This document shows positions 1 through 61,938 of a stretch of 61,938 nt of DNA, one piece after another. Under the pieces are notes generated by a model that ran no database searches, was not told the DNA's origin, and saw only the letters and a program-made list of their open reading frames with translations. Position numbers and translations under genes: made by a program. Source of the stretch: Hyphococcus sp. (GTDB taxonomy: Bacteria; Pseudomonadota; Alphaproteobacteria; Caulobacterales; Parvularculaceae); the NCBI GenBank assembly GCA_028285645.1, contig JANQOV010000089.1, forward strand, positions 1 through 61,938, written 5' to 3'. The first letter of the stretch is position 1; every line of letters begins with the position of its first letter.

Positions 1-1641
1 CGCGAGAATCCGTTTTCTGCGACTTCATCAGGTGTGGACGCTTATAACGACGCGGTTCCTTCTGTCGCGCCGGAAGACCAGCAGCGCCGCGCGCAAGCCG
101 CGCAGTCTTATCTGGATCTGCTAAACGAAATCGACCTTAGCGAGCTTTCCGAGAATGGTCGCACAAATGCGGATCTTTTGGCGTTCATTTTGCGGTACGA
201 TGTCGAACTCGCGAAATTTAATCGCTGGCGCATGCCGATCCTCGCGGATAGCGGATTCCATTCAAATCTAGGGTACGTTGTCGGCGCCACGACTTTCCGA
301 ACTGAAACCGACTTTCAAACCTACCTGAAACGATTGTCCGGGCTGCCCGCCTATATCGACCAAAACATCGAAAACATGCGTGCCGGATTGCGCGATGGTT
401 TCACGCAACCGCAAGAAATTCTGGAAAACATCATTCCTTCTTTCGAAGCGCAGGTGAAAGACAACCCAGCGGCGCATCCGCTTTATCAACCATTCAAATC
501 GATGCCCGAAAACATCAGCAAGCGACGCCAGACAGCGCTTCGCCGTCAGGCGCGCGCAGTCCTTGCTGATGACGTCATACCGGCGTTCGCGCGCGCGCTG
601 CAGTTTATGCAGGATGAGTACATTCCAAACGCCAGGCAGACCATGGGTGCAAGCGATTTGCCCAACGGTGAGGAATATTACGCTGCACTTGTTCGGTATT
701 ACACAACACTGGATGATGCGACACCTGAAGAGGTTCATAAGCTCGGTTTGAAAGAAGTTGCACGCATTCGAAAGGAAATGGATGCTGTCATCGCGCGAAC
801 GGATTTCAATGGCGGGTTTGATGCGTTTGTTGAGTTTCTCAGGACCGATGAACAATTCTATGCGAAGTCGGCGGATGCGTTGCTTGAGCGCGCGGCTTGG
901 ATTTCCAAAGACATAGACGGACGGCTTCCGGGCTATTTCAACACGATGCCGCGACAACCGTATTCTGTAGAGCCTGTTCCCGCTGAGCTAGCGCCGAACT
1001 ATACGACTGGTCGTTATGTGGGCGCGCCATTGGGCGCCGCTCGTGGCGGACAATATTGGGTCAACACCTATGCATTGGACAAGCGTCCGCTCTACTCCCT
1101 TACGGCTTTGTCGTTACATGAAGCGGTGCCCGGTCATCATTTCCAGATTGCGCTTGCACTTGAGATCAAAGACGCGCCTGAATTTCGGAAGCAGTTTTAT
1201 CCGCATGCCTTTGGCGAAGGGTGGGGACTTTATTCCGAAAAGCTAGGCGTTGAAATGGGCGTTTATCAAACGCCATATGATCATTTCGGACGTTTGTCCT
1301 ATGAAATGTGGCGCGCGTGCCGACTGGTTATCGACACGGGGCTGCACGCCAAAGGCTGGACGCGGGAACAGGCGATTGATTACCTCGCTTCCAACACGGC
1401 GTTGTCCCTGCACAATGTGCAGACCGAGGTTGATCGGTACATTTCATGGCCTGGTCAGGCGCTCGCTTATAAGATGGGCGAACTGACGATTTGGGAGCTG
1501 CGCGCGAAGGCGGAAAGAGAACTCGGGCCCAAATTCGATATTAGGGAGTTCCATGACGCTGTTCTTGTTGGCGGCGGCTTGCCCCTTGAGATGCTGCGTG
1601 CACGCATCGATAAGTACATCACTGAAACAAAAGCTGAATGA
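1..1641 (+). CDS. DUF885 family peptidase-like protein, 5' partial
   Basis: The reading frame is open from the first base of the window, so the true start lies upstream; a GTG at 34 is only an internal codon. The visible 546 codons match the DUF885 family, whose hallmark is an H-E-A-x-P-G-H-H motif; here HEAVPGHH is encoded at 1117-1140. The pattern resembles the HExxH zinc-peptidase signature with a glutamate-rich stretch after it (FGEGWGLYSE). Family members in Proteobacteria are usually exported, but the N-terminus needed to show a signal peptide is missing. The stop codon overlaps the next gene's start by 4 bp (ATGA), suggesting coupled translation with the acetyltransferase. Peptide hydrolysis is inferred from the motif; no substrate can be given. 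Confidence 0.85.
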   Translation, partial: RENPFSATSSGVDAYNDAVPSVAPEDQQRRAQAAQSYLDLLNEIDLSELSENGRTNADLLAFILRYDVELAKFNRWRMPILADSGFHSNLGYVVGATTFRTETDFQTYLKRLSGLPAYIDQNIENMRAGLRDGFTQPQEILENIIPSFEAQVKDNPAAHPLYQPFKSMPENISKRRQTALRRQARAVLADDVIPAFARALQFMQDEYIPNARQTMGASDLPNGEEYYAALVRYYTTLDDATPEEVHKLGLKEVARIRKEMDAVIARTDFNGGFDAFVEFLRTDEQFYAKSADALLERAAWISKDIDGRLPGYFNTMPRQPYSVEPVPAELAPNYTTGRYVGAPLGAARGGQYWVNTYALDKRPLYSLTALSLHEAVPGHHFQIALALEIKDAPEFRKQFYPHAFGEGWGLYSEKLGVEMGVYQTPYDHFGRLSYEMWRACRLVIDTGLHAKGWTREQAIDYLASNTALSLHNVQTEVDRYISWPGQALAYKMGELTIWELRAKAERELGPKFDIREFHDAVLVGGGLPLEMLRARIDKYITETKAE

Positions 1642-2171
1642 TCTACATGAGCGCCTTTCAGGTTCCAGTCATTGAAACTGACCGGTTACGGCTGCGCGGT
1701 CACCAACTGGAAGACTTCGAGTTTTTCCGGGATATGTGGGCCGATCCAGCGGTGACGCGATATATCGGCGGCAAACCGCGCAGTGAAGAAGAAACCTGGA
1801 CCAAATTTCTGCGATCAATCGGGCATTGGCCGGTCATGGGTTTCGGCTATTGGGCGGTTGAGGAAAAAGGCGGCCCCCTTATCGGCGAAGTCGGATTTGG
1901 CGAGTTCAAACGCGCCATGAAGCCGCTGATTAGGGGGGAACCAGAAATGGGATGGGTGTTATGCACTTCTGCTCATGGCCGGGGATTCGCCACCGAAGCG
2001 GCGCTTGCCGCCATTGACTGGGGTGACCGTCATTTCTCCGGCAAGCGGATGTCCTGCATCATTGAACATCGCAACTCAGCGTCGATCCGGGTCGCTGAAA
2101 AATGTGGATTTCGCTATACAACGGGTGGCGAGTATGACGGCGAGGAGCTCGTATTGATGCATCGTGGCTGA
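1638..2171 (+). CDS. GNAT family N-acetyltransferase (RimJ/RimL-like)
   Basis: A 177-residue protein with the layout of RimJ/RimL-type GNAT enzymes. It opens with a short strand ending in ETDRLRLRG, has a central beta region with GFGYWAV and GPLIGEVGF, an acetyl-CoA loop region around GWVLCTSAHGRGFATEA, and a C-terminal NSASIRVAEKCGF segment typical of this subgroup. Such proteins transfer acetyl groups from acetyl-CoA to an amine, often a protein N-terminus or small metabolite; the acceptor here is unknown. The ATG overlaps the upstream stop in an ATGA junction, and a second in-frame ATG lies at 1647. There is no clear Shine-Dalgarno sequence, consistent with translational coupling to the DUF885 gene. 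Confidence 0.88.
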   Translation: MIYMSAFQVPVIETDRLRLRGHQLEDFEFFRDMWADPAVTRYIGGKPRSEEETWTKFLRSIGHWPVMGFGYWAVEEKGGPLIGEVGFGEFKRAMKPLIRGEPEMGWVLCTSAHGRGFATEAALAAIDWGDRHFSGKRMSCIIEHRNSASIRVAEKCGFRYTTGGEYDGEELVLMHRG

Positions 2172-2281
2172 TGCGCGGTTGGTCGCTCCTGCTGTACCCC
2201 GATGTCTCTGGTGCGACAGGTGACGCCGTTCTATATAGCCGTCAATGTGATCCTGAGCGATAGGTTGGGGAAGGGGCCCAC

Positions 2282-4327
2282 ATGCTTGACGAGTCGCAAG
2301 CGCACCCACGAGCGACAAAAAACAGCAACTTCGAAACGCAGCTTTCCCATGCGATCGATGCGGCGGGAGGCTGGATCGCTGCGCGTCAAAAGCCGGAAGG
2401 GTACTGGGTCGGTCGCCTTGAATCCAACGCCTGTATGGAAGCGCAATGGATGTTGGCGCTGTGGTTCCTTGGCCTTGAAGACCATCACTTGCGGCCGCGC
2501 CTCGCTGAAAGCTTACGACAGACACAGCGTGAAGATGGATCATGGGAAATCTATCACGATGCACCTGCCGGCGATATCAACACGACTGTCGAGGCTTACG
2601 CAGCGCTTCGTTCAATGGGTGTGGGGACTGAAGATCCGGCGCTTCAAAAAGCGCGCGCGTGGATAGCGTCAAAAGGCGGCTTGAAGAATATCCGCGTCTT
2701 TACGCGCTATTGGTTGGCGCTGATCGGCGAATGGCCCTGGACCAAAACGCCCAACATTCCGCCTGAAGTGATTTACTTCCCGAACTGGTTCCCCTTTTCG
2801 ATTTACAACTTTGCACAGTGGGCGCGCGCAACGTTGATGCCAATAGCTGTATTGTCGGCGCGGCGACCCAGCAGGCCGTTGCCGCCGGAATCTAGACTTG
2901 ATGAGTTATTTCCGGAAGGGCGGGGCGCATTCGATTATGAATTGCCGCCGAAGCTTGGCGCGGATTTCTGGGACGGGTTTTTCCGCGTCACCGACAAGCT
3001 CCTCCATGCCGGCCAATCTGTAGGACTGACCCCGTTTCGAGAGGGAGCGGTGAAGACTGCGCTTGAATGGATTATCCGCCATCAAGACGCGGACGGCGTA
3101 TGGGGTGGAATCCAGCCGCCTTGGATATATTCATTAATGGCGCTCTACAACGAGGGCTATGCGCTTGATCACGCGGTGCTTGAAAAAGGCCTTGGCGCGC
3201 TAGACGATCCGCGTTGGCGTGACGATGTTGAGAGCGCGACCTGGATCCAGGCTTCCACGTCGCCCGTTTGGGATACGGTGTTGACGCTACTTGCGTTCGA
3301 CGACGCTGATTTGACCGACAAACACCGGGAATCTGCTGAAGCGGCTGTGCAGTGGGTGCTTGATCAGCAGGTCTTGCGCCCTGGCGACTGGAGCGAAAAG
3401 GTCAAGGGCGTCGAGCCGGGTGGTTGGGCCTTCGAATACAAAAACTACTATTATCCTGACACAGATGATACTGCCGTTGCCCTGATTGTCTTGTCGCAAT
3501 TTCGCAACGACCCAAAGTGGAAAGAACGCGGCATTGAGAGAGCGATCGAGCGCGGCGTGAACTGGCTATTCGGCATGCAATGCAAAGGCGGCGGTTGGGG
3601 CGCTTTCGACAAGGACAATGACAAAACCTACCTCACAAAAATCCCATTTTGTGATTTTGGCGAAGCACTCGATCCGCCGTCAGTCGATGTAACCGCACAT
3701 ATTGTGGAGGCTTTCGGCAAGCTAGGTTTCTCCAAGGACCATCCCAAGGTTGCGAAGGCCATTGCTTACCTGAAGTCAGAACAGGAAGATGACGGCGCTT
3801 GGTTCGGCCGTTGGGGCGTCAATTACATCTATGGAACCGGCGCGGTATTGCCTGCGTTAGAAGCCATCGGCGAGGATATGCGTCAGCCCTATGTCACTAA
3901 GGCTGCGAACTGGCTCGTGTCTTACCAAAATGACGACGGCGGTTGGGGAGAAAGTTGTGCGTCCTATATGGATGTCAAACTAAAGGGGGCGGGCAAATCT
4001 ACAGCCTCTCAAACCGGTTGGGCGCTCATGGGGCTTGCAGCCGCAGCGGTTCCGGAGCACGAAGGCGCAATCGCCCGAGGCGTGCAGTTTCTCTTGGAAA
4101 ATCAGCGAGGCGGCACATGGGACGAACCGGAATACACTGGAACCGGGTTTCCAGGTTATGGCGTCGGCGCGACCATCAAACTTGGCGACCCTTTACTTGA
4201 AGAGCGTCTCAAACAGGGGACGGAACTTTCTCGCGCTTTCATGATCAACTACAACCTTTATCGCCATTACTTTCCACTGATGGCGCTCGGGCGCGTACGG
4301 ACGATGCTGGCGAATTCCGAAAGATAG
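2282..4327 (+). CDS. shc: Squalene-hopene cyclase
   Basis: A 681-residue class II triterpene cyclase, the usual length for bacterial squalene-hopene cyclase. It converts squalene to hopene/diplopterol, the first committed step of hopanoid membrane lipid synthesis, as a monotopic membrane enzyme. The catalytic acid motif D-x-D-D is visible as DTDD at residues 393-396. Several QW-type repeats are present (for example QREDGSWEI, CKGGGWGAFD, QNDDGGWGE, ENQRGGTWDE). The start is preceded by GGAAGGGG. It is not next to other hopanoid genes (hpnC/D/E/H) within this window. The plain name is well supported; exact product distribution is inferred. Confidence 0.95.
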   Translation: MLDESQAHPRATKNSNFETQLSHAIDAAGGWIAARQKPEGYWVGRLESNACMEAQWMLALWFLGLEDHHLRPRLAESLRQTQREDGSWEIYHDAPAGDINTTVEAYAALRSMGVGTEDPALQKARAWIASKGGLKNIRVFTRYWLALIGEWPWTKTPNIPPEVIYFPNWFPFSIYNFAQWARATLMPIAVLSARRPSRPLPPESRLDELFPEGRGAFDYELPPKLGADFWDGFFRVTDKLLHAGQSVGLTPFREGAVKTALEWIIRHQDADGVWGGIQPPWIYSLMALYNEGYALDHAVLEKGLGALDDPRWRDDVESATWIQASTSPVWDTVLTLLAFDDADLTDKHRESAEAAVQWVLDQQVLRPGDWSEKVKGVEPGGWAFEYKNYYYPDTDDTAVALIVLSQFRNDPKWKERGIERAIERGVNWLFGMQCKGGGWGAFDKDNDKTYLTKIPFCDFGEALDPPSVDVTAHIVEAFGKLGFSKDHPKVAKAIAYLKSEQEDDGAWFGRWGVNYIYGTGAVLPALEAIGEDMRQPYVTKAANWLVSYQNDDGGWGESCASYMDVKLKGAGKSTASQTGWALMGLAAAAVPEHEGAIARGVQFLLENQRGGTWDEPEYTGTGFPGYGVGATIKLGDPLLEERLKQGTELSRAFMINYNLYRHYFPLMALGRVRTMLANSER

Positions 4328-4416
4328 AGCATTTTCTGGACCTTACGCGTCAGATCAAATGCCAAACGACTCACATTACAAAAGCCTTCAATGCCGTCTT
4401 ACTTTGGAGGCTTTCT

Positions 4417-5037
4417 ATGCGTTTGCTGATCCTAGCCTATGTTGTGGTCATGAGCCTTGTGTTTGCTGTAACTGTGGCGCACGCTGAAGTCGCCATCTAC
4501 GCAAAACATCAAATCGGTGATGAGAACACCTATGAGACCGAATATGGCTACGCTGGCGATTGGCATATTGCGTGTACGACGCAACTGCGCGGCTCGGCGG
4601 AAGGTCGCCGATGGTGTTCGTTAGAGCCGATGGCGTCAAAACCTATTGGGAATAAGGCTCACTATGCAATTGCAAACGGCGGTGTTCGGGTAAAAGTCTG
4701 GCGAGATTACTCCGAAGACCTTCCGGCTGGGTTTGACGACGCAATCACTTCTATTGATTTCGTTCCGGCGCGCGCGTTGTCTCCACAATCGGATTATGCA
4801 GTGGCTTGCGGTGATTATGCTGTACGAGGAATTGTTTCTTCTAACGGCGGTGGCGTGTATGCTTACTCCGGTCCTCAAGCTGTAGCATTACTGTCTGCGA
4901 TGACAGAAGCGGATGCTTGCACCGTGAATTATGTCGCCGAGGACAGTGAGCCTAATGACGAGTTTCTGAGCGTCGCCGGGTTAGAAGCGCTCCTCGCCTA
5001 TGCTGCGAGTTTTACAGATGTCGCTCTCGGCCGTTGA
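4417..5037 (+). CDS. Secreted protein of unknown function
   Basis: A 206-residue protein that I do not recognise. It begins with a clear Sec signal peptide: MRLL followed by a hydrophobic core and an AHA cleavage site near residue 23. The mature part is small, soluble-looking and rich in aromatic and acidic residues, with cysteines in ACTTQLRG, WCSLEP, VACGDY and DACTVNY that could form two disulfides in the periplasm. A strong GGAGG lies 7-8 nt before the ATG, supporting this start. It sits alone between shc and a GC-rich non-coding block, with no operon partner. Function is open. Confidence 0.7.
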   Translation: MRLLILAYVVVMSLVFAVTVAHAEVAIYAKHQIGDENTYETEYGYAGDWHIACTTQLRGSAEGRRWCSLEPMASKPIGNKAHYAIANGGVRVKVWRDYSEDLPAGFDDAITSIDFVPARALSPQSDYAVACGDYAVRGIVSSNGGGVYAYSGPQAVALLSAMTEADACTVNYVAEDSEPNDEFLSVAGLEALLAYAASFTDVALGR

Positions 5038-5446
5038 TCTAGCGGTTTTAAATCAGCCGAAAAGTCAGGGACGAGGAGGCGCCAGTCTTACAGACGGGGG
5101 CGCGAGGACGGACGCCTCCTCTCACCGGACGCGGGAGCTGGCCGCGCGTCAGAAGGGGACGTGGCGCGACCGTATCCGCATTGCCACAGTTAGGCGCCGC
5201 GACGTTTGTCACAAGGGTGAAGCGGTAAAGCGAGCGCCCAGCGCGCTGAATTGTGAACACGAAAAAGGACGGCTGGCGGCAGCTTCAGAAAATCTGATCG
5301 GCGATGCTTACTTCGCTTGGAAATCGCGCGAGATGCTGTCCTTTCGGCCTGCTATGCCGAATCTCCCGCCTGCGAACTCGACTCTTGCAGAATCCTCGTC
5401 ATTATGCGCGCCGCGGGGAGGGGGCTAACAAGGCATAGGCGCCATC
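5038..5446 (+). other. GC-rich block without a convincing gene; possible structured RNA
   Basis: About 400 nt between the secreted protein and the GGDEF gene. All frames on either strand are short or have unlikely arginine-rich compositions, and none has a ribosome binding site. A perfect 8-bp inverted repeat (GAGGAGGC at 5073-5080 and GCCTCCTC at 5114-5121) encloses a GC-rich loop with a smaller GTCT/AGAC pair. I checked by eye for hallmarks of RNase P RNA, tmRNA, SRP RNA and 6S RNA and saw none. It could be a non-coding RNA, a decayed gene or a leader of the GGDEF gene; strand is arbitrary here. Confidence 0.3.
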
Positions 5447-6154
5447 ATGAAGATTACAGACGCTTCGAAATCGGGGCAGGCGCGAAGGGTTGAGAAATCG
5501 ACAAAAATAGTCGCCGAACAGAAAGCGCAATCCACTGCTCCAGCAGTTGAAACAGTGCTGGCTGGCATCCCAGAGCATGAATTGACGCCGCGCGTGCGCG
5601 AGGCGCTGATGTCGCTCATGGCCGAAGTGCAGCAGCTGCGCGCCGAAATCAGCGCCGCCAAAGCACAAATGGCCGAAATTAAGAGGCTGGCCGATCGGGA
5701 TCCCTTGCTCGACATATTGAACCGGCGCGCCTTTGTGCGCGAGCTGGAGCGCATGCTGGCTATGATTGAGCGTTATGGGGTGAAGGCGTCTTTAGTGTTT
5801 GTGGACCTTAATGATCTAAAGCGTGTTAATGATGTAAATGGGCATCCGGCTGGTGATGCAGCGCTTGCGCATGTTGCAGCGGTGCTTTCGGCGAATACGC
5901 GTCAGACGGATATTGTCGGGCGTCTCGGCGGCGACGAGTTTGGTGTTATCCTCGCACAAGCCGATAAACGAACAGCAGAAAAAAAGGCGCAAGACCTTGT
6001 TGAGCTTGTTCGATTAACGCCGGCGAAATGGAGCGGCGGAGAATTGGTGACGACAATATCCGTCGGCGTCGCTGAAATCAGAGACGGCGTTTCTGCTGGC
6101 GAGGCCATGCAGCATGCCGACGCCGCCATGTACGAAGCTAAACGACGAAGATAG
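5447..6154 (+). CDS. GGDEF-domain diguanylate cyclase, soluble
   Basis: A 235-residue protein with one GGDEF domain and no membrane segment. Residues 1-40 are charged and Ala/Lys-rich. Residues about 45-85 look coiled-coil (MAEVQQLRAEISAAKAQ), and the rest is the catalytic domain, with the active-site GGDEF at residues 161-165. Five residues before it is an R-x-x-D motif (RQTD, residues 152-155), the inhibitory I-site that binds c-di-GMP for feedback control. With both motifs intact the protein should make cyclic di-GMP from two GTP and be product-inhibited. No sensory domain is visible; the coiled coil probably supports dimerisation. It converges on the YbjN-like gene. Confidence 0.9.
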   Translation: MKITDASKSGQARRVEKSTKIVAEQKAQSTAPAVETVLAGIPEHELTPRVREALMSLMAEVQQLRAEISAAKAQMAEIKRLADRDPLLDILNRRAFVRELERMLAMIERYGVKASLVFVDLNDLKRVNDVNGHPAGDAALAHVAAVLSANTRQTDIVGRLGGDEFGVILAQADKRTAEKKAQDLVELVRLTPAKWSGGELVTTISVGVAEIRDGVSAGEAMQHADAAMYEAKRRR

Positions 6155-6178
6155 CGCTTAACGTCGCTACGCGGCCCG

Positions 6179-6928
6179 CTAATTGCCGACTTTGTTCTGA
6201 ATCTTATTGCGCGCCGCCTGGTCCGACGCGACGAGTTCGCGAATGAGCAATGGCGTTTCTTCAAAACCGGCCCGGTGTTTGGCGCTCGCTGTGTTTGGCG
6301 ATTGAATATGTGCGCCCATTTTCTCACTTGCGCGACGGTTTAGAGCGTCTGACGCCATGTCATCAGCAAACCCTTCAAGGCTGACGGTCCTTGTTGCGGA
6401 ATGTATTTCAGCCTGAAATTCATTTGCGAGATATAGAAAGCTTCCAAGGCTTGAAACGAAGTTACCGCGAGGGATGCCATAGTCGGCAATCTCATACCGA
6501 CTCAAATAGGCGCCAGACCCATCAGACAGGACACCGGCGCTGGTGAAAAAGTACTTTTGATTGAAAGCAGAGACTGTCTGCAGGTTCGGGCTTGGACCAA
6601 TGAACAATCCGAGCACGTTCAATCCGACACAGCCGGTATTGTTAGGACCAAGGCAGGCAGTTGGGATTATATTGAAATAGAATTCGTTATTGGCCGTCGC
6701 GGCGATAAACGGACGGCCCTGATCATCAGTTCGTTGTTCCCACGCAACACCTAGTTCGCTTAAGACCGGACCAATATTGGCGGCGTCAAAATTTGCGACG
6801 AGATCGCCGGGATTAGAAATTACTTCTTCGCTTTGGGTTATGGGCCCGTTCTGCGCGTGCGACACGCCCATGACGACGGCGGACGCAGCGGCAACGCTGC
6901 TACACAAGCGGCGGATCGATTTTCTCAT
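6179..6928 (-). CDS. YbjN-domain secreted protein
   Basis: A 249-residue protein with an N-terminal signal peptide (basic MRKSIRR, hydrophobic stretch, cleavage after SHA). The central part resembles YbjN/putative sensory-regulator domains common in alphaproteobacteria: an opening segment about failing or limiting states (DLVANFDAANIGPVLSELG), then a conserved glycine/aromatic core with two cysteines (IIPTACLGPNNTGCVGL). Its role is unknown; YbjN proteins are linked to stress and motility phenotypes in E. coli. I chose the ATG at 6928 because GGGG lies 8 nt upstream on the coding strand; a TTG two codons earlier also exists. The C-terminal 60 residues are low-complexity and may be disordered. 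Confidence 0.65.
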   Translation of the reverse strand: MRKSIRRLCSSVAAASAVVMGVSHAQNGPITQSEEVISNPGDLVANFDAANIGPVLSELGVAWEQRTDDQGRPFIAATANNEFYFNIIPTACLGPNNTGCVGLNVLGLFIGPSPNLQTVSAFNQKYFFTSAGVLSDGSGAYLSRYEIADYGIPRGNFVSSLGSFLYLANEFQAEIHSATRTVSLEGFADDMASDALNRRASEKMGAHIQSPNTASAKHRAGFEETPLLIRELVASDQAARNKIQNKVGN

Positions 6929-7148
6929 GCCCAAAACCCCTTTGTTCTAACACCTTGCTTCGCGCAGGCGGAATTAACTGTCGCCGAGACTACGCATGTC
7001 GCCGGCCTCAGTACAAGCGAAACGACTTTGTGGCTCGAATTTGATTCGGATTTTGATCACCAAGCGCTGGACATGAGAACAAAAAGAGAATATAGAACAA
7101 AAGATGAACAACGTTAACACTCCAGCTGCCAGAATGGGAGATAGACAT

Positions 7149-7244
7149 ATGGAAAATGAAGGCTTGCGAGACGTCGTTGGACTCGGCGTACTTATTGTGA
7201 TTATCGGCGCTGCCCAAATGTGGGGCGCGCTTCTCGGGGCCTAA
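7149..7244 (+). CDS. Very small single-pass membrane protein (31 aa)
   Basis: A 31-codon open frame, MENEGLRDVVGLGV followed by a hydrophobic helix (LIVIIGAAQMWGALLGA), ends at TAA 43 nt before dnaE. GGGAG at 7136-7140 sits 8 nt upstream of the ATG, an ideal spacing. A longer in-frame start at 7104 (46 aa) lacks as good a site. Composition is typical of single-pass inner-membrane microproteins: a short charged N-terminus, then about 17 hydrophobic residues. It precedes dnaE in the same direction and may share its transcript. No homolog is recognised; coding status rests on ribosome binding site plus membrane helix only. Confidence 0.5.
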   Translation: MENEGLRDVVGLGVLIVIIGAAQMWGALLGA

Positions 7245-7287
7245 TCGTCTCTTTGTTCCGTCGTCTGGCCATCAGGAGAGCCTTCAC

Positions 7288-10200
7288 ATGAAGACGCCCT
7301 TTATCCATCTGCATGTGCATTCGGCGTATTCGCTTTCAGAAGGCGCAATACCAGTATCGACCCTTAAGGATTTGTGCCTTGCCGCTGGGATGCCGGCCGT
7401 CGCAGTGACCGATACGAACAATCTGTTCGGCGCCCTTGAAATATCCACAACGCTCGCCTCTGCAGGGATTCAGCCGATCATTGGAATACAGCAATCCTTT
7501 GCGACCGAGGATTTCGGGCTGACATTGGCGCGTGGCGCTCGGCCCCCGAACCTGGTGCTGCTGGCGCAATCGGAGGCGGGTTACAAAAACCTTCTTAAAC
7601 TCACCAGTGAGGCGTTTTTGCAGTCGGCGACAGAAGACGGCGCCTGCAGCGAGCTTTCTCGGCTGGAAGGCGCCAGTGACGGCCTCATTTGCCTGACTGG
7701 CGGGTTTGACGGACCGATTGACGTAGCGCTGCGGGAAGGGCGACTGGCGGAGGCGAAAGCGGGCCTCGAAGCCTTGCGGGCGCTTTTTCCAGATCGGCTC
7801 TATGTGGAGCTGCAACGTTGTGAAAATCAGCGCGTGGCGACAGCAGAAGCAGCGCTTGTCGAGCTTGCTTACGAATTGGCGTTGCCGCTGGTCGCAACGA
7901 ACGAGCCGTTTTTTCCGGCGCCGGATGATTTTGAAGCGCACGACGCGCTGATGTGTATTGCGGATGGCGCATATGTTCATCAAGACGACCGGCGAAAAGT
8001 GACGCCCGCGCATTGTTTTAAGACTGGCGAGGAAATGTCCGTCTTATTTGCCGATCTGCCAGAGGCTATCGAAAGTTCAGTGGAAATTGCGCGCCGTTGT
8101 GCTTTCCGACCACGGTTTCACGATCCCATCCTGCCGCGTTTTGTAGACGGCGTAGTTGCTGATGGGAGTGAAGCGATTGCCGCTGAGGCGATGGAATTGG
8201 ACCGTCAGGCTCGCGAAGGGCTGAAGAAACGATTGCGAACGATTGAGCTTGCAGCGCCGGAAGATAAGTATTGGAAGCGGCTAAAACGGGAACTTACCAT
8301 CATTAACGACATGGGGTTTCCGGGTTATTTTCTGATCGTTTCCGATTTTATCAAATGGTCAAAAGCAGAAGGTATTCCGGTTGGCCCTGGGCGTGGCTCC
8401 GGCGCCGGGTCCGTTGTCGCCTGGGCGCTGACGATTACAGATCTCGATCCGTTGCGGTTCGGTCTTCTATTTGAGCGCTTCCTAAACCCGGAGCGGGTGT
8501 CGATGCCGGATTTCGACATCGATTTCTGTCAGGAGCGACGCGATGAAGTGATCCGTTATGTGCAGGAAAAATACGGACGTGATCGTGTTGCGCAGATCAT
8601 CACTTTCGGAAAGCTGCAGGCGCGGGCCGTTCTGCGCGATGTCGGTCGCGTCTTAAATATGCCATTCGGGCAGGTTGACCGGATTTGCAAGCTTGTTCCG
8701 AACAATCCCGCCAACCCAGTCACGCTTGGCGAGGCGTTGAAGACTGAGCCGCGGCTTGAGGAAATGCGTAGCGAAGATGACGCTGTGGCGGCTCTGTTGG
8801 AAAAGGCCTTGAAGCTGGAAGGGCTTTATCGCCACGCGTCAACCCATGCCGCTGGCGTGGTCATTGGCGATCGCCCGCTTCACGAACTCGTGCCGCTTTA
8901 CCGCGATCCACGCTCTGATATGCCTGCAACGCAGTTTAATATGAAGTGGGTTGAACCGGCCGGTCTCGTAAAGTTCGATTTTCTTGGACTGAAAACCCTC
9001 ACAGTTATTGAGCGCGCGGTTCAGTTCGTTAAGACGCGCGGCGAGGATCTGGATATCGACCAGATTCCAATAAGCGACTCGACCACATTTGAGATGCTTG
9101 GCGAAGGCCAAGCGGTTGGCGTGTTTCAGCTCGAAAGCGCTGGGATGCGCTCAACGTTGCGGTCGATGAAGCCGGATTCGCTCGAAGATATCATCGCGCT
9201 GGTATCTTTGTATCGCCCGGGTCCAATGGAAAATATTCCAACTTATATTGATCGCAAGCAGGGCCGTGCAGCGCCCGATTATCTTCACCCAAAGCTGAAG
9301 GATGTTCTCCAGGAAACCTATGGCGTCATCATCTACCAGGAACAGGTGATGCAAATTGCGCAAATTCTCTCCGGCTATTCGCTTGGTGAAGCAGATTTGC
9401 TGCGCAGGGCAATGGGCAAGAAGAAAAAGGAGGAAATGGATCGGCAGCGCAAACGGTTTGTGGAGGGCGCGGAGGCTAACGGCGTCGAGCCCGCCAAGGC
9501 ATCCTCGATTTTCGATCTTGTTCAGAAATTCGCCGGGTACGGATTTAACAAATCGCACGCCGCCGCCTACGCCTATATAGCTTATCAAACAGCGTGGCTG
9601 AAGGCGAACCACCCGGCTGAGTTCCTTGCTGCGTCTATGTCTCTTGATCGAACCAATACAGACAAGCTAGCCGTGTTCCTGAAGGAAGCGCGTAGAACGG
9701 GCGTTGAGGTGCGCCCGCCGCATGTGAACGCCTCGCAGGCGGACTTTTCCGTGAATGAAGGCGCCATCGTTTACGCGCTATCGGCGGTGAAGAATGTAGG
9801 CGAAGCGGCGATGGCGCAGATTTCCGCTGCGCGAGAGGCTGATGGTCCCTTCGAGGATATTTTTGATTTTGCCGAGCGCATCGAGCTTAAATCTATTGGA
9901 AAAAGAGCGCTCGAAAATCTTGCCCGTGTCGGGGCTTTTGACGGTCTTTGCGCCTCGCGGGCGCAGGCCCTAGCGAGCGTTGATTTGCTTGTGCGTGCGT
10001 CGGCGCAGGCCTTTGAGGACCGAAGCAGCAATCAGGCGGGTCTGTTTGACTTGGAGACAGCGCCGGTGCTCGCCAAGCCAAAATTGCCGGTGCTTGACGA
10101 ATGGACGCCGCAGACATTGCTTGACGAGGAGCGGGCGGCGCTGGGCTTCTATTTTAGCGGTCACCCCCTGGACGATTACGAGCGCGAGCTTACGCGATTG

Positions 10201-10749
10201 AACGCCGTGTCCTATGTTGACGCTATTGATCGCGCTAAATCGTCAGGTCGCGCCGGTTTTCAAATGGCGGGCGCGGTGCGGTCTGTACGAATGCGGCGGT
10301 CGAAGACCGGCAATCCGTTTGCGTGGGTGGAAGTGTCTGACGCAACCGGTGAGTTCGAGATTACGGTTTTCTCTGAAACCTTGACCAAATCTCGGGATTT
10401 GTTGGAAGTTGGATCTTTGATCTTAATGTCGGTTGTCGCTGAGGATCGTGATGGCGAAACACGCTTTACTTGCGAAGGTGTTCGTCCGCTTGACGATGCT
10501 GCCGCTGCTGCGGCCTCTCAGCTTCGCGTTCTGGTGAGTGCGCCCGAGGCGCTTCAAGGCGTTAAACGGCATTTAGCGGCGGCAAAGCCGCCTTCACCGC
10601 GGGAAAGCGGCAAGGTCGTGATTGAGCTCCGGCTGCCTGAAACCGGTCGGGAAGTAGAGATCACGCTCCCCGAGGGAGCCTCTTGCACCCCTGCGATGCG
10701 CGGCGCCTTGAAGGGGGTGGCTGGCGTCAGCGATGTCGAGCTCATTTGA
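7288..10749 (+). CDS. dnaE: DNA polymerase III subunit alpha
   Basis: A 1153-residue replicative polymerase catalytic subunit of the DnaE1 type. The N-terminal PHP domain opens with HLHVHSAYSLSEG. The palm domain carries the catalytic aspartates in PDFDIDF near residues 406-412. The fingers/tau-binding and helix-hairpin-helix regions follow (VKNVGEAAM), and an OB-fold lies near the C-terminus (FQMAGAVRSVRMRRSKTGN). The enzyme extends the leading and lagging strands with the beta clamp. Length is normal. The start has AGGAGAG-like bases upstream. Position before rpsB-tsf is the standard alphaproteobacterial order. Confidence 0.98.
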   Translation: MKTPFIHLHVHSAYSLSEGAIPVSTLKDLCLAAGMPAVAVTDTNNLFGALEISTTLASAGIQPIIGIQQSFATEDFGLTLARGARPPNLVLLAQSEAGYKNLLKLTSEAFLQSATEDGACSELSRLEGASDGLICLTGGFDGPIDVALREGRLAEAKAGLEALRALFPDRLYVELQRCENQRVATAEAALVELAYELALPLVATNEPFFPAPDDFEAHDALMCIADGAYVHQDDRRKVTPAHCFKTGEEMSVLFADLPEAIESSVEIARRCAFRPRFHDPILPRFVDGVVADGSEAIAAEAMELDRQAREGLKKRLRTIELAAPEDKYWKRLKRELTIINDMGFPGYFLIVSDFIKWSKAEGIPVGPGRGSGAGSVVAWALTITDLDPLRFGLLFERFLNPERVSMPDFDIDFCQERRDEVIRYVQEKYGRDRVAQIITFGKLQARAVLRDVGRVLNMPFGQVDRICKLVPNNPANPVTLGEALKTEPRLEEMRSEDDAVAALLEKALKLEGLYRHASTHAAGVVIGDRPLHELVPLYRDPRSDMPATQFNMKWVEPAGLVKFDFLGLKTLTVIERAVQFVKTRGEDLDIDQIPISDSTTFEMLGEGQAVGVFQLESAGMRSTLRSMKPDSLEDIIALVSLYRPGPMENIPTYIDRKQGRAAPDYLHPKLKDVLQETYGVIIYQEQVMQIAQILSGYSLGEADLLRRAMGKKKKEEMDRQRKRFVEGAEANGVEPAKASSIFDLVQKFAGYGFNKSHAAAYAYIAYQTAWLKANHPAEFLAASMSLDRTNTDKLAVFLKEARRTGVEVRPPHVNASQADFSVNEGAIVYALSAVKNVGEAAMAQISAAREADGPFEDIFDFAERIELKSIGKRALENLARVGAFDGLCASRAQALASVDLLVRASAQAFEDRSSNQAGLFDLETAPVLAKPKLPVLDEWTPQTLLDEERAALGFYFSGHPLDDYERELTRLNAVSYVDAIDRAKSSGRAGFQMAGAVRSVRMRRSKTGNPFAWVEVSDATGEFEITVFSETLTKSRDLLEVGSLILMSVVAEDRDGETRFTCEGVRPLDDAAAAAASQLRVLVSAPEALQGVKRHLAAAKPPSPRESGKVVIELRLPETGREVEITLPEGASCTPAMRGALKGVAGVSDVELI

Positions 10750-10812
10750 AACAACGTTCCCAAGGCGTATCAGCTTGTTTTAAGCCTCGTTTTGCAGCGG
10801 GCCGATAAGCGG

Positions 10813-10841
10813 TTGCACGCTTGCGAAAGAACGCGTATAGG
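10813..10841 (+). promoter_or_regulatory. Probable sigma-70 promoter of rpsB
   Basis: TTGCAC at 10813-10818 and TATAGG at 10836-10841 are separated by exactly 17 bp, close to the housekeeping promoter consensus. The expected start site is about 100 nt upstream of the rpsB start codon, leaving a leader that could host autoregulation by S2. No named leader motif was recognised. Confidence 0.6.
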
Positions 10842-10947
10842 GCCCGCTATCTCACACGCGCGCCATCCTCAGTGGCGGGTTAGGGCTTGACTTGAGCCGT
10901 TCCCGTTTCCAGGCGCCGCGGCGGAAAAACTGAAGGAGTTTATGCAG

Positions 10948-11823
10948 ATGGCGCTGCCAGAATTTTCTATGCGCCAGCTTCTGGAAGCTGGCGTGCATTT
11001 CGGACATCAAACCCATCGTTGGGATCCGAAGATGAAATCTTACATCTTCGGGGACCGCAACGGCATTCATATTGTCGATCTTTCGCAAACGGTGCCGCTT
11101 TTACACCAAGCGCTCGTAAAAGTCCGCGACGTTGTCGCCGGCGGCGGGCGCGTCTTGTTTGTCGGCACGAAACGACAGGCGCAGCAACCCGTATCAGAGG
11201 CGGCGACCCGGTGCGCGCAATATTACATGAATGTTCGCTGGCTCGGCGGAACGCTGACGAACTGGGAAACAATTTCCAACTCCATCCGTCGCCTAAAGGA
11301 GATGGAAGAACTTCTCGCAGGCGGTGGAATGGGATTGACAAAAAAGGAACAATTGCAGCTCACCAACGAAAAGAAAAAACTCGACGCTTCGCTTGGCGGC
11401 ATCCGGGAAATGGGCGGACTTCCGGACATCATGTTTGTCATTGACGTAAAAAAGGAAGCGATTGCCATTAAGGAGGCGAAAAAGCTGGGCATTCCTGTTG
11501 TGGCCGTAGTCGATACCAATTGTAGCCCCGATAACATCGATTATGTTATTCCGGGTAATGACGATGCATCGCGCGCGATTGCGCTTTACTGTAATTTGAT
11601 TGCAGATGCGGTGATCGATGGCATTGGCGAAAGCCAGGCGGCGCTGGGCGTTGATATTGGCGCGTTTGATGAGGCGCCGGCCGAGCCCGCGGTGGTTGAC
11701 GACGCTACCTCGAAAGAGCCTCCTGCCGGAGCTGAGCAGCCTTCTGAAGCAGCGGCTGAACCTTCGGCAAGTGAGGCGTCTGAGGAAGTCGCAGCGCCAG
11801 TGGAAACAGCAGCACAGGCTTAA
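10948..11823 (+). CDS. rpsB: 30S ribosomal protein S2
   Basis: Small-subunit protein S2, which joins late in 30S assembly and contacts S1. The conserved core is obvious: [39 protein letters not shown] and [12 protein letters not shown]. An earlier ATG at 10942 lies only 3 nt from the GGAG at 10935-10938, while this ATG is 9 nt away and gives the conserved [12 protein letters not shown] start. After about residue 230 the protein continues with a roughly 55-residue acidic, Ala/Pro/Glu-rich tail beyond the E. coli-type end. Such tails occur in alphaproteobacterial S2 and are probably disordered. Confidence 0.98.
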
Positions 11824-11957
11824 TCGGCGCGATAGACTTTTTATGTCGCAACATTGTTATGCGTCGAAGATATGCAGGGTGCATACGTACACAATTTCCA
11901 AGTTATCGTCCGAGCGACCCTGTCGCCGGTCGTGTTGGATAACTAAGGAGTGATCGA

Positions 11958-12866
11958 ATGGCTGGCGTTACAGCGGCAATGGTAAAAGAACTGCGCGAAA
12001 AAACCGGCGCAGGTATGATGGACTGCAAAACTGCACTCAACGAAAACAATGGCGATATGGATGCTTCGGTCGATTGGCTTCGCAAAAAAGGCCTAGCGAA
12101 AGCGGCCAAAAAAGCAGGCCGAACGGCGGCTGAGGGCCTTGTTGCGATAGCGATTGAAGATGACGCAAGCGGCGCCTGCGGCGTTGTTGTCGAAGTAAAC
12201 TCCGAGACAGACTTTGTGGCGCGGAATGAGATTTTCCAGAAGATGGTCTCTGATGTTGCGCAAACTGCTATCAGCGTCGCTGGCGATCTGGAACAACTTC
12301 GTACAGAAACGTTTCCTGGCGCAGGTAAGTCCGTTGATGAACATATTGCCGAGATGGTCGGTAAAATTGGCGAGAACATGGCTCTGCGCCGCGCCGACGG
12401 CGTTAAGGTCGATGAGGGCGTTGTCGCCAGTTATGTTCATGGACAGGTAAGCGACGGCGCCGGTAAGATTGGCGTTCTTGTCGGGTTGAAATCCACAGGC
12501 GACAAAGAAAAACTGCGCGCGCTGGGCAAGCAGATCGCTATGCATGTTGCAGCGGCGCGTCCCTTGGCGGCGCGCGTGGAAGACCTCGACGCAGACGTTG
12601 TTGCTAGGGAAAAGAACGTTCTGGCGGAGCAAGCACGCGCATCCGGCAAGCCTGAGAACATTATCGAGAAAATGGTCGAGGGCCGGTTACGGAAATTCTA
12701 CGAAGAAGCGGTGCTTCTCGAACAACTCTTCGTCATCGATGGGGAGACCAAGATCGCCAAGGTTTTGGAAAACGCCAAAGGCGATGTTGGAGCACCCGTC
12801 GAGCTGATCAAGTTCATCCGCCTTGAATTGGGCGAGGGCGTCGAAAAGAACGAGGACGAGGACTAG
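11958..12866 (+). CDS. tsf: Translation elongation factor Ts
   Basis: A 302-residue EF-Ts, the guanine-nucleotide exchange factor that regenerates EF-Tu-GTP. The N-terminal UBA-like module ([19 protein letters not shown]) and the TDFVARN motif that reaches into EF-Tu are intact. The core dimerisation-like domains follow and the C-terminal segment ends [12 protein letters not shown]. The gene is 134 bp after rpsB and has AAGGAG before its ATG. The rpsB-tsf pair is normally co-transcribed. Confidence 0.98.
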
Positions 12867-13098
12867 ATAGCAGTGTCCTGGTCGTGAGCAGGGACGCTTC
12901 GTGCTGGGATATAAAGATTATCGGGCGTCGCAGATAAGGCGGCGGCCGGTAATCTGGGTTCTTGAGCTTCCTTCTGAATTGAATTGCGCGTCTTTGCTGC
13001 GGTGCAGTTTCATTGAGCCTGCATAATTGCGGAACCACGGTGTTTCCTTTTTGTGAGGACGCCCTAAGGTGCGGCGCGAGCAACAATAACGAGCTGCG

Positions 13099-13845
13099 AT
13101 GACAGACGCCTCCGCAACCGCCAAATCATCTGATGCGAAGTTCAGCCGGGTTCTGTTGAAGATTTCTGGCGAGGCGCTCATGGGCGAGGGCCAGTACGGC
13201 ATTGATATTGAAACCGTTGGCCGCATCGCCCGGGAGATCAAAGACGCCAAAGAGCTGGGCGTCGACATTGGCCTCGTTATCGGTGGCGGCAACATATTTA
13301 GGGGTGTTTCTCCAGCCGCTAGGGGCATGGAACGGGCCAGCGCCGACTATATGGGCATGCTTGCCACAGTGATGAACGCGCTCGCCGTTCAAAATGCGCT
13401 CGAAAGTATCGGCCTCTACACGCGCGTCCTTTCAGCAATTGAAATGACGGCGATTTGTGAGCCTTACATTCGCCGCCGAGCTCTCCGACACATTGAAAAG
13501 GGCCGTGTGGTCATTTTTGCCGCGGGCACTGGCAATCCATTCTTCACCACCGATACGGCGGCTGCGCTCCGTGCTGCAGAAATGGGCTGCGATGCTTTGC
13601 TGAAGGGAACGCAGGTCGACGGCGTCTATTCGGCCGACCCAAAACTCGACCCCAAAGCTGAGCGATTTGATAAACTAAGCTATCACGAAGTGCTGTCGCG
13701 GGACTTGAAGGTCATGGACCAGGCCGCCATCTCATTGACGCGTGAAAGCGGCATCCCGATCCTGGTCTTTCCCATAGGCCGTGCGGGCGGGATCGTTGGG
13801 GCGCTTACAGGCAAAGGGCCTTCAACCCTTATTTCGGACAATTAG
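13099..13845 (+). CDS. pyrH: Uridylate kinase (UMP kinase)
   Basis: A 248-residue hexameric bacterial UMP kinase of the amino-acid kinase fold, converting UMP to UDP with ATP. Motifs are [10 protein letters not shown] at the N-terminus, the glycine loop [23 protein letters not shown] near the middle, and the nucleotide-binding [14 protein letters not shown] 232-nt gap separates it from tsf, within which I see no gene. It leads a run of same-strand genes (frr, uppS, cdsA, dxr, rseP, bamA). Length and motifs are complete. Confidence 0.97.
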
Positions 13846-13935
13846 CGCGAACTGGCGCACGGCCGCAAAAAAGCTGTGACCACGCCGGGAAAACGCCCTA
13901 TTATCAGTTCACAAGGCTATCAGGAGACATTGGCC

Positions 13936-14490
13936 ATGAGCACGCAAAGCGCTAATCTCAAAGACCTGCGCAAGCGCATGGAAGGCGCTATTTCGGCGCT
14001 GAAATCCGAGTTTTCGGGACTGCGCACCGGACGCGCCAGCGCCAGTCTTGTTGAACCGATCGACGTCGATGCCTACGGATCAAAAATGCCGATGAACCAG
14101 GTTGGCACGATCGGCGTGCCCGAGCCGCGCATGATCACAATTCAAGTCTGGGATAAAGGCCTTGTCGGCGCAGTTGAAAAAGCCATTCGCGAAAGCGGCC
14201 TCGGCATCAATCCAGTGGTGGATGGTCAAAATGTGCGAGTGCCTGTGCCGTCCCTTACTGAAGAGCGACGCAAGGAACTGGCGAAAGTAGCAGGCAAATA
14301 TGCCGAACAGGCCAAGATCGCCATCCGAAATGTTCGGCGCGAGGGTATGGAAGCCATCAAGAAAGCGGACGGCGTCAGCGAGGACGAGCAGAAAAAACAG
14401 TCCGAAGACGTTCAAAAACTCACCGATGAAATGGTCAAGGCCGTTGATGACTCCCTGGCTGCTAAAGAAGAAGAGATCATGCAGGTTTAG
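13936..14490 (+). CDS. frr: Ribosome recycling factor
   Basis: Ribosome recycling factor, which with EF-G splits post-termination 70S ribosomes. The three-helix bundle domain begins [12 protein letters not shown] and the family signature [17 protein letters not shown] follows. An upstream in-frame start at 13876 would add 20 residues, but the ATG at 13936 follows CAGGAGA at 13921-13927 and gives 184 residues, matching the usual length of about 185. The C-terminal helix is rich in Glu/Lys ([18 protein letters not shown]). Confidence 0.97.
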
Positions 14491-14571
14491 TCCGTTGACG
14501 GTTTATGTGATCCATGTTGATACGCCGATAGAAGGCTTGCAGGCTGCGTTCTCAGCGATGGAGGCGACGCT

Positions 14572-15336
14572 GTGAATGCAACAGTTGCATCGCATGACCG
14601 GCCTGCGACGGAGACGGGCGAAAAAGACCCGCCAAAGCATGTTGCCATTGTCATGGATGGCAACGGCCGCTGGGCGGCGCGTCGCGGGCTGCCTCGCAGC
14701 GCTGGTCATCGGCAGGGTGTTGAAGCAGCCCGCCGAGCAGTGGAAGCAGCGCGCGATCTGCAGCTCACCTATTTGACGCTTTACAGCTTCTCAACTGAAA
14801 ATTGGAGACGCCCGGCGGGCGAAGTGCGCGACCTCATGGGCTTACTGAAGCAATTCATCATTGACGATCTGCCGCGTCTCAAACAGGAGGGCGTGAAGGT
14901 TAAGGTGATTGGCGATCGCGATAATCTCGATTCTGAATTGAAAGCGCTCGTCAGGCGCGCTGAGAGCGAAACCAAAAACAACGACAAATTTATTCTGCAA
15001 ATTGCATTCAACTACGGCGGTCGCGACGAACTCGTGCGGGCGGCGCGCGCCATTGCGTTGGATGTCAAGGCGGGTCGTCAAGAGTCAAAGGCTATCAACG
15101 AAGGCAGTCTCAGTGATTATCTTGACACGAATGGCGTGCCTGATCCGGACCTTGTTATTCGCACTAGCGGAGAAAAGCGCATAAGCAACTTTCTGTTATG
15201 GCAGGCTGCGTATGCGGAGTTTGTTTTTCTTGATGTGCTGTGGCCAGACTTTACTGCTGAAACATTTGCCGCTGCAATTGATGAATATTGCGGTCGAGAC
15301 CGTCGATATGGCGGCGTCAACGTCGCGCCGGGATAG
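14572..15336 (+). CDS. uppS: Isoprenyl transferase (undecaprenyl diphosphate synthase)
   Basis: A 254-residue cis-prenyltransferase that builds undecaprenyl diphosphate, the lipid carrier for peptidoglycan and polysaccharide synthesis. Diagnostic motifs are AIVMDGNGRWA with the catalytic Asp, the TLYSFSTENW segment, the substrate-binding RTSGEKRISNFLLWQ and the C-terminal FGG-like RRYGGV. The start is GTG, preceded by GGAGG about 8 nt upstream. It is followed within 6 nt by cdsA, so the two are almost certainly co-translated. Confidence 0.97.
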   Translation: MNATVASHDRPATETGEKDPPKHVAIVMDGNGRWAARRGLPRSAGHRQGVEAARRAVEAARDLQLTYLTLYSFSTENWRRPAGEVRDLMGLLKQFIIDDLPRLKQEGVKVKVIGDRDNLDSELKALVRRAESETKNNDKFILQIAFNYGGRDELVRAARAIALDVKAGRQESKAINEGSLSDYLDTNGVPDPDLVIRTSGEKRISNFLLWQAAYAEFVFLDVLWPDFTAETFAAAIDEYCGRDRRYGGVNVAPG

Positions 15337-15342
15337 GCATTG

Positions 15343-16185
15343 ATGGGCAAGGCTGATAATGCAGTTGACGCTGGAAAGGCGTCAACAGATTCGATCACGC
15401 TGCGGATCATATCATCCCTTATTCTCGTTCCCATCGTGATTGCCGCCGTGTATTTTGGAGGACGCTTTTTTGCAAGCGTCGTGGCGTTCGCCAGCATCGT
15501 CATGATTTTCGAGTGGACGCGGATGGTGGAGCGACGTGAGTTCAGCGCTGCATTTTACGTGCTAGCGATTGCCGCCGCCGCAGCGCTTTTTGCCGCCGCT
15601 TCCGGATACTATGAGATCGCCTTTGGTATCTGTGCCGCTGGCGGCGCGGCAAGCTATCTCGCGGCGCGTCGGAATGGTCCCGGCGCAGCTTGGCCGGCCT
15701 TTGCAGCGGTTTACATTATAGCGCCTGCGTTAGCGCTCCTTTGGCTGCGGTTTGATGCGCCGAATGGAAAAGCGCTCACTTATCTCCTCTTTGTCGTGGT
15801 GTGGGCCGGCGATATTGGCGCCTACACATTTGGCAAGCTGGTCGGCGGCCCCAAAGTCAATCCGGTTTTGTCGCCGGCCAAAACCTGGGCGGGTATTTTA
15901 GGCGGGGTGTTGGCTGGCGGAGTTGCAGGCGCAGCTGTCGCACAATTTTTTGTCGGCGGCGCAATCGTCCCGTCGCTTTTGGTGGGAGGGAGCCTTGGCG
16001 GCGCCTCGGTGCTCGGCGACATGGCAGAGTCAGCATTTAAGCGCCGGTTTGGCGTCAAGGATATAAGCGGCTTTATTCCTGGCCATGGCGGAGCACTAGA
16101 CCGGATGGATGGGATGATTTTTGCCACGACAGCGATGACGTCGGTGCTGTTCGTCTATAAGATAGCGGCTGGACTGCAGGGGTAG
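15343..16185 (+). CDS. cdsA: Phosphatidate cytidylyltransferase
   Basis: A 280-residue integral membrane enzyme making CDP-diacylglycerol from phosphatidic acid and CTP, the branch point of phospholipid synthesis. Multiple hydrophobic helices fill the first 180 residues. The C-terminal family signature is intact, running from SVLGDMAESAFKRRFG through KDISGFIPGHGGALDRMDG. A TTG immediately precedes the chosen ATG and is a less likely start. It sits between uppS and dxr in the conserved envelope-precursor run. Confidence 0.96.
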   Translation: MGKADNAVDAGKASTDSITLRIISSLILVPIVIAAVYFGGRFFASVVAFASIVMIFEWTRMVERREFSAAFYVLAIAAAAALFAAASGYYEIAFGICAAGGAASYLAARRNGPGAAWPAFAAVYIIAPALALLWLRFDAPNGKALTYLLFVVVWAGDIGAYTFGKLVGGPKVNPVLSPAKTWAGILGGVLAGGVAGAAVAQFFVGGAIVPSLLVGGSLGGASVLGDMAESAFKRRFGVKDISGFIPGHGGALDRMDGMIFATTAMTSVLFVYKIAAGLQG

Positions 16186-16192
16186 GGAAGCA

Positions 16193-17398
16193 ATGGCAAA
16201 GCCTGATGGCGTCATGCGGCGCATCACCATCTTGGGGTCTACTGGTTCAATCGGCGAGTCGACGCTCAGCCTGCTTGAATATGCGGCGGCGAAGGGTGAG
16301 ACCGCGTTCGAGATCGAAGCGCTCACGGCCAACCGCAACGTCGCTAAGCTTGCCGAACAAGCCCGTAAATTCAGACCGAAATATGTGGCGATTGCTGATG
16401 CGGGACTGAAACAGGATCTCGTTGACGCGACTGGAGATTTAGACGTTGAGACTGGAGCTGGTGAGGAGGCCGTGATCGACGCCGCCGCCCGTAACGCTGA
16501 TTGGGTGATGGCGGCGATTGTCGGTGCGGCCGGTTTGCAGCCAACCCTGACGGCAGCGAAGCGTGGCGCGGATATTGCGCTTGCTAACAAAGAATGCCTG
16601 GTATGCGCCGGCGATGTGGTCACCGCCGCCATCCGCGAAGCAGGCGGCGCTTTACTGCCGGTGGACAGCGAACACAATGCGATCTTTCAAGTTTTCGATT
16701 TTGACCGTCCGCACCGGATTTCAAAATTGATCCTTACCGCTTCGGGCGGCCCGTTCCGCACGTGGTCTGAGGACGACATGGCGGCGGCGACGCCGGCGCA
16801 AGCGGTTGCGCACCCAAATTGGTCCATGGGCGCAAAGATCTCCGTTGATTCTGCGACCATGATGAACAAGGGATTGGAACTGATCGAGGCGGCGCACATC
16901 TTTCCGATCGACCACAAGCACATCGACATATTGGTGCATCCCCAATCTGTGATTCATTCAATGGTTGAGTACGTTGATGGTTCGGTGCTGGCGCAGCTCG
17001 GTTCGCCGGATATGCGCACGCCAATCGCCTCAACGCTGGCTTGGCCAGACCGAACGCCCAGCCCAAGCGCGAAATTGGACCTCGTAGAAACTGGCAAATT
17101 AACGTTCGAAGCACCTGATATTGAACGTTTTCCGGCAATTCGCCTTGCCCGAGAGGCAGTGGCGGGGGGCGGCGCCATGCCGGGGATGTTGAACGCTGCG
17201 AACGAAGTGGGGGTTGCGGCGTTCCTGAGCGATCGGATCAAATTTCTTGATATTGCTGCGATTACCGAGCAGGTACTTGAGGTTGCGAGCCGTCATAAAA
17301 CTAATGCGGTGCTGACGACGCTTGAAGAGGCCATTGCTGCAGACGCTGAAGCGCGTAGACTGGCGGAAGAGGCGGTGGTTGCGCGCGCTGCGGCGTGA
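16193..17398 (+). CDS. dxr: 1-deoxy-D-xylulose 5-phosphate reductoisomerase
   Basis: A 401-residue NADPH-dependent enzyme catalysing the second step of the MEP isoprenoid pathway. The Rossmann motif GSTGSIGESTL opens the protein. The catalytic and metal region VDSEHNAIFQ, the flexible substrate loop after SVDSATMMNKGLE, and HPQSVIHSMVE are all present. It supplies the isoprenoid units used by uppS and by hopanoid synthesis (shc at 2.3 kb). The first eight residues before MRRITILGS may be dispensable; an ATG at 16214 is a possible alternative start. Confidence 0.96.
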   Translation: MAKPDGVMRRITILGSTGSIGESTLSLLEYAAAKGETAFEIEALTANRNVAKLAEQARKFRPKYVAIADAGLKQDLVDATGDLDVETGAGEEAVIDAAARNADWVMAAIVGAAGLQPTLTAAKRGADIALANKECLVCAGDVVTAAIREAGGALLPVDSEHNAIFQVFDFDRPHRISKLILTASGGPFRTWSEDDMAAATPAQAVAHPNWSMGAKISVDSATMMNKGLELIEAAHIFPIDHKHIDILVHPQSVIHSMVEYVDGSVLAQLGSPDMRTPIASTLAWPDRTPSPSAKLDLVETGKLTFEAPDIERFPAIRLAREAVAGGGAMPGMLNAANEVGVAAFLSDRIKFLDIAAITEQVLEVASRHKTNAVLTTLEEAIAADAEARRLAEEAVVARAAA

Positions 17399-17438
17399 AG
17401 ATCGCAGAATAACAAGAGACTAGAGGTTGCTTACTGAT

Positions 17439-18692
17439 ATGGCGCTTGAATCCTTGCTTATTCTGCCAATAACAATCCTCGCATTCCTCGTTTTGTTGAT
17501 GTTGATCGTGTTCGTCCATGAATATGGTCACTTCTCTGTGGCGCGTCTTTTCGGCATCAAGGTCGACGTATTCTCCATCGGTTTTGGCAAACCGCTTTTG
17601 CGGTGGGTTGACCGTAAAGGGACGGAATGGCGCATCGCTGCGCTGCCTCTTGGTGGTTATGTCAAATTTTTCGGGGACTTAAACGCAGCGTCTCAAGCTT
17701 CGCCCGAGGTTGCTTCGCAATCTGAAGGCGCTCCTGTCACAACCCAATTTCCAAAGCCTGGTCACGAAGAGGAGGTTTCGCAGGGTCTGACACCAGAAGA
17801 GCGGAAAGTCTGCTTTCACTTTAAGCCCGTATGGGCGCGCGCGGCGGTTGTTGCGGCAGGGCCGATCGCAAATTTTCTGCTCGCGATCGTGATCTTTGCA
17901 GCGCTTTTTATGACCTTCGGACGTCCAAGTCTTGATCCTGTTGTCGGGTCAATCGCGGCCGAATCGGCCGCAGAAGAGGCGGGCGTCCTGCCTGGCGACC
18001 GTATCGTCGCCGTGAATGGACGGACTGTCGAACGTTTCGACGACCTCTCCGACATCGTCATCTTAAGCGGCGGCGACCTTCTGAGAATGCAGGTCATACG
18101 AGATGGCGCTGAAATTCGGATCGACGTGACGCCCCGTCGGGTGCAGTCCGAAGACCGCTATGGGAACAAGGTCGATCGCTGGCTGCTCGGCATTTATGGC
18201 GACGAAAATGCTTACAGTTTTGAAACCTTTGGGTTCTTGGGGGCGCTGAAGGAGGGGGTCGGCGAAGTCAATCGAATCCTCGGTTTGACGATCAAATTCA
18301 TTGGCAAGATCATCTTAGGCAAAGAGGACCCGGCGCAGCTCGGCGGTCCCATCAAAATGGCGCAATATGCTGGACAATCAGTGATGTCCGGCTTTGACGA
18401 GTCAGGCTATCAGGAAGCGCCAAGCTTCTGGACGAAGCTCAAAGTGAGTCTCGTGGATTTTATTAGCCTCGCCGCCGTTGTGTCCGTGTCTATTGGTTTT
18501 TTGAATCTTTTGCCAGTGCCGGTTCTCGACGGAGGACATCTGTTGTATTACGCCTATGAGACTATCGCCGGGAAGCCCCTAGGGGTAAGGGCGCAGGCAA
18601 TAGGCTTTCGTGTGGGCATCGTTCTCTTGGCGTCGCTCATGATTTTTGTGACCTGGAACGATATCAACAATCTTCTTGCATCATTTAGCTAG
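17439..18692 (+). CDS. rseP: RIP zinc metalloprotease RseP (site-2 protease)
   Basis: A 417-residue intramembrane protease that cleaves anti-sigma factors and leftover signal peptides. The first transmembrane helix contains H27-E28-Y-G-H31, the HExxH zinc site. A periplasmic PDZ domain covers about residues 170-250 (GVLPGDRIVAVNGRTVE), and the second active-site helix has NLLPVPVLDGGH with the third metal ligand Asp. I chose the ATG at 17439; a TTG at 17427 abuts AGAGG directly and is too close. A 50-residue Ser/Pro/Glu-rich insert lies between the first helix and the PDZ domain. It is 10 nt from bamA. Confidence 0.95.
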   Translation: MALESLLILPITILAFLVLLMLIVFVHEYGHFSVARLFGIKVDVFSIGFGKPLLRWVDRKGTEWRIAALPLGGYVKFFGDLNAASQASPEVASQSEGAPVTTQFPKPGHEEEVSQGLTPEERKVCFHFKPVWARAAVVAAGPIANFLLAIVIFAALFMTFGRPSLDPVVGSIAAESAAEEAGVLPGDRIVAVNGRTVERFDDLSDIVILSGGDLLRMQVIRDGAEIRIDVTPRRVQSEDRYGNKVDRWLLGIYGDENAYSFETFGFLGALKEGVGEVNRILGLTIKFIGKIILGKEDPAQLGGPIKMAQYAGQSVMSGFDESGYQEAPSFWTKLKVSLVDFISLAAVVSVSIGFLNLLPVPVLDGGHLLYYAYETIAGKPLGVRAQAIGFRVGIVLLASLMIFVTWNDINNLLASFS

Positions 18693-18701
18693 GGCGTCGG
18701 C

Positions 18702-21296
18702 ATGAGTTTGATTAAGTCGGGGGGCTGTGTGAAAAGCGCTCTTCTATTTGCTGCAGCAGTTTTTGCGGTCGCATGGGCGCCGCGGGTCGCCTTGGCGCAG
18801 ACGACCAGCATGGTGGCCTCGCAGGCGCCAGCGCCAATCATCCAGTCTATTGCCGTCCGCGGAAATCAGCGCATCGAGCCGGAGACTGTTGCGTCTTACT
18901 TACCGGTTCAGGCAGGCATGCCCGCTGAGCAGGAGTTGCTCGACCTTTCCCTGAAGACGCTTTTCAACACGGGGCTTTTTGCAGACGTCAAACTTGAAAT
19001 GACCCCGGAAAGCGTGCTGGTCATAGATGTTCGAGAAAACCCGATTGTTAACCGTGTTATATTCGAGGGCAACAAGAGGCTTAAAGACGACAAGATCACT
19101 GAAGAAATTCAGCTCGCGCCGCGCAATGTCTATACACGGTCGAAAGTCCAGTCTGACGTACAAAGAATTATTGAACTTTATCGCGCCAAGGGTCGCTTTG
19201 CGGCAACGGTGACGCCGAAAGTCAAGCCACTCGAGCAAAACCGGGTTGATGTCATCTATGAGATGGATGAAGGCCCAAGAACCGGCGTCGCCAAGGTGAA
19301 TTTCATCGGCAATGAAGTTTTCACCGACAACGAATTGCGCGGTGAAATTCTGACTAAGGAAAGCCGGTGGTGGCGTTTCTTTTCATCTAATGACAATTAC
19401 GACCCCGATCGGCTTGAATATGAGCGTGAACTGTTGCGCCAGTTCTATTCGCGCAACGGCTATGCTGATTTTACGGTCGTTTCTGCGGTCGCGGAACTGA
19501 CGCCAGATAGGAAGAAGTTCTTCATTACATTCACCGTCGATGAGGGCCCAAAATACACAGTCGGCGAAGTTGACGTAAAAACAACGCTTGCAAAACTCGA
19601 CGATGAAGTTTTGGAACGATTTGTTCCCATTCGTTCCGGCCAGACGTTTGACGGGGAAAAAGTCGAAAAAGCGGTGGAGTCGATCACTTTCGCGACCGGA
19701 GCCACTGGTTATGCTTTTGTTGACGTCAATCCCCGCCTTACGCGGCACCCGCAGAGCAAGACGATCGATTTAACCTTTCAGGTCAATGAAGGCCCGCGAG
19801 TCTATGTTGATCGAATCAATATCAAGGGAAATACGAGAACGCTCGATAAGGTCATACGTCGCGAGGTGCGGATTGCTGAGGGCGACGCGTTCAATCGCGT
19901 ACTCGTCGATCGTTCCAAGGCGCGCGTGAGGGCGCTGGGTTACTTCAGAGAAGTAGAAATCGAAGAAAAACCAGGGTCGGCGCCGGATCGTACAGAGCTT
20001 GATGTCACGGTTCAGGAGCAATCGACAGGCTCTTTCAGTGTTGGCGTTGGCGTTTCTTCAACAGAGAATTTTATCGTCGACTTGTCCATTGAAGAGCGCA
20101 ATCTGATGGGGCGCGGGCAGTTCTTGAGGTTCCGCGTCCAGGCGAGCTCGCGCACAAGGGCTGTCGATATTCGATTTACCCAGCCTTATTTCCTAGACCG
20201 TAACCTTGCCGCTGGCTTCTCGCTTTTCAATCAGCGTACAAACTTTATTGAATCTGGGTTTGTTCGAAATCGGATCGGCGGTGGCCTGAATGCAGGATTT
20301 CAGATTTCTGAATATGGTCGTGCAGGGATCAATTATTTGTTGACCTATGACGATGTGACGATTGATTCGCTGACCACGCAGCAACTTCTCGCAACAGATG
20401 ATCCGCTATCGATATTGACGCCTGGCGCAGTCCCCGAATCAATTTTGACCACCGATGCGAATGGCTTGCCGCTATTAAATGCGGGCGGAAACGAGATTCA
20501 AATCATTACCGCAAATCTCTGCGAGTTTTTGGTCAATGCTCTAACGCCGACGTGCGAGTCGCGCGGAAAGTTTCTGACATCGCTTGTAGGCGCCAACCTT
20601 TCATTTAATCGGCTCGATGACCCAATCAAGCCGAGCCGAGGCTGGAGGGCTGGATTAAGCGTCGGCGTTGCTGGGCTCGGCGGAGACGTAAATTACTATC
20701 AGGCTGAATTCACTGGTGCGTACTACAAGCCCTTATTTGGAGGCTTTGTCGGCGCGCTGAAAGGGCGAGCGGGTTATATTGATGGCTATGCAGGCGATGA
20801 CGTCCGGCTTTCTGACCGATTCTTTGAGGGCGCTTCGACGTTTCGAGGGTTTGAAGTCGCTGGCGTCGGGCCGAGATACCTGACTTTTGTCAACAGCGAT
20901 ACTGGCCGGCCTGATGGTCAATCAATAGGCGGTAAGGCTTATGCTATTGGATCTGCAGAGATCCTGTTGCCCCTGCCGCTTCCGGACGAATACGGCATAC
21001 GGGCCGCGCTATTTACGGATTTCGGGACCGTCGGGCTCGTGGACGACAGCACAAAAGCGCTAAACGACGACCCATCGTTTTTCCTGCCATTTGATCCTGA
21101 TGGCCCAGACGGACCGCTTCCTGTAGAGTTTTTGGAGCCGGTACAGGACGACCTGGCTTTAAGGGTGTCTGCCGGGGTTTCGGTCAGCTGGGACTCGCCT
21201 TTTGGACCGGTCCGATTTGATTTTGCTCACATTCTGCGTAAAGAAGACTATGATCAGACGGAAGGGTTTCGATTTAGCGCGGGGACGAATTTCTAA
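18702..21296 (+). CDS. bamA: Outer membrane protein assembly factor BamA
   Basis: An 864-residue Omp85 protein, the core insertase of the BAM complex. A signal peptide ends near ALAQ. Five POTRA domains follow (first at IQSIAVRGNQRIEPE; later ones start VIFEGNKRL, VNFIGNEVF, VDVKTTLAK and INIKGNTRTL), then the 16-strand barrel from about residue 440. The barrel ends in a C-terminal phenylalanine (SAGTNF), the usual beta-signal. A surface-loop insertion near residues 570-620 contains two cysteines (NLCEF, PTCESR) that could form a disulfide. The gene sits between rseP and ompH, the normal alphaproteobacterial position. Confidence 0.97.
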   Translation: MSLIKSGGCVKSALLFAAAVFAVAWAPRVALAQTTSMVASQAPAPIIQSIAVRGNQRIEPETVASYLPVQAGMPAEQELLDLSLKTLFNTGLFADVKLEMTPESVLVIDVRENPIVNRVIFEGNKRLKDDKITEEIQLAPRNVYTRSKVQSDVQRIIELYRAKGRFAATVTPKVKPLEQNRVDVIYEMDEGPRTGVAKVNFIGNEVFTDNELRGEILTKESRWWRFFSSNDNYDPDRLEYERELLRQFYSRNGYADFTVVSAVAELTPDRKKFFITFTVDEGPKYTVGEVDVKTTLAKLDDEVLERFVPIRSGQTFDGEKVEKAVESITFATGATGYAFVDVNPRLTRHPQSKTIDLTFQVNEGPRVYVDRINIKGNTRTLDKVIRREVRIAEGDAFNRVLVDRSKARVRALGYFREVEIEEKPGSAPDRTELDVTVQEQSTGSFSVGVGVSSTENFIVDLSIEERNLMGRGQFLRFRVQASSRTRAVDIRFTQPYFLDRNLAAGFSLFNQRTNFIESGFVRNRIGGGLNAGFQISEYGRAGINYLLTYDDVTIDSLTTQQLLATDDPLSILTPGAVPESILTTDANGLPLLNAGGNEIQIITANLCEFLVNALTPTCESRGKFLTSLVGANLSFNRLDDPIKPSRGWRAGLSVGVAGLGGDVNYYQAEFTGAYYKPLFGGFVGALKGRAGYIDGYAGDDVRLSDRFFEGASTFRGFEVAGVGPRYLTFVNSDTGRPDGQSIGGKAYAIGSAEILLPLPLPDEYGIRAALFTDFGTVGLVDDSTKALNDDPSFFLPFDPDGPDGPLPVEFLEPVQDDLALRVSAGVSVSWDSPFGPVRFDFAHILRKEDYDQTEGFRFSAGTNF

Positions 21297-21347
21297 CTTA
21301 GGCCGTGGGGACGGTTTAGCAACGAACTTGAAAGTATGAGGTGTATC

Positions 21348-21956
21348 ATGAACAAACACTTATCCGCGGTCTTCGGCGCGATAGCGCTTGCTGTTTCCGG
21401 CGTGGCCGGATCAGCGGCGCTCAGCCCAGTCGCAGCGCAAAGCCAGCCCGTCATTTTGATTATCAGCCAAGCTCAGGTGCTTGGCCAATCGAAAGCCGGG
21501 AAGTCCATGGCCCCGCAAATGCAAAAGTTGGAAGAGGAAGCGAACAAAGAGCTTAATGACAAAGCGGAGAAAATTGTCAAAGAAAGCGAAGACCTCAAAA
21601 AACAAAAAGATCTGATGGCGGAAGATGTATGGCTGGACAAAGCTAAGAAACTTGCGGTCGATCAGAATAATTTGCCGGTTCTGAGAGAGGTTCGCGTTCG
21701 TGAGTTGCAGATTTCCCAGCAACAGGCGATTGGCAAAATCTCTGAGGCGATGACGCCGATCCTCGAAAAAATCGTAAAGGACCGCGGCGCTACGTTGCTG
21801 CTGGATCGGTCGGCTGTGATGTACGCATCGGTCGATAACGATATCACCCAGGAAGTGATTGCTGAACTCGATAAGAAACTCACAAGCGTCAAAGTCGAAA
21901 AAGTAGATCTCGCAAAACTGCAGCAGCAAGCAGCAGCGGCGCAAAAGAAAAACTAG
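21348..21956 (+). CDS. OmpH/Skp family periplasmic chaperone
   Basis: A 202-residue OmpH/Skp-like chaperone that would hold unfolded outer-membrane proteins on the way to BamA. A signal peptide ends near VAAQ. The mature protein begins with the family's short strand (VILIISQAQVLGQSKAGKS) and continues as long charged helices (LEEEANKELNDKAEKI), then a closing TLLLDRSAVMYAS segment. An ATG at 21336 is also in frame, but GAGG at 21339-21342 places the better start at 21348. Length is slightly above the E. coli Skp (161 residues), with a Gln/Ala/Lys-rich tail. Confidence 0.9.
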   Translation: MNKHLSAVFGAIALAVSGVAGSAALSPVAAQSQPVILIISQAQVLGQSKAGKSMAPQMQKLEEEANKELNDKAEKIVKESEDLKKQKDLMAEDVWLDKAKKLAVDQNNLPVLREVRVRELQISQQQAIGKISEAMTPILEKIVKDRGATLLLDRSAVMYASVDNDITQEVIAELDKKLTSVKVEKVDLAKLQQQAAAAQKKN

Positions 21957-21988
21957 TTGACGATAAGGATTTTGTGAACAGCGTTACC

Positions 21989-22015
21989 GGCCGGCGTGCA
22001 ATCGCCGGCCGTTTG
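21989..22015 (+). terminator. GC-rich hairpin between ompH and lpxD
   Basis: A perfect 8-bp inverted repeat (GGCCGGCG at 21989-21996 and CGCCGGCC at 22003-22010) with a 6-nt loop is followed by GTTTG. The T-tract is weak, so this may be a partial terminator or attenuator that sets relative expression of bamA-ompH and the downstream lpx genes. Confidence 0.5.
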
Positions 22016-22060
22016 CTATTGAATAAGGCCAACGGTTTGTGGAGATGATCGGTGTAGCCT

Positions 22061-23071
22061 ATGCCTGATCCGCGGTTCTTTCAAACGAATGCGCCAGTGT
22101 CGCTGGAGGATATCGCCAATTCTTGCAGCGGGACACTCGGAGGAGGGCCGTCTACCGGGTCGGTGGTCCGTGTGGCGTCGGCGAAGGAAGAGCAGTTAGA
22201 AGGCGCTGCAGTTTATTGCACCCAGTCGGACGCCTTGGAGGCGCTTCAAAGCAAACATCCGGCGCTGTGCATCTTATCGCTCGATTTGCTTGAGAGGCGC
22301 GCTGTCGATTTTCCAGTGTTGGCTGTTGCTTCAGCGCGTTTGGCGTTCGCTCTTTTGGCGGCGCGGCTCCACCATTCGATCGGTGAAGCTGTCTCCATAC
22401 CCGAGGCGGCAAAGGGCGGCGGCGTCCGCTCTTCTCATATTGATCCCACCGCTGTGATGGGCGCCGGCGCGGAGATAGCGAGCGATGTGCGTATCGGACC
22501 GCAGGCGGTGATCGGTCCGAATGTGGTCATTGGCGATGGGTCCGACATCGGGGCGGGCGTAACCATCACCCATGCAATCATCGGCAAAGGCGTCTCAGTG
22601 CTTCCTGGCGCCCGGATCGGACAAGCCGGTTTCGGCTTTGTTGAAGGTCCCGGCGGATTAGTGCGCATACCTCAGCTTGGCCGGGTGATAATTGGCGATG
22701 ACGTTGAAATCGGCGCCAATACTGCGATTGATCGCGGCGCACTCGACGATACGGTGATCGGCGAGGGGACAAAGATCGACAATCTCGTCCAAATCGGTCA
22801 CAACGTCACGATCGGGCGCAATTGTGTGCTGGCGGCGCAAACCGGTGTTTCTGGAAGTTGTATGATTGGCGATGGCGTCATGATGGGCGGGCAAGTCGGT
22901 CTGGCTGACCATATAACGATTGGCGATGGCGCGCAGATCGCAGCCGGATCGGGACTAATGCGCGACGTGCCGGCCGGAGAGAAATGGGGCGGTTTGCCAG
23001 CACGCCCTGTCAAGGAGTGGTTGAGGCAGACGGCAGTGCTCGCCAAAATCGCGAAAAATAAAAACGGATAA
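22061..23071 (+). CDS. lpxD: UDP-3-O-acylglucosamine N-acyltransferase LpxD
   Basis: A 336-residue acyltransferase adding the second hydroxy-acyl chain in lipid A synthesis. An N-terminal uridine-binding domain (residues 1-100) is followed by a left-handed beta-helix of hexapeptide repeats, seen as recurring I-G-x-x-x-x units such as [15 protein letters not shown]. The catalytic His lies in [13 protein letters not shown] short C-terminal helix ends the protein. It starts a compact lpxD-fabZ-lpxA-lpxI-lpxB cluster with gaps of 4-14 nt. Confidence 0.97.
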
Positions 23072-23075
23072 AGCC

Positions 23076-23540
23076 ATGACGATGCTCGAACCTGGTAAGA
23101 CAACGCTTGAAGTTGATGAGTTGATGCAGCTTTTGCCGCATCGATACCCAATGTTAATGATCGATCGTCTTGTGGAGATTAAACCTGGAGACAGCGCGAT
23201 CGGGATTAAGAGCGTTTCGTATGGCGAACCTTTTTTTCAAGGCCATTTTCCGCAAAAGCCTGTCATGCCCGGCGTTATGATTGTCGAAGCGATGGCGCAA
23301 GTTGCGGCGGCATTTACGGGGTATACAGAGGGACTAGATACAGAGGGGAAAATTGTTCTGTTCATGGGTGTTGATAAAGCTCGTTTTCGAAAACCTGTGG
23401 TGCCGGGTGACCAATTGAGAATCAAGGTTGGAACGCTTCATCGGCGTCCGCCCGTTTGGAAATTTGTTGGCGATGCAAGCGTTGACGGCAAACGCGTCGC
23501 TGAAGCGCAATTTTCAGCAATGCTTGCGCAGTCGATTTGA
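23076..23540 (+). CDS. fabZ: 3-hydroxyacyl-ACP dehydratase FabZ
   Basis: A 154-residue hot-dog fold enzyme that dehydrates 3-hydroxyacyl-ACP in fatty acid synthesis, competing with LpxA/LpxD for the same acyl-ACP pool. The catalytic His and Glu are in GHFPQKPVMPGVMIVEAMAQ. The signature LLPHRYPMLMIDRL is present. Only 4 nt separate it from lpxD, the common lpxD-fabZ-lpxA order that couples lipid A and fatty-acid supply. A second ATG two codons in is an alternative start. Confidence 0.97.
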   Translation: MTMLEPGKTTLEVDELMQLLPHRYPMLMIDRLVEIKPGDSAIGIKSVSYGEPFFQGHFPQKPVMPGVMIVEAMAQVAAAFTGYTEGLDTEGKIVLFMGVDKARFRKPVVPGDQLRIKVGTLHRRPPVWKFVGDASVDGKRVAEAQFSAMLAQSI

Positions 23541-23554
23541 GCGAGCGCGTTTAA

Positions 23555-24340
23555 ATGTCGGTTCATCCTACTTCTGTTGTCGAAGACGGCGCCACGATTG
23601 GGCGAAATGTCGAAATCGGACCGTTCTGTTGCATTGGCAAAGACGTGGTCGTGGGTGACAATGTCAGGCTGATTAGTCATGTCACAGTTTCCGCAAGGAC
23701 AACCATCGGCGCCGGAACGATCATTTATCCGTTTGCGGCACTCGGCGGAACGCCGCAACATGTCGGCTATAAAGGCGAGGATACGAAGCTAGAGATTGGC
23801 GAAAGCTCAATCATCCGCGAACATGTGACGATGAATATTGGCACGGAGGCGGGCGGCGGCGTTACGCGTTTGGGCAAAAACGGTTTTTACATGATTGGCG
23901 CTCATATCGCCCATGATTGTCAAATTGGCGACAACGCAACGTTCGCAAACAATGCAACGTTGGCCGGCCATGTCAGTCTAGGTCGAGACGTCTTTTTGGG
24001 CGGCCTATGCGCCATCCACCAATATAGTCGCATTGGTGATTTTGCATTTGTTGGCGGCTGCGCCGCCGTTGCGGGCGACGTCATTCCATATGCTTCAGCC
24101 GCAGGCAATCACGCGAAGCTCGTTGGTCTTAATGTTATTGGTATGAAGCGGCGTGGACTTCCGCGGGCCACGATCCACGCTTTGCGGGCAGCTTATCGCG
24201 CGATATTTTTCGGTGATGATACGTTAAAACAGCGGGTCGAAGCCGTCGCCAATGACTACAGTGAATATCCGGAAGTCATGCAGATTGTGTCATTCATCCA
24301 GGAGAATGCGTCTCGCTCGCTTATGAGCCCTACGCGATAA
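23555..24340 (+). CDS. lpxA: UDP-N-acetylglucosamine O-acyltransferase LpxA
   Basis: A 261-residue first enzyme of lipid A synthesis. Hexapeptide beta-helix repeats run from IGRNVEIGPFCCIGK onward. The catalytic His lies in the NGFYMIGAHIAHDCQIGD stretch and the product-binding C-terminal helical domain starts near GLNVIGMKRRGL. Length matches the family. The ruler-type acyl-length residues cannot be assigned by eye. Confidence 0.97.
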   Translation: MSVHPTSVVEDGATIGRNVEIGPFCCIGKDVVVGDNVRLISHVTVSARTTIGAGTIIYPFAALGGTPQHVGYKGEDTKLEIGESSIIREHVTMNIGTEAGGGVTRLGKNGFYMIGAHIAHDCQIGDNATFANNATLAGHVSLGRDVFLGGLCAIHQYSRIGDFAFVGGCAAVAGDVIPYASAAGNHAKLVGLNVIGMKRRGLPRATIHALRAAYRAIFFGDDTLKQRVEAVANDYSEYPEVMQIVSFIQENASRSLMSPTR

Positions 24341-24346
24341 CGAAAA

Positions 24347-25192
24347 ATGTCGAGCTGGTCGAAACTTGGCATTATCGCGGGGGGCGGAGCGCTCCCGGCG
24401 CGGATCGTCGCGTCATGTAGGCTGCAGAACACGCCCTACCGGCTTATCCGTATTGTCGGCGCTGCGGATAAATCTCTTTTAGAGTTGCCTGGAGATGATT
24501 GTGGAATTGGCGAAACAGGAAAAATGCTCCGGATACTGAAAGAAGAGGCGTGCGATGCGGTTGTCTTTGCCGGCGTTGTCAAGCGCCCTGATTTTACAAA
24601 CTTAAAAGTCGATTGGCGTGGCGCCGCATTATTGCCGAAAGCCGTCGCTGCAGCGGTGCGGGGCGATGGTGCATTGTTGCGGCTGATGGTCGAAACTGCA
24701 GAATCTGAGGGGCTTAAAGTCGTCGGCGCCGAAGAGACGGTGGGCGGCCTGGCGGCGCCGAAGGGCGCGCTTGGGGCGATAACGCCCACAGCGGCGAGTT
24801 TTGACGATATCAAAAAGGCGACGGCTGTCATTCGCGCGCTCGGTCCTTTCGATGTAGGCCAGGCGGCGGTCGTCGCCAATGGGCTAGTGCTGGCTGTCGA
24901 AGCGGCGGAAGGCACTGATGCGATGTTAGCGCGTTGTGCTGGCTTGCCTGAGCAGTTGAAAGGAACCGGCGGCGTCTTGGTCAAATGTCCAAAGCCAGCG
25001 CAGGAAAGGCGGATAGATCTTCCGACAATCGGGCCCGATACGATCAATCGCGCGGATGCGGCCCAGCTTTCCGGTATTGCTATTGAAGCCGGTTCCGCAC
25101 TGGTTATTGACCGCAAAGCCACCGCAAAACTCGCTGATGAGCTTGGGTTGTTTGTTTACGGGTTTAGTGACGATGAGCTGCTTGACAGGTGA
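24347..25192 (+). CDS. lpxI: UDP-2,3-diacylglucosamine diphosphatase LpxI
   Basis: A 281-residue LpxI (formerly DUF1009), which hydrolyses UDP-2,3-diacylglucosamine to lipid X. It replaces LpxH in alphaproteobacteria, and its presence supports that assignment for the genome. The N-terminal GIIAGGGALPARIV and the central VVFAGVVKRPDFTNLKVDW are characteristic; a C-terminal domain ends with LVIDRKATAKLADELGLFVYG. Its stop overlaps the lpxB start by 4 bp (GTGA). Confidence 0.95.
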   Translation: MSSWSKLGIIAGGGALPARIVASCRLQNTPYRLIRIVGAADKSLLELPGDDCGIGETGKMLRILKEEACDAVVFAGVVKRPDFTNLKVDWRGAALLPKAVAAAVRGDGALLRLMVETAESEGLKVVGAEETVGGLAAPKGALGAITPTAASFDDIKKATAVIRALGPFDVGQAAVVANGLVLAVEAAEGTDAMLARCAGLPEQLKGTGGVLVKCPKPAQERRIDLPTIGPDTINRADAAQLSGIAIEAGSALVIDRKATAKLADELGLFVYGFSDDELLDR

Positions 25193-26367
25193 GCGAGCCA
25201 ACAAACAAACCGCAATCGACAAAAATACTGCTAAGCGCTGTTGAGCCCTCGGGCGATGCGTTAGGCGCAGAACTGATGACGGCTCTGCGCGCTCAATCGC
25301 CGATAGGATTGTCGTTTGTCGGATGCGGCGGGCCGTTGATGGCTGCAAAAGGGATGACAAGCGCATTCCCGATCGACCGGTTTTCTGTGATGGGGCCTGT
25401 CGATGCGCTGCGCGCCTTACCGGAGGCGCTGCGGCGTGCGAATGAGTTGGCGCAGATTGCTGACAGAGAAGCGATCGACGCGGCCGTTTTGATTGATGGC
25501 TGGGCCTTCTCGAGGCTCGTTGCCAAAAGAATTCGCAAGCAAACACCAGACGTTAAACTATTCAAATATGTTGCGCCGCAGGTCTGGGCGTCTCGTCCGC
25601 ATCGCGCACAATCCGTTGAGGAGCTATTCGATGGCGTACTGACATTGTTTGAGTTCGAAGTGGCGTGGTTTAAACGGCTCGGCGCCAAAGCTGCTTTTGT
25701 CGGCCACCCCATATTTCAAAAAGCGCAGGCACATGAAGTAAGCGGTGAAAAGTTCCGAGCCGAGCGCGGCCTTGGGGGCGCCCCCTTGCTTGCTGTGCTG
25801 CTCGGCAGTCGGCGCGGGGAGGTTCGTCGCCTAGCGCCGCCATTTCTGGAAACGGTAAAGTTATTGATGGAGCGGCATGAGGGCTTGCGGATAGTTGCGC
25901 CGCTTGCGCCAGCAGTTGAAGAAGAGGTGCGCGCTGTTCTAGCTGACTGGCCGGGCGATCCAGTATTTGCGTCATTTGAAAATCGCTTCGACGCATTTGC
26001 CGCCGCGGACGCCGCACTGGCAGCATCCGGGACGGTCACGACAGAATTGGCTATTCAAGGCACGCCAATGGCGGTCGCCTATAAGATTCATCCTTTGAGC
26101 GCCATGTGGGTGCGTCGCGTCGCAACAACCGAATATGTGTCGCTGATCAATATCGCAGCGGATCAGCCGATTTTGCCAGAATTTCTGCAGGAAGATTGCG
26201 ATCCAGCGGCGATTGCAGAAGCTCTGTCTCGCCTGCTGAGCAGCGAAGCGGCGCGGCTGCAACAGACGGACGCCTTTCCGGCGGCGCTTCGTCGGCTCGG
26301 CGTTGGCGGGCCCCCGGCCGCCCAGCGCGCAGCAGAAACGATCCTGCGTTGGCTCAAATCACCATAA
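25189..26367 (+). CDS. lpxB: Lipid-A-disaccharide synthase
   Basis: A 392-residue GT-B inverting glycosyltransferase joining lipid X and UDP-diacylglucosamine. The N-terminus AVEPSGDALGAELM, the GCGGPLMAAKGM turn, APQVWASRPHRAQSVE, LLGSRRGEVRRLAPPF and the C-terminal ASGTVTTELAIQGTPMAVAYK are all typical. GTG start, overlapping lpxI. It ends the conserved core cluster, 68 bp before tRNA-Trp. Confidence 0.97.
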   Translation: MSEPTNKPQSTKILLSAVEPSGDALGAELMTALRAQSPIGLSFVGCGGPLMAAKGMTSAFPIDRFSVMGPVDALRALPEALRRANELAQIADREAIDAAVLIDGWAFSRLVAKRIRKQTPDVKLFKYVAPQVWASRPHRAQSVEELFDGVLTLFEFEVAWFKRLGAKAAFVGHPIFQKAQAHEVSGEKFRAERGLGGAPLLAVLLGSRRGEVRRLAPPFLETVKLLMERHEGLRIVAPLAPAVEEEVRAVLADWPGDPVFASFENRFDAFAAADAALAASGTVTTELAIQGTPMAVAYKIHPLSAMWVRRVATTEYVSLINIAADQPILPEFLQEDCDPAAIAEALSRLLSSEAARLQQTDAFPAALRRLGVGGPPAAQRAAETILRWLKSP

Positions 26368-26435
26368 CGTGGACGTCGCTTAGATTTTGCCTATTGAAAG
26401 CGCACGCCGTCCAGCTTAAGCCATTAGGCGGCCTT

Positions 26436-26511
26436 AGGGGTGTAGCTCAGTTGGTAGAGCATCGGTCTCCAAAACCGAGGGTCGGGGGTTCGAGTCCCTC
26501 CGCCCCTGCCA
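26436..26511 (+). tRNA. tRNA-Trp (CCA anticodon)
   Basis: A 76-nt tRNA with a 7-bp acceptor stem (AGGGGTG with CGCCCCT, one T-G pair), standard D arm, and anticodon stem TCGGT/ACCGA with loop CTCCAAA, giving anticodon CCA. The T arm is GGGGG-TTCGAGT-CCCTC and the CCA end is encoded at 26509-26511. In many alphaproteobacteria tRNA-Trp is followed by secE-nusG; here an S46 peptidase remnant starts directly at its 3' end. Confidence 0.97.
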
Positions 26512-26827
26512 TTTTCAATATGACGCCGTGGATTGCGACCCGGACCTTGGATTCGCCGAAAGGCCGGGTATCGGTTCGGTTCCGGTGAACTTTCTTTCTG
26601 ATCTCGAAAGCACAGGAGGAAATTCGGGTTCGGCGACGTTAAACAGCCGAGGGCATCTGGTCGGTCTATTGTTTGACGGCACGATTGAGAGCGTGAACTC
26701 GGATTGGGATTTCGGTCCGCGTACGACGAGAACTATCCATGTCGACACTCGTTATATGCTGTGGGTTATGGAGAAAGTAGACAAAGCGAATGCGCTCATC
26801 GATGAAATGGACATTATTCGTAATTGA
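26512..26827 (+). pseudogene. C-terminal remnant of S46 family peptidase (DPP7/DPP11-like)
   Basis: The frame is open from the tRNA-Trp CCA end to the TGA at 26825. It encodes roughly the last 100 residues of an S46 serine peptidase, including the catalytic-serine motif (STGGNSGSATLN), the following LVGLLFDGTIES and the conserved terminus VDTRYMLWVMEKVDKA. Intact S46 peptidases are about 700 residues with a signal peptide, so more than 80 percent is missing. There is no proper start or ribosome binding site. The break lies flush with the tRNA 3' end, the classical place for integration or recombination. It is a non-functional relic. Confidence 0.8.
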
Positions 26828-27225
26828 TAGGGTATGGTTTCGAATGGCGAATGTCCGCTGCGGCATTGCTCGATAGAAGCAGTGAAACGCCGGTTTGATT
26901 ATCCGAGCATTAAGTTGTGAACTAAGCGGTGCAAATTTTTAATCAATTTCAAGTGCTAAGATAGCTGCAACGAAATACTCAAATCTAATGTCTAGTTTGA
27001 GGTCTTCCAGAAGTCCGAGCAGCGCGCAGAACCGGACATACTGAAATCATTCTATATTGACGCATTCACCCAAAACCGGATGCAAAAATTTTGCGCAGCG
27101 ACTGATCACTTGCAACCCGAAGCGGTCGTTGCCAGCGGGTCAATCGGCCTTCACGCCAATTCCTAAACTTGCGCGGAACCATTGACGACGCTTCGGCGGG
27201 AAGCATCGGGGCTTGTTATCGCGCA
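26828..27225. other. Gene-free stretch between S46 remnant and island operon
   Basis: About 400 nt, visibly more AT-rich than the core genes. A 56-codon frame with no start codon (26996-27166, +, containing EVFQKSEQRAEPDILKSF) may be the tail of another decayed gene, but I do not recognise it. A short hairpin (GACGCTTC/GAAGCATC, 27187-27207) near the end of the minus-strand operon lacks a T-tract. Nothing else was seen. Confidence 0.35.
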
Positions 27226-28026
27226 CTACTCATCGCGCCATTGAGGCTGTCGTTTCTCGATAAAGGCGCTGATTCCTTCTACCGCGTCGGCGGCCAACAT
27301 ATTTTCGACCATCACATTCGAGGCGTATTCATAGGCTTGCTGCAAATTCATCTCGCGCTGCGCATAAAAGGCCCGCTTACCTGTCGCGAGCGTCAAGCTC
27401 GATTTCGACGCAATTTTTCGGGCCAGCGCCATGGTTGTTTCGCGTAGGGCTTTAGCCGGAACAAGGCGATTGACCAATCCTATTTCTGCTGCACGCGACG
27501 CCGGCGTGTTGTCACCGGTCAACAACATTTCCATAGCGTGTTTGCTAGAAGTATTGCGAGACAATGCGACCATTGGCGTCGCGCAGAATAGGCCGATATG
27601 GACGCCGGGCGTGCTGAACTTTGCGGAATCAGCGGCGACAGCTAGGTCGCAGCTTGCCACCAATTGGCAGCCTGCGGCCGTCGCGACCCCGCCGACTTCG
27701 GCAATGACCGGCTTCGGACAGTTCACGATCGACTGCATCACACTGCTGCATGTTGCAATGATTTTTTGATAATATGCGCGTCCACGGTCGACGTCGGCGC
27801 GGTGCATTGTTATCTCCTTGAGATCGTGGCCAGCGCAGAAGGCCGGTCCGATTGCAGCAAGCACAACAACGCGCACCGCGGGTTCGGCGGCAGCCCTCCC
27901 AATGGCGTCGCTCAGCGTGGCCAGCATTGCTTCGGACAAGGCGTTGCGTCGTTCAACATGGTTCAACGTCAGACGCAGTACGCCGATCTCATCCATGTCG
28001 CTCAGCAAAATGTCGTTCCTTCGCAT
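27226..28026 (-). CDS. Crotonase-fold protein, ECHDC3-like, lacking catalytic glutamates
   Basis: A 266-residue enoyl-CoA hydratase/isomerase-superfamily protein. The oxyanion-hole segments are present (AFCAGHDLKE and EVGGVATAAGCQL). Hydratase activity normally needs two glutamates in the following region. Here the equivalent positions read AADSAKFSTPGVHIGLFCATP, with Asp and Gly instead of Glu. That pattern, with the GLFC-TP stretch, is typical of ECHDC3-like members of uncertain activity. It is the last gene of the five-gene minus-strand operon led by the IlvD-type gene, 84 nt after the PPIase; GGAG precedes its ATG. An acyl-CoA substrate is plausible, but hydration is doubtful. Confidence 0.85.
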   Translation of the reverse strand: MRRNDILLSDMDEIGVLRLTLNHVERRNALSEAMLATLSDAIGRAAAEPAVRVVVLAAIGPAFCAGHDLKEITMHRADVDRGRAYYQKIIATCSSVMQSIVNCPKPVIAEVGGVATAAGCQLVASCDLAVAADSAKFSTPGVHIGLFCATPMVALSRNTSSKHAMEMLLTGDNTPASRAAEIGLVNRLVPAKALRETTMALARKIASKSSLTLATGKRAFYAQREMNLQQAYEYASNVMVENMLAADAVEGISAFIEKRQPQWRDE

Positions 28027-28110
28027 TTACGATCTCCTCATCGGCATTAAAGAGCATTAACTGTAACGTCGCCGGCCTAAGCAATAGCGACGAAACAAAG
28101 CTTTCGATTT

Positions 28111-29016
28111 TCACTCATTTCGATAAGTAGGCCATCCGTCCTCTAGAAGCGCTGGATCGATAGTGACGGCATAGGCGGCGATAACCTCTTGAAGGGCCTT
28201 ATCGCGGGTGCGCATTTGCAGACTTTGAAGGAGGCGCTTTTTTACTTGTGGTTTTACTTCTGCAAATGTTGACTGTCGAGAAGGCTGCATTGCTGAAACA
28301 AAAACAAGATGCGCACCATGTTCGGAAAGGATGGGCCCGCGCCATTGATCGAGCGCAGCACCGTTCGTAAAAATCGCCGTGGCGGCGTCCACGCCGAAGT
28401 GGGCGGTCACATATTCGAACGAACGCTCCACATAATTACGATGATAAGGGAATCGGTCTCCATAATCTCCAGAATTATCGAAGTTGGCGCCTTTCGAACG
28501 AAGAATTGGAAGTAAAGAAGTTGCTTCAGCGACGATTTGCTCAGCGTTCTTTGTGGTTGATGAAAAGAATATATGTGTGAATGTGATCCGCTGCGGCGAA
28601 AAAAATTCAGACTTCATATTCTTATATGCATCCATCAACTCTTGATCGCTGGGCGCTGGAATAGGCGCGGACGCGCCTGCTAGGTATTCCGTTTTCTGCG
28701 CCATCCGCCGACGAATAATGTAGTCATTTTCATCAAGACGCAGTTTTCGCGCTTCACGCACCAGAGCTTCTTCGAGGACATATTCGGTCAGGAGCTGCTG
28801 CTTCTCATCATCATCTAGGCGAGCGAAAACGGACGACGCCGCATTCTCCTCGAATACATTTGTGCGATACTGATAAAATGTGAGGAGGGATTGTTTGTCG
28901 ACGAAGATTTCGTCGTTGCGTTTCGGCGGATGGAAGGCGCTGATTAGAACGAAAAGCGTAAGGCCTGCAATAAGAAAATGTGTAAGAGGGTCTTTCAAAA
29001 TTGCCGAAACTGGCAT
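28111..29016 (-). CDS. Membrane-anchored parvulin-type peptidyl-prolyl isomerase
   Basis: A 301-residue protein with one N-terminal membrane anchor (about residues 12-27, HFLIAGLTLFVLISAF). A helical chaperone-like segment (LLTEYVLEEALVREARKL) comes next, then a PpiC/parvulin-like domain beginning RITFTHIFFSS. The usual GGDLG stretch of parvulins is altered to GDYGDRFP, so isomerase activity is uncertain. Topology places the domain in the periplasm. It directly follows the secreted DUF3604 gene (51 nt), so a role in folding that protein or other exported island proteins is a reasonable inference. Confidence 0.75.
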   Translation of the reverse strand: MPVSAILKDPLTHFLIAGLTLFVLISAFHPPKRNDEIFVDKQSLLTFYQYRTNVFEENAASSVFARLDDDEKQQLLTEYVLEEALVREARKLRLDENDYIIRRRMAQKTEYLAGASAPIPAPSDQELMDAYKNMKSEFFSPQRITFTHIFFSSTTKNAEQIVAEATSLLPILRSKGANFDNSGDYGDRFPYHRNYVERSFEYVTAHFGVDAATAIFTNGAALDQWRGPILSEHGAHLVFVSAMQPSRQSTFAEVKPQVKKRLLQSLQMRTRDKALQEVIAAYAVTIDPALLEDGWPTYRNE

Positions 29017-29067
29017 GATGGCGCCTCGGGAAAGCGGTGTATCAGTCGAAGGACTGATAGTGTTTGT

Positions 29068-30972
29068 TTAGTCTGATGAGCGATTTGCGTTATGCGGCGT
29101 ATACCAAATTGGCGACGAGTAAGCACGCTCTTGAATCGTAGCGGGTCTGCCAGTCTCATCGACATCGATATCAAGGGCGACAGCATCTATCAACGAATAC
29201 CGGGGCGTCGGGATTTCGAGTACGCGAACATAGTAAAACGCCCGTTGGTTGGGGTCGAAGGTTTCGTCCGTCCATACGGCTGATAGTTCGGTCGCGCCAA
29301 TATCATTCGAGTAAGCCGCTGTTTCTAAATTAACAGTGTTTCCCACCGGGGATAAATCACCATTTGAATCAATTTGCCTGTCTTCGGACCACGCCACATT
29401 GAATATCATTTCTTGGACATCGCCGTTTTCATCAAGCCATCCTTTGACGACTTGTATGCGATCAAGGTGCGCTCCGAAGGGGTCTTTCGTTGCATGAATG
29501 AGAAGTTGAAACGGCTTTCCATTAGGCGCATGCGATAGATCGCCGCCCATAGGCACGCCTTTACGATATCCAATCTCTTCAAGGTTTCGTTTGCGCGCAG
29601 CGGAGCGCTTGAAGTCAAAACCGCCGAATACGCGCAGAGTGATGCGCGAACCTGTAGTTGCGTACACCTCCCGGCGCTGGAACGCTTCAAAAATACCTTC
29701 GCGTGTGTTCTCGCTCGCCCAAACGGCGGCAAGTCCCGCCGCGCCCATATCCCAGCCGCGAGAAGCCCCAATACCGGTCCGATTGGCGCGCAGTTCGGGC
29801 TTTGAGTCTTGTCGGCCTTTGCCCGAAAAACTGTCTTCTTTGATCGCTGAAATGCCTGTATGCGAATCCGAGCTGCCAATGAGTCCAAACTTGTAAGGGT
29901 TTGCGCCGATCTTGTTTTCTATTTCTAAGCCTCTCTTCAGCGCAGAGCGAATATAATCCCCTTCCGTCGGGTCCCGGCGAATACCGAGCGGATCAATAAT
30001 AAAGTCATAGATTTCATAGGCTGCGAATTCGTCTGTCGGCGATAATAGCGGATGCGTTTCTGAATCGCCCTTAACTTGCGTAACTTCCACCACGGGCTCC
30101 CAACGGGTCCGAATAGCGGCGTACTTGTCGTCAATTGGTTCGCCGGTTTGAGTCACAAGGGGGAACATCCTTCCCGAACTGATATTTGAGTTGTGCGGAA
30201 TAGCGACGAATTGAGCGCCTGTGCTAGCGCTTGTCTCGTCAAGCCAGTCCCAAAGGTCCTCGGGTTCATCGCTCTGAAAAAGGGAAAAAGGCAAAAAGCT
30301 CTTTGCGATGTCGCCGCCTTGAGGGGTGAAGATAACGCGGTGCAAATTGGCTCCGGCTGTGCCGGGACTCCATTCCCATCCGACAAATGTCGTAAACACG
30401 CCGGGGTCATTGAATTGATCGGCAGCATCGACAATCGATTCCCACGCTCCGCGTCTGATGTCGCCTTGTTCAAGGTCTGCTAACAGATCTTGCCCAGTAA
30501 TGCCGTATTTGTTCTCGCGTCCGACCCCAATTGTAAAAAAGGTCTGTAGGATTCCTTGTAATTGATCAGTGGATTTATCAGGCGCAACATCGCGCATAAA
30601 GCGGCCGGTTTTGGTATCGGCCAGCGCTGGGTCGCCTTCAAAAACGCGCCGCACCGACCCAAGTAGTTCAGCATGATCAGACACTACTAGAAAATCGAGG
30701 GGCGCGTTCAACCTCCACGTCGCGCCTGTCGCGGGATTTATAACTGGCAGCCCTTTTGCAAATCGATACGCTGTTTCCGGGGTAGCCGATACGGTGCCGA
30801 ACAAATAAACGTCAAAAGAGTTCGACGTGTGAATGTGAGTGTCGCCCCAATAGAGGTTGCGTGGCTCGATATCTTCGCTATGCGCGCCGCCCGCAGCGGC
30901 AAAGGCAGCAATCGCAATACAAGCAATCTTCTTTAAGACTTTGCTGAATTTTTCAGCACCACCGTTTGTCAT
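29068..30972 (-). CDS. Secreted DUF3604 family protein
   Basis: A 634-residue protein with an N-terminal signal peptide (cleavage near AHS) and a DUF3604 domain over nearly all of its length. The N-terminal LYWGDTHIHTSNSFDVY and VVSDHAELLGS resemble the metal-binding His/Asp clusters of PHP-type phosphoesterases. Further conserved blocks are FVGWEWSPGT, IPHNSNIS, GLIGSSDSHTG and the C-terminal YYVRVLEIPTPRYS. Enzymatic activity of DUF3604 is not established to my knowledge; a metal-dependent hydrolase outside the cytoplasm fits the motifs. It belongs to the operon with IlvD, SDR, PPIase and crotonase-like genes. AGGAG precedes the ATG. Confidence 0.88.
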   Translation of the reverse strand: MTNGGAEKFSKVLKKIACIAIAAFAAAGGAHSEDIEPRNLYWGDTHIHTSNSFDVYLFGTVSATPETAYRFAKGLPVINPATGATWRLNAPLDFLVVSDHAELLGSVRRVFEGDPALADTKTGRFMRDVAPDKSTDQLQGILQTFFTIGVGRENKYGITGQDLLADLEQGDIRRGAWESIVDAADQFNDPGVFTTFVGWEWSPGTAGANLHRVIFTPQGGDIAKSFLPFSLFQSDEPEDLWDWLDETSASTGAQFVAIPHNSNISSGRMFPLVTQTGEPIDDKYAAIRTRWEPVVEVTQVKGDSETHPLLSPTDEFAAYEIYDFIIDPLGIRRDPTEGDYIRSALKRGLEIENKIGANPYKFGLIGSSDSHTGISAIKEDSFSGKGRQDSKPELRANRTGIGASRGWDMGAAGLAAVWASENTREGIFEAFQRREVYATTGSRITLRVFGGFDFKRSAARKRNLEEIGYRKGVPMGGDLSHAPNGKPFQLLIHATKDPFGAHLDRIQVVKGWLDENGDVQEMIFNVAWSEDRQIDSNGDLSPVGNTVNLETAAYSNDIGATELSAVWTDETFDPNQRAFYYVRVLEIPTPRYSLIDAVALDIDVDETGRPATIQERAYSSPIWYTPHNANRSSD

Positions 30973-31002
30973 TACAGCTCCTGCACTTGAAAATCAGGCT
31001 GA

Positions 31003-31752
31003 TCAAACAAGGCCGCCATTCACTGACAAAGTTGCCCCGTTGATAAAGGCTGCATCATCGCTTGCTAGAAAAGCCACTGCCGCAGCGACGTCTTCAGGGT
31101 CGCCTAATCTGCCTAAGGGCGTCAGCTCAACCACTTGTGCGATTTGTTCAGGCGTATTTGTGGAAAGCGCAAGATCGGTCACGGCAAGCCCTGGCGCGAC
31201 GGTGTTCACGGTGATATTTCTCCCGGCCAACTCTTTCGCCAGAATTTTCGTTAGCCGTTCGCCGCCCGCTTTGCTTGCTGCATAAGGGCCGGCGCCAGGC
31301 GCATCAAGATTAACTGTTGATGAACTTATGGAAATAATACGCCCGCCCTCCTGAAAACGCCGTGCAGCTTCTCGCAAGCAGAGAAACGCGCCTTTGAGGT
31401 TCACTTGCAATAATTCGTCAAAATGCTCAGCTCGGAAGTTTTGAATGTGCTCGCGCGCTGGTGATACGCCCGCGTTGTTGACAAGTACATCCACCCTCCC
31501 AAAGGCCTCTTGCGTTGCATCAAAAATTGCAACGACATCTTCAGGCTCGGAAACATCGCCTTGAACAGCGATAGCCCGCCCGCCGTCTTCGCAAACCTTA
31601 TCAACGACAGCATCAGCATCGGCGGCGGAGTTTCGATGATTTACAGCGATACAATAGCCTTCCTGGTGAAGTCGCCAGGCAATCGCGCGTCCCAGGCCAC
31701 GTGAAGCGCCGGTTACTAGCGCGCTCTTTTTTAAACTGTCAGTCGGCCCCAT
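31003..31752 (-). CDS. SDR family NAD(P)-dependent oxidoreductase
   Basis: A 249-residue classical short-chain dehydrogenase. The cofactor loop is TGASRGLGRAIA, the structural NNAG follows in VLVNNAGVSP, and the catalytic triad is Ser in ISISSSTVNL and Tyr-x-x-x-Lys in YAASK. The C-terminus FINGATLSVNGGLV is the FabG-like ending. Substrate is unknown; in a sugar-acid context it could oxidise a hydroxyl or reduce a keto intermediate, but that is inference. It sits 33 nt after the IlvD-type gene and 30 nt before DUF3604 in the same operon. Confidence 0.92.
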   Translation of the reverse strand: MGPTDSLKKSALVTGASRGLGRAIAWRLHQEGYCIAVNHRNSAADADAVVDKVCEDGGRAIAVQGDVSEPEDVVAIFDATQEAFGRVDVLVNNAGVSPAREHIQNFRAEHFDELLQVNLKGAFLCLREAARRFQEGGRIISISSSTVNLDAPGAGPYAASKAGGERLTKILAKELAGRNITVNTVAPGLAVTDLALSTNTPEQIAQVVELTPLGRLGDPEDVAAAVAFLASDDAAFINGATLSVNGGLV

Positions 31753-31785
31753 CGCTAAGCCTTGCGGGTAGAATTGAACAGCATC

Positions 31786-33627
31786 TTATAATATTCGAGC
31801 GCCGCCTTGGCTCGCGCTGGAGGCGAAGGTCGCATAGGCTTTGAGCGCGGTTGTGACGACCCGCGTTCGCTTGCCTTGAGGCGTCCATGCATTCGGGGCG
31901 GTGTCTTTTTCTTGTCGACGTTTGAGTAACGTTGCGTCGTCTATCAGCAAGGAAATTTTTCGGTTGGGAATGTCGATTGCGATGCGGTCGCCTTCCTCGA
32001 TCAATCCAATAGCACCGCCGGCGGCTGCTTCCGGAGAGACGTGTCCGATTGAAAGACCGCTCGTCGCGCCGGAAAACCTCCCGTCCGTTACAAGCGCGCA
32101 GCTTTCAGCAAGCCCTTTGGCCTTGAGTGACATTGTCGGGAACAACATCTCCTGCATACCCGGTCCGCCCTTTGGGCCTTCGTAACGGATGATGATGATG
32201 CTTCCAGGTTGAATGTCGCCATTGTGGATCGCCGTGATTGCAGGTTCTTGTTGATCGAAGACGCGTGCGCTGCCCTCGAACCTCAACATATGGCTCTCAA
32301 CGGACCCGGTCTTCACAATACATCCGTCTTCCGCGATGTTGCCAAACAGCACTGCAAGGCCGCCATCGAGACTATGCGCGTGTTCAATATCGCGTAGGCA
32401 TCCGTTTTCTCGATCGAGATCGGGCGAGGCTGCTAGCGTATCATGAGAAAGCGCTTGAGCGCCTGTAACACCGCTGGCGTCTGCACGATAAAAGTCGTGT
32501 ATTTGAGGCGCGTTTGTGCGGCGCACATCCCAAGCGGCAAGCACGTCACCGAGAGTTCCGCCCTTTTCAAGCGCCAGGCTCAATACGGACCGGTCAATCA
32601 GCCCGGCGCGGTCCAACTCGCCCAATATTCCTATCACGCCGCCCGCCTTGTGCACGTCTTCCATGAAATACGAGGATGTCGCTGGCGCGACTTTGCACAA
32701 AAAGGGTGTTTCTCGCGAAAGGCGATCGATGTCAGCAATGGTGAAGTCCACTTCGGCTTCAATCGCCATCGCCAACAAATGCAGCACGGTGTTTGTTGAA
32801 CCGCCCATGGCGATGTCCATCGTCATCGCATTCATGAAAGCGGTGCGAGTCGCGACCGATCGTGGAAGAACCGACGCGTCATTTTGTTCGTAATGCCGCT
32901 TGGTAATGGCGACAATCCGCTTTGCCGCTTCTAGAAATAATGTTTTTCGACGCGCATGGGTGGCAAGGAGAGATCCATTGCCCGGCAACGCTAAACCGAG
33001 CGCCTCTGTTAAGCAGTTCATAGAGTTAGCGGTAAACATGCCAGAACAACTGCCGCATGTAGGGCAAGCCGCTTCTTCGACAGCCTGGGCTTTTCCGGCA
33101 AGGTGATCGGGATTATTCGCTGCGATGTAGGAATCGGTGGCGTCGAGTCGTCGCAATTCGCCGTCTATATCTACGCGTCCGGCTTCCATTGGGCCGCCGG
33201 ACACATAGAATGTGGGAATGTTGAGCCGTAGTCCGGCCATCAGCATACCAGGCGTAATCTTGTCGCAGTTTGAGATGCAAATCAGCCCATCAGCACAATG
33301 AGCATTAACCATATACTCGATGCTGTCGGCGATGACCTCGCGGCTTGGCAGTGAATACAGCATGCCGTCATGACCCATTGCGATGCCGTCATCGACCGCA
33401 ATTGTATTGAATTCACGCGGGACGCCGCCGGCGCGCCAAATCTCTTCGCAGATAAGGCGGCCGATGCCGTTTAGGTGGACATGCCCAGGTACGAATTCGC
33501 AAAAAGAGTTTGCAACAGCAATTATAGGTTTGCCGAAATCGCTGCTCTTCATGCCGCCCGCCCGCCAAAGCGAGCGCGCCGCCGCCGCGTGCGCCCCCAT
33601 CGTTACTTTTGAAGAGCGGTAAGTCAT
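31786..33627 (-). CDS. ilvD: Dihydroxy-acid dehydratase (IlvD type)
   Basis: A 613-residue IlvD/Edd-family dehydratase close to the E. coli-type IlvD along its whole length. Iron-sulfur ligands are in [11 protein letters not shown] and [18 protein letters not shown]. Conserved blocks such as [29 protein letters not shown] and [15 protein letters not shown] are intact. IlvD converts 2,3-dihydroxyisovalerate to 2-ketoisovalerate in branched-chain amino acid synthesis; relatives dehydrate sugar acids. Sequence alone favours the former, while its position heading an operon with SDR and DUF3604 genes among sugar-acid dehydratases leaves the latter open. No clear ribosome binding site precedes the ATG. 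It is divergent from the TonB receptor across a 318-bp regulatory gap. Confidence 0.85.
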
Positions 33628-33783
33628 CGGTTTGGCAACATAGTGTGATCAGTTTGCATCATTCCCTCGAAATGGCGTCAACAGTCAAATGAGGAATTTG
33701 TCGGCGAAGTCACTAATGTACGCAAACCTTTTAATCCAACAGTGTTGAGCATGCGAGGGGCGGCTTTGGTTACATCTTCGGCA

Positions 33784-33811
33784 TGACGTCAAATGCAAAA
33801 TTTCTGACGCG
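33784..33811 (+). promoter_or_regulatory. Direct-repeat operator, copy 1 (upstream of TonB receptor)
   Basis: TGACGTC at 33784-33790 and TGACGCG at 33805-33811 start exactly 21 bp apart, with AAATGCAAAA following the first half. A possible -10 (TATAGT, 33843-33848) lies 38 bp after the second half and has no good -35, as expected for an activator-dependent promoter driving the receptor gene. A lone half-site TGGCGTC (33673-33679) lies closer to the divergent ilvD. The rest of the 318-bp gap shows no gene. Confidence 0.6.
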
Positions 33812-33945
33812 TAGCGCTAATAAGGGGCGAAAGAAACGGCCATATAGTATTGAATGTCACGACACTGCGAAAACACTGCGAGCAAACAAGAAAATGCTCG
33901 GGCGCTGCGGGCTGACGGCGTCTGTTAGATTCTAGGGAGGGGTAC

Positions 33946-36258
33946 ATGCTTTTGAAGCATCGTTTTTTAACTACAACTACGGCATTGGCGATGATCGCCG
34001 CAACAACTGCGCCCGTCTACGCTCAAGACGAGCAAGTTGGGGCTGACGCTGAAGAGCGTGACGTTATCTTCGTTACTGCAACCAAGCGCGAAGAGAGTCT
34101 TCAAGATATTTCCGTTGCCGTTTCCGTTGTTGATGGCGAGCGCCTTGATGATCTATCAATAAACACGCTCGACGAACTCACGTTTCTGGTGCCGACAGTT
34201 ATGGTGTCGGATGCGCAGGCCGCTACTAACTTGTTTATTCGAGGCGTTGGGTCCGGGCAAAACTACGGCTTCGAGCAATCAGTCGGGATCTTTATTGACG
34301 GCGTTCACTTCAGCCGCGGTCGCTCGGCACGCGCGCCATTCTTTGATGCGGAACGCGTTGAAGTGCTGAAAGGCCCGCAAAGTGTTCTCTTTGGTAAGAA
34401 CGTCGTCGCCGGTGCATTCAACATTACGACGCGCAAGCCGACTGACGAATGGGAGGGGAGCTTAACAGCCGGTTGGACGCCTAAATATAATGGCGAAGAA
34501 TTCACCGGGTTTTTGTCGGGGCCGCTCAGTGATACGCTCGGCATTCGCATTGCAGGGAAGTACAGCCAGATTGATGGCTATATTGAGAACACATTGCCAG
34601 GGGCCCCAAATCCCGGCGGGCGGACAGAATATATCATTCGCGGTACAATGCAGTGGGAACCGACAGAGAATTTTGTCGCGACGCTCAAAGCTGAAACATC
34701 GCAGCTAGAAGTTGAGGGCGGTTTACCCGTTACGCCGACATTGCTGGCGCCGGCTCATCTGGCGCTCGTACAGGCTGTCGACCCGCTCGCGGAAACCGAC
34801 AAAGACTATCAAACGTCGGCGCCGGGTACCGGCGATCCGTTCTTCGACGGGATGTTTAACAACACCAATACAGACAATTTCACTTTAACGCTCGACTGGG
34901 GCTTGGGCGATCATCAACTGACATCGGTGACAAGCTATGTCAGGTATGATACGCGCCAAAGGACAAACAACGATCATGTCAACTTGAACGTTGTATCCGG
35001 CCCTGAAGAGCACGAATTCGATTCTGTAGCGCAAGAGATTAGACTTGCGTCGCCGACAGGTGGATTTCTGGAGTATATTTTCGGCGCCTACTACGCCAAT
35101 GAGGACCTGAATACGGCGCGGATCGCGAACGTGGATATTAGCCTTTCGTCTCTTGGCGGGGTATTTGGCGTCGACAGGCTGGGCCGGAATCAACGTTTTG
35201 ATCAAGACCTTAGCACCTGGGCGATTTTCGGTGAGGCGACGCTCAATATTACCGACGACCTGCGCATAATCGCTGGCGCTCGCTATACGGAAGATAGCAA
35301 AATCGTCAATAAGCGCATGTTCTATTCTGACGTTGCCTTAGACGTTAATGACGCCGTGCCAGACCCAATTGTGTCGGCGGCGTTCAATGGGGTGTTGGGG
35401 TCGGAGCACGTGTACAATCGGATTGAAAGAGACACCAACGATTTCACGCCGGCCGTAAAACTAGAATATGACGTAAGCGACGACGTGCTGTTGTACGGTT
35501 CCTATACGCAAGGGTTTAAGGCAGGCGGTTTCGACGAGGACTATCTCTCGGACGTCATCGACGACTTTGAATATGAAGATGAGGAGGTGGAATCATTTGC
35601 AGGTGGCGCGAAGCTCACGCTTGCGGGCGGCGACGCTTACATCAATGCTGAGTTTTTCCATTCTGATTTCAAAAACCTGCAGGTATCTACCTTCTCGGTA
35701 TCGAGCTTCTTGGTTGGAAATGCAGCCGCAGCGAGAACGATGGGTATCGATATCGACGGACGCTGGGATGTGAATGAGAATTTAACCGTAGGCGGCGCCT
35801 TCGTTTGGTTAGACGCTGAGTACACAGACTACGAGCAAGGTCCGTGCGTGCTTGATGACGCCGGCGTAGAGATAGCAACATTTTGCGATTTGACAGGTGA
35901 GCAATTGCAATTTGCGCCTGAAACGTCAGGCAGCTTGTATGCTACTTATTATGCGCCGCTCGCGAGAGACTGGGCCTTGGAGTTTTATGGCGATCTGGTT
36001 TACTCAGACGACTTTGCCACTGCCGGCGACCTGGATCCCCTCAGCGTTCAAGATTCTTACGTCAAGCTCAATGCTACAGTTAGCTTGATCAAAGAGGACC
36101 GATTTCGGTTGTCCGTCATTGGCAAGAACTTGACGAACAAGTTGACCTCGCACCAGGCGAACGACATTCCACTAGCTGTGTTCTTTGGCGGCAAGGGCTT
36201 TGATAACTTTATCGATCCGCCGCGAATGATCACGATACAGGCGAATGTGAGCTTCTGA
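33946..36258 (+). CDS. TonB-dependent receptor
   Basis: A 770-residue outer-membrane active transporter. The signal peptide ends at VYAQ. A TonB-box-like DVIFVTATKREES follows near residue 40, then the plug domain (FIRGVGSGQNYG, VEVLKGPQSVLFGKN) and a 22-strand barrel ending in phenylalanine (TIQANVSF). Such receptors import large or scarce substrates using proton-motive force via TonB-ExbBD. The start has a strong GGGAGGGG. It is flanked by the direct-repeat operator and a perfect terminator, so it is its own transcription unit. No substrate can be deduced; its place suggests it imports the compound the island degrades. Confidence 0.95.
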   Translation: MLLKHRFLTTTTALAMIAATTAPVYAQDEQVGADAEERDVIFVTATKREESLQDISVAVSVVDGERLDDLSINTLDELTFLVPTVMVSDAQAATNLFIRGVGSGQNYGFEQSVGIFIDGVHFSRGRSARAPFFDAERVEVLKGPQSVLFGKNVVAGAFNITTRKPTDEWEGSLTAGWTPKYNGEEFTGFLSGPLSDTLGIRIAGKYSQIDGYIENTLPGAPNPGGRTEYIIRGTMQWEPTENFVATLKAETSQLEVEGGLPVTPTLLAPAHLALVQAVDPLAETDKDYQTSAPGTGDPFFDGMFNNTNTDNFTLTLDWGLGDHQLTSVTSYVRYDTRQRTNNDHVNLNVVSGPEEHEFDSVAQEIRLASPTGGFLEYIFGAYYANEDLNTARIANVDISLSSLGGVFGVDRLGRNQRFDQDLSTWAIFGEATLNITDDLRIIAGARYTEDSKIVNKRMFYSDVALDVNDAVPDPIVSAAFNGVLGSEHVYNRIERDTNDFTPAVKLEYDVSDDVLLYGSYTQGFKAGGFDEDYLSDVIDDFEYEDEEVESFAGGAKLTLAGGDAYINAEFFHSDFKNLQVSTFSVSSFLVGNAAAARTMGIDIDGRWDVNENLTVGGAFVWLDAEYTDYEQGPCVLDDAGVEIATFCDLTGEQLQFAPETSGSLYATYYAPLARDWALEFYGDLVYSDDFATAGDLDPLSVQDSYVKLNATVSLIKEDRFRLSVIGKNLTNKLTSHQANDIPLAVFFGGKGFDNFIDPPRMITIQANVSF

Positions 36259-36270
36259 TCCTCCCAAGCT

Positions 36271-36317
36271 GGCGGTCCGTCAATAATTGCCAAGGCAAGA
36301 CGGACCGCCGCTTTTTT
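36271..36317 (+). terminator. Rho-independent terminator after the TonB receptor
   Basis: A perfect 11-bp inverted repeat (GGCGGTCCGTC at 36271-36281; GACGGACCGCC at 36299-36309) with a 17-nt loop is followed by six T's at 36312-36317. It closes the receptor unit before the convergent racemase-like gene. Confidence 0.85.
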
Positions 36318-36363
36318 GCTTGGAAAGACAGAACCAAATGACAAGCTTCACTGATTTTTTGAA

Positions 36364-37572
36364 CTAGTCTGAAATTCGAACAACCGCGTCGGGGCGTTTT
36401 TGAATGTCTGGCACAAGCTCAATGCCGAGGCCAGGAACATCAGGCGCCGTCACTTCGCCATTTTCTATGATTGGCATTGGCGCAGCGACATCCGTGTACC
36501 ATCCTGTGTAGTGCGCGCGAACGCATTCCTGTATGACAGCGTTGACGGCATTAAGAGACAAATGCACCGACGCCATCCAAACAACCGGGCCGGTGCAATC
36601 ATGAGGGGCGACCGGGAGACTATAAGCTTCAGCCATGCTGGCGATCTTTTTTGATTCTGTCAGACCGCCGGCCCATCCAATGTCCGGCATGATGAAGTCA
36701 GCCGCCCGTTGATCTAGCAAATCTCGAAATCCTGTGCGCCCTGCGAGAGTTTCGCTCGCACACACTGGGATATTCGAGTTGCGTCTAAATTCGGCAAGGT
36801 TTTCGAGACTATCCGCCTTGATTGGGTCTTCGATCCAATAGGGGTTGTAGTCTTCTAGAGCACGGGAAATCTTAATTGCAGCCGGTAATGTCCAAAGAGA
36901 GTGGCATTCGACCATTATGTCTATTTTGTCGCCCACAGCCTTTCGGATTTTTTCAAAGGGTTTAATAGCGGTCTTCAATTCCTCAGCAGTTATGTCGTTA
37001 CCGAGGCTGCGTTCAGCGGCGAAATCAAAGGGCCATATTTTCATCGCCGTAATGCCCTCGGATAGTAGGCTTTGCGCTAATTCGTCTGCGCGATTGAGGA
37101 ATGCATCAAGGTCTTCATAAGGCCCGAGAGATTCTTCCTTACCTAACCCCCAATTTGATGTCTTTTGTCCTTCTGCAGAACGAATATAGGTGTAACCTGC
37201 GCATGTGTTGTAAATGCGAATCGCGTCACGCGCTTTACCGCCCAAGAGATCGTAGACAGGTTGGCCGATCTGTTTTGCGTAAAGATCGGTAAGCGCTATG
37301 TCGATGGCAGAAAGGGCGCGCACTTCCGCGCCTGTGCTGCGAAATCCCAGATAGCCGTAGAGGTTTTTCCAATGGAGGTCTCTCTGACGGCAATCTTTGC
37401 CCAACAAATAGGGCGCAACCGTTGTATGAATGTGCGACTCGACCGCTTCGGCCCAAAGAAACGTTTCTCCAAGGCCAATATTGCCATCGTTTGAATGAAG
37501 TCTCACCCAGATTACGTTGGGGTAGGATTTAAGTCTAATGGTCTCGATTTTTTCGATTTTCGTTCGCGCCAT
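36364..37572 (-). CDS. Enolase-superfamily protein, mandelate racemase group (galactonate dehydratase-like)
   Basis: A 402-residue mandelate racemase/muconate lactonising enzyme-family protein. The capping domain covers about residues 1-120 and the barrel follows. Visible catalytic positions are K178 (MKIW), metal ligands E222, E248 and E274 at exact 26-residue spacing, and H324 in APHDC. A His two residues after the first ligand (VECHS) recalls D-galactonate dehydratase-like enzymes, so dehydration of a sugar acid is the best guess. It is transcribed away from the PQQ dehydrogenase gene across a 430-bp gap containing an operator copy. Confidence 0.87.
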   Translation of the reverse strand: MARTKIEKIETIRLKSYPNVIWVRLHSNDGNIGLGETFLWAEAVESHIHTTVAPYLLGKDCRQRDLHWKNLYGYLGFRSTGAEVRALSAIDIALTDLYAKQIGQPVYDLLGGKARDAIRIYNTCAGYTYIRSAEGQKTSNWGLGKEESLGPYEDLDAFLNRADELAQSLLSEGITAMKIWPFDFAAERSLGNDITAEELKTAIKPFEKIRKAVGDKIDIMVECHSLWTLPAAIKISRALEDYNPYWIEDPIKADSLENLAEFRRNSNIPVCASETLAGRTGFRDLLDQRAADFIMPDIGWAGGLTESKKIASMAEAYSLPVAPHDCTGPVVWMASVHLSLNAVNAVIQECVRAHYTGWYTDVAAPMPIIENGEVTAPDVPGLGIELVPDIQKRPDAVVRISD

Positions 37573-37723
37573 CGGCCTACTTTAACCGCCTTGCTTTCAT
37601 ATTCGGTCTTTTGCTGCGCACTACAAAGATTGCTGCATTCGTAGTGGTGCGAAGCTGACTTGTTTAGTGACATTACAGTTAATGGAACAGTTCGTCAGCG
37701 CGCCGAAAACCATGCGGCGTATT

Positions 37724-37751
37724 TGACGCCAAAAGCAAAAATGTTGTCACT
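37724..37751 (+). promoter_or_regulatory. Direct-repeat operator, copy 2 (racemase-like / PQQ dehydrogenase gap)
   Basis: TGACGCC at 37724-37730 and a weaker TGTCACT at 37745-37751 start 21 bp apart, with AAAAGCAAAAA between them, matching the A-rich centre of copies 1 and 3. It lies 152 bp upstream of the minus-strand racemase-like gene and 253 bp before the PQQ dehydrogenase start, so it could serve either. The rest of this 430-bp gap holds no gene I can support. Confidence 0.5.
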
Positions 37752-38004
37752 TATCGGACGACGCTTCTTCGCCTGATCGCTTTGTACGAGGCTTGCCTGG
37801 TTGCGCCGGAGTGTAGTTAAATCAATGTGATACTTGTTAGTTTGGCTATTTTAATAGGAATCTCTTGATGGCGCATGAGGTTGTTCCGAGTTTCCGCCCG
37901 CCTTCTTGCACTTATGGGCGGGGAGTTGCGATGAGGTCCGAGCGCAAGAAAGAGAATAAACACGACTACGTTTGCCAATTCGGCGCGCGCCAGGCGAGAG
38001 GCGT

Positions 38005-40248
38005 ATGATCGCATTGCGCGCCGCCGCGATTTTCGCACTTACAGCGCTTGGACTGTCTGCAAGCGCATGTGGCGAACGTACTGAACACGTTACGCCGTCA
38101 CAAGAACAGATATCTAACGATGAGGCGAGCGGCGAAGACGCAGCGTCGCCGGGCGAGGCTTCTGATCTAAAACCTGGCGACATTGATGACGCGCGCATTA
38201 TTGCTTACCAAAACGAGCCGGGATCGTGGCTGTCCCATGGTCAGGGTTATGAAGAACGGCGTTTCTCGGCGTTGACCGAGATTAATCGCGATACGGTCGG
38301 CGAGCTCGGTCTAGCTTGGTTCAAAAACACCGGGAGCAAACGCGCTCAAGAATCAACACCTATTGTTGTTGACGGCGTCATGTATTTCACCAGCACGTGG
38401 AGCCGCGTTTTTGCAATCGATGCTGCTACAGGTGAAACGCTTTGGCGCTACGATCCTGAAGTGCCCGGAGAGTGGGCGCGCAGGCTTTGCTGCGATGTCG
38501 TCAATAGGGGCGTATCGGTTTATCAGGGCCGCGTATATGTGGGTACGCTCGATGGACGACTAATTGCCCTTAACGCCGCGACCGGAGAACGCGTTTGGGA
38601 AGTCGACACATTGGTCGATCGAACGCGCTTTTATAGTATCACCGGTGCGCCGCGCGCGGCGAAAGGAAAGATCTTCATTGGCAATGGCGGCGCAGAGTTT
38701 GGCGTTCGCGGTTATGTGTCAGCCTATGATGCTGAGAGCGGAGAACTTGTCTGGCGGTTCTTCACCGTTCCGGGCAATCCGGAACTGCCGTTCGAACATC
38801 CAGAGCTGGAAATGGCTGCGGAAACGTGGAGTGGCGATAAATGGTGGGAGTATGGCGGTGGCGGTACGGTTTGGAACAGCATCGTATACGACCCGATGTT
38901 GGACCAACTTTATATAGGTGTTGGCAACGGTTCACCTTGGGCGCGGGAGATCCGTTCGCCTGGCGGCGGCGATAACTTGTTTCTTTCTTCTATCGTAGCG
39001 CTCAACCCCAACACAGGCCGGATGATTTGGCATTACCAGACAACGCCAGGAGAGAATTGGGACTATACAGCAACACAGGACATTGCACTTGCTGAACTCG
39101 AGATCGACGGCGCTGCCAGGGCCGTGTTGTTACAGGCGCCGAAGAATGGTTTTTTCTACGTCATAGATCGGACAAATGGGGAGTTGCTGCGCGCTCATCC
39201 TTATACAGAAGTAAATTGGGCGAGCCATGTCGACCTACAGACAGGGCGGCCCGCCGAGAACCCGGAATTGGACTATAGTAAGGACGCTAAGTGGGTGCTG
39301 CCCGGTTCGAGTGGCGGTCACAATTGGCAGCCGATGGCGACAGATATCGAAGCAGGCGTTGTCTATATACCAACGCAAGAAAGCCCATTGCTTTTTTCTC
39401 TTTCAGAATCCTGGAAGCAATCAAAAACCTATGATGTTGAAAAGGCGCGCTGGAATCCCGGATTGGCGTTGTCCGAGTTTCCGAAAATGACGCTGGAAAA
39501 CCTCGACAGCGCGCCGCCAAGCCGCGGTGTTCTGAAGGCCTTTGACCCGCTGACGGGCGACACAAAATGGGCGGTGGAGCAAAGCTATTACTGGAATGGC
39601 GGTGTTTTGGGGACAGCAGGCGGGCTTGTGTTTCAAGGCGACGCCCAAGGGCAATTGAACGCCTATGATAAGTCGAACGGCGACCTGCTTTGGCGTTTTG
39701 ACACCCACACATCAATACTTGCGCCGCCGGTCACTTACGCCGTTAACGGCGTACAATATCTTTCAATTCTCACTGGCGGCGGCGGCGCGGACCTGTTCGG
39801 CGGCGCCAATGCGACAGCGTCATTCAAATACGGCAATGACGGCCGCCTCCTAACGTTTAAGCTTGGCGGGACGGAGACCCTTCCGGCGCCGAAATTGCGG
39901 GGACAAGCCATTCCTGAGCAGGTCGGGGAGATTGCGACAGTGGCGGAAATCAGCGCGGGTGAGAAGAAATACAACGTATACTGTGCAGCCTGCCACGGCA
40001 TGTTCGCTCGTTCCGGCGGCTCTATTCCGGATCTGCGACTATCAGTAGAGGCGCGTCAAGAAGCCTTTGTTGAGATTGTGTTAGAAGGTTGGCTTGCCGG
40101 CAATGGAATGGCTGCTTTTGACGATATACTATCAAAGGCAGATGTAGAGAGAATACAGAGTTTTGTGCAAGCACGAGCGCGGGAAGACAAAGCTGTGGCG
40201 GCAGGGGAAAAAGACGAAGCCATACTAACTTGGATTAATGATGAATAA
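38005..40248 (+). CDS. PQQ-dependent alcohol dehydrogenase with C-terminal cytochrome c
   Basis: A 747-residue quinohemoprotein (type II ADH-like). The N-terminus looks like a lipoprotein signal with Cys in LSASACGE. An eight-bladed propeller follows, with the adjacent-cysteine pair RRLCCD and tryptophan-docking repeats. The catalytic Asp lies in NWDYTATQ; the residue two positions later is Thr, not the extra Asp of lanthanide-dependent XoxF-type enzymes, so a calcium cofactor is predicted. A C-terminal haem c domain carries CAACH (about 39989-40003). It would oxidise an alcohol in the periplasm and pass electrons to the respiratory chain. I chose the inner ATG because it gives a clean signal sequence after GAGAGG. 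PQQ synthesis genes are not in the window. Confidence 0.93.
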   Translation: MIALRAAAIFALTALGLSASACGERTEHVTPSQEQISNDEASGEDAASPGEASDLKPGDIDDARIIAYQNEPGSWLSHGQGYEERRFSALTEINRDTVGELGLAWFKNTGSKRAQESTPIVVDGVMYFTSTWSRVFAIDAATGETLWRYDPEVPGEWARRLCCDVVNRGVSVYQGRVYVGTLDGRLIALNAATGERVWEVDTLVDRTRFYSITGAPRAAKGKIFIGNGGAEFGVRGYVSAYDAESGELVWRFFTVPGNPELPFEHPELEMAAETWSGDKWWEYGGGGTVWNSIVYDPMLDQLYIGVGNGSPWAREIRSPGGGDNLFLSSIVALNPNTGRMIWHYQTTPGENWDYTATQDIALAELEIDGAARAVLLQAPKNGFFYVIDRTNGELLRAHPYTEVNWASHVDLQTGRPAENPELDYSKDAKWVLPGSSGGHNWQPMATDIEAGVVYIPTQESPLLFSLSESWKQSKTYDVEKARWNPGLALSEFPKMTLENLDSAPPSRGVLKAFDPLTGDTKWAVEQSYYWNGGVLGTAGGLVFQGDAQGQLNAYDKSNGDLLWRFDTHTSILAPPVTYAVNGVQYLSILTGGGGADLFGGANATASFKYGNDGRLLTFKLGGTETLPAPKLRGQAIPEQVGEIATVAEISAGEKKYNVYCAACHGMFARSGGSIPDLRLSVEARQEAFVEIVLEGWLAGNGMAAFDDILSKADVERIQSFVQARAREDKAVAAGEKDEAILTWINDE

Positions 40249-40329
40249 GCAGGTGTGTTTGATACACGGCCTGCGCCTTTGCAGGTCCAATTGAACGTAA
40301 TTGCCGGCGCGTAGCGAAAGGATTCACAA

Positions 40330-41457
40330 ATGAAAATTGATAGAGTGAATATCCATCGATTGCGAGTCCTCGAAACAATTGGCGATTTGGAGCTGGCGTG
40401 GAGTCCCGGCACGAAATTTACCTTTCAAACCGGGGGTGGCAGCTTCGTTGAAATTGGCGTCGATAACGGGCTTACTGGCATCGGTCCGGAAATTGATGAG
40501 CGTTTTTTACCCGCGCTGCGAGAGCTTTTGATCGGCGAGAACCCGCTTGATGTTGAGCGATTGAGCGCGATGCTCAGATATTATTTCCCGTCGGGAATGC
40601 ATTATCAACATATTGGCGGCGTCGACATTGCGTTGTGGGATCTGCTTGGAAAAGCATGTAACCAGCCTCTCTGTCAGGTTTGGGGTTCTACTGAGACCAA
40701 GGTCAAACCCTATGCAGCCATGGTTATGCTTTCGACGCCGGAGGAAAGGGCGGATATGGCCGTTCGGCTTCAAGAAGAAAACTGGCCGGCGTTAAAGCTG
40801 CGGCTGCATCATGAAGACATGCGCGAAGATATTCGAACGGTCGAGCTTGTACGCAAGGCTGTTGGCGATGACATGGACATCATGATCGACGCCAATCAGG
40901 CGCAATCCAAAGGCGAATGGCAACCCGGTGTGATATGGGATTATCGCCGTGCTTTGCATACAGCGCAGGCGCTAGAATCGCTTGGGTGTTATTGGCTTGA
41001 AGAGCCGCGACCTCGCTACGCCACGCAGGAATATGCGCGATTGTCGAGCAGCGTCGCAATCCCCATTGCAGGGGGCGAAAATCTCTCTGATCTGCACGAG
41101 TTCCGACAATTATGTGAAGCAAACGCTGTAAGCATTCTGCAGCCGGAATGTTTAGTTGTGAACGGAATAACAGCAATGCGTAAAATCGGCGCTCTAGCTG
41201 AGTTTTATGGCAAACAAGTAGTTCCCCATAATGGGTATGGAAAGCTGGGGTTGATCGCACATATGCACCTTGTGGCGAGTTGGTCCCATGCGCCCTATCT
41301 TGAAGTCATCCATGATCCCCCAATTGGCGATCACCGGCATTTCCTTTCGATTTTTGAAAATCCGCCGAGCTTTACTCCGGATGGGAACTTTGAATTACCA
41401 AAAGGGCCTGGGCTTGGCGTCGATATTAGGCGCGATCTGATCGATGATACGCTTTAG
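40330..41457 (+). CDS. Enolase-superfamily protein, mandelate racemase group (K-x-R type)
   Basis: A 375-residue member of the same superfamily but clearly different from the 36.4-kb and 46.1-kb genes. Catalytic candidates are K156 and R158 (ALKLRLHH), metal ligands D187 (IDANQ), E224 (WLEEP) and E250 (AGGEN), and H300 (VVPHNGYG). The K-x-R variant and PHNG end match uncharacterised acid-sugar dehydratase or racemase subgroups. It lies 81 nt after the PQQ dehydrogenase on the same strand with AAGGA before the ATG, so the two are probably one operon. Substrate unknown. Confidence 0.87.
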   Translation: MKIDRVNIHRLRVLETIGDLELAWSPGTKFTFQTGGGSFVEIGVDNGLTGIGPEIDERFLPALRELLIGENPLDVERLSAMLRYYFPSGMHYQHIGGVDIALWDLLGKACNQPLCQVWGSTETKVKPYAAMVMLSTPEERADMAVRLQEENWPALKLRLHHEDMREDIRTVELVRKAVGDDMDIMIDANQAQSKGEWQPGVIWDYRRALHTAQALESLGCYWLEEPRPRYATQEYARLSSSVAIPIAGGENLSDLHEFRQLCEANAVSILQPECLVVNGITAMRKIGALAEFYGKQVVPHNGYGKLGLIAHMHLVASWSHAPYLEVIHDPPIGDHRHFLSIFENPPSFTPDGNFELPKGPGLGVDIRRDLIDDTL

Positions 41458-41492
41458 GGCGTTGGCAGACGAATAATCAGCACAAAATTAAA

Positions 41493-42518
41493 CTAGAGAG
41501 CGCTTGCTTGACTGCTTTGTGCGCTCCGCCGAAATTCAGATGGCGATTTACCGCTTGTTTTGCGAAAGCTCCTGCTGAAGCTCGACACGCTGCAATAACA
41601 CAATAGAAAGCTGATCTCTTCAATCGATCGGTCGGAGTTCACAAGGTAGTGCTCGGCGCGAGATTGCCGAATCGTTTTTACAAGTTCGCCAAAAGTAGCT
41701 TGCGACTCGTTCCATAATCGCCGCTGAAGCGTTCGTCGAGACAGCGCCAAGCTCTTTGCCACATTATCGATATGTAAATCGCCGGCTTCCATCGACTTGA
41801 TGATTTGTGCGTTTACGATTCCAATAAAGGAATTGGACTTAACTTCTTGAAGACGCTTATCGAGTAGCGCTCGGCATACTTCATACACTTCCGGTTCGTA
41901 TGAAGGGTTTTTGATCGTGACGTTGTCGGTTGCAAATCGCAAGATAGTCCCGCCGCCGTCCTGAAATTTCGGAGCGATATTAAAATGAGCTGTCCATGGA
42001 GAGACATCCTTGGGAGCTTTGCGGCCTAAAACCAGATAACTGGGCCGCAAAACCGGATTTCCAAGGCTTTTGCAGATGTTTAAAAGAGCAGCGGCGACTG
42101 CATCTTTAATCTCTTCGGCGCCTGTGCCCGCACGACCTTGCCGCACTAGCTCCACATACTCATCGGTCTGGCGCAGACGCCATATCGCTACGTTTGAACC
42201 AATTCCGCTAAACTCAGCGTAGGTTTTCATTGCCGTCATCGCATCGCGACTGGCGTACATTGCAAAAGACAGCGGTCCAAAGGTGCTCGGTGCGATGTAT
42301 TTTGCGGCAACGAGACCGATTGCCGGTTCGTTCGTCAGCGCAGCCGCTCTTTTCCAAAGCCTGGAAATCTTGTCGTAGCCCAGCTGTGCGGTGCCGGGTG
42401 TTTCAAGGTCCCGACCTCGAATTTCATCGGCCAGCAGCAACTTAGAATCCACGCCGAACGCCTCAACCGCCTGAATGAGCGGTGCGAGCCAGCTTGCGCT
42501 CATCATATAAGTGGACAT
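41493..42518 (-). CDS. AraC-family transcriptional regulator
   Basis: A 341-residue regulator with an N-terminal effector domain of the type found in OruR/ArgR-like AraC proteins (often called arabinose-binding, residues about 20-200). It has a C-terminal double helix-turn-helix (NVAKSLALSRRTLQRRLWNE and EISFLLCYCSVSSFSRSFRKTSGKSPSEFRR). Such proteins bind direct repeats about 21 bp apart and activate nearby operons. Copy 3 of the repeat lies 107 bp upstream of its own start, in the gap it shares with the Zn-alcohol dehydrogenase. It is the only transcription factor in the island and the natural candidate to recognise all four operator copies. Confidence 0.93.
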   Translation of the reverse strand: MSTYMMSASWLAPLIQAVEAFGVDSKLLLADEIRGRDLETPGTAQLGYDKISRLWKRAAALTNEPAIGLVAAKYIAPSTFGPLSFAMYASRDAMTAMKTYAEFSGIGSNVAIWRLRQTDEYVELVRQGRAGTGAEEIKDAVAAALLNICKSLGNPVLRPSYLVLGRKAPKDVSPWTAHFNIAPKFQDGGGTILRFATDNVTIKNPSYEPEVYEVCRALLDKRLQEVKSNSFIGIVNAQIIKSMEAGDLHIDNVAKSLALSRRTLQRRLWNESQATFGELVKTIRQSRAEHYLVNSDRSIEEISFLLCYCSVSSFSRSFRKTSGKSPSEFRRSAQSSQASAL

Positions 42519-42624
42519 CAGATAAGGTCCGTTCGAGTTACGCAGATCGTCAACACAAAGCGACGCCGATCAGTATTCGGGTAGCAAACCAACGCCGCCA
42601 AGAATCGTAAAATTATGAGACCTT

Positions 42625-42652
42625 TGGCGTCAAATGTCAAAATGGTGGCGTC
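42625..42652 (+). promoter_or_regulatory. Direct-repeat operator, copy 3 (araC-like / Zn-ADH gap)
   Basis: Two perfect TGGCGTC copies at 42625-42631 and 42646-42652, starting exactly 21 bp apart. This is the best copy of the island motif and sits in the divergent gap between the AraC-type regulator and the Zn-alcohol dehydrogenase operon. A further half-site-like TGACGCC is at 42691-42697. A weak -10-like TAGTGT (42683-42688) is 37 bp after the second repeat, close to the 38 bp seen for copy 1. Confidence 0.7.
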
Positions 42653-42793
42653 TGTTGCAATAAATATGAGGTTACGCTTGGCTAGTGTGCTGACGCCAAT
42701 TAACAAAATCAACGCTTGGGCGTTCAGGTTGCATTTGCGTGCATGATGCATGGCTTGAGCCGTCCGGGCGATTTTTTCGGGAGGAAATAAGCG

Positions 42794-43900
42794 ATGTCCG
42801 TCACGACGCTCGCCGCGGTGGCCGTGTCTCCTGACAAGCCATTTGAATTCCGCGAAATGGAGCTTTTGCCGCCTCGGGCTGACGAAATTCGCGTGAAGAT
42901 CGCAGCGACTGGAATTTGCCACACTGATGTAGCTGTTAAAGAGCAAGCGTTCGCATTGCCCTTGCCGATGGTGCTTGGCCATGAAGGTGCGGGCGTTGTC
43001 GAAGAAGTTGGCGATTCAGTCACGCATCTCAAAGTCGGCGATCATGTGGTTTTGTTCGGAGATTCATGTGGTCACTGCAAAAGCTGCAATAAAGGCGTCA
43101 TGTCCTATTGCGACGAGTTTGCCCCGCGCAATCTAACCGGGGAGCGGATGGATGGGTCGACATCGCTTGTTTGGAAGGGTGAGCCGGTACGCGGTCGCTT
43201 CGTCGGTCAATCATCATTCGCCACCCAATCCGTTGCGAGCAGTCGCGGCGCGGTAAAGATTCCCAATGACTTGCCCCTGGAACTCATGGGTCCGTTGGGC
43301 TGCGGTCTAACGACCGGAATGGGCACCGTTATGAACGCCCTGAAGCCGCCGCCTGGTTCCAGTATCGCTGTTTTCGGCGTAGGCACGGTTGGTTTGGCCG
43401 CCGTGATCGGCGCCAAATTCTCAGGCTGCGCGACAATCATCGCCATCGATGTGCATCCTCATCGTCTGGAAATGGCGGAGGCGCTGGGCGCAACGCATGT
43501 GATAAATGCAAAAAAAGAACCGGTCGTTGAGACGATAGAGACTATAACCGGCGGCGGCGCTGACTATTCGATTGAATGCACTGGCGTTCCGGAGGTGGTT
43601 TTGCAGGCGGTGAATTGCCTGGTTCCGCCCGGTTGGTGTGCGCAAGTTGGCGTTACGCCATCGGGAATAACCGCCCCGATCGAAATGGACAAAATTGTCT
43701 ATGGTCGGGGAATACGAGGCGTCGTCATGGGTGAGGCGAATGTGAGCAACTTCATACTCTACTTGGCGGAGTTATATCGGAGTGGCCGGTTGCCCTTTGA
43801 CCAGTTTGTTAAGTTCTATGACTTTCGCGACATAGACCAGGCTGTTCACGATAGCGCCGGCACCGGTGAAGTGATCAAGCCAATTCTGCGAATGTCGTGA
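42794..43900 (+). CDS. Zn-dependent alcohol dehydrogenase (aryl-alcohol dehydrogenase-like)
   Basis: A 368-residue medium-chain dehydrogenase. Catalytic zinc ligands are C42 (GICHTD), H63 (LGHEGAG) and a Cys in GPLGCGLTTG. The structural zinc is held by four cysteines at C92, C95, C98 and C106. The NAD fold shows VFGVGTVGLAAVIGAK. The segment GRFVGQSSFATQSVAS resembles benzyl/aryl-alcohol and geraniol dehydrogenases. It oxidises an alcohol to an aldehyde with NAD, possibly following or paralleling the PQQ enzyme. First gene of a tight four-gene operon (gaps 10-33 nt), with GGGAGG before the ATG. Confidence 0.93.
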   Translation: MSVTTLAAVAVSPDKPFEFREMELLPPRADEIRVKIAATGICHTDVAVKEQAFALPLPMVLGHEGAGVVEEVGDSVTHLKVGDHVVLFGDSCGHCKSCNKGVMSYCDEFAPRNLTGERMDGSTSLVWKGEPVRGRFVGQSSFATQSVASSRGAVKIPNDLPLELMGPLGCGLTTGMGTVMNALKPPPGSSIAVFGVGTVGLAAVIGAKFSGCATIIAIDVHPHRLEMAEALGATHVINAKKEPVVETIETITGGGADYSIECTGVPEVVLQAVNCLVPPGWCAQVGVTPSGITAPIEMDKIVYGRGIRGVVMGEANVSNFILYLAELYRSGRLPFDQFVKFYDFRDIDQAVHDSAGTGEVIKPILRMS

Positions 43901-43910
43901 GGCGAAATTG

Positions 43911-45173
43911 ATGCTCCCTAAGGCCTGGCGGCGTCGCTATAACATAGTGGCGCTGTCCTTTTTCTCTATATTCATTTGCTATCTCGATCGGGTGAACATC
44001 TCAGTCGCCATCATTCCGATGTCTGATGAAATGAATTGGACGCCGGAAAAGCAGGGGTTGGCGCTTTCGGCTTTTTTCATCGGATATATCTTTACGCAAA
44101 TATTAGGCGGGCGGCTAGCGGATAAATATGGCGCCAAAATTGTGCTCGCAGTTGGCGTCGTTGTTTGGTCCTTGGCAACGTTGCTTACGCCGCCAGCGGC
44201 GTTCATGGGCTTTGCTGTGCTTATTGCCATGCGGATCATCATGGGCGTCGGGGAAGGCGTTGCGCTGCCCGCGGTCTACAGTCTCTATGGTCGCTGGCTA
44301 CCGCAGGAAGAAAAGGCGCGCGCGATCGGCTTTACGTATTCAGCGATACCCCTTGGCAGCGTTTTAGCGCTCGTCGTGACGCCTTGGATCATCATTGCGT
44401 TTGGGTGGGAGTGGGCGTTTTATTCTTTCGGATTGCTCGGCGCCGTGTGGCTCTATTTTTGGATGACCATGGCGACATCGTATCCCGCAGACCATCCGAA
44501 AATCTCTCAAAGTGAGCTGGCCGAAATTCAAAAGGACGCGCCAAAGGAGGAAGAGGGCGGTTCGCCGCCCTGGCGCGCTCTTCTAACCGCTCGGGCTGTG
44601 TGGGCGATCATCATCGCGCATTTCTGCGCCAATTGGGGCACGTATGTTTTGCTGGCTTGGTTGCCCACTTACGTCAATCGGGGCCTCGGTGTTGACTTTG
44701 CATCAGCGGGCCTTCTTTCCGCCATTCCCTATGTAACAGCCTTTCTCGCCTTCAACGTTACTGGCGCGATCGCTGATCGATTAGTGAATGCAGGTTGGGA
44801 CTTAACCCGTGTGCGAAAAGTGATGCAAACAATCGGTTTTGGCGGGCCTGCACTCATGTTGCTGCTTGTTGGGTTTGTCGATTCCGCATACATCGCTATT
44901 GCGCTCATGGCGATCGGTAATATTTTCCTGGCGTTTTCAGCCGGCGGCTATCAAGTCAATCATCTCGACATCGCACCGCGTTATGCGGGTTTGCTGATGG
45001 GCATATCCAACACGGCCGGTACGATACCGGGTATCATCGGCGTGACGGTCAGCGGCTATATTCTGGCATGGACGGGTTCTTGGGCCGCGGTCTTTCAAAC
45101 CGCGGCGGCTGTTTATGTCGTCGGAATCATAGCGTTTGTCGTCTTGGGCACGGGAAAGCGAATTTTTGACTAA
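43911..45173 (+). CDS. MFS transporter, anion:cation symporter (ACS) type
   Basis: A 420-residue major facilitator with about 12 hydrophobic segments. The N-terminal CYLDRVNISVAIIPMSDE and GGRLADKYGAK are typical of the ACS family, which imports organic acids such as galactonate, glucarate and phthalate by proton symport. The central loop contains the usual SYPADHPKISQSELAEI. The chosen ATG follows GAGG by 8 nt; a TTG one codon upstream is less likely. Its neighbours (three acid-sugar-dehydratase-like enzymes) fit a carboxylate substrate, supporting import of a sugar acid or aromatic acid across the inner membrane. Confidence 0.93.
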   Translation: MLPKAWRRRYNIVALSFFSIFICYLDRVNISVAIIPMSDEMNWTPEKQGLALSAFFIGYIFTQILGGRLADKYGAKIVLAVGVVVWSLATLLTPPAAFMGFAVLIAMRIIMGVGEGVALPAVYSLYGRWLPQEEKARAIGFTYSAIPLGSVLALVVTPWIIIAFGWEWAFYSFGLLGAVWLYFWMTMATSYPADHPKISQSELAEIQKDAPKEEEGGSPPWRALLTARAVWAIIIAHFCANWGTYVLLAWLPTYVNRGLGVDFASAGLLSAIPYVTAFLAFNVTGAIADRLVNAGWDLTRVRKVMQTIGFGGPALMLLLVGFVDSAYIAIALMAIGNIFLAFSAGGYQVNHLDIAPRYAGLLMGISNTAGTIPGIIGVTVSGYILAWTGSWAAVFQTAAAVYVVGIIAFVVLGTGKRIFD

Positions 45174-45202
45174 ACACAGAAACTTCGATCATGGAGGACA
45201 CA

Positions 45203-46066
45203 ATGCTGGAATGGCGCATCGGTGACGTTAAGTTGACGGCAATTGTTGAAATGACAGTTTCGGGCAACAACGAGTTTGTGTTTCCCGTAGCGCACAAAGA
45301 ATTGTGCGCTCCGATCGAATGGCTGAAACCGCACTTCATGGATCATGAGGGCAATTTGATTTTCGCCGTGCAGGCTTTTGTCATCGATACAGGCAAACGC
45401 AAAATCCTGATTGATACCTGCGTCGGTAATGACAAAGAAACCGGCATTCCCGACTGGGATAATATGAGTACGCCGTTTCTGGAAGACCTAGAAAAGGCCG
45501 GGTATCCCGCTGCGTTGATAGATACAGTGTTTTGCACGCATCTTCATGTGGATCATGTGGGCTGGAACACGAGGTTAGAGAACGGGTCGTGGGTCCCGAC
45601 CTTTGCGAACGCTCGCTATCTTTTTGCAAGAGAAGAATGGGAGCATTGGTCCGCCAATGAAGATGACCCGGAATTCGCCCTCGTTATGAAACAATCGATT
45701 AAGCCGATTGTTGACGCTGGGCTCATGGACTTGGTGGAATGGGACCATGAAATCTGCCCGGAAGTTTCCTTCGAACCCACACCGGGCCACACGCCTGGGC
45801 ACACAAGCGTACTCATACGATCTAAGGGTGACGAAGCGCTCATTACCGGGGACTGCATGCATCATCCGGTGCAATTGACAAAACCGGACTGGGGATCAGC
45901 GGCGGATGTAGATGCGCCGCATGCTTTTGAGACGCGTAAGAAACTGTTCAGCAAATATGTCGATACGTCGACACTGATCGTTGGCACGCATTTTCCAGCG
46001 CCTACAGCGGGGCGCATTAAACCGCTTGATGAGCTTGGGTGCTATTGGCTCGACACGTCAATTTAG
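45203..46066 (+). CDS. MBL-fold metallo-hydrolase
   Basis: A 287-residue metallo-beta-lactamase-fold hydrolase. The dinuclear metal motif H-x-H-x-D-H is CTHLHVDHVGW, further ligands lie in TPGHTPGHTSV and ITGDCMHH, and the final His is in VGTHFPAP. Enzymes of this subgroup act on lactones, esters or phosphoesters; a lactonase step would fit a pathway in which an alcohol dehydrogenase makes a lactone and dehydratases use the acid, but this is inference. I chose the ATG at 45203, 5 nt after GGAGG; an in-frame ATG overlapping the GGAGG is at 45191. Confidence 0.88.
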   Translation: MLEWRIGDVKLTAIVEMTVSGNNEFVFPVAHKELCAPIEWLKPHFMDHEGNLIFAVQAFVIDTGKRKILIDTCVGNDKETGIPDWDNMSTPFLEDLEKAGYPAALIDTVFCTHLHVDHVGWNTRLENGSWVPTFANARYLFAREEWEHWSANEDDPEFALVMKQSIKPIVDAGLMDLVEWDHEICPEVSFEPTPGHTPGHTSVLIRSKGDEALITGDCMHHPVQLTKPDWGSAADVDAPHAFETRKKLFSKYVDTSTLIVGTHFPAPTAGRIKPLDELGCYWLDTSI

Positions 46067-46099
46067 CATTCGCTGGCGTCCATAAAAACGAGGTCGCAC

Positions 46100-47278
46100 A
46101 TGGCCAAGATCAAGTCTGTTGCGTTTACGGAGTTCAGCTTTCCGGTAGAGAATATCGGACTTGAAACCGCTGCGGCCGGCGTCGGCAACATGGCATATGT
46201 GAAGGGAGCGACTTTCAACGCGAAACGATTTGCGGTGAAGATCACAACGGATGATGGCGCCGCAGGCGAATATGTCGCTAACTGGGTTGGTACGCCTTCA
46301 ACCTACGCCCAGGCGACAATGCTCGCGCATCTCCTAATCGGACGTGATCCAGAACATCGTGAAGAGATTTACGACGACCTAAAACGCGAAGTGCGCGCCT
46401 ATGATCATATGGGGCATGGCGTATTGGATATCGCGCTTTGGGACCTTGCAGGCAAAATGAATAATATGTCCGTAAAGGCGATGCTGGGCGGTTATCGGGA
46501 TCGTTTGCCGACTTATGCGAGTACATATGGCGGGCAGGAGTCAGAAGGGGGGCTCAATTCTATCGAAGCTTTCGCGGACTACGCACAAGCATGCAAGGAA
46601 GCAGGCTTTCATGGGTTCAAGATTCACCCCTGGCTCGATGGCAATCTGGACCGTGAGATCGCCAATCTGTTCGGCGTTCGCGAACGGGTAGGAGATGCGT
46701 GGCGCATTATGGTTGATCCCGCATGTACGCTGCGCACATGGATGGATGCGCTGACTATGGGGCAAGCCTGCGATGAGGCGGGCTGCTATTGGTATGAAGA
46801 CCCTTATCGCGACGCTTCGGTGTCGGCGTACGGTCATCAACGCCTACGGGAAAGACTGAAGACGCCGCTTTTGATTAGCGAACATGTGCGCGGCCTAGAA
46901 CAAAAAGCATCATTCCTGCTTGCGGGCGGATGCGACATGATTCATGCGGATCCCGAATATGACATGGGGATAACCGGTGTGATGAAGCTCGCACATTTCT
47001 GCGAAGGGTTGGGCCTTGATTTACAGCTTCACGCCGTTGGTCCCGCGCATCGCCTATGCATTTCTGCAATTCGCAACACCATGCTTTATGAAATGGCGCT
47101 TATCGGTCCGAATATGCCAAACATTGTTGCGCCCGTTTATACCTGCGGATATTCCGACCAGCCGGCGGACATGGCGAAAGACGGCACCGTGCCGGTTCCT
47201 GATGGTCCGGGATTGGGCGTAGCCTACGATTGGGCGTTTATCTCAGCCAACAAAACGCGCGAAGACATCATCGAGTAA
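46100..47278 (+). CDS. Enolase-superfamily protein, mandelate racemase group (K-x-H type)
   Basis: The third superfamily member, 392 residues. Catalytic candidates are K174 with H176 (GFKIHPW), metal ligands D206 (MVDPA), E233 (WYEDP) and E261 (ISEHV), and H311 (QLHAVGPAH). The K-x-H arrangement differs from both other copies, and this protein ends with the usual VPVPDGPGLGV. It closes the ADH-MFS-MBL operon, 33 nt after the hydrolase. A dehydratase or epimerase on a hydroxy acid is likely; the exact reaction is unknown. Confidence 0.87.
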   Translation: MAKIKSVAFTEFSFPVENIGLETAAAGVGNMAYVKGATFNAKRFAVKITTDDGAAGEYVANWVGTPSTYAQATMLAHLLIGRDPEHREEIYDDLKREVRAYDHMGHGVLDIALWDLAGKMNNMSVKAMLGGYRDRLPTYASTYGGQESEGGLNSIEAFADYAQACKEAGFHGFKIHPWLDGNLDREIANLFGVRERVGDAWRIMVDPACTLRTWMDALTMGQACDEAGCYWYEDPYRDASVSAYGHQRLRERLKTPLLISEHVRGLEQKASFLLAGGCDMIHADPEYDMGITGVMKLAHFCEGLGLDLQLHAVGPAHRLCISAIRNTMLYEMALIGPNMPNIVAPVYTCGYSDQPADMAKDGTVPVPDGPGLGVAYDWAFISANKTREDIIE

Positions 47279-47290
47279 TTCCCTAGATTT

Positions 47291-50200
47291 TCAGGCGGCG
47301 CGCAATTTAGCAAGGAGCTGTTCCGCTCGCTGATCGGCTGCTTCTACCGCTTTTGCTTTAATCGGGCCGAACCCGCGGATATCTTCCGGTAACGACAATA
47401 GCGCGATCGCGATTGCGTGGTTTGACGGGTTTAGCGCTTCAAGCGTTTCGTCAATGCGTTGCTCATAATCACGGATCAAATGCCGTTCCATTTTTCGTTC
47501 TTCATTGTAGCCGAATACGTCAAACGGCGTTCCCCGCAGCCGGCGCATCCATGCGAGTATTCGAAACGCTTTGAGAATCCATGGCCCGAATTCGATTTTC
47601 TTTGCTTCGCCCGTTTCGGGATCAGGACGTGATAGAATCGGCGGCGCAAGATTAAACTTCAGCTTTGGCTCGCCATCGAATTGTTCGTTAAGGCCGGCAA
47701 GAAAGCTTGGCGCGCTATATAATCGCGCGACCTCATATTCGTCCTTGTAGGCTAGCAGTTTTGCGTAATTCTTTGCTGCTGTTTCGGCGAGCCCGCTGCA
47801 GCCCGGCGCCTTTTGTTGTTCCGCTTCCCTCACGCGTAAGACGGCCTTGTGATACTTGTCCGCATAAGCGGCGTTCTGATAGGCCGTCAGATGCGCCACG
47901 CGGTGTTCGACAATCTCATCAAACGTTTCAGGAAATGCTTCGCTGTTCTTGTGATGCGCCTCCAGTTGTTCTGCTATCAACTCCGGTTGATGCGCCGCCA
48001 GGCGGCCGACGGCGAGGGCATGCTGATTGAAGTCAACGGCGACACCGTTCAAAAAAATGGCGCGCTCGATTGACTCCAAGGAAATCGGCAGCAAGCCTTT
48101 TTGAAATGCGAAGCCAATGAGCAGGAAGTTAGCGCCAAGGACATCGCCGCAAAACACTTCTGCAAGTATTTTCGCGTCAACCAACTCGATATTATCTTCG
48201 GCGACGGACTGGCGGATTTGCGAGAGAATCTCGTCCTTTGGCGCGACCGCGTCGCGGTCGAGCTGAAAAGTCGCCGTCGGCGATACGCTTGAATTTGCAA
48301 CCAGCTTTGTGCGGCCATGACCCAGCGTCGTGGCTGAGTCCCCACTAGCAGCGGCGACAAGGTCAAATCCGAGCGCCAAATCTGCTTCTCGCCAAGCGAT
48401 GCCAGCGCCTTGGATTTGCTCCGGCTTCGCGGCAATCTTTAAGTGGCTATATACGGCGCCATTTTTTTGGGCGAGACCCGTCATATCGAAAACGGAACTG
48501 GCGCGCCCTTCAAGATGGGCGGCCATGCCCAACACCGCAGCGGCGGTCACAACGCCGGTGCCGCCAATTCCTGCAAACATAATGTTGAAACTTTCACGTT
48601 GGGCGGTGGCGGTTGGCGGCGGCAAGTCAAGGATCGTTGCAGCGTCGATGGACTTGGCTTCCGGCTTCTTGGGTTCCGCATCGTAAACGGTCACGAAAGA
48701 AGGACAAAAGCCGAGGGCGCAACTGTAATCCTTGTTGCAATTAAATTGATCGATCTTGCGTTTTCGGCCAAGCGGCGTCTCCAGCGGCAAGATGGACACG
48801 CAGTTCGCTTTGGTCGAGCAATCACCACACCCCTCGCATACGGCGTCGTTAATGTAGAGGCGCTTTTTGGGATTGGGAAACTGACCCTTTTTGCGCCGTC
48901 GGCGTTTCTCTGCTGCGCAGGTTTGTTCGTAAATAAGGAATGTGCATCCGGGCACGTCGCGCAATTCTTTTTGAACTGCATCTAACTCATCGCGGTGATA
49001 GATCACAACGCCGGGGGCTAAACCGCTGCGTGCATCATACTTTTCTGGGTCATCCGTTACGACAACACAGCGCGCGACGCCTTCATGCAAGACTTGGTAA
49101 GTAATGTCGCCGACAGAAAGCGGTCCATCCACCGGTTGTCCGCCGGTCATTGCGACGGCGTCATTATACAGGAGCTTGTAAGTAATATTCACTTTCGCAG
49201 CGATGGCGGCGCGAATAGAGAGTAAGCCTGAGTGATAGTATGTGCCATCGCCCATATTCTGAAAGATATGGTCCGTATGCGTGAATGGCGCGAGTCCAAT
49301 CCAGTTTGAGCCTTCTCCACCCATCTGGGTCGGAACAACCCTGTCAGGCCGGAAAAAAACTTCCATTGTAGCGCAACCGGTTCCCACCATGGCGCGGCTG
49401 CCTTCGGGTATTTTGGTGGAACGGTTATGCGGGCAACCAGAGCAGAAAAAAGGTATGCGGATGGCTGCTGGAGCGGAGGGCGCCGTTTCGGCGAGCTTTG
49501 CTGCCAGTTGCGCCATTTTTTCGTAAAGCGCGTCATCTGCAATGCCTAACGCCTTCGCGCGCCGGCCTATTCCGGCTGCAATGGTGAAGGGTTCAAGTTG
49601 ACCAGAAGGCGAAAGAAGCGGCGATCCGTCTGGATCGGCTTTACCGGACAAGGCGACACGCTGGGCGCGATTTACGATGAGCGTCGCGATCTGCGATTCA
49701 AGGAACGACTTCTTTTCCTCAACAACTAAAATTTCGCTTAAGCCTTCGGAGAATTGAAGGAGGCCTTGAGGCTCAAGCGGCCAAATGCATCCGACTTTGT
49801 AGACGGCGATGCCGATGTGGTTTGCTCGTTCGGAATCTATTCCCAGTAACGCCAGCGCTTGCAGAACATCGTGAAAGGATTTCCCCGAAGTGATAATTCC
49901 GAGGCGCGCTCCTTTAGCGCCAAACACGAGACGGTCAAGATCATTAGCCCTCACAAATTGCTGGACAAGCGGCAGACGGTGCTCCAACGCAATTCGTTCG
50001 TTTTCTATCCGACTACTGAGTGTGCCGCGGTAGTGTACGTCGACTCCGTTTTGGGAGCTTTCCGGCACAATGATGGAGTTCGCGCGCAGATCGATTTCGC
50101 ATGTTGCTGTCTGTTCAATCGTTTCGTTGACGCATTTAAGTCCCACCCACGCGCCGCTAAATCGTGATAAAGCCCACCCCAGTAGACCGAACTCGAAATA

Positions 50201-50740
50201 CTCATTGACTGATGCGGGATAGAGTGACGGAATCAATTGCGCTGACAACGCTTGCTCGCTTTGGTGCGCGACCGTTGACGATTTGCCGGGATGGTCGTCG
50301 CCATAGGCAAGCAGCACGCCGCCATTCGGGTGCGCGCCGGCGAAGTTGCCGTGTTTCAGGGCGTCCATCGCCCGGTCTACGCCGGGACCCTTACCATACC
50401 AAAGCGCGAATACGCCGTCATAGCGGTTATCGGACATTTCACTGAGCTGCTGGCTGCCGGCGACAGCGGTTGCAGCGAGTTCTTCATTGAGACCGGGTTG
50501 AAAAGTAATATGCGCCTCTTCCAGACGTTCCTTGATGCTCCACAGCGTCATATCCAGTCCGCCGATGGGTGAACCGCGGTAACCGGAGATAAAGCCGGCT
50601 GTATTTCGTCCTGTCGCCAAATCACGTTGGCGTTGCAAAATAGGCAGGCGGGAAAGAGCTTGCGTCCCGTTCACGAAAATGGAGCCTCTTTCGAGCTCGT
50701 ATTTATCGTCGAGAGTGACGTTGCGGATGTCTCCGTCCAT
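47291..50740 (-). CDS. Indolepyruvate ferredoxin oxidoreductase family protein, fused alpha-beta
   Basis: A 1149-residue single-chain 2-oxoacid:ferredoxin oxidoreductase of the aerobic proteobacterial type. The pyrimidine-binding half comes first (GYRGSPIGGLDMTLW, GYGDDHPGKSS), then the TPP half with CSGCPHNRST and YNDAVAMTGGQP. A ferredoxin-like 4Fe-4S region has CEGCGDC and nearby cysteines, and a C-terminal gamma domain starts IMFAGIGGTGVVTAAAVLG. It oxidatively decarboxylates aryl or branched 2-oxoacids to acyl-CoA. GAGG precedes its ATG. It has an operator copy about 70 bp upstream, tying it to the island, and converges on the third racemase-like gene. Confidence 0.93.
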   Translation of the reverse strand: MDGDIRNVTLDDKYELERGSIFVNGTQALSRLPILQRQRDLATGRNTAGFISGYRGSPIGGLDMTLWSIKERLEEAHITFQPGLNEELAATAVAGSQQLSEMSDNRYDGVFALWYGKGPGVDRAMDALKHGNFAGAHPNGGVLLAYGDDHPGKSSTVAHQSEQALSAQLIPSLYPASVNEYFEFGLLGWALSRFSGAWVGLKCVNETIEQTATCEIDLRANSIIVPESSQNGVDVHYRGTLSSRIENERIALEHRLPLVQQFVRANDLDRLVFGAKGARLGIITSGKSFHDVLQALALLGIDSERANHIGIAVYKVGCIWPLEPQGLLQFSEGLSEILVVEEKKSFLESQIATLIVNRAQRVALSGKADPDGSPLLSPSGQLEPFTIAAGIGRRAKALGIADDALYEKMAQLAAKLAETAPSAPAAIRIPFFCSGCPHNRSTKIPEGSRAMVGTGCATMEVFFRPDRVVPTQMGGEGSNWIGLAPFTHTDHIFQNMGDGTYYHSGLLSIRAAIAAKVNITYKLLYNDAVAMTGGQPVDGPLSVGDITYQVLHEGVARCVVVTDDPEKYDARSGLAPGVVIYHRDELDAVQKELRDVPGCTFLIYEQTCAAEKRRRRKKGQFPNPKKRLYINDAVCEGCGDCSTKANCVSILPLETPLGRKRKIDQFNCNKDYSCALGFCPSFVTVYDAEPKKPEAKSIDAATILDLPPPTATAQRESFNIMFAGIGGTGVVTAAAVLGMAAHLEGRASSVFDMTGLAQKNGAVYSHLKIAAKPEQIQGAGIAWREADLALGFDLVAAASGDSATTLGHGRTKLVANSSVSPTATFQLDRDAVAPKDEILSQIRQSVAEDNIELVDAKILAEVFCGDVLGANFLLIGFAFQKGLLPISLESIERAIFLNGVAVDFNQHALAVGRLAAHQPELIAEQLEAHHKNSEAFPETFDEIVEHRVAHLTAYQNAAYADKYHKAVLRVREAEQQKAPGCSGLAETAAKNYAKLLAYKDEYEVARLYSAPSFLAGLNEQFDGEPKLKFNLAPPILSRPDPETGEAKKIEFGPWILKAFRILAWMRRLRGTPFDVFGYNEERKMERHLIRDYEQRIDETLEALNPSNHAIAIALLSLPEDIRGFGPIKAKAVEAADQRAEQLLAKLRAA

Positions 50741-50810
50741 TGAAACCTCTGATAATGCAGGGGTTTATAATAAGATATGCCGCCTTTTTCGGTATGAAAA
50801 AAATGCGAGA

Positions 50811-50838
50811 TGGCGTCGGATGAAAACTTTCTGGCGCC
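50811..50838 (-). promoter_or_regulatory. Direct-repeat operator, copy 4 (upstream of indolepyruvate oxidoreductase)
   Basis: Read on the + strand, TGGCGTC (50811-50817) and TGGCGCC (50832-50838) start exactly 21 bp apart with GATGAAAACTTTC between, a near-perfect match to copies 1-3. The target gene is on the minus strand, 71 bp away, so the site is inverted relative to its gene. An AT-rich -10-like TATTAT lies between site and gene. The remaining gap up to 51159 shows nothing else I can support. Confidence 0.65.
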
Positions 50839-51159
50839 TGTGAGAACGAATAAGACCTTGCGTCGCGTCTTATTGTGACCTTTTGCCTGGCTCGCGCATG
50901 TTCTGGAAAACGGCCCCAGCCAATCGGGTCACGGAATTTTGTCTCGTGTATTAGATTTCGAACGGTATTCGAGGCGCTGCCCGGTAAATTACACTGAATT
51001 CGCAAATACTTTAAGGAAGTATTTGGTTCTATTGGCATGCAGCAGAGACCAGTTCGATCATTGCCGCCTCCAACGGGAAATCACCGTCGACTGACTTTCG
51101 TTCAGGCGGGAGGGTAACGGACGTTTGGTCGCTGCTTGGTGTAGGGCTTCGTGAGAGTT

Positions 51160-51613
51160 TTATCGCGCCAATGGTTCGACTTTTGATCTGTTAGTTTCCT
51201 GCTCTGCGGCTAAACGTTTTGTACGTACTGTTTCGCTACGGCGACGGCAGTCTAGTGATAGCTGCATTGGTTCAGCGTTTTGCCACTTTAAAACTTCGTT
51301 GATGGTCATTCCCACACGTGACCAGGCTTTTGCACAAACATCAACGAGTTCTTCGTCGAAATCTTGCAATCGCCATTCCCGCTGGACGCATGGGAGCGAG
51401 TCTTCATCTGGCGTAACCAATCCCAAAAAATCTTGGTCTTGAAAATGATATGCGTATCGTAAAATCGCGGATTCGCTATCTTCCAGAGGGTTTATTAAAA
51501 GTGTTGCGCCTGCCTTAAACCCTCGACCTTCGGTTATACCGACAATTCCGCAAATGAGCTTCCTGAAACCGGTCTAATGCCGAGGCGATTCTTTGATAAG
51601 GATCGTTGCTCAT
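51160..51613 (-). pseudogene. Frameshifted small gene of unknown function
   Basis: On the minus strand an ATG at 51613 with GGAAG about 7 nt upstream starts MSNDPYQRIASALDRFQEAHL and stops at 51515 after 32 residues. A second frame, open from just after a TAG overlapping this region, runs on as GFKAGATLLINPLEDSES, AILRYAYHFQDQDFLGLV, then EEWRL-like and DFDEELVDVCAKAWSR segments, stopping at 51160. Joined by one frameshift near 51515-51545 they would give a soluble protein of about 150 residues. I do not recognise the family. A sequencing error or genuine decay would look the same. It sits at the island's right edge, between the oxidoreductase and initiator tRNA. Confidence 0.4.
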
Positions 51614-51819
51614 GGAGCTGCTTCCGAGCGTAGGGGGCATCTAACATCATTGCAGAATCGGCTGCGCGGGACAGCTGCGCTCGAATACGATCAACTTAAA
51701 ATAAACAGACGCCGTATTAGGGGCAGGAATTTTACTCGAATGATTCCTATATATGATTGCGAACCCAAAATTTGCCCGAAGTTTTGTGTTCGAATTGTGC
51801 GTTAAGTCATTGAAATAAT

Positions 51820-51896
<77 letters not shown>

Positions 51897-52053
51897 CCAA
51901 TGCGGTTGCCTCGAGGCTGCTGCCAGCCATGCATCCGCTTTTCCTGACCAGCGACGGCGCACGCGGCGCGCCAATCTTCAGGGAGAGGGGGGTATAGCGA
52001 AGCCTATGCGCTGCTGCAAGACCGCCCCGAGAATTATCTTGCCTTTTGAAATT

Positions 52054-52069
52054 CCAGAAAAATTTCTGG
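52054..52069. repeat. 16-bp inverted repeat downstream of the YbdK-type gene
   Basis: CCAGAAA-AA-TTTCTGG, a 7-bp inverted repeat with a 2-nt spacer, lies 10 bp beyond the stop of the carboxylate-amine ligase gene and upstream of the initiator tRNA. The tiny loop argues against a terminator; it could be an operator for the tRNA or chance. Confidence 0.35.
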
Positions 52070-52078
52070 CGCCCTAGA

Positions 52079-53218
52079 CTAATTGGTGGGCGGCAGATCG
52101 GCGGCGGTTTCTTCAAGCAACATGTCGACAACTTGGATGAAGGCCTCGCGCTCATCGGCGCCGTCGGCGCGGGCTTTTTCAAAGACTTCGACCTGCCGGC
52201 AGGCGCTTGATCCGCGGGCCATGATGGTGCGCGCATGGCGCAGTTCTTTCAGGCAGCCAAGTGCTGTTGCGTCTTCTTCGATCAGCTCAATGATTTCCTC
52301 AATCAATGAAGGGAACGCCACGCATTCGCCGCGGCCGAGATCGATCATGCTCTTGGTTACACCGTAGCGCTGGGCGCGCCAGCGATTTTCCTCCAGCAGG
52401 ATCCGTGGATAGATGCGCCAGCGCATATTGCGTTGTCGCATCCGCGCGAGCATCCGCAATGTTGATTGGTAGAATGCGGCAATGCATAGGGCGTCTTCAA
52501 GCCGCGTGCAGACATCGGTGATGCGCATTTCCAACGTTGGGAAACGGGCGCTCGGCCGCATGTCCCACCACAGCTTTGTCGCGTCCTCCATCACGCCCGC
52601 CTTCACCAGGCGTTCGATCATCCGGTCATATTCCGCCCAGCTTTCATATCGGTCGGGAATGCCGGTGCGCGGCATTGAATCGAATATTCCAAGCCGCGCG
52701 CATCGCATGCCCATATCGTGGCCGTTCCAGAATGGAGAGGATGTGGAAAGCGCTAGAAGATGCGGTAGGAAATAACGCATCTGGTTCATCATATCGATCC
52801 GCAGATCAGGATCTTCAATGCCCGCATGCACATGCATGCCGCAAATCAGCATGCGGCGAATGACGCCGCCCATGTCGGCGTCCAGCGTGTCGTAACGGGG
52901 CGCTTGGGTGTGATGCTGCTGCCCCCAATTGGCGAAGGGATGGGTCGAAGCAGCCATGAGCCGCATGCCGTATTTTTCAGCAGTATTGATCAGGGTTGCG
53001 CGCATCGCAGTTAGATGGTGGCGCGCTTCGGAAATGTCTGCGCAAACGGGCGTTCCGATCTCAACCTGACATCTTAAGAACTCGGGCGTCACGTGTTCGC
53101 CGAGGCGCTCTTTGCAGGTTTCCATGAACTCGGGCGAGGGTTTATTGCAAAGATCGCGCGTTTCCGGATCGATCAGCAGGTACTCTTCTTCAATACCGAG
53201 CGTCAATGCGGGGATCAT
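52079..53218 (-). CDS. Carboxylate-amine ligase, YbdK/GCS2 family
   Basis: A 379-residue member of the glutamate-cysteine ligase type 2 family. It begins LTLGIEEEYLLIDPETRDL, the hallmark opening, and contains FANWGQQHHTQAPRYD, CGMHVHAG and SPFWNGHDMG, all typical of ATP- and metal-binding loops. E. coli YbdK has weak glutamate-cysteine ligase activity; the physiological substrate of most homologs is unknown. It is the last of three minus-strand genes (dac, N-formylglutamate amidohydrolase, this), with a 53-nt gap. The pairing with N-formylglutamate amidohydrolase is common in alphaproteobacteria. Confidence 0.9.
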   Translation of the reverse strand: MIPALTLGIEEEYLLIDPETRDLCNKPSPEFMETCKERLGEHVTPEFLRCQVEIGTPVCADISEARHHLTAMRATLINTAEKYGMRLMAASTHPFANWGQQHHTQAPRYDTLDADMGGVIRRMLICGMHVHAGIEDPDLRIDMMNQMRYFLPHLLALSTSSPFWNGHDMGMRCARLGIFDSMPRTGIPDRYESWAEYDRMIERLVKAGVMEDATKLWWDMRPSARFPTLEMRITDVCTRLEDALCIAAFYQSTLRMLARMRQRNMRWRIYPRILLEENRWRAQRYGVTKSMIDLGRGECVAFPSLIEEIIELIEEDATALGCLKELRHARTIMARGSSACRQVEVFEKARADGADEREAFIQVVDMLLEETAADLPPTN

Positions 53219-53271
53219 AACCCCTCCCTGTCAACGGGCGCTTGGGGTTCCTGCGGCGCCTGGTGCAAAGA

Positions 53272-54012
53272 CTATTTCTCCACCAGGCATCGGACGCCGC
53301 GCGCCAGAATATCAGCTATCCTAGCGATTTCTGCGGAATTGGAAAGCAGGTCCTGGCGCACCTCAAGTGTAATGTGGGGGATTTTACGCGCGCCGATATG
53401 CCGGTCTACGGAGTAGTTGAATGCGCGCGCGTCATAAGGCTCATTGTCGCCGAGGCAATAATCTGTATGCCCCGATAGCCATTCAATAAATGCTCTCGCA
53501 TTCGTCGGATCGTGCCGCCACAAAAACCCGATGTGCCAGGGACGGTCCCGATAATCGCCCATCAAACGCCGCGAGAAGGAATGAACAGAAATCGCAAATA
53601 GGGTGGGATGGGTCTTGTGAAGCGCATCGACCTCGGCGGCAAGGCGCGCATGATAGGGCTCGTGAAAAACCTCAAGACGTCTTTTGCGTTCATCATCGTC
53701 AATCCCCTCATTGCCAGGGATGGGAATGAGGTCGCTAACCGCCGGAATCGAGTCGTGACTGCCCGGATCGCGGTTGGGATCCATGATCAGTCGCGAGTAG
53801 TCGCAACAAAAGCATGTGCCATTAAGGATGCGGGCGAGCGTCGTTCCCAATTCGCCGGCGCCGATATCATAAGCGATATGGGTCTCGAGAATATCTTCCG
53901 GCAGGCCAAGGGAATGGAATTCCTCGGGCATGGCGTTCGTCGCATGATCGACAAAGACAAAATACGGGGCGTCGCCGCGATGGGCGATGGTCGCGCAGAA
54001 ATCGTTACTCAT
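53272..54012 (-). CDS. N-formylglutamate amidohydrolase family protein
   Basis: A 246-residue N-formylglutamate amidohydrolase-like hydrolase (NFGA/HutG2 family). Conserved blocks are FVDHATNAMPEEFHSLGL near the start, HIAYDIGAG, YSRLIMDPNRDPGSHDSIP, ISVHSFSRRL and HITLEVRQDLL. Classical members release formate from N-formylglutamate in histidine degradation, but no hut genes are nearby, so the substrate may differ. Co-oriented with the carboxylate-amine ligase downstream and the carboxypeptidase upstream. Confidence 0.92.
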   Translation of the reverse strand: MSNDFCATIAHRGDAPYFVFVDHATNAMPEEFHSLGLPEDILETHIAYDIGAGELGTTLARILNGTCFCCDYSRLIMDPNRDPGSHDSIPAVSDLIPIPGNEGIDDDERKRRLEVFHEPYHARLAAEVDALHKTHPTLFAISVHSFSRRLMGDYRDRPWHIGFLWRHDPTNARAFIEWLSGHTDYCLGDNEPYDARAFNYSVDRHIGARKIPHITLEVRQDLLSNSAEIARIADILARGVRCLVEK

Positions 54013-54078
54013 GTGCTGGGTGTTAGCACGATTTATGCGCGAAAAGGAAAACCGTTTCTGCGAGATTTTTGCGAAATG

Positions 54079-55500
54079 TTATTGTGCGCGGGCGGCTTGG
54101 TCAGCGTCTGAAACCACAAAACAGGATAAGGACTTTTCCTTCAGAACTTCGCACGCAGCAGCCGCTTCGATTTCCGTAAGCTGGGTAAAGCGTGCGCGGT
54201 AAAGGGTGCGTCCATCAGCCATGGGGGTTGTCAACACTGAGCGCTTGCGGTCCATCATGCCGCCGGCGAAGGCTGCTTCTTCAAGTTCTTTTTGCGCCAG
54301 CGGTTTTGAGGAAAACGCGCCGATCTGGATGCTCCAGTCGGTGCGCGTTAAGGCCTCAAGGTCGCCTTGTCCGATGAAGCCTTCGTCGCTTGGCGACAGG
54401 GCGGCAATGCGGACGCGCTCAAACTCGTTGAGGTCATCTGGATCTGCAGACGCAATCAACGCGCCGATAGAATCATCCGAGGAGACGGTATTGTCTTCGG
54501 ATGATGCGATCAACGATGCGGCGGTGAGGATTTCGCGGCGCAACTCTTCGCTTTCACCGACTGTTGGGGCGACAGTTGGCGCGGGCACCGTTGGCTTTGG
54601 CGCACGCGCAGCAAGCTGAGCGACAAGAGTTGGTTTGAGGCGCGGTTCGGGTTTTTTCCGATGGAGCGCAGCGATCAACTTCGGATTCTTTTTCAGCTTA
54701 GCGAAGCCCTTATCGAGGATAAGACGCATATGTTTGTCACGGGTAGCGCCCGAGCGGCCGCCAAGAACAATTCCGATCAGTCGCTGACCATCGCGCGTTG
54801 CGGTGGTCGCCAGATTGAAGCCGGACCGTCGCGTGTATCCTGTCTTTAGGCCATCTGCGCCGGGATAGCTCTTCACCAGGGCGTTATGGGTTCGGTAGGT
54901 GCGTTTGTTCCAGGTAAAACTTTTGGTGCCGTAGTAATGAAAGTATTGCGGAAAATCCTGAGAGGCGCGTCTTGCGAGTATTGAAAGATCGCGTGCTGTC
55001 GTCACCTGCTTCGAATTCGGCAATCCGGATGCGTTGCGGAACGTCGTGCGACGCATGCCGAGCTTGCGCGCTTTGGTCGTCATCTTCTTTGCAAATCGCC
55101 ATTCAGAACCGGAAATATGTTCGGCGACAACGACAGCGACGTCATTAGCAGACTTGACCACCAGCGCCTCAATAGCGGTCTCGACGTCGATGGTGGAGCC
55201 GGCTTTGACGCCCAGTTTTGACGGTGGCTGACCAGCGGCGGTTTTGGAGACCTTGAGTTTCGATTCAAGCGCCAGATTACCCGCCTCCAGCTCTTCAAAG
55301 AGCAGGTAGAGGGTCATCATCTTGGTTAACGAAGCGGGATACCGGCGATGGTTTGAATAACGGTCAAACAACACATCGCCGCTATCGGCGTGGACGACAT
55401 AGGCAGCGTATTTGGAATTGGCTTGTGCAGGCGTGCTCGCAAATCCGATAAGGGCGAGGCCTAAGGTCAGTATCGAGACGCAACGTAATACCAAACGCAT
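54079..55500 (-). CDS. D-alanyl-D-alanine carboxypeptidase with SPOR domain
   Basis: A 473-residue low-molecular-weight penicillin-binding protein. A signal peptide ends near AQA. The catalytic triad of motifs is complete: S57-x-x-K60 (PASLTKM), S117-A-N119 and K219-T-G221. A Pro/Val/Thr-rich linker follows and a C-terminal SPOR domain (WSIQIGAFSSKPLAQKEL) would target it to septal denuded peptidoglycan. It trims the terminal D-Ala of pentapeptides in the periplasm. An upstream ATG at 55518 has the Shine-Dalgarno right against it; the chosen ATG has GAGGG 5-6 nt upstream. Confidence 0.94.
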   Translation of the reverse strand: MRLVLRCVSILTLGLALIGFASTPAQANSKYAAYVVHADSGDVLFDRYSNHRRYPASLTKMMTLYLLFEELEAGNLALESKLKVSKTAAGQPPSKLGVKAGSTIDVETAIEALVVKSANDVAVVVAEHISGSEWRFAKKMTTKARKLGMRRTTFRNASGLPNSKQVTTARDLSILARRASQDFPQYFHYYGTKSFTWNKRTYRTHNALVKSYPGADGLKTGYTRRSGFNLATTATRDGQRLIGIVLGGRSGATRDKHMRLILDKGFAKLKKNPKLIAALHRKKPEPRLKPTLVAQLAARAPKPTVPAPTVAPTVGESEELRREILTAASLIASSEDNTVSSDDSIGALIASADPDDLNEFERVRIAALSPSDEGFIGQGDLEALTRTDWSIQIGAFSSKPLAQKELEEAAFAGGMMDRKRSVLTTPMADGRTLYRARFTQLTEIEAAAACEVLKEKSLSCFVVSDADQAARAQ

Positions 55501-55729
55501 GAGAGAACCCTCGCTCATTCCTGACCAATTTTCAATGTCTCAAGAGGCGCCGCCCCACAAACGACGTTCACTTTCCTCCAGCCCCTTATCCAAAACGCCC
55601 AGATGCGTCTTGATTCCGGATGATCAGCAAACACCGTGCCGCTTTACAGATGCGACCGACAAAGGATGCCGGGCTTGAGTAAACGGTTCGTTAACAAAGG
55701 TTATAGGTTTGCTGGCAAGATGAATTTTG

Positions 55730-55785
55730 TGCAATGCAGCAAAATCTCTTGACGATACTCAACAATGTGCATATGTTGCGGCGCA
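55730..55785 (+). promoter_or_regulatory. Phasin promoter with two TGC-N3-GCA candidate PhaR sites
   Basis: TTGACG (55749-55754) and TATGTT (55772-55777) are separated by 17 bp, a good housekeeping promoter about 82 nt before the phasin ATG. TGC-AAT-GCA at 55730-55738 lies just upstream of the -35 and TGC-GGC-GCA at 55777-55785 overlaps the -10/start site. PhaR repressors of alphaproteobacterial phasin genes bind TGC/GCA-type dyads, so repression relieved by polyhydroxyalkanoate granules is inferred. The rest of the 358-bp gap holds nothing evident. Confidence 0.6.
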
Positions 55786-55858
55786 CAAAAGGCGTTTACT
55801 GCTGAAAATTAAAATTTTTCAACAGTTTAGCAAAAAATCGCGTTCATGGAGCCCCAAA

Positions 55859-56305
55859 ATGACAACAGAAAAGAAAACCGCTAAAGCGGCTGATCCGTTC
55901 GAATCAATGACCAACTTCAATCCCGAAAGCTTCAAGGAAGGCTATGAAAAACTAGCGGAAGGCGTTTCCGCCGCTGCTGATTTTCAAAAAGGGTCTTTCG
56001 ACGCCGTTGTCGCATCCGCTGGCGCTGTGGCCAAAGGCGTTGAAAAGCTGACCTCAGAGCAGGCCGCTTTTGTTAAAAGTTCCTTTGAAAACGGCGTTGA
56101 AACGGCCAAAGCCGCCGCCGCTTCGGGCAGCGTTCAGGAAGCGCTTGAAATCAACAGCGATTTCCTACGCTCCAGCTTCGAGAAAAACCTTAACCAATTC
56201 AACAAGGTCTCTGAACTATGGGTCGAGACCTCGAAAGAGGCTCTGGCGCCGCTTTCCGAACGTTACGGTGAATTGGTCGAGAAAATCCAAGCTTACCGCC
56301 CGTAA
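55859..56305 (+). CDS. Phasin family protein
   Basis: A 148-residue phasin, a small amphipathic helical protein coating polyhydroxyalkanoate granules or associated with membranes and stress. The phasin_2-type core runs from FNPESFKEGYEKLAEGVSAA through AFVKSSFENGVETAKAAAA to VSELWVETSKEALAPLSER. Translation could be extended upstream in frame, but GGAG at about 8 nt and the lysine-rich MTTEKKTAKA start favour this ATG. It has its own promoter and a perfect terminator, so is probably monocistronic. Confidence 0.92.
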   Translation: MTTEKKTAKAADPFESMTNFNPESFKEGYEKLAEGVSAAADFQKGSFDAVVASAGAVAKGVEKLTSEQAAFVKSSFENGVETAKAAAASGSVQEALEINSDFLRSSFEKNLNQFNKVSELWVETSKEALAPLSERYGELVEKIQAYRP

Positions 56306-56331
56306 CGGTACTTTCCTCCGAGTTGCGTAAG

Positions 56332-56361
56332 GGGCCTGGCGGTAACCGCCGGGCCCTTTTT
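56332..56361 (+). terminator. Rho-independent terminator after the phasin gene
   Basis: GGGCCTGGCGG (56332-56342) and CCGCCGGGCCC (56346-56356) form an 11-bp stem with one T-G pair and a TAA loop, followed by five T's (56357-56361). Confidence 0.88.
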
Positions 56362-56537
56362 GTATGCTGTTTCGCCAGTGAAATGGCGGGCAAAGGCCGT
56401 CTCAACGCTTTTTGAGGCCGGGAAGGCGATGAACAAGGCATTTCCGCCTTTTCAACCACGCGGTGTTACCTATTTAATAGGCCCAAGCACCCTAGGGTCG
56501 CGAATGGTTAATTGCAGCAAGGCGACAGTTCCCGGAA

Positions 56538-56894
56538 ATGCCCGACGAAAACGACAATAACAGGCCGCCTGATAACGACGATCCCGGCGTTGGGCCCGGC
56601 TCCGATGTTGGCGTCGTTACTAAAACCGCGCCGAAAACCAAACGGCCATCGCTCTATAAGGTCCTCTTATTGAACGATGATTACACGCCGCAGGAGTTTG
56701 TCGTATGGTTGTTGCAAGCAATCTTCAAAAAGGATCCTGAGGATGCGGTTCGGATCATGCTGCACGTGCACCAAAGTGGCGTCGGTGTTTGTGGTGTCTA
56801 CACCTATGAAATTGCCGAAACCAAAGTTGCACAAGTGATGGAGCTAGCGAGACGGAATCAGCATCCACTGCAGTGCACGATGGAACGAGAGTAA
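56538..56894 (+). CDS. clpS: ATP-dependent Clp protease adaptor ClpS
   Basis: A 118-residue N-recognin that delivers N-degron proteins to ClpAP. After a Pro/Asp/Asn-rich disordered N-terminal tail (about 35 residues) the folded domain starts [21 protein letters not shown]. The binding-pocket region and [20 protein letters not shown] follow. It lies 31 nt before clpA on the same strand, the usual operon. Confidence 0.96.
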
Positions 56895-56925
56895 GGATCG
56901 CGCGTAACGAATGGGAGTATAGTCG

Positions 56926-59256
56926 GTGGCGTCATTTTCGAGAAGTCTGGATGAAGCATTGCATCGTGCGATTGCGCTCGCCACGGAGCGCGAGCACGAA
57001 TTGGCGACGCTCGAACATTTGCTCCTGGCGTTGACTGATGATCAGGACGCAGCGGCGGTTATGCGCGCCTGCAATGTCGATATCGAATTGTTGCGTCGCA
57101 ATCTTTATGAATTCATCGAGAACGAACTTTCCAATCTCAAACTGGAAAACTCTGACCAGGCGAAACCGACAGCCAGTTTTCAGCGGGTGATTCAGCGCGC
57201 CGTTATTCATGTTCAATCGTCAGGGCGTGAAGAGGTTACGGGCGCCAATGTACTCGTTGCATTGTTTGCAGAACGGGAGTCCCATGCCGCACATTTCCTC
57301 CAGGCGCAGGACATGACCCGTTTTGATGCGGTCAACTATATCTCCCATGGACTGGCCAAACGCCCGGGAGATGCTGCGGCGCGACCCGTCCGCGGGGCTG
57401 GCGGTGAAGAAGGCGAGCCGGGCGGGGGCAAGCAGGAAGACGCCCTTAGCGCCTATTGCGTTGACCTCAATGCAAAAGCCCGCGCCGGCAAAATTGATCC
57501 GCTGATCGGCCGGGAACAGGAAGTTGAGCGGTCCATTCAGGTCCTGTGCCGCCGGCGTAAAAACAATCCGCTGTTGGTGGGCGACCCTGGTGTCGGCAAA
57601 ACCGCCATCGCAGAAGGGCTTGCCCGCAAGATTGTTGACGAAGAAGTGCCTGAAGTGCTTGAGGGCGCAACCATCTATGCGCTCGATATGGGTGCGCTGC
57701 TTGCCGGCACGCGTTATCGCGGCGATTTCGAGGAGCGCATCAAAGCGGTTCTCAAAGAGCTTGAAGATCACGAAGATGCAATTTTGTTCATCGACGAAAT
57801 TCATACTGTCATCGGCGCCGGCGCGACCTCCGGCGGCGCCATGGACGCGTCGAACCTTCTGAAACCCGCTTTGCAGTCGGGCGCCCTGCGGTGCATGGGC
57901 TCAACGACGTATAAGGAGTACCGCCAGCATTTTGAAAAAGACCGGGCCCTTGCGCGGCGCTTTCAGAAAATTGACGTTATCGAACCGTCAAAGGCGGACA
58001 CGGTCAAGATTCTTGACGGGCTCAAGCCCTATTTCGAAGAACATCACAAAGTTAAGTATACGGATGAAGCAATAGAATCCGCCGCGGAACTTTCGTCGAA
58101 ATACATGACCGACCGGAAATTGCCAGACAAGGCAATTGATGTGATTGATGAGGCGGGCGCCCGGCAGATGCTTTATCCCGAGGACGAGCGCAAGAAAACC
58201 ATCGATACGCCGGAGATCGAGGAAGTGGTCGCCAAGATGGCCCGCATACCGCCGAAATCCGTGTCGAAATCCGACACGGACCGGCTCAAGAAGCTTGGCG
58301 AAGACTTGCGCCGCGTTGTCTTTGGCCAGGATGAGGCGATCGATCAGCTGGCGGCGGCGATCAAGCTTTCCCGCGCCGGGCTTCGCGAACCGAACAAGCC
58401 AATCGGATCATATCTGTTTGCCGGGCCAACAGGCGTTGGCAAAACAGAAGTCGCCAAGCAGCTAGGCTTTGCGCTTGGCGTTGAACTGATCCGTTTCGAC
58501 ATGTCCGAATATATGGAGCGACACACCGTATCGCGCCTGATCGGCGCGCCCCCAGGTTATGTCGGATTTGATCAGGGCGGTTTGTTGACTGACGCCATCG
58601 ATCAGCATCCGCATTCGGTGCTGCTGCTCGATGAAATCGAAAAGGCGCATCCTGAGATCTTCAACATTCTGTTGCAGGTCATGGATAATGGCCAGCTCAC
58701 GGACACAAACGGCCGCAAAGTCGACTTCCGCAATGTCATCATCATCATGACCACCAATGCGGGCGCTGCGGACGCGGCGAAATTCGCGATTGGTTTTGCG
58801 GGCGGCAAGAAGACTGACGAAACAGAAGCGGCGATCAACCGGATGTTCTCGCCAGAGTTCCGGAACCGCCTTGATGCGACCATTCAGTTCGCAGGCCTGT
58901 CACCGGCGATCATCAATCGTATTGTCGAAAAGTTCGTGTTGCAATTGGAAGCGCAACTCGCGGATCGCGGGGTTACTTTCGAGCTGACGCAGGACGCGAC
59001 AAAGTGGCTGGCGGAAAAAGGTTTCGACGACGCCATGGGCGCGAGGCCTCTGGCGCGGGTCATTCAGGAATACATCAAGAAGCCAATTGCCGACGAAATC
59101 CTGTTTGGCAGGCTCAAGAATGGCGGCGTCGTGAAAGTGCTGACGAACGCCGATGACAAGGAAAAACTAGCCTTCGAATACATCCCTGATCCGGAAGGCC
59201 CGGCCAAACCGAAAGACAGCGGCGACGGAACAAACGTCCCAGCGCTGGTGGAATAG
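56926..59256 (+). CDS. clpA: ATP-dependent Clp protease ATP-binding subunit ClpA
   Basis: A 776-residue AAA+ unfoldase working with ClpP. The N-terminal Clp-N repeat domain binds ClpS, and a Gly/Glu-rich linker (residues about 155-175) follows. The first AAA+ module has Walker A GDPGVGKT and Walker [13 protein letters not shown]; the second has [13 protein letters not shown] and [13 protein letters not shown]. The ClpP-contact tripeptide IGF is in [13 protein letters not shown] start with GGGAG upstream. It ends with a short Pro/Lys/Asp-rich tail beyond the E. coli end. Confidence 0.97.
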
Positions 59257-59344
59257 CTCGCAACAGCAGAATAGGCGCTCGGATTTGGGGGTCGCCATTA
59301 TGCCCTATTGACGCGTTTCCTGCGATGCGCGAACGTCCGCGGTC

Positions 59345-60025
59345 ATGGGTGCAAACACGCAAGAAATATATAATCGCCAAGGCTACATGTTGGTCAAAGG
59401 CGCAGCGCCAGCTGTGTTGGCGGAGAAACTGCTCAATGTCATTCAGCGCGATATGACGGTGAATCAGCAAACGCTGAAGCAGTTCTTGTCGACGCCGCGC
59501 ATCAACGCCAAACCCGCCTACGAATTTTACGGCTATCGCTATGCGCCGGTGATGGGTTTTCACTGGGGGCTTACTTCGCGAATGTGCGAATTGACCGGAA
59601 AAGACCTCATCCCCACTTACGCTTTCTTTCGGGTATATCAGAAGGGCGATATTTGTACGGTGCATTCCGATCGCCAATCCTGCGAGCATTCTTTCTCGAT
59701 GGCGCTGGGATATTCCGACGACATCATCTGGCCTTTCGAAATCGGTGAGACGCGCTACGAGTTTGATACGGCGTGTCAAATGAAGGCGGCGCAAGATTTC
59801 GAAGGCGCTGCGAACAAGCCGCTCGAACTGGAACCCGGAGATGCAGTTCTTTATCAAGGCTGCAATTATCGCCATGGCCGTACGACGCCGAACCCCAACC
59901 GTTGGTCGGCGCATATGTTTTTGCATTGGGTAGATGCTTACGGCCCGTTTAAAGAATTCGCCTTCGACGGCCAAAAACTGCCTCAGGGCGGTGATTTTCC
60001 CTTTCCTGAAACTGCTGCAAGCTGA
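59345..60025 (+). CDS. 2OG-Fe(II) oxygenase-like protein
   Basis: A 226-residue protein resembling double-stranded beta-helix dioxygenases. An H-x-D pair occurs in CTVHSDRQSCEHSF and a distal His plus Arg in YRHGRTTPNPNRW, fitting iron and 2-oxoglutarate ligands. The strand order (FFRVYQKGDICTVHSD, LEPGDAVLYQGCNYRHG, HMFLHWVDAYGPFKEF) is as expected. The target is unknown. It stands 88 bp after clpA and may be separately transcribed; it ends before a pair of hairpins. Confidence 0.8.
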   Translation: MGANTQEIYNRQGYMLVKGAAPAVLAEKLLNVIQRDMTVNQQTLKQFLSTPRINAKPAYEFYGYRYAPVMGFHWGLTSRMCELTGKDLIPTYAFFRVYQKGDICTVHSDRQSCEHSFSMALGYSDDIIWPFEIGETRYEFDTACQMKAAQDFEGAANKPLELEPGDAVLYQGCNYRHGRTTPNPNRWSAHMFLHWVDAYGPFKEFAFDGQKLPQGGDFPFPETAAS

Positions 60026-60055
60026 TTGGCGTTAAACGCTATTTAGCGGAAAGAA

Positions 60056-60090
60056 AAAGACCGCCGCGGGTTGGGCGCGCGGCGGTCTTT
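60056..60090. terminator. Bidirectional terminator between the oxygenase-like and DM13 genes
   Basis: AAAGACCGCCGCG (60056-60068) and CGCGGCGGTCTTT (60078-60090) are perfectly complementary 13-mers with a 9-nt loop, flanked by A-rich bases on the left and T's within the right arm, so it can stop transcription from both directions. Confidence 0.8.
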
Positions 60091-60093
60091 AAG

Positions 60094-60129
60094 GCGCGCT
60101 TTAAGGCTAATGGGGGAGATAAAGCGCGC
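60094..60129. repeat. Second hairpin next to the terminator
   Basis: GCGCGCTTTA (60094-60103) and TAAAGCGCGC (60120-60129) form a perfect 10-bp stem with a 16-nt loop, four bases after the terminator. It lies beyond the DM13 stop on the minus strand and may back up termination. Confidence 0.55.
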
Positions 60130-60166
60130 TTTGGGATATGGTCTTCGAAGAGACTAGTTTTTGGTG

Positions 60167-60610
60167 TTAAAGATCAGCGGCGCTCCAAAGTTTCGAAAAT
60201 TCTTGGCAGTGAATGAGCACTGATGCGAAATCGGCGAGATCAACATCCTCTGGAATTTCATAAACTTGCGCGCCCTTGTTGCTGCTCAGCGGCGCCACGA
60301 GCACCGAGCCGTCAGTCGCATTACGTCCGTTGGTTTCACTGGCGGCAAGCGGTGACAAAAAGATTTTAAGATCAGGCGCGCCTCGCGTGCGGAAATCTTC
60401 GTCAAGCTTGATAAAGGTCTTGTCGCCCTCGCGCACAATCGACCAACCACCCGCTGACCGGAAAGACTTTTTTGTCCAAACACCGGAGTGGAGAACCTCA
60501 GACTGAGCGGCGGCGGTTTCCGTCATTTCTGCGAAGGAGGGGGCTGCTACTGCGCTTATGGTTAACGCGGCGGCTGCTAAAGCGCTGAGGAAAACTGGTC
60601 GATTCTTCAT
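60167..60610 (-). CDS. DM13-domain secreted protein
   Basis: A 147-residue exported protein. A signal peptide is evident (MKNRPVFLSALAAAALTI, cleavage after SFA). The mature domain matches DM13: KKSFRSAGGWSIVREGD, then FIKLDEDFRTRGAPDLKIFL, ending in YEIPEDVDLADFASVLIHCQEFSKLW. The DM13 cysteine near the end (IHCQEF) is kept. DM13 domains are proposed to take part in redox reactions, but no activity is proven here. The chosen ATG has GGGAG 8 nt upstream; a longer in-frame start at 60703 would put extra residues before the signal peptide. Confidence 0.85.
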   Translation of the reverse strand: MKNRPVFLSALAAAALTISAVAAPSFAEMTETAAAQSEVLHSGVWTKKSFRSAGGWSIVREGDKTFIKLDEDFRTRGAPDLKIFLSPLAASETNGRNATDGSVLVAPLSSNKGAQVYEIPEDVDLADFASVLIHCQEFSKLWSAADL

Positions 60611-60867
60611 GGAGGAAACTCCCGGAACAATTTGATTTTGGTGTTGGGTTGGAAATAGGCGCGATGCGGCCTCGCACGCAAAACACAGAAGCGCGAGCCG
60701 CATAAACTCCTCGTGAGGGAGACTTTTAAGAAATCCGGGAGGTGGGAGGATTGTACACCTAAAAAAAATGTTGGGGATAGTTATCCCCCACCTTTTTTTA
60801 GGCTGTAAGATGCACGGCGATTGAAGAATTAAGGGGTTGCTGAAACAGCCCGCAAACGGAAAATGGA

Positions 60868-61617
60868 ATGATGAAACCCTTTCTCATCCTGCAGTTGCGT
60901 CCTGAAACTGAGGCCTCGGACAACGAGTTCGAGGCGTTCCTCGATAAGGGCGAGTTGCGCAAAAGCGATGTGAAGCGCGTGCGGCTGGATCAGGAGCAGC
61001 TTTCGGCAGGGCTTGCATTACAGGACTACTCAGGCGTGATTGTCGGCGGCGGTCCTGGCTGTGTGAGTGATGCGCCAGATGAAAAGTCGCCGCTCGATCA
61101 AAAGATGGAAATGGCGGTGAAGTCGCTCATGCCTGAGATTACGGACGCGGACTTTCCGTTTTTAGGCTGCTGTTACGGCATTGGTATTCTCGCCGATCAC
61201 CTGAACGCCAAGGTGAGCAAGGAGCAATATGGCGAGGAGGTGGGTCCGGTTGAATGCACTCTGGCGCCGGAAGGCCGCGATGACCCGCTGCTTGAGGGAT
61301 TTCCGGGGCGTCTTACGGTGTTTACGGGTCACAAAGAAGCGCTTCAGGAGCTACCCGACGGCTGCAGTCATCTGATGGCGTCGGAGCCGTGCCCGTTTCA
61401 GATGATCCGCTACAAGCGAAATGTTTACGCAACGCAGTTTCACCCCGAAGCGGACAGCGACGTGTTTGAAGTGCGCATCAGGGTATACCGAGACGCGGGG
61501 TATTTTGCGCCGGAAGACGCTGACCAGCTGGTCGCCGCCTGCCGCGCGGCGGAGGCAGGGGTTTCCGGGCGCATTCTCAAGAATTTTGTCGACGCCTATG
61601 GGCGGGAAGGGCGCTGA
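60868..61617 (+). CDS. Class I glutamine amidotransferase (GMP synthase-like domain)
   Basis: A 249-residue stand-alone class I glutamine amidotransferase. The nucleophilic Cys is in FLGCCYGIGILADHL and the His-Glu pair in ATQFHPEADSD. It resembles GuaA glutaminase domains but lacks a synthetase part, like proteins named GMP synthase-glutamine amidotransferase or gamma-glutamyl hydrolases. The partner or substrate is unknown. A second ATG directly follows the first; either may be used. Confidence 0.88.
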   Translation: MMKPFLILQLRPETEASDNEFEAFLDKGELRKSDVKRVRLDQEQLSAGLALQDYSGVIVGGGPGCVSDAPDEKSPLDQKMEMAVKSLMPEITDADFPFLGCCYGIGILADHLNAKVSKEQYGEEVGPVECTLAPEGRDDPLLEGFPGRLTVFTGHKEALQELPDGCSHLMASEPCPFQMIRYKRNVYATQFHPEADSDVFEVRIRVYRDAGYFAPEDADQLVAACRAAEAGVSGRILKNFVDAYGREGR

Positions 61618-61772
61618 CATGAAAGTTGTCTGCATGCGCCAGGACCATCGCAGGCAATTAGCAGATGATGGATGCCAACAAGAGGGCCGTTCCGCCAAAC
61701 GTATGAAAACAAAGGAGACCAGCCCCAAAAAGTCGGACCACATTCAAGGCGCAGGCGCAGGCAAGACAGAGG

Positions 61773-61938
61773 CTAAAGCGCCGCGCGGATTTTTTGGGCC
61801 GTCGCTTCAAGCACGTTTGCATCCGCCGGGCCGCCGCCGGCATGGGCGCCAAGGGAGCGGCCCTCATAGACCGGGATGACATGAAAATGCAGGTGAAAAA
61901 CTGTTTGCCCGGCTTCCGAACCATTGAACTGGGCGACG
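61773..61938 (-). CDS. HIT family protein, 3' part only
   Basis: The last 54 codons of a histidine-triad hydrolase run from the right edge of the window to TAG at 61773. The H-L-H-F-H motif (QTVFHLHFHVIPVYEGR) is the catalytic signature. HIT proteins hydrolyse nucleoside phosphoramidates or dinucleotides. The start lies beyond the window. It converges on the amidotransferase gene. Confidence 0.9.
   Translation of the reverse strand, partial: VAQFNGSEAGQTVFHLHFHVIPVYEGRSLGAHAGGGPADANVLEATAQKIRAAL

Follow-up and report, generated by a model that had tools for sequence, protein, structure and literature searches.

Fused indolepyruvate:ferredoxin oxidoreductases (IORs) take their name from the breakdown of aromatic amino acids and are widespread in aerobic Proteobacteria; to our knowledge, few have tested substrates. 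EdcC is an IOR-family enzyme that acts on a non-amino-acid 2-oxoacid in estrogen degradation (PMC7793797), so that catabolic recruitment of the family has a precedent. For the tandem boxes of AraC-type regulators, two reports describe ARG boxes as tandem copies of TGTCGCN6GNAA separated by 5 bp (PMC10963909), and CdhR as a class I activator with GGTCGC direct repeats and a 15-bp spacer (PMC5806209). We analyzed a 61,938-nucleotide contig of Hyphococcus sp. (the window) in which a fused IOR family protein is encoded at positions 47291 to 50740 on the minus strand, in an island with four copies of an AraC-type operator.

An AraC-type operator family before island genes and the IOR gene

Unprompted repeat finding in the window returned a 26-mer family with copies at 33784, 37724, 42625, and 50811, which span a 17-kb stretch and share plus-strand orientation. 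Three copies are intergenic: 33784 to 33809, between ilvD (minus) and a TonB-dependent receptor gene (plus); 37724 to 37749, between ENO1 (minus) and a PQQ dehydrogenase gene (plus); and 42625 to 42650, between the araC-type gene (minus) and a Zn alcohol dehydrogenase gene (plus). The fourth, 50811 to 50836, lies before the IOR gene. Seven genes adjoin the four sites, the IOR gene included. The half-site pattern, TGRCGYC..WGNAA, is of the AraC type and recurs with a tandem period of 21 bp. At each site the half-sites are direct repeats one such period apart, identical at 7 to 10 of 15 positions. The 42625 copy has a strong second half-site (42646 to 42660) and a partial third at 42667. In the copy before the IOR gene, the half-sites at 50811 to 50825 and 50832 to 50846 (TGGCGTCGGATGAAA and TGGCGCCTGTGAGAA), the second starting 21 bp after the first, are identical at 9 of 15 positions, and the repeat runs beyond the 26-mer.

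Across the genome (3.55 Mb), these four were the only sites with 0 or 1 mismatch, and 13 others had 2 mismatches. When a weight matrix was trained on the other three sites and applied to 123,826 window positions, the left-out 50811 copy scored 20.2 bits and ranked directly after the three training sites; the best nonsite scored 14.5. One simulated 3.55-Mb genome contained no match equal to or better than 50811. The AraC-type operator family is thus real and beyond chance. Its presumed binder is an AraC-family regulator (41493 to 42518, minus strand; PF12833 and PF12625) encoded beside an operator site that lies 106 bases before its start. The closest NCBIfam models, QhpR, CypR, and GliR, all fell under their cutoffs. 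The protein had no match at an E value of ≤1e-40 among the other 397 genomes.

The 50811 copy lies 70 bases before the IOR start codon, which agrees with the 71 bp of the original prediction. To call it almost perfect was an overstatement: its identity to the reference copy of the family is 77%, and 4 of its 26 positions depart from the three-site consensus (counted from the printed sites). Because the four sites are real, the IOR copy is recovered when left out, and no recognizable gene other than IOR lies closer to it than about 1 kb, joint control of the IOR gene with the island genes is likely. The operator family, its significance, and the 21-bp geometry bear out, at the sequence level, the proposed control in common with the dehydrogenases and dehydratases.

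Gene content of the island and its variable region

Minus-strand genes form the ilvD operon: a PRK12448-type dihydroxy-acid dehydratase, IlvD (31786 to 33627; 990 bits, cutoff of 710), is followed by a short-chain dehydrogenase (SDR; 31003 to 31752, family profile searches), a DUF3604 protein (29068 to 30972) and a PPIC-type peptidyl-prolyl isomerase (28111 to 29016), both assigned with Pfam, and finally an enoyl-CoA hydratase (27226 to 28026; NF006008, 392 bits, cutoff of 313). To the right are the TonB-dependent receptor (33946 to 36258, plus) and ENO1 (36364 to 37572, minus), an acid-sugar dehydratase-like member of the enolase superfamily whose nearest solved structure is 2pod. The remaining genes are on the plus strand: a PQQ-dependent alcohol dehydrogenase with a cytochrome c domain (37972 to 40248; TIGR03075, 613 bits, cutoff of 480; Pfam); ENO2 (40330 to 41457), an enolase-superfamily protein nearest, among solved structures, to talarate/galactarate dehydratase; a Zn-dependent alcohol dehydrogenase (42794 to 43900; Pfam and NCBIfam); and, from family profile scans like the receptor, a sugar-acid/anion-type MFS transporter (43908 to 45173), a lactonase-like hydrolase of the metallo-beta-lactamase fold (MBL; 45191 to 46066), and a third enolase-superfamily protein, ENO3 (46100 to 47278), convergent with IOR. 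All four island dehydratases should form 2-oxoacids. The 15 island proteins scanned included no aldolase, integrase, ring-cleavage, or ring-hydroxylating family.

By comparison of its flanks, the island is placed in a variable region between tRNA-Trp (26436 to 26511, plus) and tRNA-Met (51820 to 51896, minus). One relative (G008) keeps both flanks, with the island genes absent between them. We compared 12 of the 18 YbdK-bearing relatives over stretches of 5.5 to 19.9 kb, with a 14.1-kb extension for one. Inheritance of IOR with its flank was rejected: the N-formylglutamate amidohydrolase-YbdK-tRNA-Met block was present in all 12 and IOR in none. ENO3 was found in this genome alone among 299 of the order and in 17 of 385 of the class, this genome included; the loci retrieved around these matches have no cluster in common with the island, and conservation of the island elsewhere was likewise rejected. 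The G+C content of the island (0.526) differs weakly from that of the flanks (0.550 and 0.551), too little for an argument from foreign base composition, which was not relied on.

The IOR and its pairing with dihydroxy-acid dehydratases

The IOR gene starts with an ATG at 50740 and encodes 1,149 amino acids (PF01558 and DUF6537), of which residues 6 to 1147 match NF009589 (PRK13030) at 1,525.5 bits (cutoff of 816). The thiamine pyrophosphate motif is kept (GDGT at 497, YND at 525), 11 cysteines are conserved in 68 of 68 homologues, and the protein departs from 3 of 186 near-invariant columns. No solved structure matched it by sequence. The protein is an intact accessory paralogue. Fused IORs were found in 102 of 349 sampled Pseudomonadota genomes; in the genus, full-length copies are sporadic (8 of 27 other genomes), and a close-relative scan of the genome collection returned IOR relatives at 40 to 51% only. 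The IOR tree sets the island copy apart from the usual IOR of the genus, nearest to a Sphingopyxis plasmid copy that sits among Rieske and ring-cleavage genes in an aromatic-degradation-like cluster, and its clade includes catabolic copies carried on plasmids. The view that this enzyme normally serves aromatic amino acid breakdown is, given this distribution and position in the tree, a poor fit for the island copy.

A second locus in this genome, on contig C21, encodes an IlvD, an SDR, and an IOR contiguously on one strand. Its IlvD is 61.6% identical to that of the island and scores 1,080 bits against PRK12448 (cutoff of 710). Two PRK12448-type IlvDs occurred only in this genome and G846 in the 349-genome Pseudomonadota sample; in G846, alone among the 348 other genomes, an extra IlvD starts 88 bases after IOR on the same strand. 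A further IlvD, on contig C154, is above the dihydroxy-acid dehydratase cutoffs and, by that assignment, can serve biosynthesis. The island IlvD is altered at 66 of the 371 columns invariant in eight single-copy IlvDs. In the IlvD tree, the C21 and G846 proteins group together (91% ultrafast bootstrap) and the island protein falls outside, so a single clade of IOR-linked IlvDs is unsupported; nor is the island IOR most closely related to the IORs of these two loci. Because both island proteins group apart from the C21 and G846 copies, either the pairing came together independently or the trees lack resolution. No strong operator copy was found at C21 (the best, at 15.0 bits, is inside a LysR gene), and no IOR was listed within 9 to 10 kb of the additional plasmid-borne IlvDs of Tistrella, Paracoccus, and Skermanella. 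Our literature search, in which subscription journals were poorly covered, turned up no publication describing a catabolic module that pairs IOR with IlvD or another dehydratase.

A proposed 2-oxoacid route and its alternatives

The second IlvD-SDR-IOR locus suggests that IOR turns the 2-oxoacid product of the dehydratases into a CoA thioester. The predicted link from dehydratase through 2-oxoacid to CoA ester also draws support from the adjacent genes in G846, from four 2-oxoacid-forming dehydratases in an island lacking an aldolase, and from the enoyl-CoA hydratase that closes the ilvD operon. We consider it probable that the island is AraC controlled and that its IOR is a specialized 2-oxoacid oxidoreductase acting on one or more dehydratase products. 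In the proposed route, whose substrate and reaction order are inferred, the AraC protein would bind the tandem site at four promoters and, when the island substrate is present, activate uptake through the TonB receptor and MFS transporter. The same switch would bring about oxidation by the PQQ and Zn dehydrogenases, lactone opening by the MBL hydrolase, and dehydration by IlvD and the three enolase-superfamily enzymes, together with IOR. As a second, specialized 2-oxoacid:ferredoxin oxidoreductase, IOR would decarboxylate the 2-oxoacid to CO2 and an acyl-CoA, which the enoyl-CoA hydratase may process further. Such a route could connect dihydroxy or sugar-like acids with CoA metabolism. The recurring IlvD-IOR pairing points to a defined class of substrates that can be tested on this IOR branch, and the AraC boxes offer a clean regulon for testing the pathway.

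Several observations count against this reading. The 50811 site is inverted relative to IOR compared with the TonB, PQQ, and alcohol dehydrogenase promoters, AraC-type activators are often orientation sensitive, and the region before IOR showed no clear sigma-70 promoter. The separate grouping of the island IOR and IlvD weighs in the same direction, as does the fact that, among the places listed, most sampled IORs have no IlvD nearby. The orientation of 50811, the same as that of the rightward promoters, would also suit a true AraC site whose target is a gene on its right, either lost or unannotated, or one that works in looping or as a decoy (at about 3.5 kb past the rest of the cluster genes, it may serve looping), with IOR constitutive. 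We regard this as improbable: to the right are only a 137-residue open stretch without a Pfam match (51160 to 51573, minus) and tRNA-Met, and IOR starts 70 bases to the left.

As for the substrate, a coregulated IOR might follow a branched-chain route, in which IlvD converts a dihydroxy acid to 2-ketoisovalerate-like acids, from which IOR forms isobutyryl-CoA-like esters for the enoyl-CoA hydratase. The scores of the two IOR-linked IlvDs in this genome are those of true dihydroxy-acid dehydratases, and a gene recognized by eye as Lrp/AsnC-like divergently precedes the IOR-IlvD pair of G846. The lactonase-like hydrolase, the PQQ dehydrogenase, and three acid-sugar-type enolase-superfamily enzymes are ill suited to so plain a route, and we think it unlikely. 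Conversion of an arylpyruvate from arylglycerol-type substrates to an arylacetyl-CoA is favored by the family name, the Sphingopyxis neighbor, and the EdcC precedent (PMC7793797). Neither PaaA nor PaaC was found in the genome (86.6% complete), and the island has none of the ring-attacking genes; the original suggestion of an aryl 2-oxoacid is therefore unsupported and an aromatic route very unlikely.

Non-phosphorylative sugar-acid pathways finish with an aldolase or a dehydrogenase. A more speculative, and in our estimate quite unlikely, version of the preferred dehydratase-IOR route is a CoA-dependent, aldolase-free pathway for sugar-like acids, in which the dehydratases would make a 2-keto-3-deoxy acid and IOR would produce a 3-hydroxyacyl-CoA directly, since loss of C1 moves the 4-hydroxyl to position 3 of the acyl-CoA. 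Such a compound is the natural substrate of an SDR and of the enoyl-CoA hydratase in the island, so that beta-oxidation, rather than aldol cleavage, would receive the sugar acids.

Comparison with described catabolic and regulatory systems

Rhizobial plasmid clusters (L077, L254, and L255) resemble the island in having an accessory IOR with an enoyl-CoA hydratase nearby. They also have a CoA ligase or AMP-binding protein nearby, and two (L254 and L255) differ from the island in an FAD-binding oxidoreductase ahead of IOR and in GntR-type regulators. Non-phosphorylative sugar-acid pathways, such as that of SAR202 (PMC10444878), similarly pair mandelate-racemase-type dehydratases with dehydrogenases; unlike them, the island shows no enzyme under the operator, apart from IOR, that would consume a 2-oxoacid.

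The estrogen 4,5-seco pathway of Novosphingobium tardaugens and Sphingomonas sp. KC8 (PMC7793797, PMC12507874) places a fused IOR-family enzyme, EdcC, in a catabolic cluster with a TonB receptor, as in the island, and oxidatively decarboxylates a 2-oxoacid to a CoA ester ahead of enoyl-CoA hydratase steps. The island has dehydratases where that pathway has a P450 and a ring-cleavage dioxygenase (no P450 or extradiol dioxygenase family was present among its 15 scanned proteins), and its regulator differs in being of the AraC type. Compared with the ArgR/CdhR/GbdR class (PMC10963909, PMC5806209), the island regulator has a PF12625 N-terminal domain in place of the GATase-1-like domain of CdhR and GbdR, and its half-site (TGRCGYCNNAWGNAA) is shorter. 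Common to both are an AraC-type helix-turn-helix, a regulator gene divergent from a catabolic gene, and TGnCGy-like half-sites that are repeated directly, in tandem, every 21 bp.

Operator sites and the IOR promoter

An unprompted repeat search returned a single 26-mer family. Three copies lie in divergent promoter regions, between IlvD (a PRK12448-type dihydroxy-acid dehydratase, 31786-33627, minus strand) and a TonB receptor (33784), between the enolase-superfamily protein ENO1 and a PQQ dehydrogenase (37724), and between an AraC-family regulator and a Zn alcohol dehydrogenase (42625). The fourth (50811) lies 70 bases ahead of the start codon of IOR, the fused indolepyruvate:ferredoxin oxidoreductase (47291-50740, minus strand). 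With an IUPAC consensus built with all four included, exactly four sites genome-wide had 0 or 1 mismatch, all in the window; 13 had 2 mismatches, and 114 had 3 or fewer, versus 42 for the reversed pattern. Since the consensus contained the sites, a leave-one-out test of each was added. Each site, when held out, came fourth in the window, right after its three training sites. The held-out IOR site scored 20.2 bits (best nonsite in the window, 14.5), with 0 equal matches in one simulated genome with the window's dinucleotide frequencies. The weakest copy was not the IOR site but 37724 (18.5 bits, 3 matches in the simulated genome).

IOR is the likely target of the 50811 site, because no gene was recognized rightward between this site and tRNA-Met. 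A 137-residue open stretch in that interval (51160-51573, minus strand) gave no Pfam match. The site is oriented as at rightward promoters and is thus reversed relative to IOR, which counts against IOR as the target, as does the lack of a sigma-70 consensus match ahead of the gene. Promoters dependent on an activator can do without that consensus. The AraC-family gene adjoining the 42625 site encodes PF12833 and PF12625 domains, and we infer that its product would bind all four sites.

Island content and a proposed route

The window is contig C43 of a 3.55-Mb genome (163 contigs, 86.6% complete). It carries an accessory region of ~25 kb with 15 recognized genes, bounded by tRNA-Trp (26436-26511) and tRNA-Met (51820-51896). 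On the minus strand, IlvD-SDR-DUF3604-PPIase-enoyl-CoA hydratase look like a single operon, with gaps of 33, 30, 51, and 84 bases calculated from gene coordinates; the DUF3604 and PPIase genes sit within it at 28111-30972. The remaining genes encode the TonB receptor, three enolase-superfamily proteins, the PQQ dehydrogenase, the AraC regulator, the Zn alcohol dehydrogenase, an MFS transporter, a metallo-beta-lactamase-fold hydrolase, and IOR.

By established chemistry, IlvD and enolase-superfamily acid-sugar dehydratases generally make 2-oxoacids, a role predicted for the island proteins from their families. Among the 15 island proteins scanned (drawn from ORF lists with a lower size limit of 150-170 aa), IOR is the sole enzyme of a 2-oxoacid-consuming family, one that yields acyl-CoA and CO2; aldolase, kinase, and decarboxylase families were absent. 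Most simply, these genes would form one AraC regulon running from uptake through decarboxylation to a CoA ester. It would comprise uptake, oxidation, lactone opening, and dehydration and would close with oxidative decarboxylation. The last gene of the IlvD operon encodes an enoyl-CoA hydratase. In the boldest reading, a 3-hydroxyacyl-CoA, which is this enzyme's substrate, would arise from a 2-keto-3-deoxy-4-hydroxy acid. The original prediction had also allowed an aryl 2-oxoacid. This aromatic version is disfavored because no PaaA or PaaC proteins were found in the genome, of which ~13% may be missing; other routes exist for it.

Pairing of IlvD with IOR

A PF00920 search found three IlvD/EDD proteins in the genome. 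The one on contig C154 passes two dihydroxy-acid dehydratase cutoffs and could serve biosynthesis. Both others are tied to an IOR, the island IlvD via the operator and the contig C21 IlvD (61.6% identical to it) via contiguity, in a same-strand TonB-aldo/keto reductase-hydrolase-IlvD-SDR-IOR set. This catabolic locus (L150:337-12207) also has a LysR gene, and hydantoinase/oxoprolinase-like genes, dipeptide-epimerase-like genes, and several SDRs were seen by eye on C21.

PRK12448-type IlvD was present at an E value of ≤1e-190 in 251 of 349 Pseudomonadota genomes sampled, with at most 3 candidates scored per genome. Among the matches listed, only the Hyphococcus genome and G846 had two, and most IORs had no nearby IlvD. 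In G846, an IOR and the extra IlvD share a strand, and the IlvD begins 88 bases behind the IOR. A spare IlvD accompanies an IOR in both genomes having one, although two cases are few. Eight single-copy IlvDs define 371 invariant columns, of which 36 to 66 are changed in each of the three IOR-linked IlvDs. Replacements shared by these three include K71R, V307T, and H321F/Y. The three do not form one clade. Behind the G846 pair (contig C59; L179:14848-18435 and L180:586-7597), methylene-tetrahydrofolate-reductase-like and corrinoid-methyltransferase-like genes were recognized by eye, and these would point to a methoxylated substrate that is demethylated.

Origin, relatives, and precedents

The N-formylglutamate amidohydrolase-YbdK-tRNA-Met block was kept in 12/12 relatives fetched at YbdK (of 18 having YbdK), and none of these stretches contained an IOR. 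In the G008 genome, both island flanks lie 29 kb apart on one contig, and the interval holds no island gene. The region is a variable site, with IOR part of its insert. The scan of the island proteins gave no match to an integrase family.

IOR scores above its family cutoff, keeps the TPP motif and 11 cysteines found in all 68 aligned homologues, departs from only 3 of 186 near-invariant columns, and is intact. The IOR family is accessory in the genus, since a long match (one uninterrupted stretch of 800 residues or more) occurs in 8 of 27 other genomes. In a 68-sequence tree, the island IOR lies apart from the genus-common IOR and from the genome's second IOR (C21:21418-24804, ~49 to 50% identical) and joins copies from a Sphingopyxis macrogoltabida plasmid and from a betaproteobacterium (supports of 0.98 and 0.99). 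Rieske, VOC, and acyl-CoA genes neighbor the plasmid copy. At the betaproteobacterial locus, enoyl-CoA hydratase and SDR homologues are accompanied by an acyl-CoA dehydrogenase recognized by eye. At two rhizobial plasmid loci (L254 and L255), IOR and an FAD-binding oxidoreductase form a pair under GntR-type regulation, and an enoyl-CoA hydratase lies nearby, perhaps as a 2-hydroxyacid-to-acyl-CoA route; a similar cluster (L077) lacks the FAD-binding gene.

In all four operator copies, a second half-site begins 21 bp past the first, with 7 to 10 of 15 bases identical. Between AraC and the alcohol dehydrogenase, the second half-site is strong and is followed at the same period by a partial third one (42646-42671), an arrangement that possibly serves AraC autoregulation. 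The 21-bp period matches that of the ARG boxes, which are described as TGTCGCN6GNAA in tandem, 5 bp apart (PMC10963909), and that of the CdhR footprint, given as GGTCGC direct repeats with a 15-bp spacer and class I activation (PMC5806209). Recruitment of IOR-family enzymes to other 2-oxoacids is already known, as are tandem AraC boxes. Normal growth on estradiol requires EdcC, an IOR-family enzyme of estrogen degradation whose in vivo substrate is the ring-A meta-cleavage product (PMC7793797 and PMC12507874). Among the papers listed by our literature searches, none described a dehydratase-IOR module.
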